A stretch of DNA of 64,000 bases from Dolosigranulum savutiense (GTDB lineage: Bacteria > Bacillota > Bacilli > Lactobacillales > Carnobacteriaceae_A): contig NZ_CP142435.1 of the NCBI RefSeq assembly GCF_039830095.1, positions 1,116,001-1,180,000 on the forward strand, in the 5' to 3' direction. The position numbers and the translations under genes are program-made. Below are positions 1 through 64,000 of the stretch, piece by piece. The notes under the pieces are model-generated. The model had not been told where the DNA came from, searched no databases, and was given only the letters and a program-made list of their open reading frames with translations. The number at the start of each line of letters is the position of its first letter. The stretch's first letter is position 1.

Positions 1-1
1 T

Positions 2-712
2 CAGCTGGTAAAACAATTCAGTCACCAAACCGTGCTTGATGGACTCTCGTTTTCGATTTATCCGCAAGAAAAAGTTGCCATTATTGGATCGAGTGGCTCG
101 GGAAAGACAACACTGATGTCGCTTCTGATGAAGTTGAAGCAACCTGATAGTGGTGAAATCATGATTCAATCGCAGTCAATCAAGGAGTACACGCAGCGAA
201 AAATCTATGCGCAAAAAATTGGTATGTTAAATCAACAGTATGATTTAATTGAAGAACTGCCGGTGCTACAAAATGTGCTCTGTGGTCATCTTAACGATTG
301 GTCCTTTACGAAGGCGTTGAAGTCATTTATTCGTCCGAAAGATACAACAGTGGCGTTACAAGCGCTAGAGCAAGTAGGATTGGAAGAGAAGGCAGCGCAA
401 TTAACGTATCATTTATCCGGCGGGGAGAAGCAACGTGTTGCACTAGCTCGCTTGTTAGTTCAGCAGCCGACTATTGTATTAGTAGATGAGCCAACTTCTT
501 CATTGGATCCTGCCCGGTCGCATGATATTTTGTCACTGATTACACGCTTGACAGAAGAGCAGAATCAGACTTTAATCGCTAGTATGCACTCGATTGAGTA
601 TGTGAAGCAATATTTTGATCGAGTGATTGGGATTAAAGATGGCCAGATTTGCTTTGATGGACCGACGATGGAGTTGACCCAAGATGCAATTAATCAGATT
701 TATGAGCTATAA
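2..712 (+). CDS. phnC: Phosphonate-type ABC transporter ATP-binding protein, 5' partial
   Basis: The reading frame is open from the first bases of the window, so the true start lies upstream. The visible part holds a full ATPase core: Walker A GSSGSGKTT, a Q-loop region, signature LSGGEKQRVALARLL and Walker B IVLVDEPTSSLD. The sequence resembles PhnC, which energises uptake of phosphonate or phosphite in the cytoplasm beneath a PhnE permease. The next gene, 9 bases downstream, is such a permease, which supports the call. The substrate cannot be read from the ATPase; the binding protein would lie outside the window. Family assignment is firm, substrate is inferred. Confidence 0.85.
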   Translation, partial: QLVKQFSHQTVLDGLSFSIYPQEKVAIIGSSGSGKTTLMSLLMKLKQPDSGEIMIQSQSIKEYTQRKIYAQKIGMLNQQYDLIEELPVLQNVLCGHLNDWSFTKALKSFIRPKDTTVALQALEQVGLEEKAAQLTYHLSGGEKQRVALARLLVQQPTIVLVDEPTSSLDPARSHDILSLITRLTEEQNQTLIASMHSIEYVKQYFDRVIGIKDGQICFDGPTMELTQDAINQIYEL

Positions 713-721
713 GGAGCACTT

Positions 722-2341
722 ATGGATAATAATGTAACAATGAATCATCGAAATAGTCATGTGTTCATTACACTGCTTTTGGTCTTTATGACGAGTTTAT
801 TTTTTGTTGACTGGCATGGGGGTGTTATGCATACAGGTGGTGGAGCGATTCTTCGACAAATTGGGTCAGGGTTGGTTAATATTGATCTTCGTGCGAGCAC
901 ATTGCTGACGGCACTTCATGCATCACTGGAGACAGCCATTTATGCACTTATTTCGGTCTCAACGGCGACTGTTTTTGGCTTGATTTTAGGTGTGCTTGCG
1001 TCAGGGTTAGTGATTAAGAATCAATCAGTTGTTGTCGCATTTCGTGGCTTTTTAGGGTGGTTTCGGGCAGTGCATGAGTTAGTTTGGGCGTGGTTATTCG
1101 TGGCAGCTGTGGGGTTTAATCCATTAGGGGCTATTATTGCTTTGACCATTGCTTATGCAGGCGACTTGGGTAAGATTTATGCTGATTTTTTAATTGAAGT
1201 GGATCAGCGTAAAATTAATGCTTTGAAAGCATCAGGGGCGAGTCAATTAGAGTGTTTGCTATATGGCTACTTCCCCAGTGCGTTTCCTGATATGATGAGT
1301 TATACGGTTTATCGTCTGGAGTGTGCGATTCGTTCAACAACGGTGCTTAGTTTTGTTGGGTTAGGCGGTTTAGGATCTTATGTCATTCTTACGGTACAGG
1401 ATTTAGCGTATGAACAGATGTGGGTATATGTGATCTGTTTAATTCTGATGGTGATAGGAATGAATCGACTCGGTGATTTATTTCAACAACAGATGATGTT
1501 AGGCGTGTCGAAGCGTCGGCGAGCGCTTGTGGTGCTATTGCTAAGTATTATAGGATCGTGGATCTATATTATCTTCGTTGATCAGGCGACTATTCAAGAG
1601 TTGCTGAAGTATTCCAATGCCGACTATATTAAAGTGTTCTTCGGTCGTTTATTTGGATTGGATAGTACTCAGCCGGCCTTTTTTGACTGGACGATGTGGC
1701 AGGAGGCTGGTCGCTTATCGTTAGAGATAATTGTGATGAGTGTTGTAGCACTTGGTCTAGTCGTTATTCCATTGTTTATTTGGTTAATTTTAGGTAGCTG
1801 GCATATTTTTGCTCAGATGCGAGGCGAGCATTCTTGGATGGGACAGTTGATTTATGGTTTGCAGCGAGGATTATTTTTAGTGACTCGATCGGTGCCAGAG
1901 TTGCTGTGGGCGATTATCTTAGTGTTTATCGTGAAGCCGGGCATTTTACCAGGAGCGGTTGCTTTGGCGTTGCATAACTTTGGTGTGTTAGGTCACTTGA
2001 CGATACAATTAATTAAGAATATGGATCAACGAGCGCTTAATCATTTGCAGACAAATGGTGCAGACAACAAGCTGATTTTTGTGTATGGGATTCTTCCACA
2101 GCTTATTCCTCAATTTTTGAATTATATTTTATTTAGATGGGAGCATATTATTCGAGCATCGATGATTGTTGGGTTTGTTGGAGCAGGCGGTTTGGGTCAG
2201 GCTTTCCGACTAGCAATGTCTTACCAAAATTATTCAGAAGTGATGCTCTATATTATGTGCTATATTTTGCTTGTGTATGTGACGGATATCATTTCTAAAT
2301 ATGCACGAGATTATATTCGTGTTCGGGGGCGAGCAGAGTAG
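722..2341 (+). CDS. phnE: Fused double-domain PhnE-type ABC permease
   Basis: The 539-residue membrane protein contains two consecutive permease units, each ending in an EAA-like loop and a glycine-rich motif (SFVGLGGLG near residue 215 and GFVGAGGLG near residue 500). Usual PhnE proteins are about 260-290 residues, so this is two PhnE domains in one chain and can form the whole channel alone. AAGGAG lies a few bases before the ATG, and the gene follows phnC directly in one operon. The transported compound is inferred to be phosphonate or phosphite by family; a different small oxyanion is possible. Confidence 0.85.
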   Translation: MDNNVTMNHRNSHVFITLLLVFMTSLFFVDWHGGVMHTGGGAILRQIGSGLVNIDLRASTLLTALHASLETAIYALISVSTATVFGLILGVLASGLVIKNQSVVVAFRGFLGWFRAVHELVWAWLFVAAVGFNPLGAIIALTIAYAGDLGKIYADFLIEVDQRKINALKASGASQLECLLYGYFPSAFPDMMSYTVYRLECAIRSTTVLSFVGLGGLGSYVILTVQDLAYEQMWVYVICLILMVIGMNRLGDLFQQQMMLGVSKRRRALVVLLLSIIGSWIYIIFVDQATIQELLKYSNADYIKVFFGRLFGLDSTQPAFFDWTMWQEAGRLSLEIIVMSVVALGLVVIPLFIWLILGSWHIFAQMRGEHSWMGQLIYGLQRGLFLVTRSVPELLWAIILVFIVKPGILPGAVALALHNFGVLGHLTIQLIKNMDQRALNHLQTNGADNKLIFVYGILPQLIPQFLNYILFRWEHIIRASMIVGFVGAGGLGQAFRLAMSYQNYSEVMLYIMCYILLVYVTDIISKYARDYIRVRGRAE

Positions 2342-2485
2342 GGGCAACTATTTAGTTAGAAATATAAATTATACAGCTATCAAAAACCTAAAGATAAATA
2401 AGTTCTACAACTTTTGGTGTTGATGAGGTTTTTCCTCGCTAGCACCTTATCCGCTAAGTGAATATGACTAAAAGTAAACGAAAAG

Positions 2486-2521
2486 CAGTGTGAGTTCGCA
2501 TGATGTACTCACACTGTTTTT
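2486..2521 (+). terminator. Rho-independent terminator
   Basis: CAGTGTGAGT pairs with ACTCACACTG around an 11-base loop and is followed by TTTTT. It ends the phnC-phnE transcript. The 140 bases between phnE and this hairpin contain no gene that I can see. Confidence 0.8.
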
Positions 2522-2554
2522 ATGCTAATATAAAAATAGTTGGGGGGATTGAGA

Positions 2555-2893
2555 ATGAAAAAGTTCCTTCCTATCATAGGAATAGTTTTATATTTTGGAG
2601 TTGTCTTTATGGGGTTTTTCTTTAAGTTATCACCTGTTCTTTTAATGATTATTTTAATCCTTAATTTAATCATAGAGATATTTGTTACTGAACAGGCTAG
2701 TTACATTTCAAAAGATCAATTAGTTGCAACCATTCTATGTGTTTTAATTATATTAATCTTAGGGAGTATCCAATCGATAGCGGAAATTTCAGAATCTTCC
2801 TTTATCTCCAATATGAGTAGTATTGAAGCAGTTTATCTCTATTCAGGATTGTTATTTGCTGGGAAAATAATTCACTACGCAAAACAACGGTAG
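2555..2893 (+). CDS. Small membrane protein of unknown function
   Basis: This 112-residue hydrophobic protein has three or four predicted membrane segments (around residues 4-22, 25-45, 60-80 and 92-108) and a short basic tail, HYAKQR. I start it at the ATG at 2555 because a GGGGGG/GATTGAG ribosome binding site precedes it; an in-frame TTG 15 bases upstream is less likely. I do not recognise a family. It stands alone between two terminators. Confidence 0.6.
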   Translation: MKKFLPIIGIVLYFGVVFMGFFFKLSPVLLMIILILNLIIEIFVTEQASYISKDQLVATILCVLIILILGSIQSIAEISESSFISNMSSIEAVYLYSGLLFAGKIIHYAKQR

Positions 2894-2936
2894 CTATGCT
2901 AAGTTGAAGAGCCCAAAAAATTCAAGAAAAACATAA

Positions 2937-2961
2937 AAGAGGCCAGTTGCTGGCCTCTTTT
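2937..2961. terminator. Bidirectional terminator between small membrane gene and grdB
   Basis: AAGAGGCCAG and its complement close around a TTG loop. T-rich sequence follows on the plus strand and an A-rich flank gives U residues on the minus strand, so it can end both converging transcripts. Confidence 0.75.
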
Positions 2962-2978
2962 GATTTAGCATGCACTTG

Positions 2979-4277
2979 TTATTCGAAGACGGTTTGGGCA
3001 CTGATGTCTGTTTGCAGGGCATCGAGTGCTTTGTCGACGAGTTTGCTACGCAATTTGTATTCTTCTTTGGCATCTAGGTTCGGATTGCCGAGTGGGTGTG
3101 GAATCGCAATAGTTGGTACGATTCGGTTGGCCCCAACTGTCTTGGAGATAGGGACAACGGTACACATGTGAACGACTGGGATACCTGTTTTTTCGATTTC
3201 TTTTACCATTGTTGCTCCGCAACGTGTGCAGGTACCTCAAGTGGATGTTAGAATAACAGCATCGACGCCGTTCGTCTTGAGTTCTTCGGCAATTTCGGAA
3301 GCGAAATTCTTCGCACTAGCCACGGCGGTTCCGTTCCCGGTTGTGGTGTAGAAGTAGTCAAATAGTTTGCCAATGACACCTTCTTTTTCTTTTTCGCGTA
3401 AGACATCAACCGGTAGAACACGGTCAGAGTCTTCGTTGGCAAAGCTTGGATCATAGCCACCGTGTGCGGTTTCGTGTGTGTCTTCTGTTAAGTCAGAGAA
3501 GTCGCTGATATCGTATTTACCGTATTTAGAAGCACTTGATGACTCGATGTGATCTGGGTTGCCTTTTGGTACGATACCACCTGATGTGACGAGAGCAATC
3601 TTCGCATTAGCGAGATCCTTAATGGCGTCACCGGGGTCGACATTATCGAATTCAGGCATTGGATATTCAGTCTCGAAGTCTTCTTTGTTCAGTTTTTTCA
3701 CAAGCATCTCAACGGCACGGGTAGATCCACGGTGCTCAGCTTGGAAGTTTTTACGGTAACGAGTGAAGTAGCCATCTTGACTTGGGCTGACTTCCTCATC
3801 GACTAATAGTTTTTTCACTAAGTTAGCAATCGCTGGGACGGCTTTGCGCATAGAGGCAGCAGATGAGCCGACTTCAATGATGTATGGTGTTTGTCGGTAA
3901 ATGTCCACACCAGGGTTTTCTTCATACATCCCGGTAACGGCTGGAATGTTTAACTCCTTCATGACCGCTTCACTAACGGCACCGGCAGCCATTCCATAAC
4001 GACCAGCGTTAAAGGCAGGTCCAGCGATGACGAGATCAGGTTCGAATGACTTAATCATATCCATGACAGTTGATAAGGCATCCTCATTCTCATTGAAATA
4101 ACTGTCACCACAGACAACGGTTCCTACAACGTCAGCTGCACTACCGAGAGCACCATTGAAGGCTTGTCCCGGTCCAACAGGGCCATCTTTTTTAAAAGGT
4201 TCTGTATTAGCTTTTTCTTCGCCACCAATACCAGCGTAGAACTGGTTAATATAGTGGACTATTTTGTAATTACTCAT
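2979..4277 (-). CDS. grdB: Glycine/betaine/sarcosine reductase component B selenoprotein subunit (Sec by TGA readthrough)
   Basis: Two open frames are joined by an in-frame TGA at 3239-3237, giving a 432-residue protein, close to the usual GrdB length. The context is TST-U-GTCTRCGATMVK, the GrdB active-site motif, with Sec347 followed by Cys350 and Cys353 (UxxCxxC). A hairpin 18 bases after the TGA fits a bacterial SECIS. In known systems GrdB with processed GrdE binds the amine substrate and passes a carboxymethyl group to the selenoprotein GrdA. Glycine, sarcosine and betaine versions (GrdB, GrdF, GrdI) cannot be told apart here. It lies 26 bases after grdE. No grdA or grdC/grdD is in the window. 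Ending translation at the TGA would remove the cysteines and 85 conserved residues, so readthrough is strongly favoured. Confidence 0.92.
3211..3239 (-). promoter_or_regulatory. SECIS-like hairpin of grdB with its UGA
   Basis: Reading the minus strand, the UGA is followed by 13 bases and then GTTGC-GGA-GCAAC, a 5-bp stem whose loop starts with GG. Distance from UGA to loop is 18 bases, inside the range known for bacterial SelB-binding elements, which need a G at the loop tip. Confidence 0.75.
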
Positions 4278-4303
4278 AGTATAACCTCCTTAAAGTCTCT
4301 TAC

Positions 4304-5590
4304 TTAAACGCCTCGAGCGGACATGCGGTTGAAGCCAAGTTCGTTCGTTGCTCCGGTAATGGCTTGAATCTCAACTTCAATCTCGCCACTTGATTGTAGT
4401 GAGCCATCGAATCCACCGGCAATCACATCTACGTAATCAAGTGTTCCGATGAGACGGTCCATTGCTGGGAGGAGAATGGTTTCATTCGCATTCCCACCGG
4501 TGACAGCTGCATTTGCCAATGGGTCAGCATCAGCTAATGATTGGCTAGCACCGTCACGTCCAGCGTATTCATCCGTTACGATAACGGTATCGATACCTTT
4601 TTTCTCAATCTTGGTACTGTTCATGATTAAGTCCGTATCTGGGTTTCCGAATCCTTCTTGAGAAATGATGACACCATCTAGACCGATAAATTCAGCGAGT
4701 TTGGATGTGAAGTCACTGGAGCGTTCTTTGTCAGCTAGATAGACGGTTTCGTTCGTAATAATGACGCCCACGAAGTTAATATCTTTCCCGTGACGTGCGT
4801 AGAGATCTTCAATAATTGGGTTGTTCAAGTGGTGGTAAGTGGTGTTCTTATCACATGCGGATACACAGTTACCACTGATAATCGCACCATCCATGACTTC
4901 AGTTGGGTAAAGCAAGGTCGGAACGATATGCTTGGCATCTGTGCCGTAAACATACGTATCATGCAACAATCCTTGTGTCTGAAGCATGTAGACATAACCG
5001 ACTTTTGGTAAGTCAGGGTACTCATTCATTTGCTCAACAAGCGGCTTCGTCTCGAATGTTTTCACTTCATCGGGTTCGATTTCTTCTGCTAATTTTCCGA
5101 TGAAGGTTGCGACGCGAAGCCCTGCTAGTCGGACTGCTTCTTCGTAACTGTGTGTCTTCAAGTCCTCTGTTGGATTGATGACTAAGCAAATGTTAATAAT
5201 CTGAGAGAAAGGTGTCTTCTCAGCACCTGGTCCAGACATATCGATGATCCCTTCTTGGAATCCGACAATTTTTCCGACAGTTGTGACGCCAATTCCTTTC
5301 ATCACATGCGTACGACCTTGACCGACTTCGTTTACTTTACTGATAACGCCAGGGAAGATCCCACTTTCAGAATCAACTTTACATCTTGGTTCAATGACAT
5401 CCTTGACCGGTGTAATTCGTGTTTTTTCACCAGGTTTTGCGAGTTGGACGTCAGCAGAAGCGAGACGGTCATCTTCTAAGACGATATCGATCAGATCTTG
5501 CTTGTTAATGGTTAAGTGTCCATCGTTTAGGGCTGTTTCATCAGCTAGCGTTACATCTTTAATAGTAATTTCGCCAATTTCTAATTTCAT
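4304..5590 (-). CDS. grdE: Glycine/betaine/sarcosine reductase component B proprotein
   Basis: The 428-residue protein contains GNCVSACDKNTTYHH. Cys242 is the residue where GrdE-family proproteins cleave themselves, leaving a pyruvoyl group that forms a Schiff base with the amine substrate. Length and processing position match the family. With GrdB it forms component B, a cytoplasmic membrane-associated reductase unit. It sits between grdX and grdB on the minus strand with short gaps, so the three are one operon. Which substrate form (GrdE, GrdG, GrdH) is present is not decided by the sequence alone. Confidence 0.9.
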   Translation of the reverse strand: MKLEIGEITIKDVTLADETALNDGHLTINKQDLIDIVLEDDRLASADVQLAKPGEKTRITPVKDVIEPRCKVDSESGIFPGVISKVNEVGQGRTHVMKGIGVTTVGKIVGFQEGIIDMSGPGAEKTPFSQIINICLVINPTEDLKTHSYEEAVRLAGLRVATFIGKLAEEIEPDEVKTFETKPLVEQMNEYPDLPKVGYVYMLQTQGLLHDTYVYGTDAKHIVPTLLYPTEVMDGAIISGNCVSACDKNTTYHHLNNPIIEDLYARHGKDINFVGVIITNETVYLADKERSSDFTSKLAEFIGLDGVIISQEGFGNPDTDLIMNSTKIEKKGIDTVIVTDEYAGRDGASQSLADADPLANAAVTGGNANETILLPAMDRLIGTLDYVDVIAGGFDGSLQSSGEIEVEIQAITGATNELGFNRMSARGV

Positions 5591-5604
5591 CGTAAGTCAC
5601 CTCT

Positions 5605-6006
5605 TTATAAGTTGTTGTGTGATTGACTGGGTCGTTGAGCGCGTATTAGCGCTTGTCGCATTAAGTCTAAATCAATTAAGGCAAAGTCATCTAAGATCGA
5701 TTGCGGCCACTCGGGTGTATGTTGATTTTTTTGGAATTTTTCATGCACCAGGGCTGCTCGTTCAATCATTTCTAGACTAGTTAGATCGATCGCTTCACTG
5801 GGTGTTGTTGTCAGAATGACAGACTTGTAGACCGTTTCGTTCGGCTTCAAACTGCTACTGAGTGGGTGCGTGAGTAAGCTTATTTTGTCGTTAATAATCA
5901 GTTGGCGCACCTGCTCGAACACCGCATCAATCGCTCCATCAACGAACTGAATCGGACAACTTGTAATATGGTTACGGATGGTTGGATTGTTAGTGATGAT
6001 TTGCAT
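5605..6006 (-). CDS. grdX: GrdX family protein
   Basis: This is a 133-residue soluble protein beginning MQIITNNPTIRNH. It resembles GrdX, the first gene of glycine reductase operons, whose biochemical role is unknown. GGAGTC before the ATG serves as ribosome binding site. It is first in the grdX-grdE-grdB operon, 14 bases before grdE, and its position supports the name. Thioredoxin and thioredoxin reductase genes, which usually follow grdX, are absent here. Confidence 0.75.
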   Translation of the reverse strand: MQIITNNPTIRNHITSCPIQFVDGAIDAVFEQVRQLIINDKISLLTHPLSSSLKPNETVYKSVILTTTPSEAIDLTSLEMIERAALVHEKFQKNQHTPEWPQSILDDFALIDLDLMRQALIRAQRPSQSHNNL

Positions 6007-6058
6007 AATAATCTAGACTCCTTTGTATACTGTTAACAACCTTGTCCGGATAGACTGG

Positions 6059-6091
6059 TCAACGAATATAGTAAAATCCCTTAAGTTCCAT
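6059..6091 (-). other. Possible 10-codon leader ORF ending in TGA ahead of grdX
   Basis: On the minus strand an AAAGGAG site precedes an ATG by nine bases and starts MELKGFYYIR, then TGA. The same frame stays open past the TGA and overlaps the start of grdX. It could be a leader peptide or a chance ORF. I see no good SECIS hairpin after this TGA. Confidence 0.3.
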
Positions 6092-6143
6092 ATAAAACAA
6101 CTCCTTTGAGGATAGTAAATCAATCTTTACGGTTTACAAGTTC

Positions 6144-6171
6144 ATTATAGCACAAAAACGATAAATGTCTA
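6144..6171 (-). promoter_or_regulatory. Promoter of grdX-grdE-grdB
   Basis: On the minus strand TAGACA and TATAAT are separated by 16 bases, about 140 bases upstream of grdX. This is a near-consensus housekeeping promoter. Confidence 0.7.
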
Positions 6172-6359
6172 CTCAGATTAACTGATTTAAGAATAATTAA
6201 ATTTTTCAAAGAAGAAAAGTTATAAAGACAATGGTAGCGTGTAGCATTAAATAATAATTCACTAACAAAAAGTATGTGAATTATTTAATAATAATTGCAT
6301 TTTTTCGTGCGAAGTGGTAAGCTTTTAGGTGATGATTGATATGTAGGAGGGGCTGTAAA
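6172..6359. other. Divergent intergenic region between grd operon and selD
   Basis: The AT-rich spacer contains no gene. AATAATTCAC (6253-6262) and GTGAATTATT (6276-6285) form an inverted repeat with a 13-base centre, a possible operator or stem-loop upstream of selD. The selD ribosome binding site is AGGAGG shortly before the ATG at 6360. Confidence 0.45.
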
Positions 6360-7397
6360 ATGAGTGAAGAGAAAAAAAGAAAACATATGTGTATGTCAGC
6401 GGGAGGCGGCTGAAACGCCAAAATAGGTCCGGGTGACCTCAGTGCGTTGTTGAAGACGATTCCCACGAGAGATGATGAGAATTTAATTGTTGGATATGAT
6501 TCAAGTGATGATGCATCAGTCTATAAGTTAAGTGATGATATTGCCGTGATTCAGACGATTGACTTTTTCCCATCTATGGTAGAAGATCCGTATTTATTCG
6601 GTCAAATCGCAGCGACGAATGCGTTAAGTGATGTCTATGCGATGGGAGGCGAAGTGATTTCGGCACTTAATATTGTCACCTATCCAAGTGGGGATGATTA
6701 TGACTTGTTAGGGGAGATTTTACGCGGAGGTGCAAGCAAGGTACACGAAGCCGGAGCGAGTCTAAGCGGGGGGCATTCGATTCATGATGATACCATTAAG
6801 TATGGTCTATCCGTGAATGGACGTGTTCATCCAGACCGTATTATTCGCAATGATGGGGCACGTGTAGGAGACATCCTCATTCTGACAAAACCAATCGGCG
6901 TTGGGATCGTTACAACGGGGTATAAGAAAGGCAAGTTGAGCCAAGAAGCCTTCGATGAGGCGTGTCATTGGATGACGACGCTGAACAAGCATGTGGCGGA
7001 TGTGATGAAGCATCACCCTATTACGAGTGCGACTGATGTAACAGGCTTTGGTTTGTTAGGTCATATTAAGGAGATGTTAGGTGAGCGGGTGAGTGCGGAG
7101 ATTAAAGCCGAGCAGGTTCCGTATATTAAAGAAGCTTACAGCGGTGCAGAGCAGGCTCTGACAACCGGAGGCGGTAAGCGGAATCGGGCATTTTTAGCTG
7201 AACATCTTGACTTCCAAATCGATGATCCCGCTATGGAAGAAGTCTTGCTTGACCCACAAACATCGGGTGGGTTAGTCATTAGTATTGATGAAGAGCATAG
7301 CCAAGCATTCTTAGACGAATTAGCTGAGAAAGATATTTTTGCCCGAGCGATTGGTCAAGTGACTGACAGACAAGACAAGACAATTATTATCAATTAG
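6360..7397 (+). CDS. selD: Selenide, water dikinase, itself a selenoprotein
   Basis: SelD makes selenophosphate from selenide and ATP. Starting at the ATG at 6360, after an AGGAGG site, the N-terminus reads SAGGG-U-NAKIGPGDL, with the TGA at 6411-6413 at codon 18 in the position of the catalytic Cys/Sec of the family. A conserved Lys lies three residues later. With readthrough the protein is 345 residues, the normal length. Starting after the TGA would delete the active site. The rest shows typical SelD blocks such as TDVTGFGLLGH and LLDPQTSGGL. It begins the plus-strand selenium operon. Enzyme identity is firm; Sec incorporation is inferred from motif and hairpin. Confidence 0.95.
6411..6439 (+). 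promoter_or_regulatory. SECIS-like hairpin of selD with its UGA
   Basis: After the TGA come 11 bases, then AGGTC-CGGGT-GACCT, a 5-bp stem with a G-containing loop starting 16-17 bases from the UGA. It fits the loose rules for bacterial SECIS elements, slightly less cleanly than the other two in this window. Confidence 0.65.
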
Positions 7398-7458
7398 TAT
7401 TATTAATTAAACTGATAAGTAGGTAGTGTTAGCGAACTCAATAGAAAGAGGGATAACG

Positions 7459-7815
7459 ATGACTGATCTGACAAAAGATGCGTATGTTGTTGTCATTAGC
7501 AGTGATATGATGGGAGATGGAGAGCGTGAAATCGGCGAAAAATTAATGACGAGTTTCACGTATGCCTTGAGCGAACAGGACCAATTCCCAACGCATGTCT
7601 TGTTCTATAACAGCGGGGTACATGTGAGTGCCGGGGAATCTAAGGCACGTGAAGATCTGGTGAAACTACAAGAAGCTGGTGTGAAGATTCAGTCTTGTGG
7701 AACGTGCCTAGATTATTATGGTTATGATAAAGCGAACTTACCGGTCGGAGAAGCGACGAATATGTACGAGATTGTTCGTATTATGCGCAGTGCTTCTCGT
7801 GTGGTGAAGCCATAA
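7459..7815 (+). CDS. yedF: YedF-type selenium metabolism protein (DsrE-like domain only)
   Basis: This 118-residue protein matches the C-terminal DsrE-like half of YedF proteins associated with selenium use. It begins AYVVVISSDMMGDGEREIG and has a Cys pair in SCGTCLDYYG (Cys80, Cys83). The N-terminal TusA-like domain found in the longer YedF form is missing. I start at the ATG at 7459, behind AGAGGG. It is placed between selD and selB and probably handles activated selenium or sulfur. Exact chemistry is unknown. Confidence 0.8.
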   Translation: MTDLTKDAYVVVISSDMMGDGEREIGEKLMTSFTYALSEQDQFPTHVLFYNSGVHVSAGESKAREDLVKLQEAGVKIQSCGTCLDYYGYDKANLPVGEATNMYEIVRIMRSASRVVKP

Positions 7816-7847
7816 TATTGGAGCTAGACGAGGAAGAGGTGACGCCT

Positions 7848-8096
7848 ATGTTACTCCTGACATTTAATCATTCCCATGATGCTATGCATGCTGAGTTAGT
7901 GATAGATCGTCACGGTATAAAAGGCCGACTCATCCCGACACCGGAGCGTATTAGTGCGCAGTGTGGGTTGACCTTGAAGTTGCCGGAAGCAGACATTGAG
8001 ACGATCCAACAGCTGATGCAGGCAGAGTCTATTCAACCAAGTGGGTATTATGGAGTAGATAACAGTGGGACATACACAACATTATCAGAAAGTTGA
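7848..8096 (+). CDS. DUF3343 family putative Se/S carrier
   Basis: This 82-residue protein begins MLLLTFNHSHDAMHAELV and has the single conserved Cys in SAQCGLTLKL typical of the DUF3343 family, often found next to yedF and suggested to carry selenium or sulfur. The ATG at 7848 has GAGGTG six bases upstream; a longer reading from 7818 is less likely. selB begins just three bases after its stop. Confidence 0.75.
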   Translation: MLLLTFNHSHDAMHAELVIDRHGIKGRLIPTPERISAQCGLTLKLPEADIETIQQLMQAESIQPSGYYGVDNSGTYTTLSES

Positions 8097-8099
8097 GTG

Positions 8100-9998
8100 A
8101 TGACAGTGGTGGAGAAGAGAAATATTGTAATCGGAACGGCGGGTCATGTTGACCACGGGAAGACAACCTTAATTAAGGCCCTAAGTGGGATTGATACGGA
8201 TACAACAGAAGAAGAACATCGTCGGGGGCTATCCATTAATTTGGGCTTTGCCTACATGACCTTAGATGATGGGACGGAAGCTGGAATTGTTGATGTGCCC
8301 GGACATGAGAAGTTCTTGAAGAATATGTTAGCCGGGGCACCGGGTCTGGATTTGGCGTTATTGGTGATCGATGCGAATGAAGGTATTATGCCACAGACGT
8401 CTGAGCATGCGAATATTTTGCGTCTATTAGGGATTGAGAACTTCATTATTGTCTTAACAAAGGTCGATGGGGTAGATGAGATCTTACTGGAAATTGTACA
8501 AGAAGATATTCGGGAGCAATTCCAAGGAACGGCTTTAGCGGAAGCTCCCATTATTGCCACCGATGCCTTAGCGGAGATTGGGATTGACCAGTTGCGGGCC
8601 GAGATTACGGAGCGTTGTAGCCAAATGACACGTGAAGCATCTAAATTACCACCACGTCTGAATGTTGATCGTAGCTTTTCGGTAAAAGGGTTCGGAACAG
8701 TTGTCACAGGAACGTTGGTGGACGGGATGCTTCATGTTGGTGATGATATGACGATTTATCCGAGTGGTCTACAGACACGGATTCGTAATATCCAAATTCA
8801 CGAAGAAGATGTAGAGGTAGCGTATCCGGGCAATCGAACGGCTTTGAACTTAACGAAGGTCGATGTGGATGAGGTGCCTCGGGGAAGTGTGCTAACAACG
8901 GCGCATTTGCCAGCTAGTTATATGTTAGATGTGAATGTGCAGTGCTTGCCGGATTCTCCATATGCCTTGGAACTCTGGGATCGCGTGCATGTTCATATAG
9001 GAACGCAAGAAGTCCGCGCACGGATTGTTCCAATCGGGGCAGAGACCATTCATCAAGGCGAGACCGGGTACTTACAGTTGCGCTTGGAAGAGAAGGTATC
9101 GGCTAAAGTAGGGGATCATTTCATCCTGCGTTCATTCTCTCCACTGCACACGATTGCGGGCGGGACTGTCCTAGACGAGGATCCGCAGAAGCATAAGCGG
9201 TTTAATGAAGAGGTAATCGAGAGCTTGCAAGTGAAAGAGTCCGGTGACTTTGGTGAGATTATGATTGACTTCTTGCGAAAAGAAACGACTGGCTTAACGG
9301 ATGAGCGAACTATTAGTGAAGAACTTAATATCGAACTACCGCATGTAAAAGAGTTGACCGGCGAATTAATTGACCAAGGGAAGCTCTACGCATTCGGGCA
9401 TCAAGTCATGGCGGCGGAAGATGTCCAGCAGTTCACTAATCGCGTCCAGCAACTTTTGGGTGATTATCATGCCACTTATCCGATTCGATCAGGGATGCCA
9501 CTAGAAGAATTCCGGACCAAATTCAAGGAGTTAGCACCAAAAGATTTGGATGCATTGTTGAAGTATGTAACGCAAGAAGAGTTGGTAGCCAGTGAGGATA
9601 ATCGCATTCGTCTGACGGCATTTAACCCAGAACTGGAAGGAGAAGCACGCGAGATCAGTGACGAAATCGACGCGACTTTCCGTGAAGCAGGGATGAATCC
9701 ACCGACACCAGAAGCGGTGATTCAAGATGACCAGACGAGACAAGAAGTGTTTAATCAGATGATTGGTCGACAATTGTTCCGTCTAGATAAGTATGAATAC
9801 ATTCATATGTCTGTCTATGAGGATGCCCGTGCGCAAGTAATTCAGTACTTGCAGCGTCATGGTGAGATCGAATTAGCGACCTTCCGTGACATGATGGATA
9901 CGTCCCGGAAATATGCGATGTTACTGTTGGAGCACTTGGATGATGCGGGTGTGACCAAGCGAGTGGGCGATGTGCGCATACTGAGAGAGAAGGAGTGA
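8100..9998 (+). CDS. selB: Selenocysteine-specific elongation factor
   Basis: SelB delivers Sec-tRNA to UGA codons by binding the SECIS hairpin. The N-terminal GTPase has GTAGHVDHGKTTL, DVPGHEKF and TKVD. The C-terminal half is long and helical, as expected for the winged-helix repeats that bind SECIS RNA. Total length of about 632 residues is normal. A GTG just before the ATG could also start it. The stop overlaps the region where selA begins, so the two are translationally linked. Its presence supports recoding of the three TGA-containing genes here. Confidence 0.95.
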   Translation: MTVVEKRNIVIGTAGHVDHGKTTLIKALSGIDTDTTEEEHRRGLSINLGFAYMTLDDGTEAGIVDVPGHEKFLKNMLAGAPGLDLALLVIDANEGIMPQTSEHANILRLLGIENFIIVLTKVDGVDEILLEIVQEDIREQFQGTALAEAPIIATDALAEIGIDQLRAEITERCSQMTREASKLPPRLNVDRSFSVKGFGTVVTGTLVDGMLHVGDDMTIYPSGLQTRIRNIQIHEEDVEVAYPGNRTALNLTKVDVDEVPRGSVLTTAHLPASYMLDVNVQCLPDSPYALELWDRVHVHIGTQEVRARIVPIGAETIHQGETGYLQLRLEEKVSAKVGDHFILRSFSPLHTIAGGTVLDEDPQKHKRFNEEVIESLQVKESGDFGEIMIDFLRKETTGLTDERTISEELNIELPHVKELTGELIDQGKLYAFGHQVMAAEDVQQFTNRVQQLLGDYHATYPIRSGMPLEEFRTKFKELAPKDLDALLKYVTQEELVASEDNRIRLTAFNPELEGEAREISDEIDATFREAGMNPPTPEAVIQDDQTRQEVFNQMIGRQLFRLDKYEYIHMSVYEDARAQVIQYLQRHGEIELATFRDMMDTSRKYAMLLLEHLDDAGVTKRVGDVRILREKE

Positions 9999-10003
9999 GC
10001 GCG

Positions 10004-11383
10004 GTGCAAGAGAAGTTAAGTCAATTACCGAAGATGGATGAGTTATTAGAAGATGTGGCGATTGCGCCCTGGTTCGAGGTGTTCGACCGTTCCTATGTTA
10101 AAAATTGCTTGAATAAAGCGCTGAATCAAGTGCGACAAGCGATCCTGGCGGGTGAAGATGCCGATATCTCTCGCACAGCTGTTGTCGCTCTTGCCGACCA
10201 CTACCTTACAGTAAAACATCGCCCTAATTTACGCCCGGTGATTAATGCGACGGGAACAGCTCTGCATACGAATCTTGGCCGCGCCTTGTTATCTGATAAA
10301 GCCGTCGAAGCAACGCTACAAGTGAACGCACGCTATAGTAACTTAGAGTACAACATTGAAGCAGGACAACGGGGCAGTCGCTATGCTCACGTAGAGGACT
10401 TGCTAAAAGAATTGACCGGGGCAGAAGCGGCCTTAGTAGTGAATAACAACGCGGCAGCCGTTATGTTGCTCTTGACAGCAACGACACAAGGCCAAGAGGT
10501 ATTGATTTCGCGCGGAGAATTAGTTGAGATTGGCGGGTCCTTCCGCGTACCGGACGTTATTGAGAGTGTCGGTGCTCGTCTGAAGGAAGTTGGCGCAACC
10601 AATAAGACCCACTTACGTGACTATAAGCGCGCCATCACCGAGGAGACGGGCGCACTATTGCGGGTGCATACGAGTAACTATCGGGTTGTTGGCTTCAGCC
10701 AAGTGCCCGATGATAAAGATCTAGTCGCGTTAGCGCACCAACATGACTTGCCGGCCTTCAACGACTTGGGAAGTGGTCTGTTAATAGATATGCAACCACT
10801 CGGCTTACCGCGAGAACCGCTTGTGTCTGAAGTCGTTGCATCTGGTTATGATGTGGTTAGCTTCAGTGGGGACAAATTATTAGGCGGTCCTCAAACGGGT
10901 ATCTTAGTCGGGACTAAGCAATATATTGACCAATTGAAGCGCCATCCGTTGTTGCGAGCCCTGCGCGTTGACAAGATGACACTTGCTGGATTAGAAGCGA
11001 CATTACAAGCTTACTTGAAGCCGGAGCAGGCCATGAAAGATATTCCGTTACTCCAGATGTTAGGCCAGTCAGAAGAAAACCTCGCTCGTAAAGCTCAAAC
11101 GTTGGCGGACGACATTCGAGCGCTGGATAAAGGCTATCAAGTAAATATTATAGAGGGCCAATCTCAAGTTGGAGGCGGGGCTTTCCCCGAAGCCCGACTA
11201 GCGACTCATTTAGTGGAGATTAGCCATCCAGATTATTCTGAGAGCACGTTGGAGCAAAAACTGCGCCAAGCAGAATTCCCTATTATTGCTCGAACGTCGG
11301 ATGGGAAAGTCCAATTCGATGTGCGGACCTTACTTGACGCGGATAGCGGGAAAATTTGCCAAGCATTAGTTGAAATGATTTAA
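10004..11383 (+). CDS. selA: L-seryl-tRNA(Sec) selenium transferase
   Basis: SelA converts seryl-tRNA(Sec) to selenocysteinyl-tRNA with selenophosphate. The protein contains SFSGDKLLGGPQTGI, carrying the PLP-binding Lys, and NATGTALHTNLGRALLS near residue 85, both typical of SelA. I prefer the GTG at 10004 because AGGAG lies eight bases before it. A GTG at 9995 overlapping the selB stop is the alternative. It ends the selD-yedF-selB-selA series. tRNA-Sec (selC) was not found in the window. Confidence 0.95.
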   Translation: MQEKLSQLPKMDELLEDVAIAPWFEVFDRSYVKNCLNKALNQVRQAILAGEDADISRTAVVALADHYLTVKHRPNLRPVINATGTALHTNLGRALLSDKAVEATLQVNARYSNLEYNIEAGQRGSRYAHVEDLLKELTGAEAALVVNNNAAAVMLLLTATTQGQEVLISRGELVEIGGSFRVPDVIESVGARLKEVGATNKTHLRDYKRAITEETGALLRVHTSNYRVVGFSQVPDDKDLVALAHQHDLPAFNDLGSGLLIDMQPLGLPREPLVSEVVASGYDVVSFSGDKLLGGPQTGILVGTKQYIDQLKRHPLLRALRVDKMTLAGLEATLQAYLKPEQAMKDIPLLQMLGQSEENLARKAQTLADDIRALDKGYQVNIIEGQSQVGGGAFPEARLATHLVEISHPDYSESTLEQKLRQAEFPIIARTSDGKVQFDVRTLLDADSGKICQALVEMI

Positions 11384-11400
11384 ATGAACTGAGAGAATAA

Positions 11401-11442
11401 ATCACTGAACAGTGAGGATATGTTTTAGCCCTGTTTAGTGAT
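11401..11442. repeat. Inverted repeat after selA
   Basis: ATCACTGAACAG and CTGTTTAGTGAT form a 12-bp stem with one wobble pair around an 18-base loop. No T-run follows on the plus strand, so it is not a standard terminator there. It may be an operator or an RNA processing site in front of the E2-like gene. Confidence 0.5.
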
Positions 11443-11504
11443 GGGAAGATTTGTTCGATGATGATCAATTTTGAAAATAGAAAATGTAGTAGAAGGGGAT
11501 CAAG

Positions 11505-13031
11505 ATGGTCTACACACTGAAATTGCCACGATTGGGCGAAGGGTTATTCGAAGCTCAAGTGGTGAATATACTTGCGAATAAAGGATCGTCTGTTACTGAG
11601 GATACAATAATTGCTGATATGCAGACGGATAAAGCAGCCGGAGAACTGCAATCCCCCGTTGAGGGGAAAGTGGTGGATATCTTGATGAAGGAAGGTGAGT
11701 TCGTCTATCAGGGGGATCCGCTTGTCTTAATTGATGATGGTTCGGACACGCCACCCGATCTGAGTAATGACTCTGGGGTCTACCGTGGCCCATCTGGAGT
11801 GGGTGGTGCAACCGTTAAAGCTAACTCTGGCAAATCAGAGAAAAAACAGCCTAAAAATACAGATAAAACACCGAACAACGCGTCAAAGACTGTCTTGGAC
11901 TTATCAGCGGGCAAGCAATCATTAGGTAAAGCCCAGTACAAAACAACACGTCGCGCAAAAGCGAGAGCGACAGCACCTGGACAAGACCAGACGCAATCGC
12001 CTCGATCAACGGCTGAACAGCCCAACGCTACGCCTCAGCTATCAGCAACTGAAAAAGAGCGACGGGAATATTTTGCTCAGTATTACAATACTGACTTTGA
12101 GCTGAAACATGATAACCGCCCACAACAACCCACGAAGAACGTTCAGGCAATGCCTTACGTGCGAGCTTATGCCCGCCAATTAGGAATTGACTTGGCCCAA
12201 ATTAATCAAGAAGGTGATATTGTGAAAAAAGAAGATATCGAGACATTGAAGAAGCAAAATGCGATTGAGAAGTCGATCTATCCGTTTAAGCCAGTTGACC
12301 AATATGCGCCACTCTATAGTAGTACGCGTGAAGATGAACAAGAAGAGATCGAACTCAGTTATATTCGGAAGTGGAATGCTTCAGCGTATGAGATGCAACA
12401 TCGTATCGTGCCACCGTTTACCCTGTTCGAAGAAGTGGATGCTAGTGCCTTGTTAGCGATGATGGACGACTATGAACGTGATGGAATCGAGTTAGATAAC
12501 TACTTACCATTCGTGGTGAAGGCAGTCGTCGCTGCGGCAGAGAAGTTCCCACGGTTGAATGCTTCGCTTGATGATAGTGTGGCTACATTCGTCCAAAAAG
12601 ATTACTGCAGTGTCGGTATTGATGTGAATACGGTACAAGGGATGTTCACGCCGGTCATTCACGATGCTCAGCAGAAATCATTGGAGACAATCCAAGAGAC
12701 GATTAAGCAGCTGTCCAAAGATGTCCAGACACGTACCTTCGAGTGGGATAACTTATCAGAAGGCACGATTACGATTACAGACTGTTCTAATATTCGTTCA
12801 AAAGTGGGACACTTCACACCGATGATTCACTATCCGCAATCCGCTTGCTTGGGATTGGGCACCATTGAAGATAAGCCAGTGATTTATGAAGGAGAAGTTG
12901 TCGCGCAACCAACCCTACCCCTATCATTGACAGTTGATTATCGGGTGGTTGATCGGAAGGATGCTTTCGCTGCCATGGCGTTCTTGAAAGAGTTACTCGA
13001 ACACCCGAATAAATTATTGTTCCAAAGTTAA
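11505..13031 (+). CDS. Lipoyl-domain E2-like acyltransferase with altered active site
   Basis: The 508-residue protein has the E2 layout: an N-terminal lipoyl domain with lipoylatable Lys43 in MQTDKAAGE, a long Ala/Pro/Gln/Lys-rich linker (about 80-190), a peripheral-subunit-binding segment MPYVRAYARQLGIDL (about 214-228) and a C-terminal catalytic domain (about 270-508). The usual DHRVVDG active-site motif is DYRVVDR here, so the catalytic His is Tyr479. No E1 or E3 genes are nearby. It lies between selA and an esterase. It may be a divergent acyltransferase or a lipoyl carrier without transferase activity. Confidence 0.8.
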   Translation: MVYTLKLPRLGEGLFEAQVVNILANKGSSVTEDTIIADMQTDKAAGELQSPVEGKVVDILMKEGEFVYQGDPLVLIDDGSDTPPDLSNDSGVYRGPSGVGGATVKANSGKSEKKQPKNTDKTPNNASKTVLDLSAGKQSLGKAQYKTTRRAKARATAPGQDQTQSPRSTAEQPNATPQLSATEKERREYFAQYYNTDFELKHDNRPQQPTKNVQAMPYVRAYARQLGIDLAQINQEGDIVKKEDIETLKKQNAIEKSIYPFKPVDQYAPLYSSTREDEQEEIELSYIRKWNASAYEMQHRIVPPFTLFEEVDASALLAMMDDYERDGIELDNYLPFVVKAVVAAAEKFPRLNASLDDSVATFVQKDYCSVGIDVNTVQGMFTPVIHDAQQKSLETIQETIKQLSKDVQTRTFEWDNLSEGTITITDCSNIRSKVGHFTPMIHYPQSACLGLGTIEDKPVIYEGEVVAQPTLPLSLTVDYRVVDRKDAFAAMAFLKELLEHPNKLLFQS

Positions 13032-13043
13032 GGAGGAAAACTG

Positions 13044-13769
13044 GTGTCGTCTATTTATTATCCTGGCCATGCGAATGGTGTTTTACTGCTCCATTCGTTG
13101 ACCCATACTCCGGATGTCGTCTTCTACCTGGCCAATCGTCTGAAAAAAGCGGGGTGGACAGTCTATGCCCCGTGTCTGAGTGGACATGATCAAGAGCGAA
13201 TGCTGTCACTGCTGAAGTCATCGGTGGCAGACTGGACGGCTGATGTCCAAGAAGCGGTCCAGTTCTTGCGCGAAGAAGGCTGTCAGGAGATGGCAGTTAT
13301 AGGTCAGTCATTAGGCGGGCTCTTGACCTTACAAGTGCTCCTAGATCAGCCGGACATCGCATGCGGTGGCATTCTAAGTGCTCCCGCCTTCAAGAAGTGG
13401 GAGACGACTGCCATTTATGAAGAAGTAGCTAAACGCGTGGCGACCAACGATCAAGTAGGCTTGGTGCCTAATCTAGCTAAAGAACAGCAAGCAGCGAAGA
13501 AGAAGCTTGATCGCATACTAATAGACTTAGAAGCTCTCATCGACACGATGATTCCCAACTATGAAAAAATCCCTCAACCGCTCTTTATCGGTCAAGGGAT
13601 GGTGGATGATATGGTTGCGGTGGCGAATGCTGAAACATTAGCAGCAACTGTTGAGCAGAGTCGCCTTGCGCTCTATGAAGAAGCTGGTCATATCTTAACC
13701 ACTTCTGCAGTGAACCGTCAGTTAGCTGATGATTTGATTGCCTTCTTACGCGAACAGGGGTGGGAATAG
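13044..13769 (+). CDS. Alpha/beta hydrolase, carboxylesterase-like
   Basis: The 241-residue cytoplasmic hydrolase resembles Est30-type carboxylesterases. The nucleophile Ser is in GQSLGG, an acid lies in QGMVDDMV and the His in EEAGHIL near the C-terminus, giving a complete triad. The start is GTG, with AGGAGG seven bases upstream. It follows the E2-like gene by 12 bases and ends exactly against the convergent desulfurase gene. Natural substrate unknown. Confidence 0.8.
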   Translation: MSSIYYPGHANGVLLLHSLTHTPDVVFYLANRLKKAGWTVYAPCLSGHDQERMLSLLKSSVADWTADVQEAVQFLREEGCQEMAVIGQSLGGLLTLQVLLDQPDIACGGILSAPAFKKWETTAIYEEVAKRVATNDQVGLVPNLAKEQQAAKKKLDRILIDLEALIDTMIPNYEKIPQPLFIGQGMVDDMVAVANAETLAATVEQSRLALYEEAGHILTTSAVNRQLADDLIAFLREQGWE

Positions 13770-14915
13770 TTAATGACTATATTCTTGGGCAAGTTGGTGG
13801 ATGGCCGCAATCGCTTGGTCGATCTCCTCGGTCGTTGTGAAGTGGGAGAGACTGAAGCGGACAGCGCCTTGATTAGTGGTACCTAGCGCATCATGGGCAA
13901 GTGGTGCACAGTGAGCTCCAGAACGTGTCGCAATATCGAAGTCGCTAAGTAGTCGGTCGGAGATAATGCTGGAATCAACTGAGCCGATATTGAGGGTGAT
14001 AATTGGACAGCGATAAGTTGCCTGCATCGGGCCATAACAGGTGACGTTAGCTAAATCTTTTATCCCATTATAAAAATAGGCGGTCAGTTCTTGCTCGTGC
14101 TGCTGAATCTGATCTACCCCATAATCGAGCAAATAATTCACCGCGGCATGTAAGCCAGCAATGCCGTGGCTATTAAGCGTGCCGGCTTCTAGACGGTCCG
14201 GCATTTGGGTAGGTTGGGTTAACTGATGTGACTCAGATCCTGTCCCACCAGCTTTTAGCGGTCGGATATCAAGGCCCTCACGTACATAGAGTCCGCCAGT
14301 TCCTTGTGGGCCCAGTAAGCCTTTATGCCCAGTAAAGCAGAGCACATCAATCTGCATCTGTTGTACATCAATCGGGACAGCACCAAGTGTCTGAGCAGCA
14401 TCGACCACAAAGTAAAGCCCATATTGCTCAGCTAATTGACCCACATAAGCGAGATCAATAATACTTCCGGTTAGGTTTGATCCGTGGGCAAGGATAATCA
14501 GAGTAGTATTGTCTTGGACAAGCGTGGGAATCTTGTCAACTTGCACTTCGCCCACCTCATTAATGGGCAGATAGCTTACTTCAACTCCGTATTGCTTCAA
14601 CTCCTCTAGCGGGCGCAAGACGGAATTATGTTCGAGCACAGAAGTAATAACATGATCTCCCGGGTTTAGTAAGCCCCGAATAGCGATATTTAAACTTTCA
14701 GTGGCATTGTGTGTGAAGACAATTTGGCGGGAAGAGGTGCCGCCGACTAACCGGTTGAGCGCTTCTCTCGTTTGGAAAATAATGCGCGATGAGCTGAGCG
14801 AAGCATCATTTCCCCCGCGTCCGGCATTACCGAAGGATCCCATAGCTTCTTGCACGGCCTCCAATACAGCAGGGGGCTTTTTTAATGTTGTTGCAGCATT
14901 GTCAAGATAAATCAT
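13770..14915 (-). CDS. Cysteine desulfurase / selenocysteine lyase-like PLP enzyme
   Basis: This 381-residue class-V aminotransferase fold protein has the PLP Lys in TGHKGLLGPQGTG and a catalytic Cys in RSGAHCAPLAH. It belongs to the SufS/CsdB-like subgroup that accompanies selD and yedF in other Firmicutes, where it is thought to release selenium (or sulfur) for SelD. AAAGGAG lies before the ATG. It is on the minus strand after the PrdB-like gene, with two hairpins between them. Family is firm; the selenium role is inferred from the neighbours. Confidence 0.88.
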   Translation of the reverse strand: MIYLDNAATTLKKPPAVLEAVQEAMGSFGNAGRGGNDASLSSSRIIFQTREALNRLVGGTSSRQIVFTHNATESLNIAIRGLLNPGDHVITSVLEHNSVLRPLEELKQYGVEVSYLPINEVGEVQVDKIPTLVQDNTTLIILAHGSNLTGSIIDLAYVGQLAEQYGLYFVVDAAQTLGAVPIDVQQMQIDVLCFTGHKGLLGPQGTGGLYVREGLDIRPLKAGGTGSESHQLTQPTQMPDRLEAGTLNSHGIAGLHAAVNYLLDYGVDQIQQHEQELTAYFYNGIKDLANVTCYGPMQATYRCPIITLNIGSVDSSIISDRLLSDFDIATRSGAHCAPLAHDALGTTNQGAVRFSLSHFTTTEEIDQAIAAIHQLAQEYSH

Positions 14916-14937
14916 AACAAACTCCTTTCTGATGGGT

Positions 14938-14984
14938 AAAAAGAGGCGGGCCTATCCAATATGTGACACGAAGGAACCGCCTCT
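14938..14984 (-). terminator. Terminator or attenuator just upstream of the desulfurase
   Basis: On the minus strand AGAGGCGG and CCGCCTCT close a 27-base loop and are followed by TTTT. It lies about 25 bases before the desulfurase start codon, so it may regulate readthrough from the PrdB-like gene. Confidence 0.6.
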
Positions 14985-15001
14985 AGCTCATTATTATGTA
15001 A

Positions 15002-15029
15002 AGAGATTAGCATAGCGCTAATCTCTTTT
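15002..15029. terminator. Hairpin terminator after the PrdB-like gene
   Basis: AGAGATTAGC and GCTAATCTCT pair around ATAGC. The stem is perfect. The T-run is on the plus strand, and on the minus strand the flank is only moderately U-rich. Confidence 0.55.
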
Positions 15030-15038
15030 GTGGTTGAT

Positions 15039-15860
15039 TTAGTTATCTTGGTTATCTGGCTGGTAGATGAGACCACCATTATCGTCGTCCCATTTATAAG
15101 GAGAGATGAAGTAATCCATCTCACCACCGTGCATCGCAAAATCTAGCACGTCAGCCATAATATTTTCGTGTTGTTCGAAGTCATACGGTTTCGAGAACGT
15201 ACAGCCAAGTGGAGCATCAACGATAAACATGCGAGGAGGTCTTACTCTCTCAGCAAGGTTCGGAACATGCATCACAGAAGCGGTACGAATGCCTCGGGAC
15301 TCAATTTCTCTTTGCAGCAACCCAACGGATTGATGGCACATGAATCAGCCCGGAGACAATACCGTAATATCAACTTCATCTTCTTCCAGCATATCAGCTA
15401 TCTCAACCGCTGACTGCTTAATAAGCACATCGACACGGGGAATGTGCCCCATTAACCCAAAGTTTCGTGGAGCGAAGGAACCGATCGTGCCGTCATCACT
15501 CATCTTACGCAGCGTATGAATTGGATAAACACAATCCAAATCTTCGTGCGCAGCCTGGTTCGGATAGCGGACATGAGTAATCATTAAGTCATCATACGAG
15601 ACATCACCCGGTACAATACGGTAGGATGGATCCCCTGTAATGATGAATGGCGTATCGCCCTTGGTATGAATTCCCACCGTTGCGACGAGGGCAACACGGC
15701 ATTCACTTAACGGCTTGTCGATCTTAGGAGCAATCACGGGATCTTCCGAAATCGTTATACAGTTCACCGCCAGCTTCTCTGCCTTGTCTTTCTCGAAGTC
15801 AATCTGCTTCCGATCATTCGTTGTCGGTAGCGCCCGAGGAATATGATTTAAGATGTTCAT
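15039..15860 (-). CDS. PrdB-like selenoprotein of the Grd/Prd reductase family (Sec by TGA readthrough)
   Basis: Two frames join through a TGA at 15347-15345 to give 273 residues. The join reads LSPG-U-FMCHQSVGLLQREIE, with Sec172 and Cys175 (UxxC), and is followed by a SECIS-like hairpin. The sequence resembles D-proline reductase PrdB: VALVATVGIHTKGDTPF, then ITHVRYPN, YPIHTLRKM and FAPRNFGLMGH. PrdB normally works with the pyruvoyl protein PrdA, which is not seen here, so the substrate is unknown. It has its own promoter at 15903-15931 and GGAGG before the ATG. The family is confident. Whether it reduces proline, serves the neighbouring GrdE/GrdB or does something else is open. Confidence 0.88.
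15318..15347 (-). promoter_or_regulatory. SECIS-like hairpin of the PrdB-like gene with its UGA
   Basis: On the minus strand the UGA is followed by 12 bases and then CAATCC-GTT-GGGTTG, a 6-bp stem with one wobble and a loop starting with G. The UGA-to-loop distance is 18 bases, the same as in grdB. Confidence 0.78.
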
Positions 15861-15902
15861 AGTCGACCTCCTCTCTGTTGTTCAATATTTCACTACATAG
15901 CT

Positions 15903-15931
15903 ATTATACAAAAAATCCCCCCTAATTACAA
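15903..15931 (-). promoter_or_regulatory. Promoter of the PrdB-like gene
   Basis: TTGTAA and TATAAT are separated by 17 bases on the minus strand, about 40 bases before the start codon. Confidence 0.75.
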
Positions 15932-16067
15932 ACTATTATTCCTAGAAGAAATCTGGTGAGTTGTATAATTAAATGCAAGAAGGAAAACACTTAAAAAAGC
16001 CATATTCTCTGCTCATCTGAACGTGCAACCGTACAGAAAAGACAAAAAATATGACAAATCACAATAT

Positions 16068-16098
16068 AAAAAAGCACGGACAGTTGTGGGACTGCCCG
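16068..16098 (-). terminator. Terminator of the candidate ncRNA
   Basis: On the minus strand CGGGCAGT pairs with ACTGTCCG around a 6-base loop, followed by TGC and six T. Confidence 0.8.
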
Positions 16099-16264
16099 AC
16101 CTAATGATTAGGCTCTCGCCTAACTCTCCTTTGTGCCTCCTAAGCTTGTCGCCAGAGAACAGTTTTTAAGCTCTGCCAAGCCACGCCAGGTGCTTGCTGA
16201 CGTGTCTACCATTACAGTAGATCCGCTGAGCGGGCAAGGATGTTATGCTCAAGAGATCCTTGCT
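16068..16264 (-). ncRNA. Candidate structured ncRNA of about 200 nt
   Basis: This gene-free stretch is bounded on the minus strand by a strong promoter and a strong terminator, and contains several hairpins. A 5' stem of GCAAGGAT with ATCCTTGC comes first, then TCTAC/GTAGA, an imperfect CAAGC/GCTTG stem, TTAGGC/GCCTAA with a GAGA loop, and the terminator. TTGCCCG after the first stem could also pair with CGGGCAG of the terminator stem, an alternative fold. Only short ORFs are seen. I could not match it to 6S RNA, tmRNA, RNase P, SRP RNA or a riboswitch. It is about 200 bases upstream of the PrdB-like gene, which has its own promoter. Confidence 0.65.
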
Positions 16265-16270
16265 ACTTAA

Positions 16271-16299
16271 ATTATACAATACACCATGTTATAATTCAA
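16271..16299 (-). promoter_or_regulatory. Promoter of the candidate ncRNA
   Basis: TTGAAT and TATAAT are 17 bases apart on the minus strand. The predicted RNA start is 7-10 bases after TATAAT, directly at the first hairpin. Confidence 0.75.
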
Positions 16300-16379
16300 A
16301 CTTAAATCTGAGTTGAAGTTTGCCGTGATAGGGGATTTTAAGATTTTAAAAGCTCCTTTAGAGAAAATCCTCATTATCG

Positions 16380-16408
16380 TTCACAAATACACTTACATGT
16401 GATACAAT
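16380..16408 (+). promoter_or_regulatory. Promoter of the TDT transporter gene
   Basis: TTCACA and TACAAT are separated by 17 bases, about 40 bases before the ATG at 16451. Confidence 0.55.
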
Positions 16409-16450
16409 ACACATGACAAGCAATACATTAATATAAGGAGTGAATAACAG

Positions 16451-17374
16451 ATGAATTTAGCGAAGAAAGAAATTGTGCCATTATCAGGTGTGGCGCTGGG
16501 ATTGGCGGCACTAGGGAATTTGCTCGGGCAGTTCAGTGTGTGGGCCCGGTATCTATGTGGTGCGCTGTCCTTGGGGTTAATGGTGGTGGTAAGTATCTAT
16601 ATCTTCCAGCATACGGAGCAGTTCAAGCAGAAGATGAAACATCCGGTCATGATGTCGGTCTTCGGAACATTTAGTATGGCGGGGATGCTCTTAGCCACCT
16701 ATGTGATGCCTCTATCTGCAATCTTGGCACGCATAATCTGGATGATTTTTATTCTACTGCACATCTTTATTGCAGTAGCCTTCACGAAGCGATTTGTTTT
16801 TAACTTTGACCGAATGAATGTCTTCCCCAGCTGGTATATTGTCTATGTGGGGATTGTCGTCGTAAGTGTGACTGCACCGCTGTTCAACCGGATCATTTTG
16901 GGACAGGTAGCCTTCATCGTTGGATTGGTGACGTATATTATGTTGCTTCCAATCGTGTTCTACCGAGTCTTAGTGACAAAACAGTTCCCTCTCCCAGCTC
17001 AGTCAAGTATAGCGATCAATGCCGCACCAGCCGCACTTCTACTTGCCGGATATGTCAGCAGTTTTCCAGAAGGGAGTAAGATTATCTTCTACTTGTTAAT
17101 GCTTGTATCTCAGGCACTATTTATTTATGTTCTTTGCAGATTACCAAAAATTATGACGAAACAATTCTTCCCAGGGTTCTCAGCCTTTACGTTCCCGTTC
17201 GTGATTTCGGCCTTATCCTTGCGTGTAGCGTTGAAGGCAGCGGCAGGTCAAGGTGGTATCTGGCCAGCCTTACGCATGATTGCTCTCTTAGAAGTAATCT
17301 TCGCAACAGTTATGGTTGGGTATGTTTTTATCCGCAATATGAAGTACTTGTTCCAAGCCTCTGACATGAATTAG
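16451..17374 (+). CDS. TDT family (TehA/SLAC1-like) membrane transporter
   Basis: This 307-residue protein has about ten membrane segments and the motif FPSWYIVYVGIVVVSVTAP, typical of the tellurite-resistance/dicarboxylate transporter (TDT) family. AAGGAG precedes the ATG. Members move anions such as malate, or sulfite in fungi. The substrate is not known here. In many Firmicutes the position upstream of secA is held by the hibernation factor gene hpf, which is absent. Confidence 0.8.
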   Translation: MNLAKKEIVPLSGVALGLAALGNLLGQFSVWARYLCGALSLGLMVVVSIYIFQHTEQFKQKMKHPVMMSVFGTFSMAGMLLATYVMPLSAILARIIWMIFILLHIFIAVAFTKRFVFNFDRMNVFPSWYIVYVGIVVVSVTAPLFNRIILGQVAFIVGLVTYIMLLPIVFYRVLVTKQFPLPAQSSIAINAAPAALLLAGYVSSFPEGSKIIFYLLMLVSQALFIYVLCRLPKIMTKQFFPGFSAFTFPFVISALSLRVALKAAAGQGGIWPALRMIALLEVIFATVMVGYVFIRNMKYLFQASDMN

Positions 17375-17550
17375 CTCCACGTATAAGCTAGAACGCGAGT
17401 TGCTTAACTTCTGGGCGTATCTATGATAAGATAGTGAAGACTACCAATATCGCGTATTTTCCTTTTTTTCTGAGAAAAAGCGTGGTATGATAAGTAAGTA
17501 TGCTTGACAACCGTTTTAGATATAAATATGTGATGAAGGAGCTAGTGAGC

Positions 17551-20019
17551 ATGGGATTGGTACAGAATCTCTTTGATAATGATAAAAAGATGTTAAAACG
17601 CTATAATAAAATAGCGGATGAAGTAGATGCACTGAAAGAGGAGATCGAAGCGCTCTCGGATGAAGATCTGAAGGCGAAGACGCAAGAGTTCAAATCGCGT
17701 GTAGCCGATGGGGAGACGTTAGATGACTTGATGGTCGAAGCGTTTGCTGTTATTCGAGAAGCGGCTAAGCGTGTTTTGGGCTTGTTCCCCTTCCGCGTCC
17801 AGTTAATGGGGGGAATGGCCTTACATGGTGGGAATATTGCCGAGATGAGAACGGGTGAGGGGAAAACCTTAACCGCCACTCTACCAGTGTACTTGAATGC
17901 CATCTCTGGTAAAGGGGTCCACGTGGTTACCGTTAACGAATACTTAGCGACACGTGATGCGGACGAGATGGGAGAGTTATATCGTTGGATGGGCTTGACA
18001 GTTGGCTTGAACGTCAACTCTAAGAGCTCAGAAGAGAAGCGCGAAGCCTACAATTGCGACATTACGTACTCAACTAACAGTGAGCTTGGGTTCGATTACT
18101 TGCGGGATAATATGGTTGTGTATAAAGAACAAATGGTGCAGCGTAAATTGAACTTTGCCATTCTGGATGAGGTGGACTCGATCTTAATCGATGAGGCCCG
18201 TACACCGCTCATTATTTCCGGATCAGCAGACAAGTCGAGCTCATTCTACACGCGTTGTGACTTCTTCGTCAAAGGCTTGAAAGAAGATGAAGATTACTAC
18301 ATCGATATCAGCTCTAAGACGATTAACTTAACCGAAGAAGGAATGGAAAAGGCGGAGAAAGCTTTCCGCGTTGAGAACTTATATGACGTTGAGAATCAAG
18401 CTTTAATTCACTACTTAGACCAAGCCTTGCGCGCGAACTACATTATGATTCTCGACAAGGATTATGTGGTCCACGAAGATGAAGTGAAGATTGTAGACCA
18501 GTTTACCGGACGTATTATGGATGGGCGTCGTTACTCTGATGGCTTGCACCAAGCGATTGAGGCTAAAGAAGACGTCGAAATCCAAAAAGAATCCAAAACG
18601 ATGGCGACCATTACGTACCAGAACTTCTTCCGCCGTTACGCCAAGCTATCAGGGATGACCGGTACGGCGAAGACTGAAGAAGAAGAATTCCGTGAAATTT
18701 ATAATATGGACGTTATCGCCATTCCAACGAACCGACCGATTGCGCGTGATGACAAGGATGATCTACTGTACCCAACCTTGGACAGTAAGTTCCGAGCAGC
18801 GGCAGAAGATATTGCCGAACGCCACGAAAAAGGGCAGCCGGTACTCGTTGGGACGGTTGCTGTTGAGACTTCTGTTGTCATCAGTAACTATCTGAAAGAA
18901 TTGAACGTGCCGCACGAAGTCTTGAATGCGAAGAACCACTTCCGTGAAGCCGAAATTGTGAAGACAGCTGGACAACCTGGGGCAGTCACGATTGCGACGA
19001 ATATGGCCGGACGAGGAACCGATATTAAATTAGGCCCTGGCGTGAAGGAACTGGGTGGATTAGCCGTTATCGGTACCGAGCGTCACGAATCACGTCGAAT
19101 CGATAATCAGCTGCGTGGGCGTTCCGGTCGTCAAGGAGATCCAGGTGTCTCTCAATTCTACTTGTCCTTAGAAGATGACTTAATGCGCCGCTTCGGTTCA
19201 GAGCGAATCCAAGCCGTTCTCGACCAGTTGAAGCTATCTGGTGATGATGCCGTGATCCAGAGCCGGATGATTTCGCGTCAAGTCGAATCAGCGCAAAAAC
19301 GTGTCGAAGGGAATAACTACGATACGCGTCGTAATGTCTTGAAGTATGATGATGTCATGCGTGAGCAACGTGAAGTCATTTATGACCAGCGCCAAGAGAT
19401 TATTATGGAAGATGAATCCTTGAATTACGTCATTAATCCGATGATTCGCCGTACAATTGACCGATATGTCGATATCAATACTCAAGGTGACAAGAAGTCT
19501 GATTGGAACTTAGAAGCGGTCGTCGAATTCGCTCAGAATGTCTTACTGCATCCAGATAGCATCAGTGAAGAAGACTTAGTCGGCAAGAAGCCAAAAGAAA
19601 TGCGCCAATACCTCTTCGAACGCGCGAAAGAAGAATATCATGAAAAAATTGCCGAAATGCAGTCAGACGAACAAGTGCTTGAATTCGAAAAAGTTGTTGT
19701 CTTGCGTGTGGTTGACCGTAAATGGACGAACCATATCGATGAGATGGACCAGCTCCGTCAAGGGATCGGGCTCCGTTCTTACGGGCAGTTCAACCCACTG
19801 ACCGAGTACCAACAAGAAGGATTCCGTCTCTTCGAAGAGATGATTGGTGAGATTGAATACGAAGTCACCCGTCTCTTGATGAAATCACAAGTCCGTCAAA
19901 ACTTACAACGAGAGCAAGCAACCGCAGATGGCAAAGGTAAAAAAGCCAGCCGTCCAAAAATTAAGACAGCCGATGAAGAATATAACCGTGATGAAGACGT
20001 GAAGACAGAATTGCGTTAA
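17551..20019 (+). CDS. secA: Preprotein translocase ATPase SecA
   Basis: SecA drives protein export through SecYEG. The 822-residue protein shows Walker [24 protein letters not shown] and [11 protein letters not shown], with the helical wing and preprotein-binding regions in order. I start at [11 protein letters not shown] (17551), preceded by AAGGAG; the frame extends upstream to 17500 but lacks a better site. The C-terminus ends in [18 protein letters not shown] without the Cys-rich zinc motif seen in many SecA proteins. It is followed by a terminator and prfB, a common order in Firmicutes. Confidence 0.97.
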
Positions 20020-20079
20020 TGTTGTCAAAATTAATACATTAAATGTTTTGGTCAGATGACAATAAGTTGAATGAACTAG

Positions 20080-20112
20080 AAGGCTCTTCTCATAGTGAGA
20101 GGGGTCTTTCTT
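20080..20112 (+). terminator. Terminator between secA and prfB
   Basis: AAGGCTCTTCTCA pairs over 13 positions, including wobble pairs, with TGAGAGGGGTCTT around a TAG loop, then TTC. The prfB ribosome binding site follows at once, so readthrough is likely. Confidence 0.6.
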
Positions 20113-20129
20113 ACAAAGGAGGAACCTTA

Positions 20130-21237
20130 GTGGAATTATACGAATTACAGAAGGCATATGATCAGGCGAAGGAGACGTTAGAGCAGTTCAGGGGGTCTCT
20201 TTGACCTCGAGAAGATGGAAGCCGATATTGCTGAGTATGACGAGAAGATGGCGACCCCGGGCTTCTGGGATGATCCAGAGAAGTCGCGGGAGGTCATCGA
20301 TGCGGCGAATGAACTGAAGGAGACGTACTCGCATTTTACCGATATTGAGGCGCTCTTGGAAGAGCAGGAAGCTATTCTTATGATGCTAGAAGAGGTAAAA
20401 GATGGGGAACTGCAGGCGGAACTGGAAGCGAATATGGAAGAATTGCAGTCGCGCGTGGATGATTTCGAATTGCGGATGTTGCTCAGTGAAGAGTATGATG
20501 CCAACAATGCCATTATTGAACTGCATCCCGGAGCTGGTGGAACCGAATCACAGGATTGGGGCCAGATGTTGCTACGGATGTACACGCGTTACATCGAGAA
20601 CAAAGGCTTTTCTTATGAAACACTGGACTACCAGCGCGGTGAAGAAGCTGGCATTAAGAGCGTCACCCTATATGTCAAGGGAACCAATGCATACGGCTTA
20701 CTCAAGGCTGAAAAAGGCGTCCACCGCCTCGTTCGGATCTCGCCGTTCGATTCCAGTGGCCGTCGCCATACCTCCTTCGTCTCCGTCGATGTCGCCCCGG
20801 AGATTGATGATTCTATTGAAATCAACGTATCACCGGATGAGCTACGGATTGACACTTACCGAGCGAGTGGAGCGGGTGGCCAGCATATTAATAAGACGGA
20901 ATCAGCTGTTCGCATCACCCACGAACCGACTGGCATCGTCGCTCAGAGTCAATCCGGCCGTAGCCAACTGCAGAACCGCGAACAAGCAATGAACATGTTG
21001 AAGGCTAAACTTTATCAGCGCGAACTAGAAGAAAAAGAAGCCCAACTTGCGAAATTACGCGGTGAACAAAAAGAAATCGGCTGGGGCTCGCAAATCCGTT
21101 CCTATGTCTTCCATCCCTACTCGATGGTTAAGGATCACCGCACCGACATCGAGACCGGTAATACCGATGCCGTTATGGATGGTGACTTGGATCCATTCAT
21201 CGAAGGGTACCTCCGCAGTCGAATTGCGGGTGAATAA
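20130..21237 (+). CDS. prfB: Peptide chain release factor 2, programmed +1 frameshift
   Basis: RF2 ends translation at UGA and UAA. A GTG start with AGGAGG seven bases upstream opens 24 codons ending ...FRGSL, then TGA at 20202-20204. A +1 shift at CTT-TGA continues as [15 protein letters not shown], giving about 368 residues. The SPF anticodon tripeptide ([11 protein letters not shown]) and the catalytic GGQ ([13 protein letters not shown]) are present. The annotation should join 20130-20201 with 20203-21237. RF2 competes with Sec insertion at UGA, so its level matters for the selenoproteins here. Confidence 0.96.
20191..20205 (+). promoter_or_regulatory. prfB frameshift site
   Basis: The sequence GGGGGTCTCTTTGAC contains the internal Shine-Dalgarno-like G-run, the slippery CTT and the in-frame TGA of the classic RF2 autoregulatory site. 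Confidence 0.95.
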
Positions 21238-21320
21238 TCCGAAGTAACAGTAAACGCTCTGTTCACAAAATGTTCTTACAAACAAATAAACAATCTAATG
21301 ATAAAATGGTTCATAAATTT

Positions 21321-21361
21321 CGTTCAGCAATGCAAACATCTGCATTGTTGAGCGATTTTTT
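21321..21361 (+). terminator. Terminator after prfB
   Basis: CGTTCAGCAATGCA pairs with TGCATTGTTGAGCG around a 6-base loop and is followed by a T-run. Confidence 0.85.
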
Positions 21362-21710
21362 ATTCGCTTTAAAAAATAGAAACATTAAAATCATCAAAAT
21401 CAAAGATAAAAGAGACCTGAGAGACCACTACTGAAAATGAGGAGAGTTCCCAGTAAAGGAACGGTTGGATGATGGGACAGTTAAGTATCTTTCGTATCAT
21501 ATGGGGAAGGATTTAATACATTTTTTTGAAAGTTCAGATATTATGCCGGTGTAAAATAGACGTTAATGACAGGTTTATTTCGGGATAATTAAACTAAAAA
21601 GTTGTGAATTCAATTAAAAATATACAAAAAAGTCGTATTTTTTTCGTTAAGTATCAAAATAATGTCTGTATAATATAGGAGTAAAAATAAATTTTTTGGA
21701 GGATAACACA
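21362..21710 (+). other. Long leader region before the first YSIRK gene
   Basis: About 350 AT-rich bases without a gene. A small hairpin (GTTCC/GGAAC near 21448-21464) is visible. A likely promoter has TTAAGT (21647-21652) and TATAAT (21669-21674) 16 bases apart, and GGAGG lies before the ATG. Confidence 0.5.
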
Positions 21711-24700
21711 ATGGTGGGTAAAAACAACAAGACGGGGCAGTTCCGTCGTCAGGCGAATGAGGATAAGCGATACACGCTGAAGAAGTTGAGTGTGGGATTG
21801 GCATCGGTGGCACTGGGAACGGTCTTGTTCTTGGGGCAAGCGAATGCAGTAAACGCAGAAGAAGTAGATTCGGATATTGAAGACAATTTACCAGATGACT
21901 TCACTGATGAAGAGGCGGCTGAGCGCCGAGCAGAAGAAGATATTCTCTTGTCAGAGGCGGGGGATAATGTCGAAGCACCAGTTGAAAAGACTGTTTTCCA
22001 GTTCAGTTACATGGAAGCGGGAACTGGCAAGAAAATGGATGGATTCTTCGGTGAATATGTCAATGCAAATGAAGCCGAAAAAGCATTCCGTATGTACGCG
22101 AGTGAAGCGGGCTACACTTTGGAAAACATTCAATTCGATAATCACAACAGCTTCACAGCAACTATTGCACAGAACAGTACAGATCGCTACGTTGAAGCTG
22201 CTAAAGGTCGAGCACGCAACTTAATCAATGACTTAGACGGCTTAACAGATGAGCTAAAAGCGGACTACTTGGAACAAGTTGGGGCTGCTGTCAGTGTCGA
22301 AGAAGTCGAAGCGGTCTATAATGAAGCCGTCGAAATGGCAAACCAGCAAAAAGAAGAAGCTAATCGTTACGTTGCGGTGGCGAAGGACCGTGCCCGTCAG
22401 TTGATTAAGGACTTAACCAACTTAACTAACGACCAAAAAACGCACTACTTGGCAAAAGTCGAAGGAGCCACAAGCGTTGCAGAAGTTGAAGCCATTCACG
22501 CAGAAGCTGAAAACGTCGTAAATGAAACACCAGCACCAAACCGCTTCGTTAAAATTGCTAAAAATCATGCGCGTCAGTTGATCAATAAACTGGGTAACTT
22601 ATACGACAACCAAAAAGCGGACTACATTAAACGAGTCAACGCAGCAGATAGTGTGAAAGCGATCGAAGGGATTCTAGAAGAAGCGCAAAAACACGTCAAC
22701 TCAGCTAAGGGTGGCGAAAACGGACAAGCACCAACGCAACCCAACAAACCTTCATACGACGGGGAAATCACCCCAACACCAGAAGCACCGGCTGAATCTG
22801 AATTAGACCAAGCTAAAATGAAAGCAACTGAAGACATTAAAGCATTAGGCTACTTCACAGCAAAAGAAAAACAAGACTTATTAGGGCGCGTGAAAGATTA
22901 CGATAACACTGGGGATATCCACTTCATCGTCACGAAAGCCCAGCAAGAAAATAACAAGCGTGATCAACTGCACCGTAAATTACTGGAACTACAATTCGGC
23001 ACTAACCCGAATAATTCCTTACCAGAAGCGGGTAAACATGACAAAGCAAACCCAGGTGACATTCTTAACTCACCAGATAAAATAACATTAGAAGTGGCCA
23101 AAGCAAAAGCTATCAACACGATTACTCACTTAGAACACTTCTCCCGTGAAGACTTAGCAACCATTAAAGCTGAGATTAACCAAGCCAAAACAAGGGAGGA
23201 AGTCTCCAAGATTGTCATGGATGCGAAAGAAGAAAATGCAAACCGTGGAACAGTGGAAAAAAACAAAACTGGCGCAAAAGACTACCTAAGCAAAGAATTC
23301 GGCAAAGACCTTGATACCATGCAACGCAATGCTTACGCGAGAGCAATCGATAAAATCAAAAATAACGATCCGAACTACGAGAAAAAAGTCCAAGACATCG
23401 TACAAGTCGCTATTGCAGAAGTGCTTGTGAGTAAGGCCGAGAGTGGTCGCCACATAGAAAAGGCAAAAGAAGCCCTAGCAGCAGCGTCTAAAGAAACAGA
23501 AGGGGGCAAGCTAATTGGTGCAAAAGACACATTGATTAAAAACTTGCAAGAACGCTTGAATAAGGTGACTCATAAACCACAAGCACCAAAAGTATCCTCA
23601 GAAATAAAAGCGGCTAAAGATAAATTGGAAGAAAAAATCAAAAAAGGGATTGCTGATAAAGATATGCGCGAGAAGTTCTTAAAAGAACTTAACAAAAAAG
23701 CAAATATAATGGATATCAATGCACTTCAAGCAGAAGTAGAAAAAGAACTGAAGGTCCAAGAGGTCAAAGATGGCGCTAAATCCTATCTCACAAACGGTAT
23801 TGCCGATCAAGATCTTCCGAAAGCACAAAAAGCTAAATACGAAAAAGCATTAAGCAAGATAACCAGTGCAGATACAGATTATGCTCAAAAAATTCAAGAC
23901 ATTATACAAGTTGCTACAGCTGAATCACTAGTCGCAAGAGCTGAAAAAGGTCACCATATAGAAGCGGCAGAAGAAGCCGTAACAAAAGCTGCTAAAATAA
24001 CAAAGGTTGGCCAATTAATTGACGGTAAAGATCAACTGATTATGAGCTTACAAACGCGATTAGCTAAGGTAATCAGCGAACAAGACCAAACTGACCAAAC
24101 TCCACCATCTGTTGAAAAACAACCAGAGAAAGAACAGACACCACCAGTTGAGAAGGACAAAGAAAAAGCTCCATCAACTGAGAAAGAAAAAGAGTCATCA
24201 CCAGAAGAAGCGCAACATTTAAAAGAGAAGAAAGAAACGCTTAGAAGCTTTATAAATACAATACAGTCATTAACTACTGACCAGAAAACATTCTATTTAG
24301 AATGGTTAGAATCAAGTAAGTCAGTAAAACAAATCGACGAACTGTTTGAGTTGTTCGATGCAGAAACGTACCTTGCAAGAGAAAAAAATGGAGACCTACC
24401 AAAAGAACAAGTAATTCCAGCAGTTAAAGATAAATTAAGTAGAGTTACTGATAAGGAACTACAAGATAAAAAAGCTGAATTACTGAAAAAACTTGCTAGT
24501 TTAGAAGGGACACCAACTACACCTGCGGAACGTGAAAATGACCAGACTGCAGAAGTCGCTCCTGGTGAAACTTATAAAAGCCTGCGTGACAAAGTATTGG
24601 ATGCAGCTAAAAAACTATCCGAGAATAGAATGAAATTGAATAATAAGGATGGTAGCATGACACTAGCGGATTATCAAAAACAATTCGAACAATTTAAAAA

Positions 24701-24797
24701 AATGGTATCGGATTTGAAGAAATTAGCACAAACGGAAAATGAGAAAAAGGATGCAGTTGGAATAGAAGTTCTTATAAAAAATTTCAACGTGCAATAA
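21711..24797 (+). CDS. YSIRK-type secreted helical repeat protein without LPXTG
   Basis: This is a 1028-residue exported protein. The signal peptide has the YSIRK-like motif YTLKKLSVGLASVALGTVL, with cleavage expected near NAVNAEE. An N-terminal module FQFSYMEAGTGKKMDGFFGEY (written in part) of about 55 residues is followed by at least three three-helix modules resembling GA/albumin-binding domains (for example RYVEAAKGRARNLINDL), further helical repeats, a Pro/Glu/Lys-rich stretch near residue 800 and a helical C-terminal module. No LPXTG motif or membrane anchor is present, which is unusual for YSIRK proteins. It is a paralogue of the 29820-35633 protein. Binding to host serum proteins is possible but not shown. 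Confidence 0.8.
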   Translation: MVGKNNKTGQFRRQANEDKRYTLKKLSVGLASVALGTVLFLGQANAVNAEEVDSDIEDNLPDDFTDEEAAERRAEEDILLSEAGDNVEAPVEKTVFQFSYMEAGTGKKMDGFFGEYVNANEAEKAFRMYASEAGYTLENIQFDNHNSFTATIAQNSTDRYVEAAKGRARNLINDLDGLTDELKADYLEQVGAAVSVEEVEAVYNEAVEMANQQKEEANRYVAVAKDRARQLIKDLTNLTNDQKTHYLAKVEGATSVAEVEAIHAEAENVVNETPAPNRFVKIAKNHARQLINKLGNLYDNQKADYIKRVNAADSVKAIEGILEEAQKHVNSAKGGENGQAPTQPNKPSYDGEITPTPEAPAESELDQAKMKATEDIKALGYFTAKEKQDLLGRVKDYDNTGDIHFIVTKAQQENNKRDQLHRKLLELQFGTNPNNSLPEAGKHDKANPGDILNSPDKITLEVAKAKAINTITHLEHFSREDLATIKAEINQAKTREEVSKIVMDAKEENANRGTVEKNKTGAKDYLSKEFGKDLDTMQRNAYARAIDKIKNNDPNYEKKVQDIVQVAIAEVLVSKAESGRHIEKAKEALAAASKETEGGKLIGAKDTLIKNLQERLNKVTHKPQAPKVSSEIKAAKDKLEEKIKKGIADKDMREKFLKELNKKANIMDINALQAEVEKELKVQEVKDGAKSYLTNGIADQDLPKAQKAKYEKALSKITSADTDYAQKIQDIIQVATAESLVARAEKGHHIEAAEEAVTKAAKITKVGQLIDGKDQLIMSLQTRLAKVISEQDQTDQTPPSVEKQPEKEQTPPVEKDKEKAPSTEKEKESSPEEAQHLKEKKETLRSFINTIQSLTTDQKTFYLEWLESSKSVKQIDELFELFDAETYLAREKNGDLPKEQVIPAVKDKLSRVTDKELQDKKAELLKKLASLEGTPTTPAERENDQTAEVAPGETYKSLRDKVLDAAKKLSENRMKLNNKDGSMTLADYQKQFEQFKKMVSDLKKLAQTENEKKDAVGIEVLIKNFNVQ

Positions 24798-24843
24798 ATT
24801 AAAATAGGATAAGGTCTCTAGTAATCGCATAATCGAATAGATC

Positions 24844-24898
24844 ACAAGAAGTCATTCATCGGTGTGTATACGCAAGATGAGTGGCTTCTTGTTGTTTT
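24844..24898 (+). terminator. Terminator after the first YSIRK gene
   Basis: ACAAGAAGTCATTCATC pairs with GATGAGTGGCTTCTTGT, followed by TGTTTT. The rest of the 24798-25164 spacer is AT-rich and holds only the next promoter. Confidence 0.8.
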
Positions 24899-25053
24899 CA
24901 ATAAACACTAAATTGTATATAGAAGTACTTAAGTTCTAAAATAAGTTAAGCTGACCCATTCATTGATAATAATATGATAAGTGTTATTTTAAGATTTCGT
25001 GTAACATCTATTGGCATCCTCTTAAAAAAACATCATTTTTTGTGGAAATGTTC

Positions 25054-25082
25054 TTGATTGGGTACTGTAATTGTGGTATCAT
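25054..25082 (+). promoter_or_regulatory. Promoter of the WxL cluster
   Basis: TTGATT and TATCAT are 17 bases apart, about 80 bases before the first WxL gene. Confidence 0.6.
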
Positions 25083-25164
25083 GCACATGAACGGGTAAAA
25101 TTAAATTGCTATATGTGTCTACATATAAATGCTTATTTAAAAAATATGAAGGAGAGAATATGAT

Positions 25165-25842
25165 ATGCAATTAAGTAAAGTGAAAAAATTCTTAACGGCA
25201 AGTGCAGTGGCCGGAGTATTATTAGGAGCGACAACATTGGCTGGAGATGTATATGCTGTTGGATCACATAATTCAAATGCAACAATTAAATTTACAGAAC
25301 CAACTGACGATGTTAATGTCCTAGATCCAACAGATCCTGAAAAAACACTGGATCCTCAACCAAATGAAGGTAAAACGGGAGATACAGGTCCACTAACATT
25401 AGACTACGTCACTAATTTAGATTTTGGCACACATGCTGTATCAATTGCTGAACAGACTTATACAGCAACGAATGATCCACAACCATTTACTCAAGTGACC
25501 GATCGTCGTGGTACAAGTACTGGGTGGACATTAACTGTACAAGCGGCTACTTTTCAAAGTAACGGGCAGAATACTTTACCTGGAGCTTCGTTAACTTTTG
25601 AGAATGGGACAACTGCATCGAACTTGAATGGTTTAGATGCTCCGCGAGTCAATAGTCCTATTAATGTCACTACTGGTGGAAATGCAGTAAATGTAACCGT
25701 TGCTAATGTTGGACAAGGACGTGGTACATGGATTACACGTTGGTCAAAGGATGATGTTAAACTAACAATACCACAAGGAACTGCTACAGAAGGAACACAT
25801 ACGTCACAACTGACTTGGACATTAAGTGATGCACCACAATAA
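25165..25842 (+). CDS. WxL domain surface protein
   Basis: The 225-residue exported protein has a signal peptide ending near DVYAV and a C-terminal WxL domain: LDFGTHAVS, then the first W-x-L in GWTLTVQ and the second in LTWTLSDAP at the end. WxL domains bind peptidoglycan non-covalently. It is the small WxL protein of a three-gene cluster typical of Lactobacillales, with the DUF916 protein and a large WxL protein downstream. AAGGAGAG lies eight bases before the ATG. Confidence 0.9.
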   Translation: MQLSKVKKFLTASAVAGVLLGATTLAGDVYAVGSHNSNATIKFTEPTDDVNVLDPTDPEKTLDPQPNEGKTGDTGPLTLDYVTNLDFGTHAVSIAEQTYTATNDPQPFTQVTDRRGTSTGWTLTVQAATFQSNGQNTLPGASLTFENGTTASNLNGLDAPRVNSPINVTTGGNAVNVTVANVGQGRGTWITRWSKDDVKLTIPQGTATEGTHTSQLTWTLSDAPQ

Positions 25843-25864
25843 CCATTATAGATATGTATACAGC

Positions 25865-25899
25865 AAGGAGCTAGGCATTACTGCTTGGCTCCTTATTTG
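25865..25899 (+). terminator. Partial terminator inside the WxL cluster
   Basis: AAGGAGCTAGGCA pairs with TGCTTGGCTCCTT around TTAC. The T-run is weak, so it may lower but not stop transcription of the following genes. Confidence 0.55.
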
Positions 25900-25932
25900 T
25901 AGATAAGGGCAATAAATAAAGAGAGGATATAT

Positions 25933-26970
25933 ATGAGACAATTCAAATTAGTAGTTGCTACACTTGTGGCGTTTATAATTAGTTTTAGTTCTATGAGTCA
26001 TTTATTAGTCTATGCGCAAGATGAAGGGGATCGTGTTCCGTATTCTGTTCAACCGCTATTACCTGATAATCAAGTAAATTCAGACGTGACCTACTTCGAT
26101 ATAGCAATGGATAAGGGACAAGAACAATCATTAGAAGTGATAGTGTTTAACTCATCGGATCAAGAAATTAAAGTTTCCGTGGCGACCAATTTTGCGGCAA
26201 CGAATGGGAATGGATTGATTACGTATGATGGTAGTATTGAACAATATGATCAATCGATGCAGTTTTTATTTAGTGAAATTGCCAAACCTCGGGATGAAGA
26301 ATTGACAGTCGCTCCGGGAGAATTACTGGTTACATACATTGATATTGATCTACCTGATGAATCTTTCGATGGCCAAATACTTGGCGGCATTTACTTCACG
26401 TTACTTGAGGATGAAGAAGAATTGGAAGGGGCAGTTGGCTTCATTAATGAGTACAGTTATGCAATCGGTGTCAATATTACTGAAAAAGACAATAATACAG
26501 TAGTGACGCCACAGTTAGAATTAAGAGAAGTGACGCCGGAGTTGATTAACCACCGAACTGGTATTCAGACAACTTTTGCTAACACAACACCGGTATTGAT
26601 TAGTCAATTAGAATTCGAAGGGCGTATATATCGCCAAGACTCAGAAGAAGCGCTATATACCCGCACGGTTCAGCCATTTTCAGTTGGTCCAAATAATTTA
26701 TTCCATTTCCCTGTGTCATTAGAGGATAAACCACTTAAACCGGGAGAGTATGTTTTCCGTGGACATGCCAAAAATGACGACCACCAGTGGGAATTCGATC
26801 AAACATTTTCGATTTCTGAAGAAGAATCCAATACGATTAATGACCAAGCAGTTGTATTAGAAGAAACGAGTCCATGGAACGGCTGGTTAATTAGTGCGGT
26901 AGTGGTTATTGGTCTATTATTGGGTGTGATTATTTATTTAATGTATCGAAATAATGCATCAGATCAGTAA
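25933..26970 (+). CDS. DUF916/DUF3324 WxL-interacting membrane protein
   Basis: This 345-residue protein has an N-terminal signal segment, an extracellular part matching the peptidoglycan- and host-binding domains of WxL-interacting proteins, and a single C-terminal membrane helix (WLISAVVVIGLLLGVIIYL) with a short basic tail. Such proteins hold WxL proteins at the cell surface. It lies between two WxL genes, and the next gene begins 16 bases after its stop. Confidence 0.88.
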   Translation: MRQFKLVVATLVAFIISFSSMSHLLVYAQDEGDRVPYSVQPLLPDNQVNSDVTYFDIAMDKGQEQSLEVIVFNSSDQEIKVSVATNFAATNGNGLITYDGSIEQYDQSMQFLFSEIAKPRDEELTVAPGELLVTYIDIDLPDESFDGQILGGIYFTLLEDEEELEGAVGFINEYSYAIGVNITEKDNNTVVTPQLELREVTPELINHRTGIQTTFANTTPVLISQLEFEGRIYRQDSEEALYTRTVQPFSVGPNNLFHFPVSLEDKPLKPGEYVFRGHAKNDDHQWEFDQTFSISEEESNTINDQAVVLEETSPWNGWLISAVVVIGLLLGVIIYLMYRNNASDQ

Positions 26971-26986
26971 TGAAGGAGAGAACAAT

Positions 26987-29497
26987 ATGGATAAAATAAA
27001 ACAACTCACGGTTAATTTACTCCTTATATTTACGCTTCTCTTTGTTCATATTCCTGTAACAGCGACTGAAATGGTTGAATTTTATGTGAAGCAACCGGTT
27101 GAAGCAACAGATCTTATTGAAGGGCAAGGATTACCCAAGCAACCTGTTCAGTTGACGATTAATAAGGGAACAGCGGAAGAAGTGTTAGTAAGAGAAACCA
27201 CTGATGATAACGGACGATTTGTTTTCAAGCACTTATCTCCGTTAACGACAGAGGATAAACTACTCATTGAGCAAGGGCTTAATAAACTTCAAGTCAATGT
27301 GCTGACGGAGGAAGAAGCCGTACAAGCGCCGGAACGGGTTAGGTTAGTTGGGGAGTTCAATACAGAAGGACTTGTTGAAGATACTGAAGAAAACATGGAA
27401 TCAACAGCAGATTCGGCGACTGATCAGACAGTGGGGGAAGCACCGGTAGAGGAGTCTGAAGAAAATACAACTGAAGATAGCACAGATGGTGAGCAGACAC
27501 AAGAAGGCACTTTGGAAGCTGATGCGGAGGGAACAGATGCTGAAGAGAATGCGACAGAAGGAGATTCTGAAGAAGAGCCTGAGAACGAAGAAGATCCAGA
27601 ATCAGAAGACACTGAGGATGAAGCGATAGAAGATAGTGAAGACGAATCAGCGGAGACAGACAGCCTTACGCCTAGAAGTCGCAAACCTCGTGCCGCTGGA
27701 GATGAGGGAGATCCGATTCCTAATCAGATAAGAGGGAATACCGCTAACGTATCTAACGTGAATGGATTTCTTCAAGCGATGGGCAACCGACAAGTTGAAG
27801 TCGTTAATCTAAATGCCAATATAACCTTAAATGCGAATCAATCTAAAGATCCTCGATTGCAGAAAATTACGACGAGTACAGGACAAAAAGTCATTGACGG
27901 ACAAGGCCGATATTCATTAATTATGAACACAAATGGAACGGAAAGCATTAACATCGCTTCAGGTCAGACGATGATTGTGCAGAATATTCCTAACATGTAT
28001 CGAGAATCAAATAATTGGAGGGGAGGCGGGTTTAACGGATTATTTAGTTTAAATGCAGGCGCCGTTCTAAATGTGGCTAACTCTACTTATAATAGTGGAG
28101 GACTTGGCACACGCGGTAATCGACATATTTATCATTTAGCAGCAGGTAAAGCAGCTACAGTTAGATTTTTTGGAACTGTTACGATTAATAATCATTCTAG
28201 AATAGTTGATTATCCACGGGCAGTGGAAGTTAAAGCCGTTGAAATAACACCTGGCGCCAGATTACAAGTTAACGGCGCTGGAATCTTTTTTCAAAATATG
28301 CAGGGTGGAGGTCCGGGGTATACTGGGATTCATGTTCAAAGTGGTGGTTCGTTGAATATGAATTTATGGACGAATGAATTTGGAATGTATTTTGATGGGG
28401 ATAGTCGTAATCCTAAGATCCAAATAGATTCAGGCGCCGCGTTCAATGTGCGTGTTGATAGTTCGATTCGATCTCTTATTCAAATTGGTGGCCATGTGGT
28501 TGTTCGATTCATTATCAATCAACCAGGTAGTGTTGTTCTACAACAAAATCAAGGGAATAATATGTATATGTACGACGGGGAAATAGGAAGAGATGCTAAA
28601 AATCCAACAACTGGAATAAGATTTTACCTAAGTAATGTGACGCTTACTAGAACAGGTAATTTACAAGGGGGACTTCGAACATTTACCACTACTCCACAAC
28701 ACACGCCGGCTAATCCGGGAACATTTACGACAACTATACTCAATGAAAATGGGCGGCGAACATATTACTCGGGGCTATTCGATAAACAGCTTAGTAAATT
28801 AGAATTTACAACCGCGATTACATCTACGGTTGTAGAAGTAAATGATATCCTTGATTATGATAAGACCATTACGGGGAAAGCAACACCTGGCTCAACGGTT
28901 ACCGTAACAGATGGTAATATGAGTAAAACAGGTCAGACTGATGGACAAGGGAACTTCACGATTAGATTAGATCGACCGTTTAATGGGGGAACAGAATTAA
29001 CCTTTACAGCACAAAAAGATGGGACTCGACCAATTGGCAGCATCTCAAAAACGGTCATAAAAACAACACTAGCGATTGAAAGTGTAGGAAAAATGAACTT
29101 TGGAACACATCCATTTTCAATGACCGATAAGACGTATAAGCTAGAGGAACCATTAACAGTAAACGTTCGTGATTCTCATCCAAGTAATCTACCAGAACGT
29201 AATTGGTGGGTGACTGCTCAAGTAACAGAAACGTTCAAAACAAGAGATAATAAAAAGTTAGATGATATTTTATTCTACAATAATGGACGAGGAGATACAT
29301 CATTAGCGCGAGGTGCAGTTGAAGTGTTCAATAAGAAAGAAGCAACATACAATCAAGCAACGGGTGTATCAAGTAAAACTTGGAAGAAAGGGAATAATAA
29401 TTTTGTGGTCAAAGTCAATCCACTATTAAAAGGTGCGACAACGAATAAAGAATATAAAGCAACTGTTAAATGGACATTGGTGAATGGACCCAGATAA
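26987..29497 (+). CDS. Large WxL protein with beta-helix-like region
   Basis: The 836-residue exported protein starts with a signal peptide at the ATG at 26987 (AAGGAGAG upstream). An N-terminal carboxypeptidase-like domain (about 30-110) precedes a very acidic Glu/Asp/Ser/Thr stretch (about 115-225), then a region that looks like a right-handed beta-helix or pectate-lyase-like fold (about 240-590), a bacterial Ig-like domain with GKATPGSTVTVTDG and a C-terminal WxL domain (MNFGTHPFS, NWWVTAQV, VKWTLVNGP). In the second position the motif reads WWV rather than WxL. It is the ligand or adhesin candidate of the cluster; no binding partner is known. Confidence 0.85.
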   Translation: MDKIKQLTVNLLLIFTLLFVHIPVTATEMVEFYVKQPVEATDLIEGQGLPKQPVQLTINKGTAEEVLVRETTDDNGRFVFKHLSPLTTEDKLLIEQGLNKLQVNVLTEEEAVQAPERVRLVGEFNTEGLVEDTEENMESTADSATDQTVGEAPVEESEENTTEDSTDGEQTQEGTLEADAEGTDAEENATEGDSEEEPENEEDPESEDTEDEAIEDSEDESAETDSLTPRSRKPRAAGDEGDPIPNQIRGNTANVSNVNGFLQAMGNRQVEVVNLNANITLNANQSKDPRLQKITTSTGQKVIDGQGRYSLIMNTNGTESINIASGQTMIVQNIPNMYRESNNWRGGGFNGLFSLNAGAVLNVANSTYNSGGLGTRGNRHIYHLAAGKAATVRFFGTVTINNHSRIVDYPRAVEVKAVEITPGARLQVNGAGIFFQNMQGGGPGYTGIHVQSGGSLNMNLWTNEFGMYFDGDSRNPKIQIDSGAAFNVRVDSSIRSLIQIGGHVVVRFIINQPGSVVLQQNQGNNMYMYDGEIGRDAKNPTTGIRFYLSNVTLTRTGNLQGGLRTFTTTPQHTPANPGTFTTTILNENGRRTYYSGLFDKQLSKLEFTTAITSTVVEVNDILDYDKTITGKATPGSTVTVTDGNMSKTGQTDGQGNFTIRLDRPFNGGTELTFTAQKDGTRPIGSISKTVIKTTLAIESVGKMNFGTHPFSMTDKTYKLEEPLTVNVRDSHPSNLPERNWWVTAQVTETFKTRDNKKLDDILFYNNGRGDTSLARGAVEVFNKKEATYNQATGVSSKTWKKGNNNFVVKVNPLLKGATTNKEYKATVKWTLVNGPR

Positions 29498-29507
29498 TAT
29501 ATAAGAT

Positions 29508-29535
29508 AAAGGTGATGGCTAAGCCGTCACCTTTT
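29508..29535 (+). terminator. Terminator of the WxL cluster
   Basis: AAAGGTGATGGC pairs with GCCGTCACCTTTT around TAA. The spacer to 29819 is AT-rich with no gene. A possible promoter is TTTGCA followed 18 bases later by TATGAT near 29720-29750. Confidence 0.8.
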
Positions 29536-29819
29536 AAATAACCTATAAAAGCAAACTCGTTTTTTTGTGACTAGTGAAAAGTAGTGAATGGCAAAAGAAT
29601 ATGACAATTGTGTTACAAATAAATGCAATTGAAATTAAACAAATTATAAATTAATTTAAAAGATTATATTATACAAATAGGGTGAATAATTTATAAAAAA
29701 ACAACAGAATTTACTTTGCATAGTTGTCAAGTTTATTGTATGATTAAAGAGTGTGGAAAAGTATGTTTACCGCAAATATGTAGCTAATAATTAATGGAAA
29801 AATTAGGAGGAATTTATAC

Positions 29820-32800
29820 ATGGTAGGGAAGAATAATACACAAGAGAGATTCCGTCGCAATGCGACAAAAGACAAGCGTTACACGCTTAAAAAGTTAAGT
29901 GTTGGCTTGGCATCTGTTGCATTAGGAACGGTCTTATTCTTAAATGGAGCAGAGACAGTTAGTGCAGAAACGGAAGTATCTGAACCAAATGAAACAACAG
30001 ATGCATTGTCCGAAGTTGAACAAGTAACACAACCTGTTCAATCTACTTTCCAATTCTCATACGTAAGAAATGGCGGACAGATCGATGGGTTTACAGGGGA
30101 CTATGCGAATGCACATGAAGCAGAAAAAGCATTCCGCCACCACGCCAACCAACATGGATATACATTATTAAATATCCGCCTAGAAGGTAATACATTTATC
30201 GCTGATGTACAAGCAGATAACAGCACCTTCCAGTTTAATTACTTAAATGAAGCAACTGGTGAAAAACTGGATAGCTTCTTTGGTGATTACTTGAACGCAA
30301 GTGAAGCAGAAAAAGACTTCCGTAACTACGCAAACGAACACGGCTATACGTTATCAAATGTTCGTTTAGAAGGTAATACTTTTACAGCTGATGTTGCCGT
30401 AGCGGAAGAAAGTCAACCAGCTGAAGCAACCTTCCAATTCATCTACCGTAATAAAGAAACTGGCAAGAAATTGGATGGCTTCTTCAGTGACTACTCGAAC
30501 GCAAGTGAAGCAGAAAAAGACTTCCGTAACTACGCCAACCAGCATGGTTACACGTTATCAAATATCCGCAAAAATGGCCAAACTTTCACAGCTGATGTCG
30601 TGCGTCAGGAGCAATCAGGAACTACTGACAGCGATCGTTATGTCGAGGCAGCTAAACAACGTGCACGTCAGTTAATTAATGCGCTAGACAATTTAACAGC
30701 AGAACAAAAAGCTGATTATCTCGCACAAGTTGAAGCCGCTGAAAGTGTTGCACAAGTTGAAGCCGTGTACGATGAAGCGAAAAATGTAGTCAATGAAGTT
30801 GAAAAAGACTACTCTTACACGTTAAACTTCGGTGACCGTACAGAATCAGCGAACTTAGGTGAATTTGATTCAGAAGAACAAGCAGAATTAGCGCTACGTA
30901 TCCTTACTAACGAAAAAGGTTACAAGCTATCAAATCTTCGTCTAGAAGGCCGTACATTCATTGCAGATGCAAAAGTCGAGACTGAACAAGATCAATCAAG
31001 TGAACAGACTAACCGTTACCTACAAGAAGCCAAAAAGCGTGCACTTGAAATTATTAATGGACTAGAAAACTTATTCGACACCCAAAAACCTAGCTACCTA
31101 GAGCGTATCGAAAATGCAGACAGCGTAGCAGCAGTCGAAGCTATCGTTGAAGAAGCCCAAAACTATGTCAACGAAAGTAAAGGTGGCGAAAATGGTCAAG
31201 CAGCAGAAGAGCCAGAAAGACCAGAATACAACCCAGAACAGAACTTAGTCACATATGATATACAAATTACAGATCACAACGGAAAAACACAAACACAAAG
31301 AGTAACCTTCCCATCAAGAGAATTAGCACTAAACTACATTTCTCAATTAGTACGTAGCTATGAAAAAGCTGGTGTTGTCCTAAACGAAGAACGAAGTGAC
31401 GTAGAAGGTAGAGACAACACGTTTATCCTAGTTTTCGAGAAAAAACAGGCCGAACAAAAACCAGAATTAGATGTTCCAACACCTAATGAGAACGCACCGG
31501 CACCTGAAAAATTGGATACAGCAAAAGCTGAGGCATTAGATGCAATCGCGGGTCTTAAATATTTATCTGCGAAAGAAAAAGAAGAGCTTGTTGAGTTAAT
31601 TAACGAAGCAGATAATCTAACTGAAGTTAATTACTTGGTAGGAGCTGCATACAAGTTAAATATTAACAAGTTCCCTGGAAAAGTTCCAGCTCCAGAAGAA
31701 CTAGATGTGGCAAAAGCTGAAGCACTAGATGCAATTGCAGGTCTTGAGTACCTTTCAGAAGAAGAAAAAGCTGGATTTGTTGAGCGAATCAACGAAACTG
31801 TAGAACTTGGTGAAGTGAACCGATTAGTCGGCTTAGCATTCAAACGTAATATTGAAAACTTCCCAGAAAAAACACCAGAACAGGACCCAGAGGAAGAAGC
31901 AGGTCGTGAACTAGATGTAGCAAAAGCAGAAGCATTAGATGCAATTGCAGGTCTTGAATACCTTTCAGAAGAAGAAAAAGCTGGATTTGTTGAGCGAATC
32001 AATGAAACTGTAGAACTTGGTGAAGTGAACCGATTAGTTGGACTAGCATTCAAACGTAACATTGAAAATTTCCCAGAAAAGACACCAGAACAGGATCCAG
32101 AGGAAGAAGCGGGTCGTGAACTAGATGCAGCAAAAGCAGAAGCACTAGATGCAATTGCAGGTCTTGAATACCTTTCAGAAGAAGAAAAAGCTGGATTTGT
32201 TGAGCGAATCAACGAAACTGTAGAACTTGGCGAAGTCAACCGATTAGTCGGCTTAGCATTCAAACGTAACATTGAAAAATTACCAGAAAAAGAAGGACAA
32301 CTTCAAGAATCAAAAGCTACATTAAGCGATAAGATTAACACATTAGTTAAAAATGCAACTAGAAAAGCAGAATTTTTAGCAGAAGTAGCAGGTGCAGAGA
32401 CACTTGAAGCACTAGAAACCATAGATGACAACGTCGATTCATACGTGTCTATCCAGGATCACGAAGAATTAGAAGCGACAAAAGAGGCGTTAACAGCTAA
32501 AGTAGGTGCAGTAGTTGAGCGTGATGAAGATAAAGTCAACTTCCTACAAGCAATTGATAAAGCAGAGACACTTGAAGAGCTACTGTCTATTGAAGAACGA
32601 GTAGATGCGCTTGCAGATACTGCAGATAAGGCAGAACTTCAAGAAGCAAAAGCTACATTAAGCGATAAGATTAACACATTAGTTAAAAATGCAACTAGAA
32701 AAGCAGAATTTTTAGCAGAAGTAGCAGATGCAGAGACACTTGAAGCACTAGAAACCATAGATGACAACGTCGATTCATACGTGTCTATCCAAGATCATGA

Positions 32801-35633
32801 AGAATTAGAAGTGTATAAAAAAGCTGCTAAAGAAATTATTGATGGACTAGATAGCCTTTCAGGAGAAGGGAAAACAGTTATCAAAGATGAAATTAACCAG
32901 GCCACAACGACAGAAGAAATTAACAAATTAGTTGACGAAGCTAGAGGTATTTCATCTGAAAATAATAGATTTGATATGGAACGCTTGAAAGAGAAAAAAG
33001 AGGATGCAACAAATGTTGTGGATCAATTTTCAGCAGAACAACTTTTATCAGAAAAACAAGTAGAAAAATTCAAGAAAGCAATTGAAAATGCAGAAAATTT
33101 AGATGCGGTTGATTCAATTGTAGTGGGCGTTCAAAGACAAGTATTTGAAAATCAAAAAGCTGCCGCAGTTCAAAGTGTTGAAGATGATATTAACTTATCT
33201 GAGACTTTAAAAGGGAAATACGTATCAAAACTTGAAGCAGCAGAAACTGCAGAACAATTAGATGAACTTCTTCTTGAGTTGGATAAAGATGAAGTGCGAG
33301 AATTAATTGATCAATTTGTAGCAGATAACTATTTAGCAAAAGAAGATGCAGATATCCACAAAGAGAATTTGGTACTTTCAACTGATGAAGCAACAGTGGA
33401 ACAGGTCAAGGAAAATGTGCTGGCTAGTGTATTTGTAAATCAAAAAGAAGCAGTAGTTCAAAATGTTAAAGATGATAAGAGTATATCTGAGGACTTGAAA
33501 AAAGAATTCATTCCAAAGCTTGAAAAAGCAACAACTGGTGAAGAACTAAATGCAATCCTATTGGATTTAGATAAAGCAGAAGTACAAGAATTAATTGATC
33601 AATTTGTGGCAGATAACTATTTAGCAAAAGAAGATGCAGATATCCACAAAGAGAATTTGGCACTTTCAACTGATGAAGCAACAGTGGAACAAGTCAAGGA
33701 AAATGTGCTGGCTAGTGTATTTGTAAATCAAAAAGAAGCAGTAGTTCAAAATGTTAAAGATGATAAGAGTATATCTGAAGACTTGAAAAAAGAATTCATT
33801 CCAAAGCTTGAAAAAGCAACAACTGGTGAAGAACTAAATGCAATCCTATTGGATTTAGATAAAGCAGAAGTACAAGAATTAATTGATCAATTTGTAGCAG
33901 ATAACTATTTAGCAAAAGAAGATGCAGATATCCACAAAGAGAATTTGGCACTTTCAACTGATGAAGCAACAGTGGAACAGGTCAAGGAAAATGTGCTGGC
34001 TAGTGTATTTGTAAATCAAAAAGAAGCAGTAGTTCAAAATGTTAAAGATGATAAGAGTATATCTGAGGACTTGAAAAAAGAATTCATTCCAAAGCTTGAA
34101 AAAGCAACAACTGGTGAAGAACTAAATGCAATCCTATTGGATTTAGATAAAGCAGAAGTACAAGAATTAATTGATCAATTTGTGGCAGATAACTATTTAG
34201 CAAAAGAAGATGCAGATATCCACAAAGAGAATTTGGCACTTTCAACTGATGAAGCAACAGTGGAACAAGTCAAGGAAAATGTGCTGGCTAGTGTATTTGT
34301 AAATCAAAAAGAAGCAGTAGTTCAAAATGTTAAAGATGATAAGAGTATATCTGAAGACTTGAAAAAAGAATTCATTCCAAAGCTTGAAAAAGCAACAACT
34401 GGTGAAGAACTAAATGCAATCCTATTGGATTTAGATAAAGCAGAAGTACAAGAATTAATTGATCAATTTGTAGCAGATAACTATTTAGCAAAAGAAGATG
34501 CAGATATCCACAAAGAGAATTTGGCACTTTCAACTGATGAAGCAACAGTGGAACAGGTCAAGGAAAATGTGCTGGCTAGTGTATTTGTAAATCAAAAAGA
34601 AGCAGTAGTTCAAAATGTTAAAGATGATAAGAGTATATCTGAGGACTTGAAAAAAGAATTCATTCCAAAGCTTGAAAAAGCAACAACAGGTTATGAACTT
34701 GACAAAGTGTTAAATACACTGTCAGTGGAAGAAGCAGTAGAAAAAGCTGTACATTCTACTGCAGAGGCTCAAAAAGCATTAGATAAGACTCAGGAAAATA
34801 ATGAAGTTTCTGCTACAGATCAAGGTCTTATTAGAGCTGCAAATACTACTGTAAGAGAAGATTTATTAGAAGCTAACAAATTAGTAGACGAATTCTCAAG
34901 TCAATATGTAGAAGAGTTAAAGACTGACGAGGAACTTGAACAGCGTCTAAATGGCTGGCAAGAACGGTTAAAAGATGTAAAAGAAGTCAAGGTACCAAGT
35001 ATTTCAGAAGAAACTCTTGAAGAGTTTAAGGCTGCAGCAATTAAAAACCTTAAAAATATAGTCCCAAATTTATCAGATACAGAAAGAAAGGTATATGAGG
35101 ATATTATCAAGAGAATGAAATCTAGGGATGATTCTGAGAATAATGTAAATGAAATTGTTCAGGTGGGTGTTGCTGAGGGGCAACTTAAACGATCTAAAAA
35201 TGAACAGGATCAAGTTAAAAAAGATAAATTTAAGAAGCGCGCTCAAATTGCGTTAGACTTTGTTAAGGGAACTTTTGATGATGAAGAAAATTATCCTGAA
35301 TATAAAAAAGAGTTGTTGAAACAGAAACAACATATTCAAAATTTATTAAATGATGAAGCGACTCAATCAAATGGAGATTTAACTCCCAAAGAAAGTTATA
35401 AAAATAAGCTAGAAGAGACAAGAAAAGTAGCACAAGAATTAATTACTATATCTGGCGAATTAAAAAATGGTAATACTTTAATCGTAAAGGAAGCGTATCA
35501 AAAGGCTCTTGATAAATATGAAAAAAATGTTTTAAAATTGAAGGAATTAGCAGAAACTGAAGAAGATAGAAAACAAGCAGAAGGTCTTGAAAATCTGTTA
35601 AATAATTTGAAGACTAATTTAAAATCAGCTTAA
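29820..35633 (+). CDS. Giant YSIRK-type secreted repeat protein without LPXTG
   Basis: A 1937-residue exported protein with the YSIRK-like signal (YTLKKLSVGLASVALGTVLF). It carries four copies of a 55-residue module of the type TFQFSYV...GYTLLNIRLEGNTF, two GA-like three-helix modules (around residues 275-325 and 400-450), a 70-residue helical repeat (three near-identical copies plus a diverged one), two copies of a SKATLSDKINTL module, and a long array of 96-residue helical repeats. The C-terminal helical module resembles that of the 21711 protein. There is no LPXTG or membrane anchor. The coding strand is adenine-rich and almost free of Cys. It is probably a stalk-like adhesin or matrix protein. 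Confidence 0.8.
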   Translation: MVGKNNTQERFRRNATKDKRYTLKKLSVGLASVALGTVLFLNGAETVSAETEVSEPNETTDALSEVEQVTQPVQSTFQFSYVRNGGQIDGFTGDYANAHEAEKAFRHHANQHGYTLLNIRLEGNTFIADVQADNSTFQFNYLNEATGEKLDSFFGDYLNASEAEKDFRNYANEHGYTLSNVRLEGNTFTADVAVAEESQPAEATFQFIYRNKETGKKLDGFFSDYSNASEAEKDFRNYANQHGYTLSNIRKNGQTFTADVVRQEQSGTTDSDRYVEAAKQRARQLINALDNLTAEQKADYLAQVEAAESVAQVEAVYDEAKNVVNEVEKDYSYTLNFGDRTESANLGEFDSEEQAELALRILTNEKGYKLSNLRLEGRTFIADAKVETEQDQSSEQTNRYLQEAKKRALEIINGLENLFDTQKPSYLERIENADSVAAVEAIVEEAQNYVNESKGGENGQAAEEPERPEYNPEQNLVTYDIQITDHNGKTQTQRVTFPSRELALNYISQLVRSYEKAGVVLNEERSDVEGRDNTFILVFEKKQAEQKPELDVPTPNENAPAPEKLDTAKAEALDAIAGLKYLSAKEKEELVELINEADNLTEVNYLVGAAYKLNINKFPGKVPAPEELDVAKAEALDAIAGLEYLSEEEKAGFVERINETVELGEVNRLVGLAFKRNIENFPEKTPEQDPEEEAGRELDVAKAEALDAIAGLEYLSEEEKAGFVERINETVELGEVNRLVGLAFKRNIENFPEKTPEQDPEEEAGRELDAAKAEALDAIAGLEYLSEEEKAGFVERINETVELGEVNRLVGLAFKRNIEKLPEKEGQLQESKATLSDKINTLVKNATRKAEFLAEVAGAETLEALETIDDNVDSYVSIQDHEELEATKEALTAKVGAVVERDEDKVNFLQAIDKAETLEELLSIEERVDALADTADKAELQEAKATLSDKINTLVKNATRKAEFLAEVADAETLEALETIDDNVDSYVSIQDHEELEVYKKAAKEIIDGLDSLSGEGKTVIKDEINQATTTEEINKLVDEARGISSENNRFDMERLKEKKEDATNVVDQFSAEQLLSEKQVEKFKKAIENAENLDAVDSIVVGVQRQVFENQKAAAVQSVEDDINLSETLKGKYVSKLEAAETAEQLDELLLELDKDEVRELIDQFVADNYLAKEDADIHKENLVLSTDEATVEQVKENVLASVFVNQKEAVVQNVKDDKSISEDLKKEFIPKLEKATTGEELNAILLDLDKAEVQELIDQFVADNYLAKEDADIHKENLALSTDEATVEQVKENVLASVFVNQKEAVVQNVKDDKSISEDLKKEFIPKLEKATTGEELNAILLDLDKAEVQELIDQFVADNYLAKEDADIHKENLALSTDEATVEQVKENVLASVFVNQKEAVVQNVKDDKSISEDLKKEFIPKLEKATTGEELNAILLDLDKAEVQELIDQFVADNYLAKEDADIHKENLALSTDEATVEQVKENVLASVFVNQKEAVVQNVKDDKSISEDLKKEFIPKLEKATTGEELNAILLDLDKAEVQELIDQFVADNYLAKEDADIHKENLALSTDEATVEQVKENVLASVFVNQKEAVVQNVKDDKSISEDLKKEFIPKLEKATTGYELDKVLNTLSVEEAVEKAVHSTAEAQKALDKTQENNEVSATDQGLIRAANTTVREDLLEANKLVDEFSSQYVEELKTDEELEQRLNGWQERLKDVKEVKVPSISEETLEEFKAAAIKNLKNIVPNLSDTERKVYEDIIKRMKSRDDSENNVNEIVQVGVAEGQLKRSKNEQDQVKKDKFKKRAQIALDFVKGTFDDEENYPEYKKELLKQKQHIQNLLNDEATQSNGDLTPKESYKNKLEETRKVAQELITISGELKNGNTLIVKEAYQKALDKYEKNVLKLKELAETEEDRKQAEGLENLLNNLKTNLKSA
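31701..32277 (+). repeat. Three tandem 210-bp coding repeats
   Basis: Copies start at 31701, 31911 and 32121, each encoding KAEALDAIAGLEYLSEEEKA and its continuation over 70 residues. A diverged copy lies just upstream at about 31516. Confidence 0.9.
33284..34689 (+). repeat. Tandem 288-bp coding repeats with 576-bp higher order
   Basis: Near-identical units begin at 33429, 33717, 34005, 34293 and 34581, 288 bases apart (96 residues), with part of a unit before the first. Three silent differences alternate between odd and even units. Confidence 0.92.
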
Positions 35634-35711
35634 TAAGCAAGATTTATATTTCAAGTGCTAACTACAGTGATTAGATAACATCACTTAAAGTCCACTAACT
35701 GAATACCTTAC

Positions 35712-35762
35712 AAGAAGTCATTTGGCTATGCATGTCTATGCATGGTCAGGTGGCTTTTTGCT
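35712..35762 (+). terminator. Terminator after the giant YSIRK gene
   Basis: A long imperfect hairpin, with ATGCAT/ATGCAT near the tip and AGTCA/TGGCT near the base, ends in TTTTTG. It begins with CAAGAAGTCATT like the terminator of the other YSIRK gene. Confidence 0.65.
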
Positions 35763-35781
35763 ATTTTAATGAAAAAATAGT

Positions 35782-36380
35782 GTAAGCGCCCATGATTTAG
35801 GCGACTAGTTCCACCTCAAATAATCCTCTAAAATAGTTAATGTAAGGTAAAAACTATTGAGAGGATTGTTTGTATGTCAAAACCAGAAATTATCAAAGTA
35901 AGACAGCCAAAGACTCACTCCGAAAAACTTAACTCCACTCAAATTATGAGTATCAAAACACGTGGATTGTCCCTTATGGTATATGACTGTATCTCCTTAG
36001 ATCAGTTAAGCATTCTATTAAAGGCGGTGAATGAACGTGATTATTAATTATGACGCAGTCGATCACATTTATATTGTATGCGGAAAGACCGATTTAAGAA
36101 AAGGAATTGACGGATTAGCTGAAATTATCCAATCTGACTATGATTATGATCCCTTTTCATCCGCTTTATTCTTGTTCTGTGGGTTTAGTCGCGATCGATT
36201 TAAAGCCTTGTATTGGGATACCGATGGATTTTATCTATTGTATAAACGACTTGAGAATGGGGTGTTCCAATGGCCCCGAACCAGTAAAGAGCTAAAAGAA
36301 TTATCCCCCGAGGCCTTCCATTGGTCATTATATCAGAATAGAATCGGCTTTTTTTATACGCTTAAATCATGGGTGCTTAC
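35782..36380 (+). mobile_element. Internally deleted IS66-family element
   Basis: Inverted repeats of 17 bp at 35782-35798 (GTAAGCGCCCATGATTT) and 36364-36380 (complement GTAAGCACCCATGATTT, one mismatch) bound a 599-bp element. It holds the short tnpA and a truncated tnpB but no tnpC transposase. I see no 8-bp target duplication in the flanks. It may move only with help from an intact IS66. Confidence 0.85.
35874..36047 (+). CDS. IS66-type small OrfA (TnpA) protein
   Basis: This is a 57-residue basic protein, MSKPEIIKVRQPKTHSEKL and onward, placed where IS66 elements carry tnpA and overlapping the tnpB start by 17 bases. The overlap and position support the call; the sequence itself is short for the family. 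Confidence 0.5.
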   Translation: MSKPEIIKVRQPKTHSEKLNSTQIMSIKTRGLSLMVYDCISLDQLSILLKAVNERDY

Positions 36381-36390
36381 CTTGATTTAA
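36031..36390 (+). pseudogene. IS66 TnpB, C-terminally replaced
   Basis: The 119-residue frame shows the TnpB core: VCGKTDLRKGIDGLA, FLFCGFSRDRFKALYWDTDGF and LENGVFQWPRT. The family tail after LSPEAFHWSL is missing. The last 15-20 residues come from the right inverted-repeat end, consistent with a deletion that removed the end of tnpB and all of tnpC. Probably not functional for transposition on its own. Confidence 0.8.
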
Positions 36391-36446
36391 TAAATTATGT
36401 ATGATAGAGTGAGTGTATGAATTAATGGAAAGGGGTTACAACTACG

Positions 36447-37109
36447 ATGATGAATCAATTTGTTAATTATATATTGAAATATGGTGGTAGTAAGATGTGG
36501 AATCATTTATCTGGAGAAAGTTTAAATAAATATTATCAAATGTTTCTAGCGCCTTTTATGAATGAGTACAGTGATAAATTTTCAAAGGTATCTGAAAAAG
36601 GAGTACAAGAGTATATTGATAGTGATTTTCTATCGAATATTCAGTCTATTTTAGATACACAGAAATCTAAAGAAAGCTCTGAAGCAGTAAATCCTGTGTA
36701 TATAGATAGATATTTAGAAAACAAAGAAAATAAGAAGTTGTTTGTATGTATAGTTGTTGACTATTGGGCGCTAAGGCCGAATACATTTGGACTAAATATA
36801 GGAAGTAGAGAGAAAATACCTATATTTATATCAATTATCGGGATGATATTTAGTGTAAGTCAATTTAATTTAAGCATGGGTATTAGTAGAAATAGTTTGC
36901 CACTATTGTTATTAATAATTTCTATATATTTATTTTATTCTTTTTTAGTAATAGAACAGCCAAAATTTTATTATAATGCAAATATTGCTAAGGAAAATGA
37001 TATTTTAACTGAGAAGTGTAGTCGGTATAAAAAAATTGTAAATCAATTAGGTAAATCTGAATTAGAGTTTGTAGCAACAGATGTTGAAAATAAACTCAAT
37101 ATGGAATAA
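36447..37109 (+). CDS. Unknown protein with two membrane helices
   Basis: A 220-residue AT-rich protein. Residues 1-125 look soluble and helical, followed by two membrane segments (about 128-148 and 152-167) and a helical cytoplasmic tail of about 50 residues. AAAGGGG before the ATG is a fair ribosome binding site. I do not recognise the family. Its base composition is lower in GC than neighbouring housekeeping genes, and it sits next to an IS66 remnant, so transfer is plausible. Confidence 0.6.
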   Translation: MMNQFVNYILKYGGSKMWNHLSGESLNKYYQMFLAPFMNEYSDKFSKVSEKGVQEYIDSDFLSNIQSILDTQKSKESSEAVNPVYIDRYLENKENKKLFVCIVVDYWALRPNTFGLNIGSREKIPIFISIIGMIFSVSQFNLSMGISRNSLPLLLLIISIYLFYSFLVIEQPKFYYNANIAKENDILTEKCSRYKKIVNQLGKSELEFVATDVENKLNME

Positions 37110-37133
37110 TTATATAATCGAGTAGAAGACTAA

Positions 37134-37315
37134 GTATTAGTCGACCAGTCTCCAACGGCTGATGCTAGAGATTTTGTATTGAGAGTTCATCCAATTCATC
37201 AATTTGTTATGCGGAATCAGATATATACGTCTGAAATAACGAAATGGACCGGGAGAATAAATAAAGTAATATTAAGTGAGAGGTTAGTCGTGTATGGGCT
37301 AATCTCTTTTTTGTG
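37134..37315 (+). other. Possible coding remnant
   Basis: An open frame without a start codon encodes protein-like sequence including PTADARDFVLRVHPIHQFVM. It could be the tail of a gene lost by rearrangement. I do not recognise it, and the terminator for the upstream gene lies in its 3' end. Confidence 0.25.
37279..37313 (+). terminator. Rho-independent terminator
   Basis: AGAGGTTAG and CTAATCTCT (with a wobble) close an 11-base loop, then six T. Confidence 0.75.
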
Positions 37316-37377
37316 ATGAAAAATAGGTGGGAGTACTTTATAATAGGTATAACGATTGTTGAGAAGGAGTGGTTGTG

Positions 37378-38250
37378 ATGAGGGAGTCGCGAGTGGTGAT
37401 GTTGGGGACGGGGACGCCGAATCCGACGCCGGAACGGATGGGACCGTGTGCGGCGGTGATTGTGGAGGGGCAAGCGTATTTGGTGGATTTTGGTGTAGGA
37501 TTGGTGAGACAAGCGGCGGCAATGGTGGAGCGCGGGATTGAGGCGTTGGCAGCTGCGAAGTTGACGCGAGGGTTCTTGACGCACTTGCATTCGGATCATA
37601 CGTTAGGGTTGCCGGATTTGATCTTAACGCCGTGGGTATTGAAGCGTAGTGAGCCGCTGAAGTTGTTCGGACCGGCTGGCACGGAGGCGATGGTCACTCA
37701 TTTACTCAAGGCTTATGCTGTGGATATTCAGTCACGACAAGACGGCTTGGAGCAGGCCAATCAGGTGGGCATTCAAGTAGAGGTGACAGAGATTGATGAA
37801 GGAGTTGTCTATCAAGATGAGCGGGTGACGGTCGAAGCGTTCCGGGTCAATCATCCACCATTCGAAGCATATGGTTACAAGTTCACGTGTCCGGATAAGG
37901 TGATTGTGTTTTCTGGAGATACGACGCCAACTGATAATATTATTCAGTGGGCTCAGGGGTGTGATATTCTGGTGCATGAGGTGTTCTCTGCGCAAGGAGT
38001 GAAGCAGCGTAGCCCAGTCTGGCAAAGATATCATACCAGCGTGCATACGTCTAGTGTGCAGTTAGGTGAGCTGGCAAGTCAGATCAAGCCTCGGACGTTG
38101 GTCTTGAATCATCAGTTGTTCTTCCGTGTGCCGGATGAGGAGGGACAGGTCATCTCAGAGCTTGATCGTGAGCGGGAGATGATTCGTGAGATCCAGCAAT
38201 ATTATCAGGGAGAAGTCATCTCAGCGCGAGATGGCGATGTGGTGTATTAA
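37378..38250 (+). CDS. MBL-fold metallohydrolase, RNase Z-like
   Basis: The 290-residue protein begins VVMLGTGTPNPTPERMG and has the metal motif THLHSDHTLG, an Asp in FSGDTTPTDN and a late His in LVLNHQLF, all typical of the RNase Z/arylsulfatase-like MBL branch. AGGAG lies eight bases before the ATG. It might process tRNA 3' ends or hydrolyse a small ester; the sequence does not decide. It stands alone, ended by its own terminator. Confidence 0.8.
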   Translation: MRESRVVMLGTGTPNPTPERMGPCAAVIVEGQAYLVDFGVGLVRQAAAMVERGIEALAAAKLTRGFLTHLHSDHTLGLPDLILTPWVLKRSEPLKLFGPAGTEAMVTHLLKAYAVDIQSRQDGLEQANQVGIQVEVTEIDEGVVYQDERVTVEAFRVNHPPFEAYGYKFTCPDKVIVFSGDTTPTDNIIQWAQGCDILVHEVFSAQGVKQRSPVWQRYHTSVHTSSVQLGELASQIKPRTLVLNHQLFFRVPDEEGQVISELDREREMIREIQQYYQGEVISARDGDVVY

Positions 38251-38289
38251 GGAAGTATCGTCTTTGTGATTAGTAGTAGCTTGTCTAAG

Positions 38290-38321
38290 AAGCATTTACC
38301 GAGTGTGGGTAGGTGCTTTTT
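38290..38321 (+). terminator. Terminator after the MBL hydrolase
   Basis: AAGCATTTACC pairs with GGTAGGTGCTT, followed by TTTT. Confidence 0.75.
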
Positions 38322-38491
38322 ACGCATGTTACAAGGCCAGGAGAGATTGTTGTAAGATTGACATATAATTGTAACTCTTCGCATCTGTTGGATCAGGGCA
38401 GTCTATGATAAGATGGTAAGGTGAGTCTGTTTGTCATTTTTGTAAAAATAGTAGTACATATAGAAGAGAGAAGAGAGATGGTGAGTGTTCG

Positions 38492-39178
38492 ATGATTATT
38501 ATGAAAGATGTTGTGAAGCGTTATGATAATGGGATTACCGCACTGAATAAGGTGAATGTGCATATTAAGCGTGGTGAGTTCGTCTACTTGATCGGGCCGA
38601 GTGGGGCAGGGAAGTCGACGTTCATTAAGTTGATTTATCGGGAAGAGACGCCGACACAAGGGTTAGTGAAGGTCGGGAATAAGGATATTACGCGGATTAA
38701 GAATAAGCATATTCCACTGCTCAGACGGGATGTCGGGGTGGTTTTTCAGGATTTCAAGTTGTTGCCGCGCTTGACAGTCTATGAGAATGTGGCGTACGCG
38801 ATGAAGGTAATCGAGAAGAAGCCACGGGAGATTAAGCGACGTGTGACGGATGTACTGGATCTGGTAGGGTTGTCGGATAAGGCGAAGATGTTTCCGGATG
38901 AGATCTCAGGTGGTGAGGTTCAGCGGGTGTCGATTGCCCGAGCGATTGCGAATACGCCGAATGTCTTGATCGCCGATGAGCCGACTGGGAACTTGGATCC
39001 GGAGACGGCTGAGGGGCTTATGGCGATTCTAGAAGAGATTAATGCGAAGGGAACGACCGTCATTATGGCGACGCACAATAATGATATTGTTAATCAGTTG
39101 AAGCATCGTGTGATTGCGATTGAAGGTGGCCGGATCGTGCGCGACGAGGAGAAAGGAGAATATCTCTATGAAAATTAG
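38492..39178 (+). CDS. ftsE: Cell division ATPase FtsE
   Basis: This 228-residue ABC ATPase has Walker A GPSGAGKS, signature ISGGEVQRVSIARAI and Walker B VLIADEPTGNLD. With FtsX it activates septal peptidoglycan hydrolases. ftsX overlaps its last 11 bases. The 240-base upstream spacer holds a terminator and TTGACA (38358 area), but I could not set a full promoter. Confidence 0.95.
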   Translation: MIIMKDVVKRYDNGITALNKVNVHIKRGEFVYLIGPSGAGKSTFIKLIYREETPTQGLVKVGNKDITRIKNKHIPLLRRDVGVVFQDFKLLPRLTVYENVAYAMKVIEKKPREIKRRVTDVLDLVGLSDKAKMFPDEISGGEVQRVSIARAIANTPNVLIADEPTGNLDPETAEGLMAILEEINAKGTTVIMATHNNDIVNQLKHRVIAIEGGRIVRDEEKGEYLYEN

Positions 39179-40055
39179 GACGCTCTTTTGGCACATTAAG
39201 GAGGCCTTCCGCAGTCTGAAGCGCAATGGATGGATGACGATCGCTTCGATCAGTGTAGTGGCGATTACGCTCTTGTTGATTGGGGGATTGATTGCCACAG
39301 TCTTCAATATCAACAAACTAGCAACTGATGTGGAAGAAGATGTGACGATTCGTGTGTCGATTGACTTGGCAGCGGATGAAGTGGCAGAGGATGAGCTCTA
39401 TGATCAGATTGCTGCGATTCCGCAAGTAGAGCATATTGATTTTTCCAGTCGTGAGAATGAATTGGACAATGTGATCGGCGTGTACGGGGATATGTTCGAT
39501 CTCTTCGAAGGGGATGAGAACCCGCTCTATGATGTCTTCATTGTTGAAGCAACGGAACCTCATATGACAGCTGAGGTTGCTTCTAAGATCGAACCACTTA
39601 ATTATGTGAAAGATGTTAACTATGGTGGAGCGCGGGCTGATCAACTCTTTAAGTTGACAGAGAAGATGCGTAATTATGGGTTAATTTTTGTGGCTGTTTT
39701 GATTTTTACAGCGATTTTCTTAATCTCAAATACAATTCGGATTACGATTTTTTCCCGCAGTACGGAAGTAGAGATTATGAAGTTGGTGGGGGCGAAGAAT
39801 TGGTTTATTCGCTGGCCGTTCTTAATTGAAGGGGCGATTATTGGACTGATTGGGTCACTCATTCCGGCCGGGATCCTTAGTTATGCGTATGTGAATGCTT
39901 ACCGGATCTTATCCAATTATTTATCAGGTAGTTATTTTAGCTTGTTGCCACCGGATCCGTTCTTGTATTACTTAATTGCTGTGATTATCGGTATCGGAGT
40001 TATTATTGGAAGTCTTGGTTCGGTACGATCGATTCGCCGTTTCTTAGATATTTAA
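39168..40055 (+). CDS. ftsX: Cell division permease-like protein FtsX
   Basis: The 295-residue protein has a first membrane helix (about 22-45), a large extracellular domain (50-165) and three C-terminal membrane helices, the FtsX layout. AAAGGAG precedes the ATG at 39168 inside ftsE. In relatives it controls PcsB- or CwlO-type hydrolases; no such gene is adjacent here. Confidence 0.94.
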   Translation: MKIRTLFWHIKEAFRSLKRNGWMTIASISVVAITLLLIGGLIATVFNINKLATDVEEDVTIRVSIDLAADEVAEDELYDQIAAIPQVEHIDFSSRENELDNVIGVYGDMFDLFEGDENPLYDVFIVEATEPHMTAEVASKIEPLNYVKDVNYGGARADQLFKLTEKMRNYGLIFVAVLIFTAIFLISNTIRITIFSRSTEVEIMKLVGAKNWFIRWPFLIEGAIIGLIGSLIPAGILSYAYVNAYRILSNYLSGSYFSLLPPDPFLYYLIAVIIGIGVIIGSLGSVRSIRRFLDI

Positions 40056-40077
40056 GCGAGAACGATATAAGATAGAG

Positions 40078-40112
40078 AAATCCACAGGTCAGTTGTGACC
40101 TGTGGATTTTTT
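40078..40112. terminator. Bidirectional terminator after ftsX
   Basis: A perfect 14-bp stem (AAATCCACAGGTCA with its complement) with a GTTG loop and a T-run ends ftsX and the converging membrane gene. Confidence 0.88.
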
Positions 40113-40121
40113 AAGCAGAAG

Positions 40122-41042
40122 TTATTCGTGAGTTGGTTGATCCGTGATAATGTCTTGGTCATAATTGACTAAGAAGTCTTGCTCCCGAGAGAAGTGACGG
40201 TAGAAATCATGAATCATGATTAACGGATAGATGATGCTGAATAGGAGCTGAATCGTGGTTCCAATCCAGTAAATGATATGAGTCATCGTAGTCGGTTCAC
40301 CAGTGCCAATCATGACCTCTTGCAAGGCATAGCGGATACCGAACTGTACGATAAAGAGTACAATATGGAGCTTCGCGAAGACTAACCAGAAATGCCCTTT
40401 TGTTGCACGGAAGGTTTCTTTAATGAACTGACCGGTCGAACGTTGTCGGTCATCAGCTGCGACAAAAGGTGTCAGTGTAAATTTCACTGCAATAATGAGG
40501 TAGACGATATACAGAACAGCCAAGATAAGCAATAGTAAGCCAATGCGTCTAGCTACTTCGGGAGAGAAGGCATAGTCGAAGCTCTCAGCTGGTCCACCTG
40601 ATTGCTGCATCATGATAAAGGATAATTCATTGATCACTTCTTCGGTGATTAAGCTGCGTCCAAGGAAGAAGCTAAGAATAATTGCCCCGATTGGAATAAG
40701 CCAGACAACGAACCTAGCTAGTAGATGCTGGGCATACTGTGTGAGGGAGAAGTTGGCGAAAATCTCACCAAAACGCCAGCGTGAGGATGGCTGCTTGTGA
40801 TCGTTATGAAGCATATAGTTGGCCGTTAAATAGATCAGTGCCTCATTAATCAACCAAATGAGTAATGCACCAATAATGAGGAAACTAACGAGTGCCCACA
40901 CATTCATCTCCATAATAACGCCAAGGACTACGAATGGATTAGCCATCGCCCACCATGATAGCATCGGGAAAATAATAATCGGAATGAGGCGCAACCCCAC
41001 CATTCCCCAAAACTTCTTGTCTTCTAACATTGTTGTATTCAT
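40122..41042 (-). CDS. Multi-pass membrane protein of unknown function
   Basis: A 306-residue protein with about six membrane segments and soluble loops around residues 80-95 and 205-220. The arrangement resembles DUF975-type membrane proteins, but I see no decisive motif. AAAGGAG lies before the ATG. It converges with ftsX and is monocistronic. Confidence 0.65.
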   Translation of the reverse strand: MNTTMLEDKKFWGMVGLRLIPIIIFPMLSWWAMANPFVVLGVIMEMNVWALVSFLIIGALLIWLINEALIYLTANYMLHNDHKQPSSRWRFGEIFANFSLTQYAQHLLARFVVWLIPIGAIILSFFLGRSLITEEVINELSFIMMQQSGGPAESFDYAFSPEVARRIGLLLLILAVLYIVYLIIAVKFTLTPFVAADDRQRSTGQFIKETFRATKGHFWLVFAKLHIVLFIVQFGIRYALQEVMIGTGEPTTMTHIIYWIGTTIQLLFSIIYPLIMIHDFYRHFSREQDFLVNYDQDIITDQPTHE

Positions 41043-41221
41043 ATTAGACTCCTTTCATTGTCTGTGGATCATTTTCTTCAGTATGCCGTAAATGAATGGT
41101 TATTGCAACTGTAAGCCATTTCTGTTAGCTAGTTCTTAATGGAATAGCTGTTGGAGGATTAAAATTGTAGGAATGAAGCCTCGAATGGAATGTGTTATAA
41201 TGTGGAAAAGAGGTGATGGGG

Positions 41222-41851
41222 ATGCTTGAGCAGCTATTGAAAGTGAATAATGGTATTTTAACCAAGGAGCAGTTAACTAATCAAGTTGTATCATATGATG
41301 AGTTAGATGGAGCGGAACAGAATATCGATATTAAGCAATTTAATGATAGGCTGTATTATGTGGATGGTTATTATGACCATGATTATCTATTACAATTAAG
41401 TCATCCTGATTTGGTATTTTCGAGGGATACAGCAGTGAAGTATCATTGGTTGAGCAATCAGTTACCTTATGAATTGTATGTTACGCTTCCAACAACGTAT
41501 AAAAAAACTGTACAGTCAGATTACAGCAAAGTTAATATGATGTATGAAGACTTAGAGTCAGCAGATATTGAGTTAATAGAAACACAGGAAGGAAATTTTG
41601 TGCAGGTGACCAGCTTGGAGCGGACTTTGTATGATATGATGCAGGATAAATCGTGCCCAATGGATATTATGAAAGAAATTATTTGGAATTATCATCAAGC
41701 TCCCAATATCAATAAAGAACGGTTTATTCATTATTTTGGTCAGTGGTATCACTTGGAAGACAGTAAGGAAGCTCAGAAGTTATTACAGCAACATGTCAGC
41801 TATATTGATACTTCTTTTAAGTCATGGAAGCAGGTGACACGGTTGGTATGA
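41222..41851 (+). CDS. AbiEi-type antitoxin
   Basis: This 209-residue protein has an N-terminal winged-helix-like segment (LLKVNNGILTKEQLTNQ) and the layout of type IV antitoxins of the AbiEi family, including SLERTLYDMMQ. The ATG at 41222 has AGAGGTG six bases upstream. TATAAT near 41195 may be its -10 box. Its stop overlaps the toxin start as ATGA, typical for a toxin-antitoxin pair. Confidence 0.8.
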   Translation: MLEQLLKVNNGILTKEQLTNQVVSYDELDGAEQNIDIKQFNDRLYYVDGYYDHDYLLQLSHPDLVFSRDTAVKYHWLSNQLPYELYVTLPTTYKKTVQSDYSKVNMMYEDLESADIELIETQEGNFVQVTSLERTLYDMMQDKSCPMDIMKEIIWNYHQAPNINKERFIHYFGQWYHLEDSKEAQKLLQQHVSYIDTSFKSWKQVTRLV

Positions 41852-42708
41852 AGAAATCAATATTTGAAAAACAAGTACGAGATAAGTCGAAAGAAACAGG
41901 GCTCCACATACAAGAGGTACAAAATTTATTTGCTATGGAGCGACTGTTGTATAGCTTATCTCAAACAAATTATAAGGAACATTTTATTCTTAAAGGTGGA
42001 TTTTTGTTGACAACTAAGCATGGATTGCAATTGCGGTCTACTGTAGATATTGATTTTACATTCAGAAATGCTCCATTGACTGTCAAAAGTATGAAGGATA
42101 TGATAGTGAAAGCTAACCAATACTTGGATGAAAATGAAAAAATAACTCTGAATCGGTTGGAAGAAACTAGAGAACACTTCGAATATAGTGGCTATTCAGC
42201 GCGATTAACCTATCATCTCGATAGATCACATTATGATTTTAAAATTGATGTGACAACAGGAGAAGATTTAATCGATATGAACTATAGCGAAACAATCAAG
42301 GCATTATTTGGGAATGATTTAATAGAGATTTACAGTTATAGTTCTGAACAGATTATTGCGGATAAGTTTTATACGATGATTGCATACGGGAGCTATGATG
42401 ATACGAATTCTCGAATGAAGGATTATTATGATATGTATATGCTAAATAGAATGTATTCTAATTTAAACTATACGGATATCGTACAAGCTATTAATAAAAC
42501 AATGCAACAAAGAAATGAAATGATACATTATAAACAATATGATCAAATTATTGATTACCTTTCACAGTCAGAAAATCAACACCGACATTGGGAACGATAT
42601 CAAGATAAAACACCATATGCTTCAGATATTTCTTTTGTTGAAGTAATGGCAGAGATAAAGTCAGTTAATCAGAAAATTGTAGAGGTAGAGGAGAATAGGA
42701 ATAATTAA
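41848..42708 (+). CDS. AbiEii-type nucleotidyltransferase toxin
   Basis: The 286-residue protein contains FILKGGFLL followed by RSTVDIDFTF, the nucleotidyltransferase motif of AbiEii/MenA-like toxins, and SSEQIIADKFYTM further on. Members block growth by adding nucleotides to tRNA, or act in phage abortive infection. Paired with the AbiEi gene by a 4-base overlap and ended by a terminator. Confidence 0.85.
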   Translation: MKKSIFEKQVRDKSKETGLHIQEVQNLFAMERLLYSLSQTNYKEHFILKGGFLLTTKHGLQLRSTVDIDFTFRNAPLTVKSMKDMIVKANQYLDENEKITLNRLEETREHFEYSGYSARLTYHLDRSHYDFKIDVTTGEDLIDMNYSETIKALFGNDLIEIYSYSSEQIIADKFYTMIAYGSYDDTNSRMKDYYDMYMLNRMYSNLNYTDIVQAINKTMQQRNEMIHYKQYDQIIDYLSQSENQHRHWERYQDKTPYASDISFVEVMAEIKSVNQKIVEVEENRNN

Positions 42709-42743
42709 AAGCTTTTAGCCAATAGGTGCTGGAAGCTTTTTTT
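42707..42743 (+). terminator. Terminator of the AbiE pair
   Basis: AAAGCTTTTAGC pairs with GCTGGAAGCTTT, followed by a T-run. It starts inside the toxin stop region. Confidence 0.75.
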
Positions 42744-42815
42744 CGTCTTGATGTGGGTGAATGGTCGGTGGTATAATGGTTGGAAATAGATAATGTTCAG
42801 TGAGAAGGAGAGATG

Positions 42816-43466
42816 ATGACGATGGGGATGCATGCGTATTTTAAGAGTTTGACCGATTTGGAGAAGATTTATCGGTGTCCGGGGAAGTTCAAGTTCGAGG
42901 AGCATTCGGTGGCGGAGCATTCATTCAAGGTGACGAAGATTGCGCAGTTCTTGGGGACAGTGGAAGAGCAAGAAGGCGCTGAGGTGAATTGGAAGCTATT
43001 GTATGAGAAGGCGTTGAATCACGATTATCCGGAGATTTTTATCGGGGATATTAAGACGCCGGTGAAGTATGCGGATCCGAAGTTGCGTGAGAAGTTGGGT
43101 CAAGTTGAGGAGCGGATGACGTTCAACTTTATTGAAGAAGAGATTCCTGAGCGTTTCCAAGCGGTGTATAAGGACCGCTTGAAGGAAGGGAAGGATGAGA
43201 CGTTGGAAGGGAAGATCTTATCGGTGGCAGATAAGGTGGACCAGTTGTATGAGTCATTCGGTGAGATCCAGAAGGGAAATCCGGAAGAGCTGTTTACGGA
43301 GATTTATGAGGATTCATTGCGGATTATTCTGGATTTCCAGGAGTTAGCTAGTGTGCGTTATTTTATCGATTTGATCTTGCCTGATCTGTTGGCCGGAACC
43401 TTCACGAATCAAGAGAAGTTGAAGAAGATATCGGATGCGATGTTGGCCGCTAGTCGCGAGAAGTAA
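42816..43466 (+). CDS. HD-domain hydrolase, YfbR-like 5'-deoxynucleotidase
   Basis: This 216-residue protein has the HD pattern: HSVAEHSFKV, NHDYPEIFIGDI and ILSVADKVDQLYES. It is closest in style to YfbR-type nucleotidases that remove phosphate from deoxynucleoside monophosphates. Three in-frame ATG codons exist; the one at 42816 has AAGGAG five bases upstream. It converges with purA. Confidence 0.8.
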   Translation: MTMGMHAYFKSLTDLEKIYRCPGKFKFEEHSVAEHSFKVTKIAQFLGTVEEQEGAEVNWKLLYEKALNHDYPEIFIGDIKTPVKYADPKLREKLGQVEERMTFNFIEEEIPERFQAVYKDRLKEGKDETLEGKILSVADKVDQLYESFGEIQKGNPEELFTEIYEDSLRIILDFQELASVRYFIDLILPDLLAGTFTNQEKLKKISDAMLAASREK

Positions 43467-43495
43467 GCATTAGTGGCTGAGTAATCGGTAATTTG

Positions 43496-43528
43496 AAAAA
43501 GGACGTCTCACAGGGAGGCGTCCTTTTT
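43496..43528. terminator. Bidirectional terminator between HD hydrolase and purA
   Basis: AAAAAGGACG pairs with CGTCCTTTTT around a short, partly paired middle. A and T runs serve both directions. Confidence 0.85.
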
Positions 43529-43556
43529 GGTCAGCAAGTCTTCAGATTATCTGTTC

Positions 43557-44849
43557 TTATCCGTTCCAGATATCTTGTAAGATGATGGTTTGCTCGCGGT
43601 CGGGGCCGACTGAGACTGTTGCGATCGGGGCGCCGACAAGTTCGCTGATGCGTTCGACATAGCGCTTGGCATTATCTGGTAAGTTGTCGTATTCGCGAAT
43701 ACCGGTAATGTCTTCATCCCATCCAGGTAGTTCTTCATAGACCGGTTCCATCTTGCTGAGCTCTTCTAAGCTTGCTGGGTAATGAGTGATGATGTCGCCA
43801 GTTGGTGTCTGGTAGCCAGTACAGATTTTGACTGTCTCTAAGCCACTTAAGACGTCGATACTGTTGAGTGATAGCTTGGTAATACCAGAGACACGGCAAG
43901 AGTGGGCCATTACGACGCTATCGAACCAACCCACACGACGGGGACGTCCGGTGGTTGTGCCGTATTCACGGCCGACTTCACGAATTTGGTCGCCAATCTC
44001 ATTGAAGAGTTCAGTTGGATAAGGGCCTTCACCGACACGGGATGTGTAGGCTTTACAGACGCCGATGACCGCATCGATTTTGGTTGGGCCGACACCAGTT
44101 CCGGTTGTGACGCCACCCGCGACTGGGTTAGAAGAGGTGACGAATGGGTAGGTTCCATGGTCGATGTCGAGTAAGTTTCCTTGTGCTCCTTCGAAGAGGA
44201 CGCGCTCGCCTTGATCAATCGCTTGGTTCAAGATAACGGATGTATCGGTCACATATTGTTTTAATTGTTGGCCGTATGCATAGTATTCTTCGAAGATCGC
44301 CTCGAAGTCAAGTGGCTGCTCGGCATAGACTTTAGTTAAGATGGCATTTTTGAATGCTAAAGTATGTGCTAATTTTTCGCGGAAGATGTCTTTGTCCAAT
44401 AAGTCACACATGCGGATACCGATGCGGGCCATTTTGTCGCTATAGCATGGGCCGATTCCTTTGTTAGTCGTACCAATTTTTTGATCACCTTTTGATTGTT
44501 CTTGTAATTTATCGAAGGCGATGTGATAAGGCAAGATGATGTGTGCACGCGATGAGATGCGCAAGTTATCGGTTTGGACGCCTTTTTCTTCGATTTCAGC
44601 TAGTTCGGAGACGAGTGATTTCGGATTGATGACGACACCGTTCCCGATGATGCTGAGTTTGTCTGGAGAGAAGATTCCAGATGGCACGAGATGCAGACCG
44701 AACTTCTGATTATCGAACTGAATCGTATGGCCGGCATTATCCCCTCCTTGGTAACGTGCGATGACGTGTGCATCTTTGCTGAGAAAGTCGGTGATTTTCC
44801 CTTTTCCTTCGTCTCCCCATTGTGTACCCACAACAACTATTGCTGTCAT
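43557..44849 (-). CDS. purA: Adenylosuccinate synthetase
   Basis: PurA joins IMP and aspartate with GTP on the way to AMP. The 430-residue protein has [28 protein letters not shown] and [11 protein letters not shown], and normal length. It is monocistronic; TATAAT on the minus strand near 44900 is its likely -10 box. Confidence 0.97.
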
Positions 44850-44982
44850 TATTTACATACCCCTTTGCTTCCTGATATTTTTTCCTCATCTATTATAGTC
44901 CAAATGACGAAAGATTGCAGGGAATGTGTGAGGAATTTGCTAAATTGTAATCAATAATTAATATTGAGCTCTCATTCTGTTA

Positions 44983-45010
44983 TTAGTTGGTAATATTCGT
45001 GTGCTATACT
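44983..45010 (+). promoter_or_regulatory. Promoter of the 45062 surface protein
   Basis: TTAGTT and TATACT are 16 bases apart, about 50 bases before the ATG. Confidence 0.55.
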
Positions 45011-45061
45011 GGACCTGAATTGGAGTGAGAGTGGATGAACAACCCATGCTGGAGGGGAAAA

Positions 45062-46423
45062 ATGATAAAACGAGCTAAAAATTTATTCATAATAATGCTG
45101 AGTATGCTCATGATGGGTGGCACGATGCAACTTGAGGAAGAACATGCGCTCGCTCAGGATGGTCAGATACAAGAACAGGAAACTAATCGTCGCCAAGCTC
45201 AGACAGCAGACCGAATGAATGAGAATAGCGAGAATAATGAGACGAAAGAATCAGATGAATCCAGACAAACTCGGGACGCCTCCTCTAATAACGAGGCGGA
45301 CAGTCCGCAGCAGACAGCCCCGGCATCGCCAGAATCTTCAGCAAAACAGCCGGATGAGATAAACCCGGAGACGGGAGATGATTCGTCGTCAGCTGATTTT
45401 GAAGCCCGACAAGCGGATGCGCGTCATGCCTTGAATAGCCGTCTGAGTCAATTAACAGCCGCTCAGCATGAACAACTCTTAGCTCGAATTAATGCCGCAC
45501 GAACAGTCGAGGCGTTAGATCATATCCTAGCAGATATGACGGCGCTTATTAATCAGGGAAAAAATAATGAAACACCTGCACCAACTCCGCCCGTAGCTGG
45601 AGAAGGACAGCCTGATTCGCCACCAGCCCGTCAACCAGAAGAAGGAAATACGTCGAATCAGCCGGCTTCTTCGGATGAGGAAGCGACACAAGGTCAGCAG
45701 GCGGATAAACCCACTCAAGAGAAAGATGATACTGCAGACCAACAAGAATCCCTCACCGATGCGAAGAAGAAGACCGACCAAATTCTAAAGCGGTACAAAG
45801 GGAAAATTTCGACTGACTTATATAATGAATACGAGCAGAAGTTCAAAGATGCTCACTCAACCCAAGAGATTAATCAGCATGTGCAAGGATTTATTGAACA
45901 AGTACGCAAGCGGGGACCGAAGAAGGGCCACCAGCTACCGCCAGCAGTGGATGTATTAGCTGATGATCAGCCGCAAGAGTCACTTCTTCCAGAACAGGAA
46001 GCAGCGCAAGATCAGGCCACTACTCAGCATAAGGAGGAGTCACAAGATTTGTTCTTCAAGCAACGATTGATTGCATTAATTGAGCAGTCTAACCATTCGG
46101 ATCATATTAAGCAACGTCTGCGTGATATTGTCTTAGTAGGGGATGATGTTACGATTGCTGAGATATTTATCGAATATCCAGACTTGCGAGAGGCCGGGGA
46201 AGCGGAAGCATTATTAAGCATCGATAAGCAGTCGACAACGGATGAAGAATTATTAGAGGATATTGTGGAGAGTTTAGAAACCTTACGTGTCTCTGGCGTG
46301 AAAGCAAATCATCAGGAAGCGACAGTGACCAGTGGGGGCGGTCTACCTTGGTTTGTCGTCCTTGCGGTTGTTGCACTGAGCTCGGGCGCTGGGGCATGGG
46401 TGTATTATGAAAGTTTTATATAA
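45062..46423 (+). CDS. Surface protein with GA-like module and C-terminal membrane anchor
   Basis: A 453-residue protein with a signal segment (residues 1-32), a Gln/Ser/Asn-rich region, a three-helix module like those in the YSIRK proteins (DARHALNSRLSQLTAAQHEQ, about residues 120-165), a Pro/Gln-rich linker, two more helical segments and a C-terminal membrane helix (LPWFVVLAVVALSSGAGAW). GGAGGGG precedes the ATG. There is no LPXTG, so anchoring is by the membrane helix. Function unknown. Confidence 0.7.
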   Translation: MIKRAKNLFIIMLSMLMMGGTMQLEEEHALAQDGQIQEQETNRRQAQTADRMNENSENNETKESDESRQTRDASSNNEADSPQQTAPASPESSAKQPDEINPETGDDSSSADFEARQADARHALNSRLSQLTAAQHEQLLARINAARTVEALDHILADMTALINQGKNNETPAPTPPVAGEGQPDSPPARQPEEGNTSNQPASSDEEATQGQQADKPTQEKDDTADQQESLTDAKKKTDQILKRYKGKISTDLYNEYEQKFKDAHSTQEINQHVQGFIEQVRKRGPKKGHQLPPAVDVLADDQPQESLLPEQEAAQDQATTQHKEESQDLFFKQRLIALIEQSNHSDHIKQRLRDIVLVGDDVTIAEIFIEYPDLREAGEAEALLSIDKQSTTDEELLEDIVESLETLRVSGVKANHQEATVTSGGGLPWFVVLAVVALSSGAGAWVYYESFI

Positions 46424-46430
46424 TAGATAA

Positions 46431-46469
46431 AAAAGCGAGGATCAGCGATTGGGCGGGTCCTCGCTTTTA
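46431..46469 (+). terminator. Terminator of the surface protein gene
   Basis: AAAAGCGAGGA pairs with TCCTCGCTTTT around a 16-base loop. Confidence 0.8.
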
Positions 46470-46527
46470 GAATAGGCTCTTTAAGGATGGCTTTATTCAT
46501 ATGGACTGGGTCGTTATAATGGGTCGG

Positions 46528-47361
46528 TTATAATGGAGTGGATTGGATGTGCTGTTTGCGATAGCGGCTCGGTGATTGGCCGATAAATTCTTTAAAGCGT
46601 TGTGAGAAGAAGGATTGTGACGAGAAACCGGTAAAACGTGCAATCTCGGTAATCGAATAGTTGGTACTCTCTAACAAAATCTTAGCATTCTCAATACGTT
46701 GAGTATTCAAATAATCAATAGGTGACTGACCAACTTCTTCCTTGAATGAATGAGAGATATAATATTTACTGAGGTGGCTAAGATCGGCTAAGGTTTGGAG
46801 TGTAATATTGTCACTATAATTAAGATCAATATATTGTTTAATTTGTAAGATATTGGCCGAGATTTGGGTGTCGGGTTGGTCGTTGAAGGATAAGTTATTG
46901 TACTGACTGAGCTTCAAGAGAATAATCTCTAAGATATTCTGAGCGACAAGTGATACATTGGGTTGATCGTGCTTCAGTTCCGATAAGATATATTGAATAA
47001 AACCAAGCAGCTCAATCTGACGGTCGTGATAATGAATTAAGTTAATATGTGACTGATCTTTATGTGCGAGAGATACACCGTCGAAGCCCAAGGTAATATA
47101 CTCGAGCGACTTCTCATTGGATGATTTTTCAGTGTGCTGGATATGGGCATTAATCATAATGAGTTCGTTCTTTTTGACCTGTTTTTCTTTTTGGTCAACA
47201 ATGAACGCCCCTTCACCGCTAATGATATAAAATAATTCGATAAAATTATGGGCGTGTTGGGTACTGTGCCATCCTTTATCATAAGAGGAATGGGTAATAT
47301 ATAATAATTTTAAGGGTAAACGCGAGATCGAGTGGTCTATTTTGTGGATTTGATATGACAT
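46528..47361 (-). CDS. AraC family transcriptional regulator
   Basis: The 277-residue protein has an N-terminal cupin-like sensor domain and two C-terminal helix-turn-helix units (TLQTLADLSHLSKYYISHSF and SITEIARFTGFSSQSFFSQ). I start at MSYQIHKIDHS because AGGAGG lies six bases before. It is divergent from the oxidoreductase gene and likely controls the galacto-N-biose locus. Its promoter touches a 46-bp element that recurs before the binding-protein gene. Confidence 0.88.
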   Translation of the reverse strand: MSYQIHKIDHSISRLPLKLLYITHSSYDKGWHSTQHAHNFIELFYIISGEGAFIVDQKEKQVKKNELIMINAHIQHTEKSSNEKSLEYITLGFDGVSLAHKDQSHINLIHYHDRQIELLGFIQYILSELKHDQPNVSLVAQNILEIILLKLSQYNNLSFNDQPDTQISANILQIKQYIDLNYSDNITLQTLADLSHLSKYYISHSFKEEVGQSPIDYLNTQRIENAKILLESTNYSITEIARFTGFSSQSFFSQRFKEFIGQSPSRYRKQHIQSTPL

Positions 47362-47392
47362 AAAGCGCCTCCTAGCAAGATATGTTGGCTTC

Positions 47393-47421
47393 ATTGTATC
47401 TAATATTGTTGCTAAGCGCAA
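47393..47421 (-). promoter_or_regulatory. Promoter of the AraC regulator
   Basis: TTGCGC and TACAAT are 17 bases apart on the minus strand. The -35 box abuts the conserved 46-bp element, so autoregulation is possible. Confidence 0.65.
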
Positions 47422-47480
47422 GATATATAATATATTAAGCAAAAATACAATTATGAAATCGCTTCAAATAGATGTATAAT
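47420..47480 (+). promoter_or_regulatory. Conserved 46-bp element and promoter before the oxidoreductase
   Basis: The element at 47420-47465 is followed ten bases later by TATAAT (47475-47480). It ends in TGAAATCGCTTC, a cre-like half-palindrome. The same element, 38 of 46 positions identical, lies at 48769-48814. Confidence 0.75.
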
Positions 47481-47526
47481 AAGGATAGCAAGTTATCAAC
47501 ATGGGATGTATAAGGAGGAAATGATG

Positions 47527-48612
47527 ATGCAATTAAGATTAGGAATTGTTGGGTTAGGCTTCCGGTCACCGTTCGTCAAGCACTGGCATCAACCAGATGG
47601 CGATTCGATTATTACGGCGGTGGCTGACTTGAATCAAGCAGCAATCGAGACGTTCAAGGAGACGATTACGGCGGATGTCTATGCGACGAATGATTTTCAG
47701 GAGTTGTTAGTGCGAGATGATGTGGATGCAGTCGTTATTCTGACGGAAGATTATAAACATAAGGAGCATGCTTTGAAAGTTCTCGAAGCAGGAAAACACT
47801 TGTACTTGGATAAACCGATGGCCATCTCGATAGAAGATTGTGATGAGATTTATCGCGCGTGGCAGGCAAGTGGGCAGAAGATGATGATTGGCTTCAATAT
47901 GCGGTATATGCCGATGTATCAGACGATGAAACGATATATTGATGAAGGATTTATCGGTGAGGTGAAAGCGATCTGGGTCCGGCATTTTGTTGGCTTTGGT
48001 GGGCAGTTCTACTATCAAGACTGGCATCGCAATCAGAAGGGGACGTATTCACTGCTTCTGCAGAAAGCATCTCACGATATTGATGTGATTCATATGTTAA
48101 CCGGCTCTTATGTGCAAAAGGTGGCGGCCTTTGGAGATGTGGATTTTTATCAGGATGAGGCGAACTTTGAGGCAGATAACTTAGAGCACCAGACGGATTG
48201 GCCAATCGATGTAGAAGATAATAATGTCGTCATTATGCAGCTAGCCAATGGGGTGAAAGCTTCTTATCTACAAAATCATTTCACACCAGATTATCAGCGA
48301 AACTATGTCATTATCGGCACAAAGGGTCGGATGGAAAATGATGAATTGAATGGGACAATTACGATTAAGACACGGCAAACCGATGCCTTGGCGGACAAGA
48401 GTGACATAACGATTCAGATGAAGCCCACGGAAGGCTCACATGCAGGAGCTGATCCGAAGATTACGCAAGCCTTTGTCGATTATATTTTAAGAGATATTGA
48501 GCCAGATCCTACCCCGTGGGACGGCCGGATGAGTGTAGCGGTCGGAGTCGAAGCGACAAAATCTCTGCGTAGTGGTGGTGGTGTCCGAGATGTGTCACAA
48601 GAAAAACCATAA
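47527..48612 (+). CDS. Gfo/Idh/MocA family oxidoreductase
   Basis: This 361-residue NAD(P)-dependent enzyme has the Rossmann start LGIVGLGF and the motif AGKHLYLDKPMA, where the usual EKP is DKP. Sugar or sugar-derivative oxidoreductases of this family act on inositols, glucosides or amino sugars. Three ATG codons follow AGGAGG; the third gives the best spacing. It is divergent from araC and shares regulation with the transporter, so a hexosamine or galactose derivative is a likely substrate. Confidence 0.82.
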   Translation: MQLRLGIVGLGFRSPFVKHWHQPDGDSIITAVADLNQAAIETFKETITADVYATNDFQELLVRDDVDAVVILTEDYKHKEHALKVLEAGKHLYLDKPMAISIEDCDEIYRAWQASGQKMMIGFNMRYMPMYQTMKRYIDEGFIGEVKAIWVRHFVGFGGQFYYQDWHRNQKGTYSLLLQKASHDIDVIHMLTGSYVQKVAAFGDVDFYQDEANFEADNLEHQTDWPIDVEDNNVVIMQLANGVKASYLQNHFTPDYQRNYVIIGTKGRMENDELNGTITIKTRQTDALADKSDITIQMKPTEGSHAGADPKITQAFVDYILRDIEPDPTPWDGRMSVAVGVEATKSLRSGGGVRDVSQEKP

Positions 48613-48768
48613 ATAAGTGATGGTTCTCGATTGATTTTGTCGATTGATTTGGCAGGTGAGACGGATTGAGGTTGATAAATAAATGATGAGGAGTCCATAT
48701 TGACCAAGAATTTTAGGAATTTTTTCAGACAAAATACGATGGATATCCATAAATTTGGGAAAAACCAC

Positions 48769-48828
48769 AAGATATATAACATTTCGAGCAAAAATATGAT
48801 AGTGAAATCGCTTCCTGTTCGGTAAAAT
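48769..48828 (+). promoter_or_regulatory. Conserved 46-bp element and promoter before the sugar-binding protein
   Basis: The second copy of the element (48769-48814) is followed nine bases later by TAAAAT as -10 box. The rest of the 48613-48889 spacer holds no gene. Confidence 0.75.
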
Positions 48829-48889
48829 AAAGGTAGTTAAAACGGTATTAATTGTTGTAAAGATGAAATAGATTATAGGAGGAATTTTT

Positions 48890-50257
48890 ATGAAAAAACG
48901 TGCATTATTAGGGTTAGTATCGGCGTTCACATTAGGATTATACGCATGTGGAACGAACGATGCGGGCAGTGACGGGGCAGCAGAGAAGACGGTCGAGCAA
49001 GCAGAAGATGTTGAATTACAAGAAGAAGTGACCTTGAAAGTAGCGGCCTTGGAGTCCGGATATGGGGCGGATATGTGGCAAGAGATCAAGGAAGCGTACG
49101 AAGCAGCTAACGAGAATGTGACGATTGAATTGGAACTGGCAGCGAACTTGGAAGAAATCATTCGACCAAATATGCAAGCCGGAGACTATCCAGATGTTGT
49201 CTTGTTAGGAACAGGCCGTGAAGATGCCTTGACCGAGACCTTAGTGCGAGAAAAAGGGCTAGAAAACTTAACCGAAACGCTCGGTATGTCGGTTTACAGT
49301 GAAGATGGCAAAGTCGGCGAGAAACTGATGGAAGGATTCACCGACACCTTAGTGACGAACCCTTATGGAGATGGCGAAACATTCCTAATGCCAATGTTCT
49401 ACACGCCAACAGGTCTTTTCTACAATGAGGGGCTATTCGAAGAAAAAGGATGGGACTTGCCAGAGACATGGGATGATATGTTAGCTCTCGGTGAGCAAGC
49501 AGCGGAAGAAGACATCTCACTATTCACTTACCCAACAACGGGATACTTCGATACAATTATGGGGTCAATGTTGTACGCATCAGGTGGTCCTGAGTTCTTC
49601 GAAAGTGCGATGACCTATGAAGAAGGCGCTTGGGAATCAGAAGAAGCGACACGTGTCTTCGAAACACTAGAGAAGCTAGGGGAGTACACGCACCCTGATA
49701 CAGTAGCGAACGCGAACCCACAAGACTTTACGCAGAACCAACAGTTAATTTTGGACAATAAAGCCTTATTCATGCCAAACGGAACTTGGATTGTTGAAGA
49801 GATGGCCGATGCACCGCGCGCAGATAACTTCAAGTGGGGGATGATGTCGATTCCATCCTTTGAAGAAGGTGGCGACCGCTATGCGTTCACATTCTTCGAG
49901 CAAATCTGGGTACCAGAACAAGCACAAGAGAAAGAGGCAGCGAAGCAATTCATCACCTACATGTACTCAGATGAAGCCGCTGAAATCTTCGCTGGATCAG
50001 GAGCGATTCAACCGATTCAAGACTCGATCAACTTAGTAAGTGAAGACAATAAGAAATTCTATTCGATCTATGATGAAGAGGGTGCCTTGCCAGCAATGGG
50101 TGGATTCGCAGCGACAAACCCAGTACCAGGTGTCAGTATTGCCGATGAGTTATACCAACAAGTCGATAGTGTCATGGCGGGTGAAGTAACTGCAAAAGAA
50201 TGGCAAGCAAGCGTAAGTGAAGCCGCTAATAAATTACGACCAGAATTGCAACAATAA
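48890..50257 (+). CDS. ABC sugar-binding lipoprotein
   Basis: The 455-residue extracellular binding protein has a lipoprotein signal with lipobox Cys in LYACGTN near residue 20. The rest fits family-1 carbohydrate-binding proteins. Beside two permeases and a GH112 phosphorylase, it most likely binds galacto-N-biose, lacto-N-biose or longer host glycans. AGGAGG precedes the ATG. No ATPase gene is nearby, so a shared MsmX-type ATPase is expected. Confidence 0.88.
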   Translation: MKKRALLGLVSAFTLGLYACGTNDAGSDGAAEKTVEQAEDVELQEEVTLKVAALESGYGADMWQEIKEAYEAANENVTIELELAANLEEIIRPNMQAGDYPDVVLLGTGREDALTETLVREKGLENLTETLGMSVYSEDGKVGEKLMEGFTDTLVTNPYGDGETFLMPMFYTPTGLFYNEGLFEEKGWDLPETWDDMLALGEQAAEEDISLFTYPTTGYFDTIMGSMLYASGGPEFFESAMTYEEGAWESEEATRVFETLEKLGEYTHPDTVANANPQDFTQNQQLILDNKALFMPNGTWIVEEMADAPRADNFKWGMMSIPSFEEGGDRYAFTFFEQIWVPEQAQEKEAAKQFITYMYSDEAAEIFAGSGAIQPIQDSINLVSEDNKKFYSIYDEEGALPAMGGFAATNPVPGVSIADELYQQVDSVMAGEVTAKEWQASVSEAANKLRPELQQ

Positions 50258-50277
50258 GTTAAACGAGTTACGGATGG

Positions 50278-50308
50278 AAGGTGGCGGCAAGAAGACCGCC
50301 GCCTTTTC
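50278..50308 (+). terminator. Hairpin between binding protein and permease genes
   Basis: GGCGGC pairs with GCCGCC and is followed by TTTT. Leaky termination here would give more binding protein than permease. Confidence 0.65.
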
Positions 50309-50341
50309 TATTAAGATGTGAGTGTAGAAAGGATTCGTGCT

Positions 50342-51232
50342 ATGAACAAGAAAAAAATTGAGCGACGATTTATATTTATTTGTTTAGCGCCAGCTATTTT
50401 ATTATTTACTGTTTTTCTTGTCTATCCGACGTTCGAAGTATTCCGGATGTCGCTCTATCGTTGGGGTGGCTTGTCGGGCAATAAAGTATTTGTCGGGTTT
50501 GATAATTTTAAGTATTTATGGAATGATTCGGGGTTTTACCAAGCCTTCCAGAATACGCTATTCCTTATTGTGATGGTGACGATTATTACATTAGTGTTGG
50601 CGGTATTTTTCGCTAATTTACTGATTCGAGAGAAGTTCAAGGGGAGTAATTTTTTCCGTGTGATCTTCTATATTCCCAATATTCTCTCGATTGTAGTTAT
50701 TGCCGGGATATTCTCGGCGATCTATCGTCCGGGGAATGGCCTATTAGATAACTTGTTAGGCATCTTGCAGTTGGATTTCTTGAAGCGGCTCTGGCTCGGG
50801 GATCAAAATATTGTCATCTTCAGCTTGGCAGCAGCATTGATCTGGCAAGCGATCGGTTATTATATGGTGATGTACATGTCTAGTATTGCTGCGATTCCGG
50901 AGAGTATGTATGAGTCAGCGGAAATTCTTGGGGCTGGGAAGTGGGTTCAGTTCAAGGATATTACGTTGCCGTTGATTTGGAATAATCTGCGCACCACGTT
51001 AACGTTCTTTATTATTAGTACGGTGAACTTGAGTTTCTTACTGGTACAGGCAATGACGGGTGGCGGTCCGGATGGGTCAACGCGTGTATTCTTATTCTAC
51101 ATGTATGACCAAGCGTACACGAATTCCACGTACGGTTATGGGATGGCGATCGGTGTGATTGTCTTCTTATTCACGTTCATTCTTTCAGCGATTCTGATGG
51201 GCGTGACCAAGCGGGACGTACTTGAGTATTAA
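50342..51232 (+). CDS. Sugar ABC transporter permease 1
   Basis: A 296-residue membrane protein with six helices and the EAA motif (YESAEILGAGKWVQFKDITLP), of the MalF/UgpA type. GAAAGGA lies eight bases before the ATG. The second permease starts 11 bases after its stop. Confidence 0.9.
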   Translation: MNKKKIERRFIFICLAPAILLFTVFLVYPTFEVFRMSLYRWGGLSGNKVFVGFDNFKYLWNDSGFYQAFQNTLFLIVMVTIITLVLAVFFANLLIREKFKGSNFFRVIFYIPNILSIVVIAGIFSAIYRPGNGLLDNLLGILQLDFLKRLWLGDQNIVIFSLAAALIWQAIGYYMVMYMSSIAAIPESMYESAEILGAGKWVQFKDITLPLIWNNLRTTLTFFIISTVNLSFLLVQAMTGGGPDGSTRVFLFYMYDQAYTNSTYGYGMAIGVIVFLFTFILSAILMGVTKRDVLEY

Positions 51233-51243
51233 GGAGGGCTACT

Positions 51244-52119
51244 ATGTCGAAATTTTCAACCCAAAAATTGTATAAAATCTTTGTTTATGTGGCGTTAATA
51301 ACACTAGCGATCTCGATTATTATTCCGGTAGGCTGGGTCTTTATGGCTTCGATTAAGCAAGCATCGGAATTCTATGGGAGTCCGTGGGTGATGCCAGAGA
51401 CCGTCTATATCCAGAACTTTATCGATGCATTTGTCGATGCCAATATGGGTCAATATTTTATGAACTCAGTCATTGTAACAGCAATAGCGATGGCGATTCT
51501 GTTAGTAGTGGCTCTGCCGGCTGCGTACGTATTAGCTCGGTTTGATTTTAAGGGAGTGGGCTTTATTAAGACGTTTATTCGCGCAGGTTTGTTTGTGAAT
51601 ATTAGTTTTATTGTGGTGCCGATCTTCTTAATGTTACTGGGCTGGGATGGTGCAGTGCGCGACTTGATGGGCGGTAGCTTTTTCGTGAACAATCGCTTCA
51701 TGCTGGCGTTGATTTATGCTGCGACGGCATTACCCTTTACGATTTTCTTATTGAGTAGTTATTTCGAAACCTTGCCGTCTGATTTCGAAGAAGCGGCTTA
51801 TATCGATGGGGCAGGCTACTTCAAGACAATGGTAACGGTGATGATTCCGATGGCGAAGCCGAGTATTATTACAGTCATTTTGTTCCAGTTTTTAGCGTTT
51901 TGGAATGAGTATATTTTGGCGTTGACACTTTTGCCGAATAATCAATACAAGACATTACCGGTCGGGTTGATTAATCTGATGGCGGCAGAGCGGGCGGCGG
52001 CCAATTACGGGCGGCTCTATGCGGGGATGGTTATTGTGATGTTGCCAACGCTGATCTTATATATTTTAGTGCAGAAACGTCTGACACAAGGTATGACAGC
52101 AGGCGGGGTGAAAGGCTAG
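51244..52119 (+). CDS. Sugar ABC transporter permease 2
   Basis: A 291-residue MalG/UgpE-type permease with six helices and the EAA motif (FEEAAYIDGAGYFKTMVTVM). It pairs with permease 1 to form the channel of the importer. AAGGAGG precedes the ATG. Confidence 0.9.
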   Translation: MSKFSTQKLYKIFVYVALITLAISIIIPVGWVFMASIKQASEFYGSPWVMPETVYIQNFIDAFVDANMGQYFMNSVIVTAIAMAILLVVALPAAYVLARFDFKGVGFIKTFIRAGLFVNISFIVVPIFLMLLGWDGAVRDLMGGSFFVNNRFMLALIYAATALPFTIFLLSSYFETLPSDFEEAAYIDGAGYFKTMVTVMIPMAKPSIITVILFQFLAFWNEYILALTLLPNNQYKTLPVGLINLMAAERAAANYGRLYAGMVIVMLPTLILYILVQKRLTQGMTAGGVKG

Positions 52120-52188
52120 AGCAGCTGTTAGTAAATCGGCGTCAGTAGAATGGGGAGCAGCCCCGAAGTGAGAGACTAGGAGGATACA

Positions 52189-54354
52189 ATGGATAAACGA
52201 GCAAGAGTAACATTACCGACAGAAGAGAATTTTTTTGAAGAGACGAAGGAATTAATGGCGCGTTGGGGAGCTGATGCGATTCGTGATAGTGATGGGACCG
52301 AGTTGGAGAAAAATATTATGCAGTTGCCGGCGAAGGTGTATAAGACGTATTTCGTCGCGCGGGGACATAATGAATTTATTAAAGGACACTTGGAAGAACG
52401 TCAACAAGTTTATTTGATGAGTAAGCGGTGTGTTGCTACGGGAGATTATACGCTGGAGATTGACTTGATGGATGGCTATTACCGCGAGCAGCTAGAACCG
52501 GATTACACGCATGATCCGAAGCGGTGGTGGGAAGTAATCAACCGGACGACCGGGGAAGTGATTCCCCCTGAGCAGTGGCAAGTGAAGCGCAGTGAAGGAG
52601 TAGTTGTAATTGACCATATTCAGCCCTTCCATGAATATACTGTGTCCTTCTTAGCCTATATTAAGTGGGACCCTACGCATATGTACAATCATATTACGAA
52701 TGACTGGGGGGACACCCCGCATGATATTCCATTCGATGTGCATCAGCCGAATTCGCGTCAATTTATGCAAGATTACTTGCGTCAATGGTTGGCGGATAAT
52801 CCGGAGACAGATGTGGTGCGGTTTACTACCTTCTTCTACCACTTTACTTTAATTTTTAATGACTTAGCGAAGGAAAAATTTGTCGATTGGTTTGGATATG
52901 GCGCGACGGTTTCGGTGAAGGCCTTAGAAGCGTTCGAAGAAGCGAAAGGGTATGCTTTACGTCCAGAAGATTTAGTCGATAATGGGTATTATAATACTGC
53001 TTTCCGTGTGCCAAGTGCGGCGTATCTGGATTATATTGATTATATTTCTGAGTTTGTCTGTGAAGAAGCGCGTCAGTTAGTCGAGATTGTCCATGAACAT
53101 GATAAGGAAGCGATGATGTTCTTAGGTGATAACTGGATCGGAACGGAACCTTATGGCAAATATTTTGAGCGTATTGGGATGGATGCCGTTGTGGGAAGTG
53201 TCGGGGATGGAGCGACGTTACGGATGATTTCTGATATTCCTCATATTAAGTACTCGGAAGGGCGCTTCTTACCGTACTTCTTCCCAGACACATTCTATGA
53301 AGGAAATAATCCAGTGGTCGAAGCGAATGAGCGTTGGATCGCTGCACGACGAGCACAATTGCGCAGTCCGCTTGATCGGATGGGATATGGAGGATATCCG
53401 AGTTTAGCGTATAAATTCCCTGAGTTTGTGGATTATATCGAAGAAGTGACGGATGAATTCCGTGATATTGTGGATAAGATAGATGGCTGTCAGCCTGAAG
53501 TCAAACTCACTGTGGGGATAATGAGTGCTTGGGGAAGCTTACGTACATGGCAACACTTCATGGTGGCGCATGCCCTATGGTACAAGCAGATTTATTCTTA
53601 TTTAGGGATTTTAGAGTCATTGAGTGGAATGGCTGTGGATGTGAAATTTGTCAGCTTCGATGAGGTTGTTAGCGGAGAATGTTTAGCAGAACTGGATGTA
53701 CTGATTAATGCCGGTGATGAGATGACTGCTTTCTCTGGAGGGCAACAGTGGGCTAAGCCAGAGTTGCAGACGGCGATTCGACGTTTTGTTCATCGTGGGG
53801 GTGGCTTCGTTGGTGTCGGCGATCCGAGTGCATACCAACAAAATGGCCGTCACTTCCAATTGGCGGATGTCTTAGGTGTGGATAAAGAAGTGGGCTTCAG
53901 TCTGTCTACTAATGCGCCGGAGAATGCTCCCGTTGCGTCGCACTTTATTACAGATGGGTTGGGCGAGCTTGATTTTGGCGAAGGGAAGGCCAATATTTAT
54001 CCAACGAGTCGCGAGACAACGATTCTAGTGGGAAGCGAACATGGAGAAGTGTCGCTAAGTACCGCAACGTATGGACGTGGGCGCTCGGTCTATCTAGCAG
54101 GATTGCCGTATAGTATTGCAAATACGCGCTTGTTGCTGAAAGTGTTGCTCTATGCGGCCGGTAAGGAAGCAGACTACGAAATCTGGCACGCCTCCAATCC
54201 GAATGTGGAAGTCAATGTGTATCCTGAAAAAGGACTCTATGCGATTGTGAATAACACAACTGTCGCACAGGAAACAGAGATCTTCGATGGGGAAGGTCAG
54301 GTCGAGACGATAACGTTAGCACCGAGTGAATTGAGATGGGAGGAGCTCTCATGA
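52189..54354 (+). CDS. 1,3-beta-galactosyl-N-acetylhexosamine phosphorylase (GH112)
   Basis: This 721-residue cytoplasmic enzyme splits galacto-N-biose or lacto-N-biose with phosphate into galactose-1-phosphate and the N-acetylhexosamine. The sequence, with KVYKTYFVARGHNEF near the start and LGDNWIGTEPYG, is characteristic of GH112. Asp314 in GDNWIG sits at the position of the catalytic acid in the bifidobacterial enzyme. It follows the importer genes and defines the locus as one for mucin- or milk-type disaccharides. The genes for galactose-1-phosphate handling are elsewhere. Confidence 0.93.
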   Translation: MDKRARVTLPTEENFFEETKELMARWGADAIRDSDGTELEKNIMQLPAKVYKTYFVARGHNEFIKGHLEERQQVYLMSKRCVATGDYTLEIDLMDGYYREQLEPDYTHDPKRWWEVINRTTGEVIPPEQWQVKRSEGVVVIDHIQPFHEYTVSFLAYIKWDPTHMYNHITNDWGDTPHDIPFDVHQPNSRQFMQDYLRQWLADNPETDVVRFTTFFYHFTLIFNDLAKEKFVDWFGYGATVSVKALEAFEEAKGYALRPEDLVDNGYYNTAFRVPSAAYLDYIDYISEFVCEEARQLVEIVHEHDKEAMMFLGDNWIGTEPYGKYFERIGMDAVVGSVGDGATLRMISDIPHIKYSEGRFLPYFFPDTFYEGNNPVVEANERWIAARRAQLRSPLDRMGYGGYPSLAYKFPEFVDYIEEVTDEFRDIVDKIDGCQPEVKLTVGIMSAWGSLRTWQHFMVAHALWYKQIYSYLGILESLSGMAVDVKFVSFDEVVSGECLAELDVLINAGDEMTAFSGGQQWAKPELQTAIRRFVHRGGGFVGVGDPSAYQQNGRHFQLADVLGVDKEVGFSLSTNAPENAPVASHFITDGLGELDFGEGKANIYPTSRETTILVGSEHGEVSLSTATYGRGRSVYLAGLPYSIANTRLLLKVLLYAAGKEADYEIWHASNPNVEVNVYPEKGLYAIVNNTTVAQETEIFDGEGQVETITLAPSELRWEELS

Positions 54355-54518
54355 ATCAAACCTGGTTAAAACTGTTGAAATTCATTGCTTTTTTAATCTT
54401 TGTTTATTTAGTGATTTATGGACAAGCAACAGTTGGTCGGAAATATTTATTGATTCAGTTAGTCGGAGTGGCAGGCTTAGTTGGGTTACTCTGGGATTAT
54501 AATCGGTCATTTAAGTAA
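54351..54518 (+). CDS. Small two-helix membrane protein
   Basis: A 55-residue protein starting MNQTWLKLLKFIAFLIFVYL with two membrane segments. Its ATG overlaps the phosphorylase stop (ATGA) and AGGAG lies before it, so it is truly translated in the operon. Function unknown. Confidence 0.7.
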   Translation: MNQTWLKLLKFIAFLIFVYLVIYGQATVGRKYLLIQLVGVAGLVGLLWDYNRSFK

Positions 54519-54529
54519 GGAGTGTTGGG

Positions 54530-55423
54530 ATGAAGAAAGCGATAGGGATTGATATCGGGGGGACGAAGATTGCGGGGGCAGTTGTTAGTGCAGATGGATC
54601 ACTGACTCATCTGGTGCATCAGCCGACTGATACGAGCAGTGCACAAGCTGTTTTTGAGCAGTTACTGGCAGTGATTGAATCGATCTGTGAGCAGGCAGGC
54701 TGTTCAGCGAATGAGTTTGCGGGTATTGGGATTGGTTTGCCCGGGAAAGTTGATCGTGACGCGGGGATCGCCGTGTTTCAAAATAATTTGCCATGGGATA
54801 ATTTTCCGGTGGTGGCCAAGTTGAAGGAACATTATCCTGAGTTGAATATTGTAATTGATAATGATGTTGCGATGTCAGCGTATGGCGAATATGTTACAGC
54901 GGAGGTTGAGCTGGGGGAGTTGTTGTCATATGTGACGATTAGTACGGGGATTGCGGCGGCTTCGATTGTGGATGGCCAGCACATGTTAGGGGCGGGCTTC
55001 TCAGGCGAACTCGGGATGACTCGCGTGTATTCAGCGCTGGATCAAGCGTATATGCGCTTGGAAGAGGCCGTAGCGGGACCAGCAATTGCACGACATGGCC
55101 AGCAGCTGATCGGGCGTGATGTACAAGAGACAAAAGATGTCTTTGATCTGTATGCACAGGGAAATGCTGAAGCAGAGCACATTATTGAGAGCGTGACGCA
55201 GACCATTGCCTATGCGATTGATAATATGATTAGCCTACTAGATCCACATCACATCATCTTCGGAGGCAGTGTAATGGAAAAGAATCCTTGGCTGGTTGCA
55301 ATGGTGGCCGAAGCACTTGATGATACCCTCTTGCCGGCTCAAAAAGATGCTATTAGTCGCTTGCGTATCTCACAAAATAAGGGCCAACATGGATTAATTG
55401 GTGCGGGTTCACGCGTACTGTAA
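54530..55423 (+). CDS. ROK family sugar kinase without the zinc motif
   Basis: The 297-residue kinase has the ATP site GIDIGGTKIAGAVV and catalytic Asp in VIDNDVAMSAYGE. The usual ROK zinc motif (CxCGxxGC) is missing: after GFSGELG the sequence runs MTRVYSALDQAYMRLEEAVAG. There is no DNA-binding domain. As the last gene of the operon it probably phosphorylates the N-acetylhexosamine released by the phosphorylase, or another product sugar. Confidence 0.82.
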   Translation: MKKAIGIDIGGTKIAGAVVSADGSLTHLVHQPTDTSSAQAVFEQLLAVIESICEQAGCSANEFAGIGIGLPGKVDRDAGIAVFQNNLPWDNFPVVAKLKEHYPELNIVIDNDVAMSAYGEYVTAEVELGELLSYVTISTGIAAASIVDGQHMLGAGFSGELGMTRVYSALDQAYMRLEEAVAGPAIARHGQQLIGRDVQETKDVFDLYAQGNAEAEHIIESVTQTIAYAIDNMISLLDPHHIIFGGSVMEKNPWLVAMVAEALDDTLLPAQKDAISRLRISQNKGQHGLIGAGSRVL

Positions 55424-55440
55424 TAAAAAAGAATAAAGAA

Positions 55441-55484
55441 ATATCCGATGATACCGCTAAATAAATAGCCGTAACATCGGATAT
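55441..55484. terminator. Bidirectional terminator of the galacto-N-biose operon
   Basis: ATATCCGATG pairs with CATCGGATAT around a 24-base loop between converging genes. Confidence 0.7.
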
Positions 55485-55496
55485 ATTTGTTTACAC

Positions 55497-56396
55497 TTAT
55501 AAGTTACGTAAGGCTTTGATGCGATTTTCCGTACTAGGGTGGGTGCTCCAGATCGAGTCACCTGAGTTTTTAAAGGGGTTGAAGAAATACATTGCACTCA
55601 TAGCCGAGTCAGCTTGTTGGCTCGGTTCCATCCCGCTAATTTTCTCTAAGGCGCTAGCGAGTGCTTCGGGATTGCGTGTCATCTCTGCAGCACTGGCATC
55701 AGCTAAGTATTCGCGCTTGCGGGAGACCCACATTTGCATGAATTTGCTGAAAATATTCCCAAACACGACGATAATGAGCCCCACTAAGAAGCCGATCATA
55801 GCAGCATTTCCTTCCGAGTCATTACTGCGTCGGCGTCCTCGTGAGCTAAACATGCCGGAACGGTATAAGACGTGACCAATCATGACGAGAATACTACCGA
55901 GTGCAAAGGCGGTGACTTTTAATCGCGAATCGTAATTTTTGATATGGGCGATTTCGTGAGCGATAACGCCTTCCATCTCTGCTCGATTCAGTCGGTTCAT
56001 TAAGCCGGTGGTAACAGCTACACTGGCTGACTTGGGCGACATCCCCACAGCAAAAGCGTTTGGTTGCTGGTCCTTAACAATATAGACATCTGGTTCTGGG
56101 AATTGCTCCATCATGGCTAGCTGGCTAACAATATTGTAGACTTGTTGCTCGTCGACGTTGCGGGCGCTATTTTTGTCAATTCGTCGCGCGTTGGTCATGC
56201 GCAACATCGATCCTGAAGCACTACTCATAGAGATCAAGATATAGACGGTTCCGATCCCAACGCCTAAGACAGCACCGGTAAGGAAATCGCCGACAAAATA
56301 ATAGCCGGCAAATGAAGCAACTGCTATAACGACGGCAGCAAAGATAATAATGATAATAGCCGTACGTATTTTATTTTTTCGAATTTGTTCGTACAT
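55497..56396 (-). CDS. htpX: Membrane zinc metalloprotease HtpX
   Basis: The 299-residue protein has membrane helices near residues 12-32, 36-55, 165-180 and 200-220, the zinc site HEIAH and a later Glu in KREYLADASAAEM. HtpX degrades damaged membrane proteins. It follows lemA on the minus strand by 19 bases, the usual Gram-positive pairing. Confidence 0.95.
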   Translation of the reverse strand: MYEQIRKNKIRTAIIIIIFAAVVIAVASFAGYYFVGDFLTGAVLGVGIGTVYILISMSSASGSMLRMTNARRIDKNSARNVDEQQVYNIVSQLAMMEQFPEPDVYIVKDQQPNAFAVGMSPKSASVAVTTGLMNRLNRAEMEGVIAHEIAHIKNYDSRLKVTAFALGSILVMIGHVLYRSGMFSSRGRRRSNDSEGNAAMIGFLVGLIIVVFGNIFSKFMQMWVSRKREYLADASAAEMTRNPEALASALEKISGMEPSQQADSAMSAMYFFNPFKNSGDSIWSTHPSTENRIKALRNL

Positions 56397-56415
56397 GCAT
56401 AATCACCTCAACTAC

Positions 56416-56973
56416 TTAAAATTGAATGTTCGGAACGTTGCGTGCTTCTTGTGGTGCTTCGTGATAAGTCATTGGCTTGAAGTTGAAGAGACTGGCAATA
56501 AAGTTCTGTGGGACAGTCTCCAAGGATTGGTTGTACTGCATAACAGCTCGGTTATAAGATTGACGTGAGCCAGAGATCCGGTTTTCGGTATTGGTTAATT
56601 CTTCTTGAAGTTGTAAGAAGTTCTGGTTGGCCTTCAAGTCAGGATAGCTCTCAGAGACTGCTAGTAAGCGACCGAGTGCACCACTTAATTCATCTGATTT
56701 TGCTAATTTTTCTTTGTTCGATGCACTGTCAGGCAAGTGAATGAGTTGTTGACGCGCTTTTGTCACAGATTCCAGTAATTCTTTTTCATGTGCAGCATAT
56801 CCTTTAACCGTGTTTACTAAGTTAGGGACGAGATCATTTCGTCGTTGGAGTTCGACATCGATTTGAGCGAACATTTGCTCCGCTGCGTTGCGCTTGCGCA
56901 CCAATCCGTTGTAGAGGCCGAACAAGCCTAATATAATCACTAAGATAATTCCTAATATGATCCATGTATTCAT
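56416..56973 (-). CDS. lemA: LemA family protein
   Basis: The 185-residue protein has one N-terminal membrane helix and a helical cytoplasmic/extracellular domain with AEQMFAQIDVELQRRNDLVPN and the C-terminal FNFKPMTYHEAP block. I start at MNTWIILG because AAGGAG lies eight bases upstream; a GTG nine bases earlier is in frame. Role unknown, linked to HtpX. Confidence 0.93.
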   Translation of the reverse strand: MNTWIILGIILVIILGLFGLYNGLVRKRNAAEQMFAQIDVELQRRNDLVPNLVNTVKGYAAHEKELLESVTKARQQLIHLPDSASNKEKLAKSDELSGALGRLLAVSESYPDLKANQNFLQLQEELTNTENRISGSRQSYNRAVMQYNQSLETVPQNFIASLFNFKPMTYHEAPQEARNVPNIQF

Positions 56974-57106
56974 ATAAAACACTCCTTCAATTCGTTAGTA
57001 CTCACATTATAACACTAATATAGGAGAAAAACGACCGCTTGCGTTCCGCCTTAAGACTGATTTTTTGGAAGCGTTACGTGAGAAATCTATCATTGAAAAC
57101 GTGTTA

Positions 57107-57124
57107 TTGTGAAATTAATCACAC
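57107..57124 (+). promoter_or_regulatory. Rex-like operator before adhE
   Basis: TTGTGAAATTAATCACAC closely matches the Rex palindrome TTGTGA-N6-TCACAA, with the last base different. It lies just upstream of the -35 box, so NADH/NAD-sensing repression is expected. Confidence 0.75.
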
Positions 57125-57129
57125 TATTA

Positions 57130-57158
57130 TTTACAATTGAAAGAAAATGAATTATGAT
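57130..57158 (+). promoter_or_regulatory. Promoter of adhE
   Basis: TTTACA and TATGAT are 17 bases apart, about 35 bases before the ATG. Confidence 0.7.
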
Positions 57159-57191
57159 ATAGGTGAGTTAAGATAAATAGGAGGAATTATC

Positions 57192-59828
57192 ATGGGAGAT
57201 ATTGTGAAAGAACAAACAAATAAACCGTCAGAAGTGGATCAGTTAGTGGCAAGAGGGCAAGCAGCACTAGCGGCTTTTGGTCACTTCGATCAAGATCAAA
57301 TTAATTATATTGTGAAAAAGGCATCGGTGGCAGCACTAGATCAGCATGGTCACTTGGCAAAATTGGCAGTGGATGAAACTGGACGAGGCGTCTTCGAAGA
57401 TAAAGCGACGAAAAACTTGTTTGCTTGTGAGCATGTTGTTAATCATATGCGTCATGAAAAAACAGTCGGGATTATTCGAGAAGATGATGTACAGGGCTTA
57501 ACCTATATCGCTGAACCGGTGGGCGTTATCTGTGGTATTACACCAACGACCAACCCAACTTCAACGACTATTTTTAAAGCACTGATTGCCTTGAAGACAC
57601 GTAATCCCATTATCTTTGCCTTCCACCCGGGAGCACAGCAATCTTCAGCAGCAGCTGCGCAAATCGTTTATGATGCAGCGGTTAAAGCAGGCGCACCGAA
57701 GCATTGTGTACAGTGGATTACGCAACCATCAATGGAAGCAACCAACGCGTTAATGAATCACGAAGGAATTGCGACAATTTTGGCGACTGGTGGGAATGCC
57801 ATGGTAAAAGCGGCTTATTCATGTGGAAAACCTGCACTCGGCGTTGGAGCGGGGAATGTGCCGGCATACATCGAAAAAACAGCGGATGTTCCACAAGCTG
57901 TTCATGATATCGTGATGAGTAAATCATTCGACAACGGGATGGTCTGTGCGTCTGAACAAGCAGCAATCATCGATGAAGCAATCTATGACCAGACTATCGC
58001 TGAATTCAAGAGTTATCATACGTACCTCGTGACTCCAGAAGAAAAAGCATTGCTAGAAGACTTCTGCTTCGGCGCAAAAGCAAACAGCAAAAATTGTAGC
58101 GAGGCTAAATTAAATAGTGACATTGTGGGACGTTCAGCGACTTGGATTGCTGAGCAAGCTGGATTCACTGTCCCAGAAGGAACCAATATTCTGGCAGCAG
58201 AAGTCTCAGAAGTAGGCCCTAATGAGCCACTAACCCGTGAAAAATTATCACCGGTCTTAGCTGTATTGAAAGCTGAGTCCACAGAACAAGGAATCGAGTT
58301 AGCGAAGCAAATGGTGGAATTCCACGGGCTTGGTCACTCAGCAGCTATTCACACCGCTAGCGAAGAACTGGCTCAAGCATACGGCCAAAAAATTAAAGCC
58401 ATGCGCTTGATTTGGAACTCGCCATCTACTTTTGGTGGGATCGGGAATGTCTATAATGCCTTCGTTCCATCCTTGACATTGGGGTGTGGGTCTTACGGGA
58501 AGAACTCAGTGGGTGGAAATGTGAGCACAGAACATCTCTTAAATATTAAAAAAGTAGGAAGAAGGAAAAATAATATGCAGTGGTTCAAGGTGCCACCAAA
58601 AATTTACTTCGAACGCGATTCGATTCAATATTTGAAATCAATGAAAGATGTTGAAAAAGTAATGATTGTAACCGACGAAACGATGGTAAAACTAGGCTTC
58701 TTACACCGTGTGATTGAACAGTTGCACCGTCGTCGGAATAAAGTAACTTACCAAGTCTTTACTGATGTGGAGCCGGACCCAGATATTACAACGGTCGAAA
58801 AAGGAACCGAAATTATGAAGAGTTTCGAGCCGGATACCATTATTGCGCTCGGTGGGGGTTCCGTGATGGATGCGGCGAAAGTGATGTGGCTTTACTACGA
58901 ACAGCCAAGTGTTGATTTCCGCGATTTAGTCCAAAAATTTATGGATATTCGCAAGCGTGCGTTCCGCTTCCCTGAATTAGGTAAAATTGCGAAATTCGTC
59001 GCGATTCCAACGACTTCCGGAACGGGTTCAGAAGTGACACCATTTGCTGTTATCTCAGATAAGAAGCATAACCGCAAATACCCAATTGCTGACTATTCAT
59101 TGACACCGACTGTTGCGATTGCTGATCCAGCGTTTGTCGATACAGTCCCTGCTGAAGTAACAGCTGATACGGGAATGGACGTACTGACTCACGCAGTAGA
59201 AGCGTTCACCTCTACGATGGCGAATGATTATACAGACGGACTTGCGCTACAAGCGATCAAGATGACGTTCCAATACTTGGAAGAGTCTGTCACAACAGCT
59301 GATCCAGTGGCGCGCGAGAAGATGCACAATGCCTCAACTATTGCGGGAATGGCCTTCGCTAATGCATTCTTAGGGATGTCACACTCAATGGCGCACAAAG
59401 TTGGTGCATTCTTCCATACTGTCCATGGCCGAACCAATGCGATCTTGTTACCGTATGTTGTTCGCTATAACGGTACACGTCCAGCTAAGACATCTACCTG
59501 GCCGAAGTATGACCATTATAAAGCAGACAAAAAATTCCAAGAAATTGCGCAAGCACTAGGCCTCCCTGCTTCAACACCAGAAGAAGGTGTCGCTTCATTT
59601 GCGACAGCAGTTTATGAATTAGGGGAAAAAGTCGGTATCCAAATGAACTTAAAAGCACAAGGAATTGATAAGGATGAGTATCTAGCAAAAGTAGACGAAA
59701 TTGCTTACTTAGCCTATGAAGACCAATGTTCACCGGCTAACCCACGTCTGCCACTGGTCGATGATATGAAAGAGATTTTAATCGATGCCTACGAGGGCTA
59801 CCAAGCTCAACCGGGCCGAATTAAATAA
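57192..59828 (+). CDS. adhE: Bifunctional acetaldehyde/alcohol dehydrogenase
   Basis: AdhE turns acetyl-CoA to ethanol with two NADH. The 878-residue chain has an aldehyde dehydrogenase half (catalytic Cys in NGMVCASEQAAI) and an iron alcohol dehydrogenase half (PTTSGTGSEVTPF, then the metal His residues in THAVEAFTS, HSMAHKVG and HTVHGRTNA). Normal full length. AGGAGG precedes the ATG. Likely induced by high NADH through the Rex-like site. Confidence 0.97.
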   Translation: MGDIVKEQTNKPSEVDQLVARGQAALAAFGHFDQDQINYIVKKASVAALDQHGHLAKLAVDETGRGVFEDKATKNLFACEHVVNHMRHEKTVGIIREDDVQGLTYIAEPVGVICGITPTTNPTSTTIFKALIALKTRNPIIFAFHPGAQQSSAAAAQIVYDAAVKAGAPKHCVQWITQPSMEATNALMNHEGIATILATGGNAMVKAAYSCGKPALGVGAGNVPAYIEKTADVPQAVHDIVMSKSFDNGMVCASEQAAIIDEAIYDQTIAEFKSYHTYLVTPEEKALLEDFCFGAKANSKNCSEAKLNSDIVGRSATWIAEQAGFTVPEGTNILAAEVSEVGPNEPLTREKLSPVLAVLKAESTEQGIELAKQMVEFHGLGHSAAIHTASEELAQAYGQKIKAMRLIWNSPSTFGGIGNVYNAFVPSLTLGCGSYGKNSVGGNVSTEHLLNIKKVGRRKNNMQWFKVPPKIYFERDSIQYLKSMKDVEKVMIVTDETMVKLGFLHRVIEQLHRRRNKVTYQVFTDVEPDPDITTVEKGTEIMKSFEPDTIIALGGGSVMDAAKVMWLYYEQPSVDFRDLVQKFMDIRKRAFRFPELGKIAKFVAIPTTSGTGSEVTPFAVISDKKHNRKYPIADYSLTPTVAIADPAFVDTVPAEVTADTGMDVLTHAVEAFTSTMANDYTDGLALQAIKMTFQYLEESVTTADPVAREKMHNASTIAGMAFANAFLGMSHSMAHKVGAFFHTVHGRTNAILLPYVVRYNGTRPAKTSTWPKYDHYKADKKFQEIAQALGLPASTPEEGVASFATAVYELGEKVGIQMNLKAQGIDKDEYLAKVDEIAYLAYEDQCSPANPRLPLVDDMKEILIDAYEGYQAQPGRIK

Positions 59829-59864
59829 TAGTGTCCGCTAACGATTAAAAAAAGCACCTGTTTT

Positions 59865-59917
59865 CTCCTGTCCAACTTGTCTGCACTATCAGAGATAAGT
59901 CGGGCAGGAGTTTTTTT
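59865..59917 (+). terminator. Terminator of adhE
   Basis: CTCCTG and CAGGAG close an imperfect 40-base hairpin containing AACTT/AAGT, followed by seven T. Confidence 0.82.
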
Positions 59918-60014
59918 AGCGGAGATGTTTTGAATAGAATGGGTATTGGTAGATAAGAGAGGATTATTATTGTTATAATGAAGCCAACATACTTTAGAAA
60001 GGATTTGGTCATAC

Positions 60015-61052
60015 ATGAATAAAAAACGGTGGCTCATTGTGGGAATTGCTGTGATACTAGTAGTGGTATCGGGCGTTTCGTCCATTGGGTTAACAAATGA
60101 TAATGAAGCAGAGCAAGTCGGCAACTTAGGAGGATCGAACCCCTTAGCCATGTTGTTAGGAGAAGAAGAGCTCTCCGAAGAGGTGCTTGAAGAAGGCTCT
60201 AAGAATGAGCGGATTCTTGTCGTGCCGATTGAAGGGGTGATTGGACCGGCTGATCCGCAGTATAATCATGAATTGATCTTAGCAGCGGCGGATGAAGTAG
60301 AAGAAGATGAGTCGATTAAAGCGGTTGTGCTGAAGGTGAATTCTGGTGGAGGTGCGGTCTATCAGACACGCGAGGTATATGACCGTTACATGCAGTTGAA
60401 AGAAGCGGTGGATGTGCCCATCTATTCATCGATTGATATGGTAGGCGCAAGCGGTGCTTACTACATGTCCATGGTTGCTGATGAAGTATATGCGGGACCA
60501 GAGACTATCGTAGGTTCGATTGGAGTTATTACAAGCGTGACTGAATTCAGTGACTTAATGGAAGAATATGGCATCACCCAAGAAACATTCACGTCCGGTG
60601 AGTTCAAAGATACCCGAAGTAATTCACGAAAGATGACAGATGCCGAGCGTGAGATGATTCAGTCACAGATTGACGCATCATATAATATGTTCGTCGATGT
60701 CGTCGATGAAGGACGTCCCAACTTAGATCGTGCACAAGTTATAGAATTGGCAGATGGGCGCATTTTCTCTGGTCGCGAAGCAGTTGAGAATGGCTTAGTC
60801 GATAAAGAAGGCTACTTCCGTGATGTGATTGAAGATGTGAAAGCTGCCCAAGCGATTGAAGGCGCTGAAGTGTTCCAATATGAACAAATGGGCAACCCCT
60901 TCCAAAACTTATTTAACGGATTACCATTTATGCAAGTAGAGACTACCCCAGATGTGAAACAAATGATGAAAGATATTGAAGATATGCAGGGCATGTACTT
61001 GGAATACCGTTGGAAAGGAGCCGGCCGTTATGAACAAAACACCGCAAAATAA
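60015..61052 (+). CDS. sppA: Signal peptide peptidase SppA
   Basis: This 345-residue serine protease has an N-terminal membrane helix, the nucleophile Ser in MVGASGAYYMS and the general-base Lys in the SGEFKDTRSNSRKM segment. It degrades leftover signal peptides outside the membrane. The RDD gene overlaps its end by 23 bases. Confidence 0.92.
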   Translation: MNKKRWLIVGIAVILVVVSGVSSIGLTNDNEAEQVGNLGGSNPLAMLLGEEELSEEVLEEGSKNERILVVPIEGVIGPADPQYNHELILAAADEVEEDESIKAVVLKVNSGGGAVYQTREVYDRYMQLKEAVDVPIYSSIDMVGASGAYYMSMVADEVYAGPETIVGSIGVITSVTEFSDLMEEYGITQETFTSGEFKDTRSNSRKMTDAEREMIQSQIDASYNMFVDVVDEGRPNLDRAQVIELADGRIFSGREAVENGLVDKEGYFRDVIEDVKAAQAIEGAEVFQYEQMGNPFQNLFNGLPFMQVETTPDVKQMMKDIEDMQGMYLEYRWKGAGRYEQNTAK

Positions 61053-61602
61053 AACGGCCGAGAGTGAACGAGAGATGGCCCGCAGACAAGAACAATTGCG
61101 AGTAATCGAAACATACAATGCGCCCAAAAAACTATTTGGAGGCTTCTGGATTCGCTTGGCAGCTTTCTTAGTTGATCGTGTGATGATTCAGGCACTGACA
61201 GCGATTCTGTTGAACTTGACGGTATATCGCATTTGGTCGACAAGTGTGTCCGATTCATTCGGGGTAACGCTGATCGAGCTCGTTATATTTGTGGGATATT
61301 TCTTCTTAATGACGTATTGGCTGGATGGGCAGACACCTGGGAAGCTACTATTCCGCTTACGGGTCATGTCTTTGCAAGACGCTGAACTGTCGAAGCAGAC
61401 CATTTTTTATCGCGAATTGTTGGGAAAAGTCTTGTTCTTCTACCATCCATGGCTGGCGATTATTCTGGTATTTACCTTTAAGCGTCAGCATTTAATTGAT
61501 ATTTTGGCTGATACAACGGTTGTGAACGAAGGGATGATTGCAGCTTTTGATCAGTATGAAGGCTCACTTGGAAAAGTTGAGACGGCTCATACGGTTCAAT
61601 AA
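61030..61602 (+). CDS. RDD family membrane protein
   Basis: The 190-residue protein contains three membrane helices and the RDD pattern: GGFWIRLAAFLVDRV, then YWLDGQTPGKLLFRLRVM. AAAGGAG lies nine bases before the ATG at 61030. It is co-transcribed with sppA, as in many Firmicutes. Role uncertain, possibly ion homeostasis. Confidence 0.85.
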   Translation: MNKTPQNKTAESEREMARRQEQLRVIETYNAPKKLFGGFWIRLAAFLVDRVMIQALTAILLNLTVYRIWSTSVSDSFGVTLIELVIFVGYFFLMTYWLDGQTPGKLLFRLRVMSLQDAELSKQTIFYRELLGKVLFFYHPWLAIILVFTFKRQHLIDILADTTVVNEGMIAAFDQYEGSLGKVETAHTVQ

Positions 61603-61622
61603 ATCATTTTTTTGAAAATAAC

Positions 61623-61651
61623 TTGAAATATAAAATGTATTCGTGTAGAAT
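61623..61651 (+). promoter_or_regulatory. Promoter of the lysine riboswitch
   Basis: TTGAAA and TAGAAT are 17 bases apart, right before the riboswitch. No terminator is seen after the RDD gene. Confidence 0.7.
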
Positions 61652-61667
61652 ACTAAACAGTTAAATA

Positions 61668-61828
61668 AAAAACAGAGGCGCGAAAACGATGAGTCATTAT
61701 CTGGAGGTTGACACCCGAAGAACGATAATAAAAGGCGAATTCGCCGAAGGACAGCTGTGTTGGAAGTTGATCCTGGGTCATGGTTGAATAAATCATGGAC
61801 TGTCACGTTAGTGGAGTACTGTCTTAAT
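61668..61828 (+). promoter_or_regulatory. Lysine riboswitch (L box)
   Basis: Conserved blocks appear in the right order: CAGAGGCGCG, AGTCATTA, AAGGCGAATTCGCCGAAGG, CTGGGTCATGG, GGACTGTCAC and TGGAGTACTGTC. The first and last segments can pair as P1. Lysine binding would favour the terminator that follows and stop expression of the transporter. Confidence 0.92.
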
Positions 61829-61837
61829 GAACTGCGG

Positions 61838-61875
61838 AGGAATCTGGGGCATGCTGCTTTGGATTCCTTTTTTTG
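61838..61875 (+). terminator. Riboswitch-controlled terminator
   Basis: AGGAATC pairs with GATTCCT, followed by a long T-run, 40-50 bases before the transporter start. Confidence 0.85.
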
Positions 61876-61917
61876 TTAAGGAAGGCTCTCACAATGACAA
61901 TTTTAGGAGGAATTATT

Positions 61918-63639
61918 GTGGGACAGAGAAGATGGAGTAGACGATTGATATTAGGGATAAGTGCGGTAGTGATATTGCTCGGGGCAAGTCCCGTCTTGGC
62001 AGCTGAAACTGAAGCACAAACGGTGGGAATGAATTTAGGCTGGTGGACATTATTGCCTCCTGCTTTGGCAATTATACTTGCCTTTACGACAAAAGATGTG
62101 ATTTTATCACTCTTCATCGGCGTATTCAGCGGAGCATATATTATGCAGTTAGGTCGTAGAGTGAGTATATTAACGGGGATCGCTAAGGCTTTCGAGAGTG
62201 TCGTGGGTTACTTCATTAGCTCATTAGCCGATCCATGGAATGCCGGGGTGTTGCTTCAAGTTATGACGATTGGGGGCTTGATTGCCTTAGTCGCCAAAAC
62301 AGGTGGGGCAACAGCAGTGGCTGAGCGGTTGTCGAAGTATGCTAAAGGTCCAATCAGTACTCAAATCATTACGTGGTTGTTAGGAATGGCTATTTTCTTT
62401 GACGATTATGCGAATGCCTTAACGATTGGTCCCATTATGCGTCCGGTATCCGATAATATGGGAATTTCGCGCGAGCGCTTAGCCTTTGTGATTGATGCGA
62501 CGGCTGCGCCAGTGACCGGGATTGCTTTGATTTCGACGTGGGTAGGTTATGAGATTAGTTTAATTAGTGGCGCACTGGATGCAATCGGTGTAGAGATGAA
62601 TGCTTACAGTTTTTTCTTAGATACGTTGCCGTACCGGTTCTATAATATTTTTATGTTGTTGTTTGTTTTTGTGACCTCAGTGACATTGCGCGAGTTTGGT
62701 CCAATGAAACAAGCCCAACTTCGAGCGAAACGGACAGGAGACTTAATTCATCCGGACTCGAGTAAAGAAGAAGGCGAAACAGAACACGAACATGCGGAGG
62801 ATGGGACGGTCTGGAATGCCCTCATTCCGATTGGGGCGCTTATTTTGTTTAGTTTTATTGGATTTTATTTCGATGGACGCCAAGCGATTTTGTCAGAGGG
62901 AACAGCGGAGGCGATTCGAGTGATGGAGACGGCACCGCTCTCGTTTACGGCGATTCGAGAAACATTCGGGGCCTCCGATGCGTCAGTTGTCTTATTCCAA
63001 GCTTCCCTGCTAGCTAGTATGATTGCATTGGTGATGGGGATGACGCAAGGTCGCTTCGGTATTACAGAAGGAATTGAGCATTGGTTTGAAGGGATGAAAA
63101 GCTTGCTGTCAACAGGTGGCGTCTTGTTGTTAGCTTGGTCACTGTCGTCCATGATGAAAGCAATGGGAACGGCTGATTTCTTGGTTTCAGCGCTACAAGG
63201 GAATATTCATCCCTTGTTGTTACCCAGTTTAATTTTTGTGTTTGGAGCAGTGATATCTTTTGCAACAGGGACATCTTTTGGGACGATGGGGATTCTTATG
63301 CCCCTTGCCATTCCGCTGGCTGATGCGCTTGATCCAGGGAATATGCAGTTAGTTACGGTAGTGTCAGCAGCGGTTTTAGCCGGTGCGATTATGGGAGATC
63401 ATTCGTCTCCAATCTCAGATACAACGATTTTATCAGCGATGGGAGCTGGATCGGACTTAATCGATCATGTGCGGACGCAAATGCCGTATGCCTTAACGGT
63501 TGGCGCTATTTCGGTGACGATTGGTTATGTACCAGCTGCCTATGGTGTATCACCGTGGCTCTTGATTCCAGGAGGTTTTGTGGTGTTAGCAGGGATTGTC
63601 TACTTCTTCGGTCAACGAATTGATACATCGATTGAGTAG
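61918..63639 (+). CDS. NhaC-type transporter, probable lysine transporter
   Basis: This 573-residue protein has about 12 membrane helices and blocks of the NhaC ion transporter superfamily, such as AIFFDDYANALTIGPIMRPV, ATAAPVTGIALISTWVGYE and MGDHSSPISDTTILSAMGAG. I start at the GTG at 61918 because AGGAGG lies seven bases upstream. The lysine riboswitch ahead of it argues that it imports lysine, as predicted for other riboswitch-linked NhaC proteins; plain Na+/H+ exchange is the alternative. Confidence 0.85.
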   Translation: MGQRRWSRRLILGISAVVILLGASPVLAAETEAQTVGMNLGWWTLLPPALAIILAFTTKDVILSLFIGVFSGAYIMQLGRRVSILTGIAKAFESVVGYFISSLADPWNAGVLLQVMTIGGLIALVAKTGGATAVAERLSKYAKGPISTQIITWLLGMAIFFDDYANALTIGPIMRPVSDNMGISRERLAFVIDATAAPVTGIALISTWVGYEISLISGALDAIGVEMNAYSFFLDTLPYRFYNIFMLLFVFVTSVTLREFGPMKQAQLRAKRTGDLIHPDSSKEEGETEHEHAEDGTVWNALIPIGALILFSFIGFYFDGRQAILSEGTAEAIRVMETAPLSFTAIRETFGASDASVVLFQASLLASMIALVMGMTQGRFGITEGIEHWFEGMKSLLSTGGVLLLAWSLSSMMKAMGTADFLVSALQGNIHPLLLPSLIFVFGAVISFATGTSFGTMGILMPLAIPLADALDPGNMQLVTVVSAAVLAGAIMGDHSSPISDTTILSAMGAGSDLIDHVRTQMPYALTVGAISVTIGYVPAAYGVSPWLLIPGGFVVLAGIVYFFGQRIDTSIE

Positions 63640-63670
63640 AGTAGACGTAATCGAAATCAATTGAACAACG

Positions 63671-63717
63671 ACCCCCTCATTTTTTGCGTTACATTGGCAA
63701 AAAGTGAGGGGGTTTTT
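63671..63717. terminator. Bidirectional terminator
   Basis: CCCCCTCA...TTTTTGC pairs with GCAAAAA...TGAGGGGG around a 9-base loop, then TTTTT. Confidence 0.88.
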
Positions 63718-63732
63718 GATAAGGTTGTTTGT

Positions 63733-64000
63733 TTAGTTATCATAGTGGGCACGATTGCCGCCAATTAATTTCGGGCGGGAGGCGAGTCCGAATACCGGGG
63801 CTTGGCCGAGTTGTTTAGGTGTCAGATGTTTGGGAACTTGGACATGCTTGATATGCATACCGATTGCAGTTTGACCAATATCAAGCCCGCAATCAGCTTC
63901 AATTGCTTCGACAATGACAGGGTTTTCGAAGAGAGCATAAGCAGCTCTTGCCACGCCACCGCCTGCCCTTAGAATGGGGACGACACTGACAAGAGGTAAG
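63733..64000 (-). CDS. YwlG / TIGR01440-type protein, partial at window end
   Basis: The frame is open to the last bases, so the start lies beyond the window. The visible 89 C-terminal residues include AIEADCGLDIGQTAIGMHIK and RPKLIGGNRAHY, characteristic of the end of the YwlG (DUF436) family, whose function is unknown. It converges with the transporter gene. Confidence 0.8.
   Translation of the reverse strand, partial: LPLVSVVPILRAGGGVARAAYALFENPVIVEAIEADCGLDIGQTAIGMHIKHVQVPKHLTPKQLGQAPVFGLASRPKLIGGNRAHYDN

Follow-up and report, generated by a model that had tools for sequence, protein, structure and literature searches.

A selenium island of Dolosigranulum savutiense carrying a predicted complete glycine reductase and an orphan PrdB-like selenoprotein

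A group of selenium genes in Dolosigranulum savutiense raises the question of whether it encodes a new kind of reductase, built from subunits that have lost their usual partners. The window, a stretch of 64,000 nucleotides, covers bases 1116001-1180000 of a genome assembled as one contig (1.98 Mb, 98.63% complete). A first-pass annotation had reported selD, yedF, a DUF3343 gene, selB, selA, a desulfurase gene and the genes of GrdB, GrdE, GrdX and a PrdB-like protein, all of which were confirmed in the window. Our reading, to which we give a probability of about 70%, is that a complete and ordinary glycine reductase shares one island with a stand-alone PrdB-like selenoprotein that is independent of PrdA and is most likely a dithiol-driven reductase.

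Component B of glycine reductase had been regarded as an orphan. The grdB gene (2979..4277, minus strand; NCBIfam TIGR01917, 688 bits, cut-off 602) has its UGA selenocysteine codon at codon 347 (3237-3239), in the translated motif STUGTCTRC, and is of the glycine type, the sarcosine and betaine models of NCBIfam scoring below their own cut-offs. Directly after this UGA lies a SECIS_4 element (3199..3236, minus strand; Rfam RF01990, 55.4 bits, gathering score 38). The component B proprotein gene grdE (4304..5590, minus strand) encodes a candidate pyruvoyl precursor, Cys242, in the motif SGNCVSAC, and none of the glycine-GrdE models of NCBIfam scored over its cut-off (best 664 vs 780). It is accompanied by grdX (5605..6006, minus strand; NF038093, 123 bits, cut-off 40).

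GrdA, GrdC, GrdD, thioredoxin, thioredoxin reductase and tRNA-Sec were all found within 18 kb upstream of the window. Between 2.6 and 10.5 kb before it lie the genes of a phosphotransacetylase (Pta, 399 bits, cut-off 311), tRNA-Sec (64.5 bits, cut-off 47), an AgcS carrier (424 bits, cut-off 273), GrdA (NF040748, 261 bits, cut-off 130, with CFVU at its UGA), TrxB (355 bits, cut-off 343), a TrxA of the clostridial type (149 bits, cut-off 140), GrdC (788 bits, cut-off 450) and GrdD (557 bits, cut-off 350), the grdD gene ending about 2.6 kb and grdA lying about 6.9 kb before the window start. Because these partner genes sit just upstream, the component B without partners is an artefact of the window edge. 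Counting GrdE, GrdB and GrdX with the upstream genes, the glycine reductase is, as predicted from its genes, complete and ordinary. GrdB and GrdE therefore form its ordinary component B, and the suggestion that they belong to some other reductase is answered, for this half, by the very finding that the first-pass annotation had named as refuting it.

In glycine reductase, glycine is bound by GrdE/GrdB, the carboxymethyl-selenoether is carried on GrdA and reduced by TrxA/TrxB, and acetyl phosphate is made by GrdC/GrdD with phosphate. Here the neighbouring phosphotransacetylase would fit use of the product and the AgcS carrier would fit import of the substrate. The island shares with the clostridial complex all of its components (GrdABCDE, TrxA and TrxB), the UGA codons of GrdA and GrdB, the cysteine of GrdE and the SECIS_4 element after the UGA of GrdB, but differs in having grdXEB on the opposite strand to the grdA-trx-grdCD block, with the uptake genes between. 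Mechanistically, it is nothing new.

The selenium supply genes follow on the plus strand: selD (6360..7397; TIGR00476, 367 bits, cut-off 125), itself a selenoprotein gene with a UGA at 6411-6413; a yedF-like gene (7462..7815; TIGR03527, 133 bits; PF02635) restricted to the C-terminal DsrE half (profile positions 83-194 of 194); the DUF3343 gene, now Se_S_carrier in Pfam (7848..8096; PF11823, 73 bits); selB (8097..9998; TIGR00475, 352 bits); and selA (9995..11383; TIGR00474, 596 bits). On the minus strand lies the gene of a cysteine desulfurase resembling selenocysteine lyases (13770..14915; TIGR01977, 455 bits, cut-off 377). Selenium would be supplied by these sel genes together with tRNA-Sec and a putative ABC importer for selenate, and a binding protein of the selenate type was matched (TIGR04553, 296 bits, cut-off 250). 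These genes had been thought to serve three visible selenoproteins; GrdB, SelD and the PrdB-like protein stand, and with GrdA the island holds at least four. Its supposed rarity in Lactobacillales was borne out only partly, a PrdB-type gene being present in 22 of 395 genomes of this order and a match of GrdB length in at least 26 of the 395.

The PrdB-like gene (15039..15860, minus strand; PF07355, the GRDB superfamily, 30.6 bits, gathering cut-off 22) has its UGA at 15345-15347, which places the predicted selenocysteine at codon 172 in LSPGUFMCHQSVG, with UFMC as the UxxC active-site pair. That it might be the PrdB of a D-proline reductase whose PrdA has been lost or has diverged strongly is most improbable. 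PrdB (TIGR04483) is its best-scoring NCBIfam model, the two are homologous over most of their length, and the UxxC motif and about 20 further residues are invariant across the clade rows and the PrdB rows of our alignment; the score, however, is 152 bits against a cut-off of 300, about half. In the tree, the window protein falls in a clade of 13 sequences (support 100/97) with the PrdB rows outside, and six PrdB rows are split from this clade at 100/100 by a stem some 2 changes per column long. The alignment also separates them, three PrdB rows having MGGGGDQ and TAGUGTCHRTA where 11 clade rows have MG[YH][IV]P and SPGUxxCHQSVG, the latter being the motif of the nearer members of the clade. 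PrdA was found within 1.5 kb of all 19 PrdB-type loci examined (from 22 PrdB-type genomes) and of none of 10 clade loci.

A profile search extended the absence of PrdA, first noted for the window, to the whole genome, where the best match was GrdE (75 bits, cut-off 700), and no PrdA over the cut-off was found in any of 11 clade genomes. A hidden PrdA is thus ruled out in the window genome and in these 11, at the sensitivity of the PrdA model. The PrdB-like selenoprotein is a real orphan because PrdA is absent from its genome, and the earlier doubt that it is a proline reductase was upheld, the clade standing apart from PrdB in the tree and having other neighbours. We conclude that it is not PrdB and belongs to a separate clade of the GrdB/PrdB superfamily, of which it is a divergent type II. 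Proteins of this type were found in two genomes only, and the pair is grouped at 100/100.

The first-pass annotation had also offered a single new reductase made of GrdE/GrdB and the PrdB-like protein, with the pyruvoyl subunit of GrdE serving both, which we consider very unlikely. The PrdB model matches GrdB and the PrdA model matches GrdE, so that the two pairs are homologous, and matches to the PrdA model below its cut-off, presumably GrdE, occur in all 11 clade genomes. However, this co-occurrence may only mirror a common need for the selenocysteine machinery, and the partner set of GrdB/GrdE is already complete. Nor does the PrdB-like gene adjoin grdE in the window genome; in the mapped stretches of most relatives, grdE is not beside the clade gene and other neighbours are kept, and in locus L052 grdB/grdE lie about 9 kb from it.

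A UGA codon at the selenocysteine site is a constant feature of the clade genes scanned. A single TGA was present in each of the 12 clade genes of the Lactobacillales genome scan, and all 32 scanned clade loci have a UGA at the selenocysteine site. After the UGA of the PrdB-like gene, no Rfam SECIS was found at the gathering score, and locus L014 gave none at E 0.5. The 48-nt fold after this UGA was no better than those of shuffled sequences (z 0.35) in a test of six folded stretches from which L045 and L016, which do not start at the UGA, were left out. The GrdB SECIS matched by Rfam also fails this test (z 0.51), which therefore has little power.

A sequence search of solved structures returned one chance-like match (E 0.24), and the AlphaFold2 model of the protein (pLDDT 89.5, pTM 0.89) had no Foldseek match at E <= 0.001 (best E 0.0058, TM 0.27), so that its fold gives no mechanism.

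Most relatives in Bacilli have the clade gene in a setting of the ydjXYZ-ynjBCDEF or arsenosugar-glycosyltransferase cluster type. In 22 of the 32 relatives scanned, the clusters are homologous to parts of Escherichia coli ydjXYZ-ynjABCDEF or of the rSAM_SeCys/ArsS cluster (TIGR04167, TIGR04282, TIGR04283), and "arsenosugar" glycosyltransferases are frequent in those of the ydj/ynj type; the remaining 10 loci lack either setting. The five clade loci that were compared with E. coli ydj-ynj gave no match to YnjA. Membership of the window gene in a ydj/ynj or ArsS cluster was ruled out, YnjB (22 bits, cut-off 203), TIGR04283 (62 bits, cut-off 182) and rSAM_SeCys not being found in its genome, and for this reason no firm conclusion on the role of the window protein follows from where its relatives lie.

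The neighbours of the type II gene are of another kind. A gene at 11505..13031 (plus strand) encodes a pseudo-E2 with a lipoyl domain (PF00364; TDKA) and a 2-oxoacid acyltransferase domain (PF00198), whose DHRxxDG motif is degenerate (DYRVVDR) when compared with ordinary E2s. The gene of an alpha/beta hydrolase of the Hydrolase_4 family (13044..13769, plus strand; PF12146, 72 bits) starts 12 bp after it, and a SLAC1/TDT-family anion transporter is encoded at 16451..17374 (plus strand; PF03595, 74 bits). The one other type II gene found likewise has a homologue of this transporter (L045:10568-11542) beside it, and in both genomes (n=2) the type II gene is near a lipoyl-bearing E2-like protein without the acyltransferase motif, a hydrolase and a SLAC1/TDT transporter. 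The two pseudo-E2s pair at 100/100 against three ordinary E2s, and both genomes keep an ordinary pyruvate dehydrogenase E2 with DHRxxDG elsewhere.

We infer, as to both reaction and substrate, that the PrdB-like protein is a PrdA-independent dithiol/Sec reductase. Sec172 would attack an electrophilic substrate or a disulfide, Cys175 of the UxxC pair would resolve the adduct, and the selenol would be restored by an external dithiol, supplied either by TrxA or by the pseudo-E2 nearby through its dihydrolipoyl arm. A more specific version is speculative and rather unlikely: the pseudo-E2, which has kept its lipoyl lysine and lost its acyltransferase motif, would hand electrons or an acyl group from the E1 of a 2-oxo acid dehydrogenase to Sec172, after which the hydrolase would release the product and the SLAC1/TDT transporter would export the anion. 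In the window genome, both clear E1-alpha genes lie in sets with ordinary E2s, which leaves only two weaker matches (31 bits) as candidates for a separate E1 of the pseudo-E2; the Aerococcus locus alone showed a dedicated E1 pair.

It is quite conceivable, if still doubtful, that type II instead has no pathway of its own and acts simply as a thiol-disulfide oxidoreductase or a protective selenoprotein, its neighbours in two genomes being coincidental. The UxxC motif and the finding of type II in only two genomes are consistent with this, as is the separation of the genes in the window, where the desulfurase gene, on the strand opposite to that of the pseudo-E2 and hydrolase pair, parts this pair from the PrdB-like gene, and 590 bp with a Bacilli-1-like RNA lie between the latter and the transporter gene. 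Against coincidence, type II has three gene families as neighbours, no more than about 6-7 kb away, in genomes of two different bacterial families, and the acyltransferase motif is lost in both E2s.

In the portions available of three surveys (PMC1088965, PMC2398784, PMC1794560), UxxC selenoproteins were placed under PrdB or proline reductase, with 42 counted in the Sargasso Sea and 235 in GOS, and others in Anaeromyxobacter and a Geobacter; those portions give neither clade nor gene neighbourhood, and the likeness to the present clade is one of description. The fluoroacetate reductase FarE/FarB (PMC10838667, as far as available) is a Grd-type component B in a new use, whose FarE is without the cysteines for a pyruvoyl group; FarB has FarE as its partner, whereas the window protein is of PrdB size and has no such partner adjoining. 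A literature search outside subscription journals and bioRxiv found no account of the gene context of the clade.

With the false lead of an orphan component B gone, the orphan PrdB-like clade is the sharper one. The selenoprotein family that the surveys placed under PrdB or proline reductase includes a distinct clade for which the 11 genomes examined gave no PrdA above the cut-off, and this suggests that it is unsafe to name an orphan PrdB "proline reductase". For the ydj/ynj genes, which are poorly understood, the clade offers a candidate redox selenoenzyme partner. If the type II copies are functionally linked to the lipoyl-bearing pseudo-E2s near them, this would represent a new way to feed a selenoenzyme, and the lipoyl-driven scheme, if true, would couple the oxidation of 2-oxo acids to a reduction of Stickland type that dispenses with PrdA, GrdA and any pyruvoyl group.

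Translation with TGA read as selenocysteine and searches with family models showed that the gene list of the first-pass annotation was correct in outline. GrdB is 432 aa long with U347, the PrdB-like protein (window 15039-15860, minus strand; UGA at 15345-15347) is 273 aa long with U172, and the U of SelD lies within MCMSAGGGU. The models supported GrdB, GrdX, YedF, SelB, SelA and the desulfurase, as well as SelD and the Se_S_carrier/DUF3343 protein. GrdE was under the cut-offs of all four NCBIfam models that it matched (best score 664 bits against 780, sarcosine type) and contains SGNCVSAC; despite these scores, it belongs to the GrdE family. Rfam places a SECIS_4 element immediately 3' of the GrdB UGA. 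YedF is apparently split, with the DsrE half (window 7462-7815) following selD and a TusA-type protein encoded apart.

The window corresponds to bases 1116001-1180000 of one contig of 1,978,477 bases (completeness 98.63%), and a GRDA search of the genome gave a match about 7 kb upstream of it. We then annotated L002, the adjoining 18 kb (contig 1099000-1117000), of which base 17002 is the start of the window. It encodes a phosphotransacetylase (L002 6455-7432), tRNA-Sec (7747-7844, minus strand), an AgcS carrier (8112-9539), GrdA (9681-10148, UGA at 9807-9809), TrxB (10265-11224), TrxA (11252-11578), GrdC (11732-13270) and GrdD (13282-14445), the last five proteins all over cut-off. These are followed by a TsuA/YeeE-like sulfur transporter (14627-15652), the adjoining separate TusA-type protein (15693-15929), a putative selenate ABC binding protein (16042-16956) and an ABC ATPase whose gene continues into the window. 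The glycine reductase gene set is thus complete, and the enzyme probably works by the mechanism of the known glycine reductase complex. The orphan component B that had been the headline of the first-pass annotation is ordinary, since GrdA, GrdC, GrdD, TrxA and TrxB, the usual partners of GrdB and GrdE, are all encoded upstream.

Elsewhere, the window encodes two large surface proteins (21696-24797 and 29820-35633), characterised by YSIRK signal peptides along with several GA modules; long near-identical repeats occur in the second. A lysine riboswitch (61665-61829, plus strand, 94.9 bits) lies upstream of a Na+/H+ antiporter-family gene (61873-63639).

The suggestion that the PrdB-like protein lacks a PrdA partner was borne out: no PrdA match over cut-off was found in the genome, the sole match being GrdE (75 bits; cut-off 700), and the protein is a genuine orphan. 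It scored 152 bits with the PrdB model (cut-off 300) and 30.6 bits with Pfam GRDB (cut-off 22). Among 395 Lactobacillales genomes, 38 had some match to it. Close relatives occurred in 11, namely the window genome and ten others at 45-56% identity, which together hold 12 such genes with one TGA each; PrdB-type genes (31-35% identity) occurred in 22, and a GrdB-length match alone in five. PrdA was located at most 1.5 kb away in 19/19 PrdB-type loci (from 19 of the 22 genomes) and within 1.5 kb in 0/10 of the close-relative loci tested; none of the 11 clade genomes had PrdA over cut-off.

Alignment showed [LM]SPGU[YF][IM]CHQSVG at the selenocysteine site of 11 clade rows against TAGUGTCHRTA in three PrdB rows, and MG[YH][IV]P where the PrdB rows have MGGGGDQ. 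A maximum-likelihood tree of 34 rows set the six PrdB rows apart (support 100/100), their stem measuring about 2 changes per column. It also recovered a clade of 13 (Lactobacillales and Tissierella pigra) at 100/97. The window protein and the second copy in Aerococcus sp. HMSC062A02 formed a pair (support 100/100, stem 0.76), here termed type II; the remaining clade members are termed type I. When the clade alignment was used to scan 84,980 species, one genome each, 32 loci were recovered, from Facklamia, Aerococcus, Atopobacter, Atopococcus, Tissierella, Bacillus/Neobacillus and kin, Nitrospirota, Deltaproteobacteria and Chloroflexota; being based on two short patterns, the scan is no census and could miss Cys members. 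All 32 have UGA at the selenocysteine site, within SPGU..CHQSV in Lactobacillales and Tissierella, NPGUYICHQSV in Bacillaceae, and TPGUG.CN[QR]SV or TPAUGLCNRSV outside these groups.

Neighbours were counted across the 32 fetched loci (10 Lactobacillales, 12 Bacillaceae and 10 others), a tblastn match of 60 bits or more at any position in a locus being taken as presence. The Lactobacillales loci contained a TIGR04283-type glycosyltransferase and a rhodanese-type protein in 10/10, a TIGR04282-type glycosyltransferase and a VTT protein in 9/10, YnjB in 6/10 and rSAM_SeCys in 4/10, two of these loci ending at contig ends. In Bacillaceae, YnjB, VTT, LPG-synthase-TM and CDP-alcohol phosphatidyltransferase were each present in 12/12 loci and YdjY in 9/12. 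At the same threshold the set was absent from the 10 other loci, except for one with CcdA and a redoxin, so that the association holds in 22 of 32; it was found in 0/3 PrdB-type control loci. All four genomes of the order (4/395) with rSAM_SeCys over cut-off encode the clade protein. The 'arsenosugar biosynthesis' names that NCBIfam gives are annotations rather than tests. The sel genes or a related desulfurase are no more than 20 kb from the PrdB-like gene in six Facklamia and Aerococcus loci (L046, L047, L048, L050, L052 and L053), and selenium supply and the cluster are therefore often together.

Comparison of the proteins of the single E. coli K-12 stretch ydjXYZ-ynjABCDEF with five loci gave matches for YdjZ (49-59% identity) and YdjX in 5/5, YnjE in 4/5 (22-42%), YdjY (38-51%), YnjB (34-39%) and YnjD in 3/5, YnjC in 2/5, YnjF in the Neobacillus locus (1/5) and YnjA in none. 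The resemblance of the clusters to the E. coli stretch is thus partial, and Bacillaceae and Lactobacillales share different parts of it.

Type II was found in two genomes only (overlapping sets of 395, 27 and 76 genomes). In the window genome, YnjB (22 bits against 203) and TIGR04283 (62 against 182) were below cut-off and rSAM_SeCys was not found. Near the window gene are an E2-like protein (11505-13031, plus strand), a hydrolase (13044-13769, plus strand) and a SLAC1/TDT transporter (16451-17374, plus strand). The Aerococcus type II copy (L045:9641-10483) adjoins a SLAC1 transporter, an E1-alpha/E1-beta pair, an E2-like protein and a hydrolase, about 21 kb from the type I copy, which lies within a glycosyltransferase cluster. 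The lipoyl TDKA motif is intact in the two E2-like proteins; DHRxxDG is missing from both, its place taken by DYRVVDR and DARIVTR. They score 277 bits against each other and at most 187 against ordinary E2s, and a tree of five rows joins them with 100/100 support. An ordinary PDH set is also present in both genomes. A functional link is made less likely by the desulfurase (13770-14915, minus strand) and a Bacilli-1-type RNA gene that separate the parts in the window, on different strands. This RNA candidate (16158-16222, minus strand), between the PrdB-like gene and the transporter, scored 53.3 bits, slightly below the gathering score of 55.6; its transcript may span 16264-16077, and the RNA is preceded by a promoter-like site and followed by a terminator-like hairpin.

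As a reaction class, the PrdB-like protein would be, with a probability of about one half, a dithiol-driven selenocysteine reductase that does not require a pyruvoyl subunit. This is suggested by its UxxC pair, by homology to GrdB and PrdB, by the lack of PrdA and by neighbours of which some have a redox character (rhodanese, with redoxin and CcdA in some loci, for type I; the lipoyl protein for type II). Its AlphaFold2 model, although confident (pLDDT 89.5), had no convincing match among solved folds.

Many selenoproteins have been filed in earlier surveys under PrdB or proline reductase: 42 in the Sargasso Sea survey (PMC1088965), 235 UxxC proteins under Pfam GRDB in the GOS survey (PMC2398784), entries from Anaeromyxobacter and a Geobacter (PMC1794560), and 131 proteins from 110 organisms (PMC5029168); reviews of 2022 and 2026 take PrdB as D-proline reductase (PMC9312934, PMC13188914). 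In 2006, Enterococcus faecalis, with an orphan SelD, was the sole SelD-containing member of the Lactobacillales then known (PMC1794560); our data reveal selenoprotein genes in several families of the order. The accessible portions of the literature searched gave no account of the clade's gene neighbourhoods. What remains of the observation is a branch of the PrdB family, apparently independent of PrdA, whose genomic context is informative, together with the divergent type II copy here.
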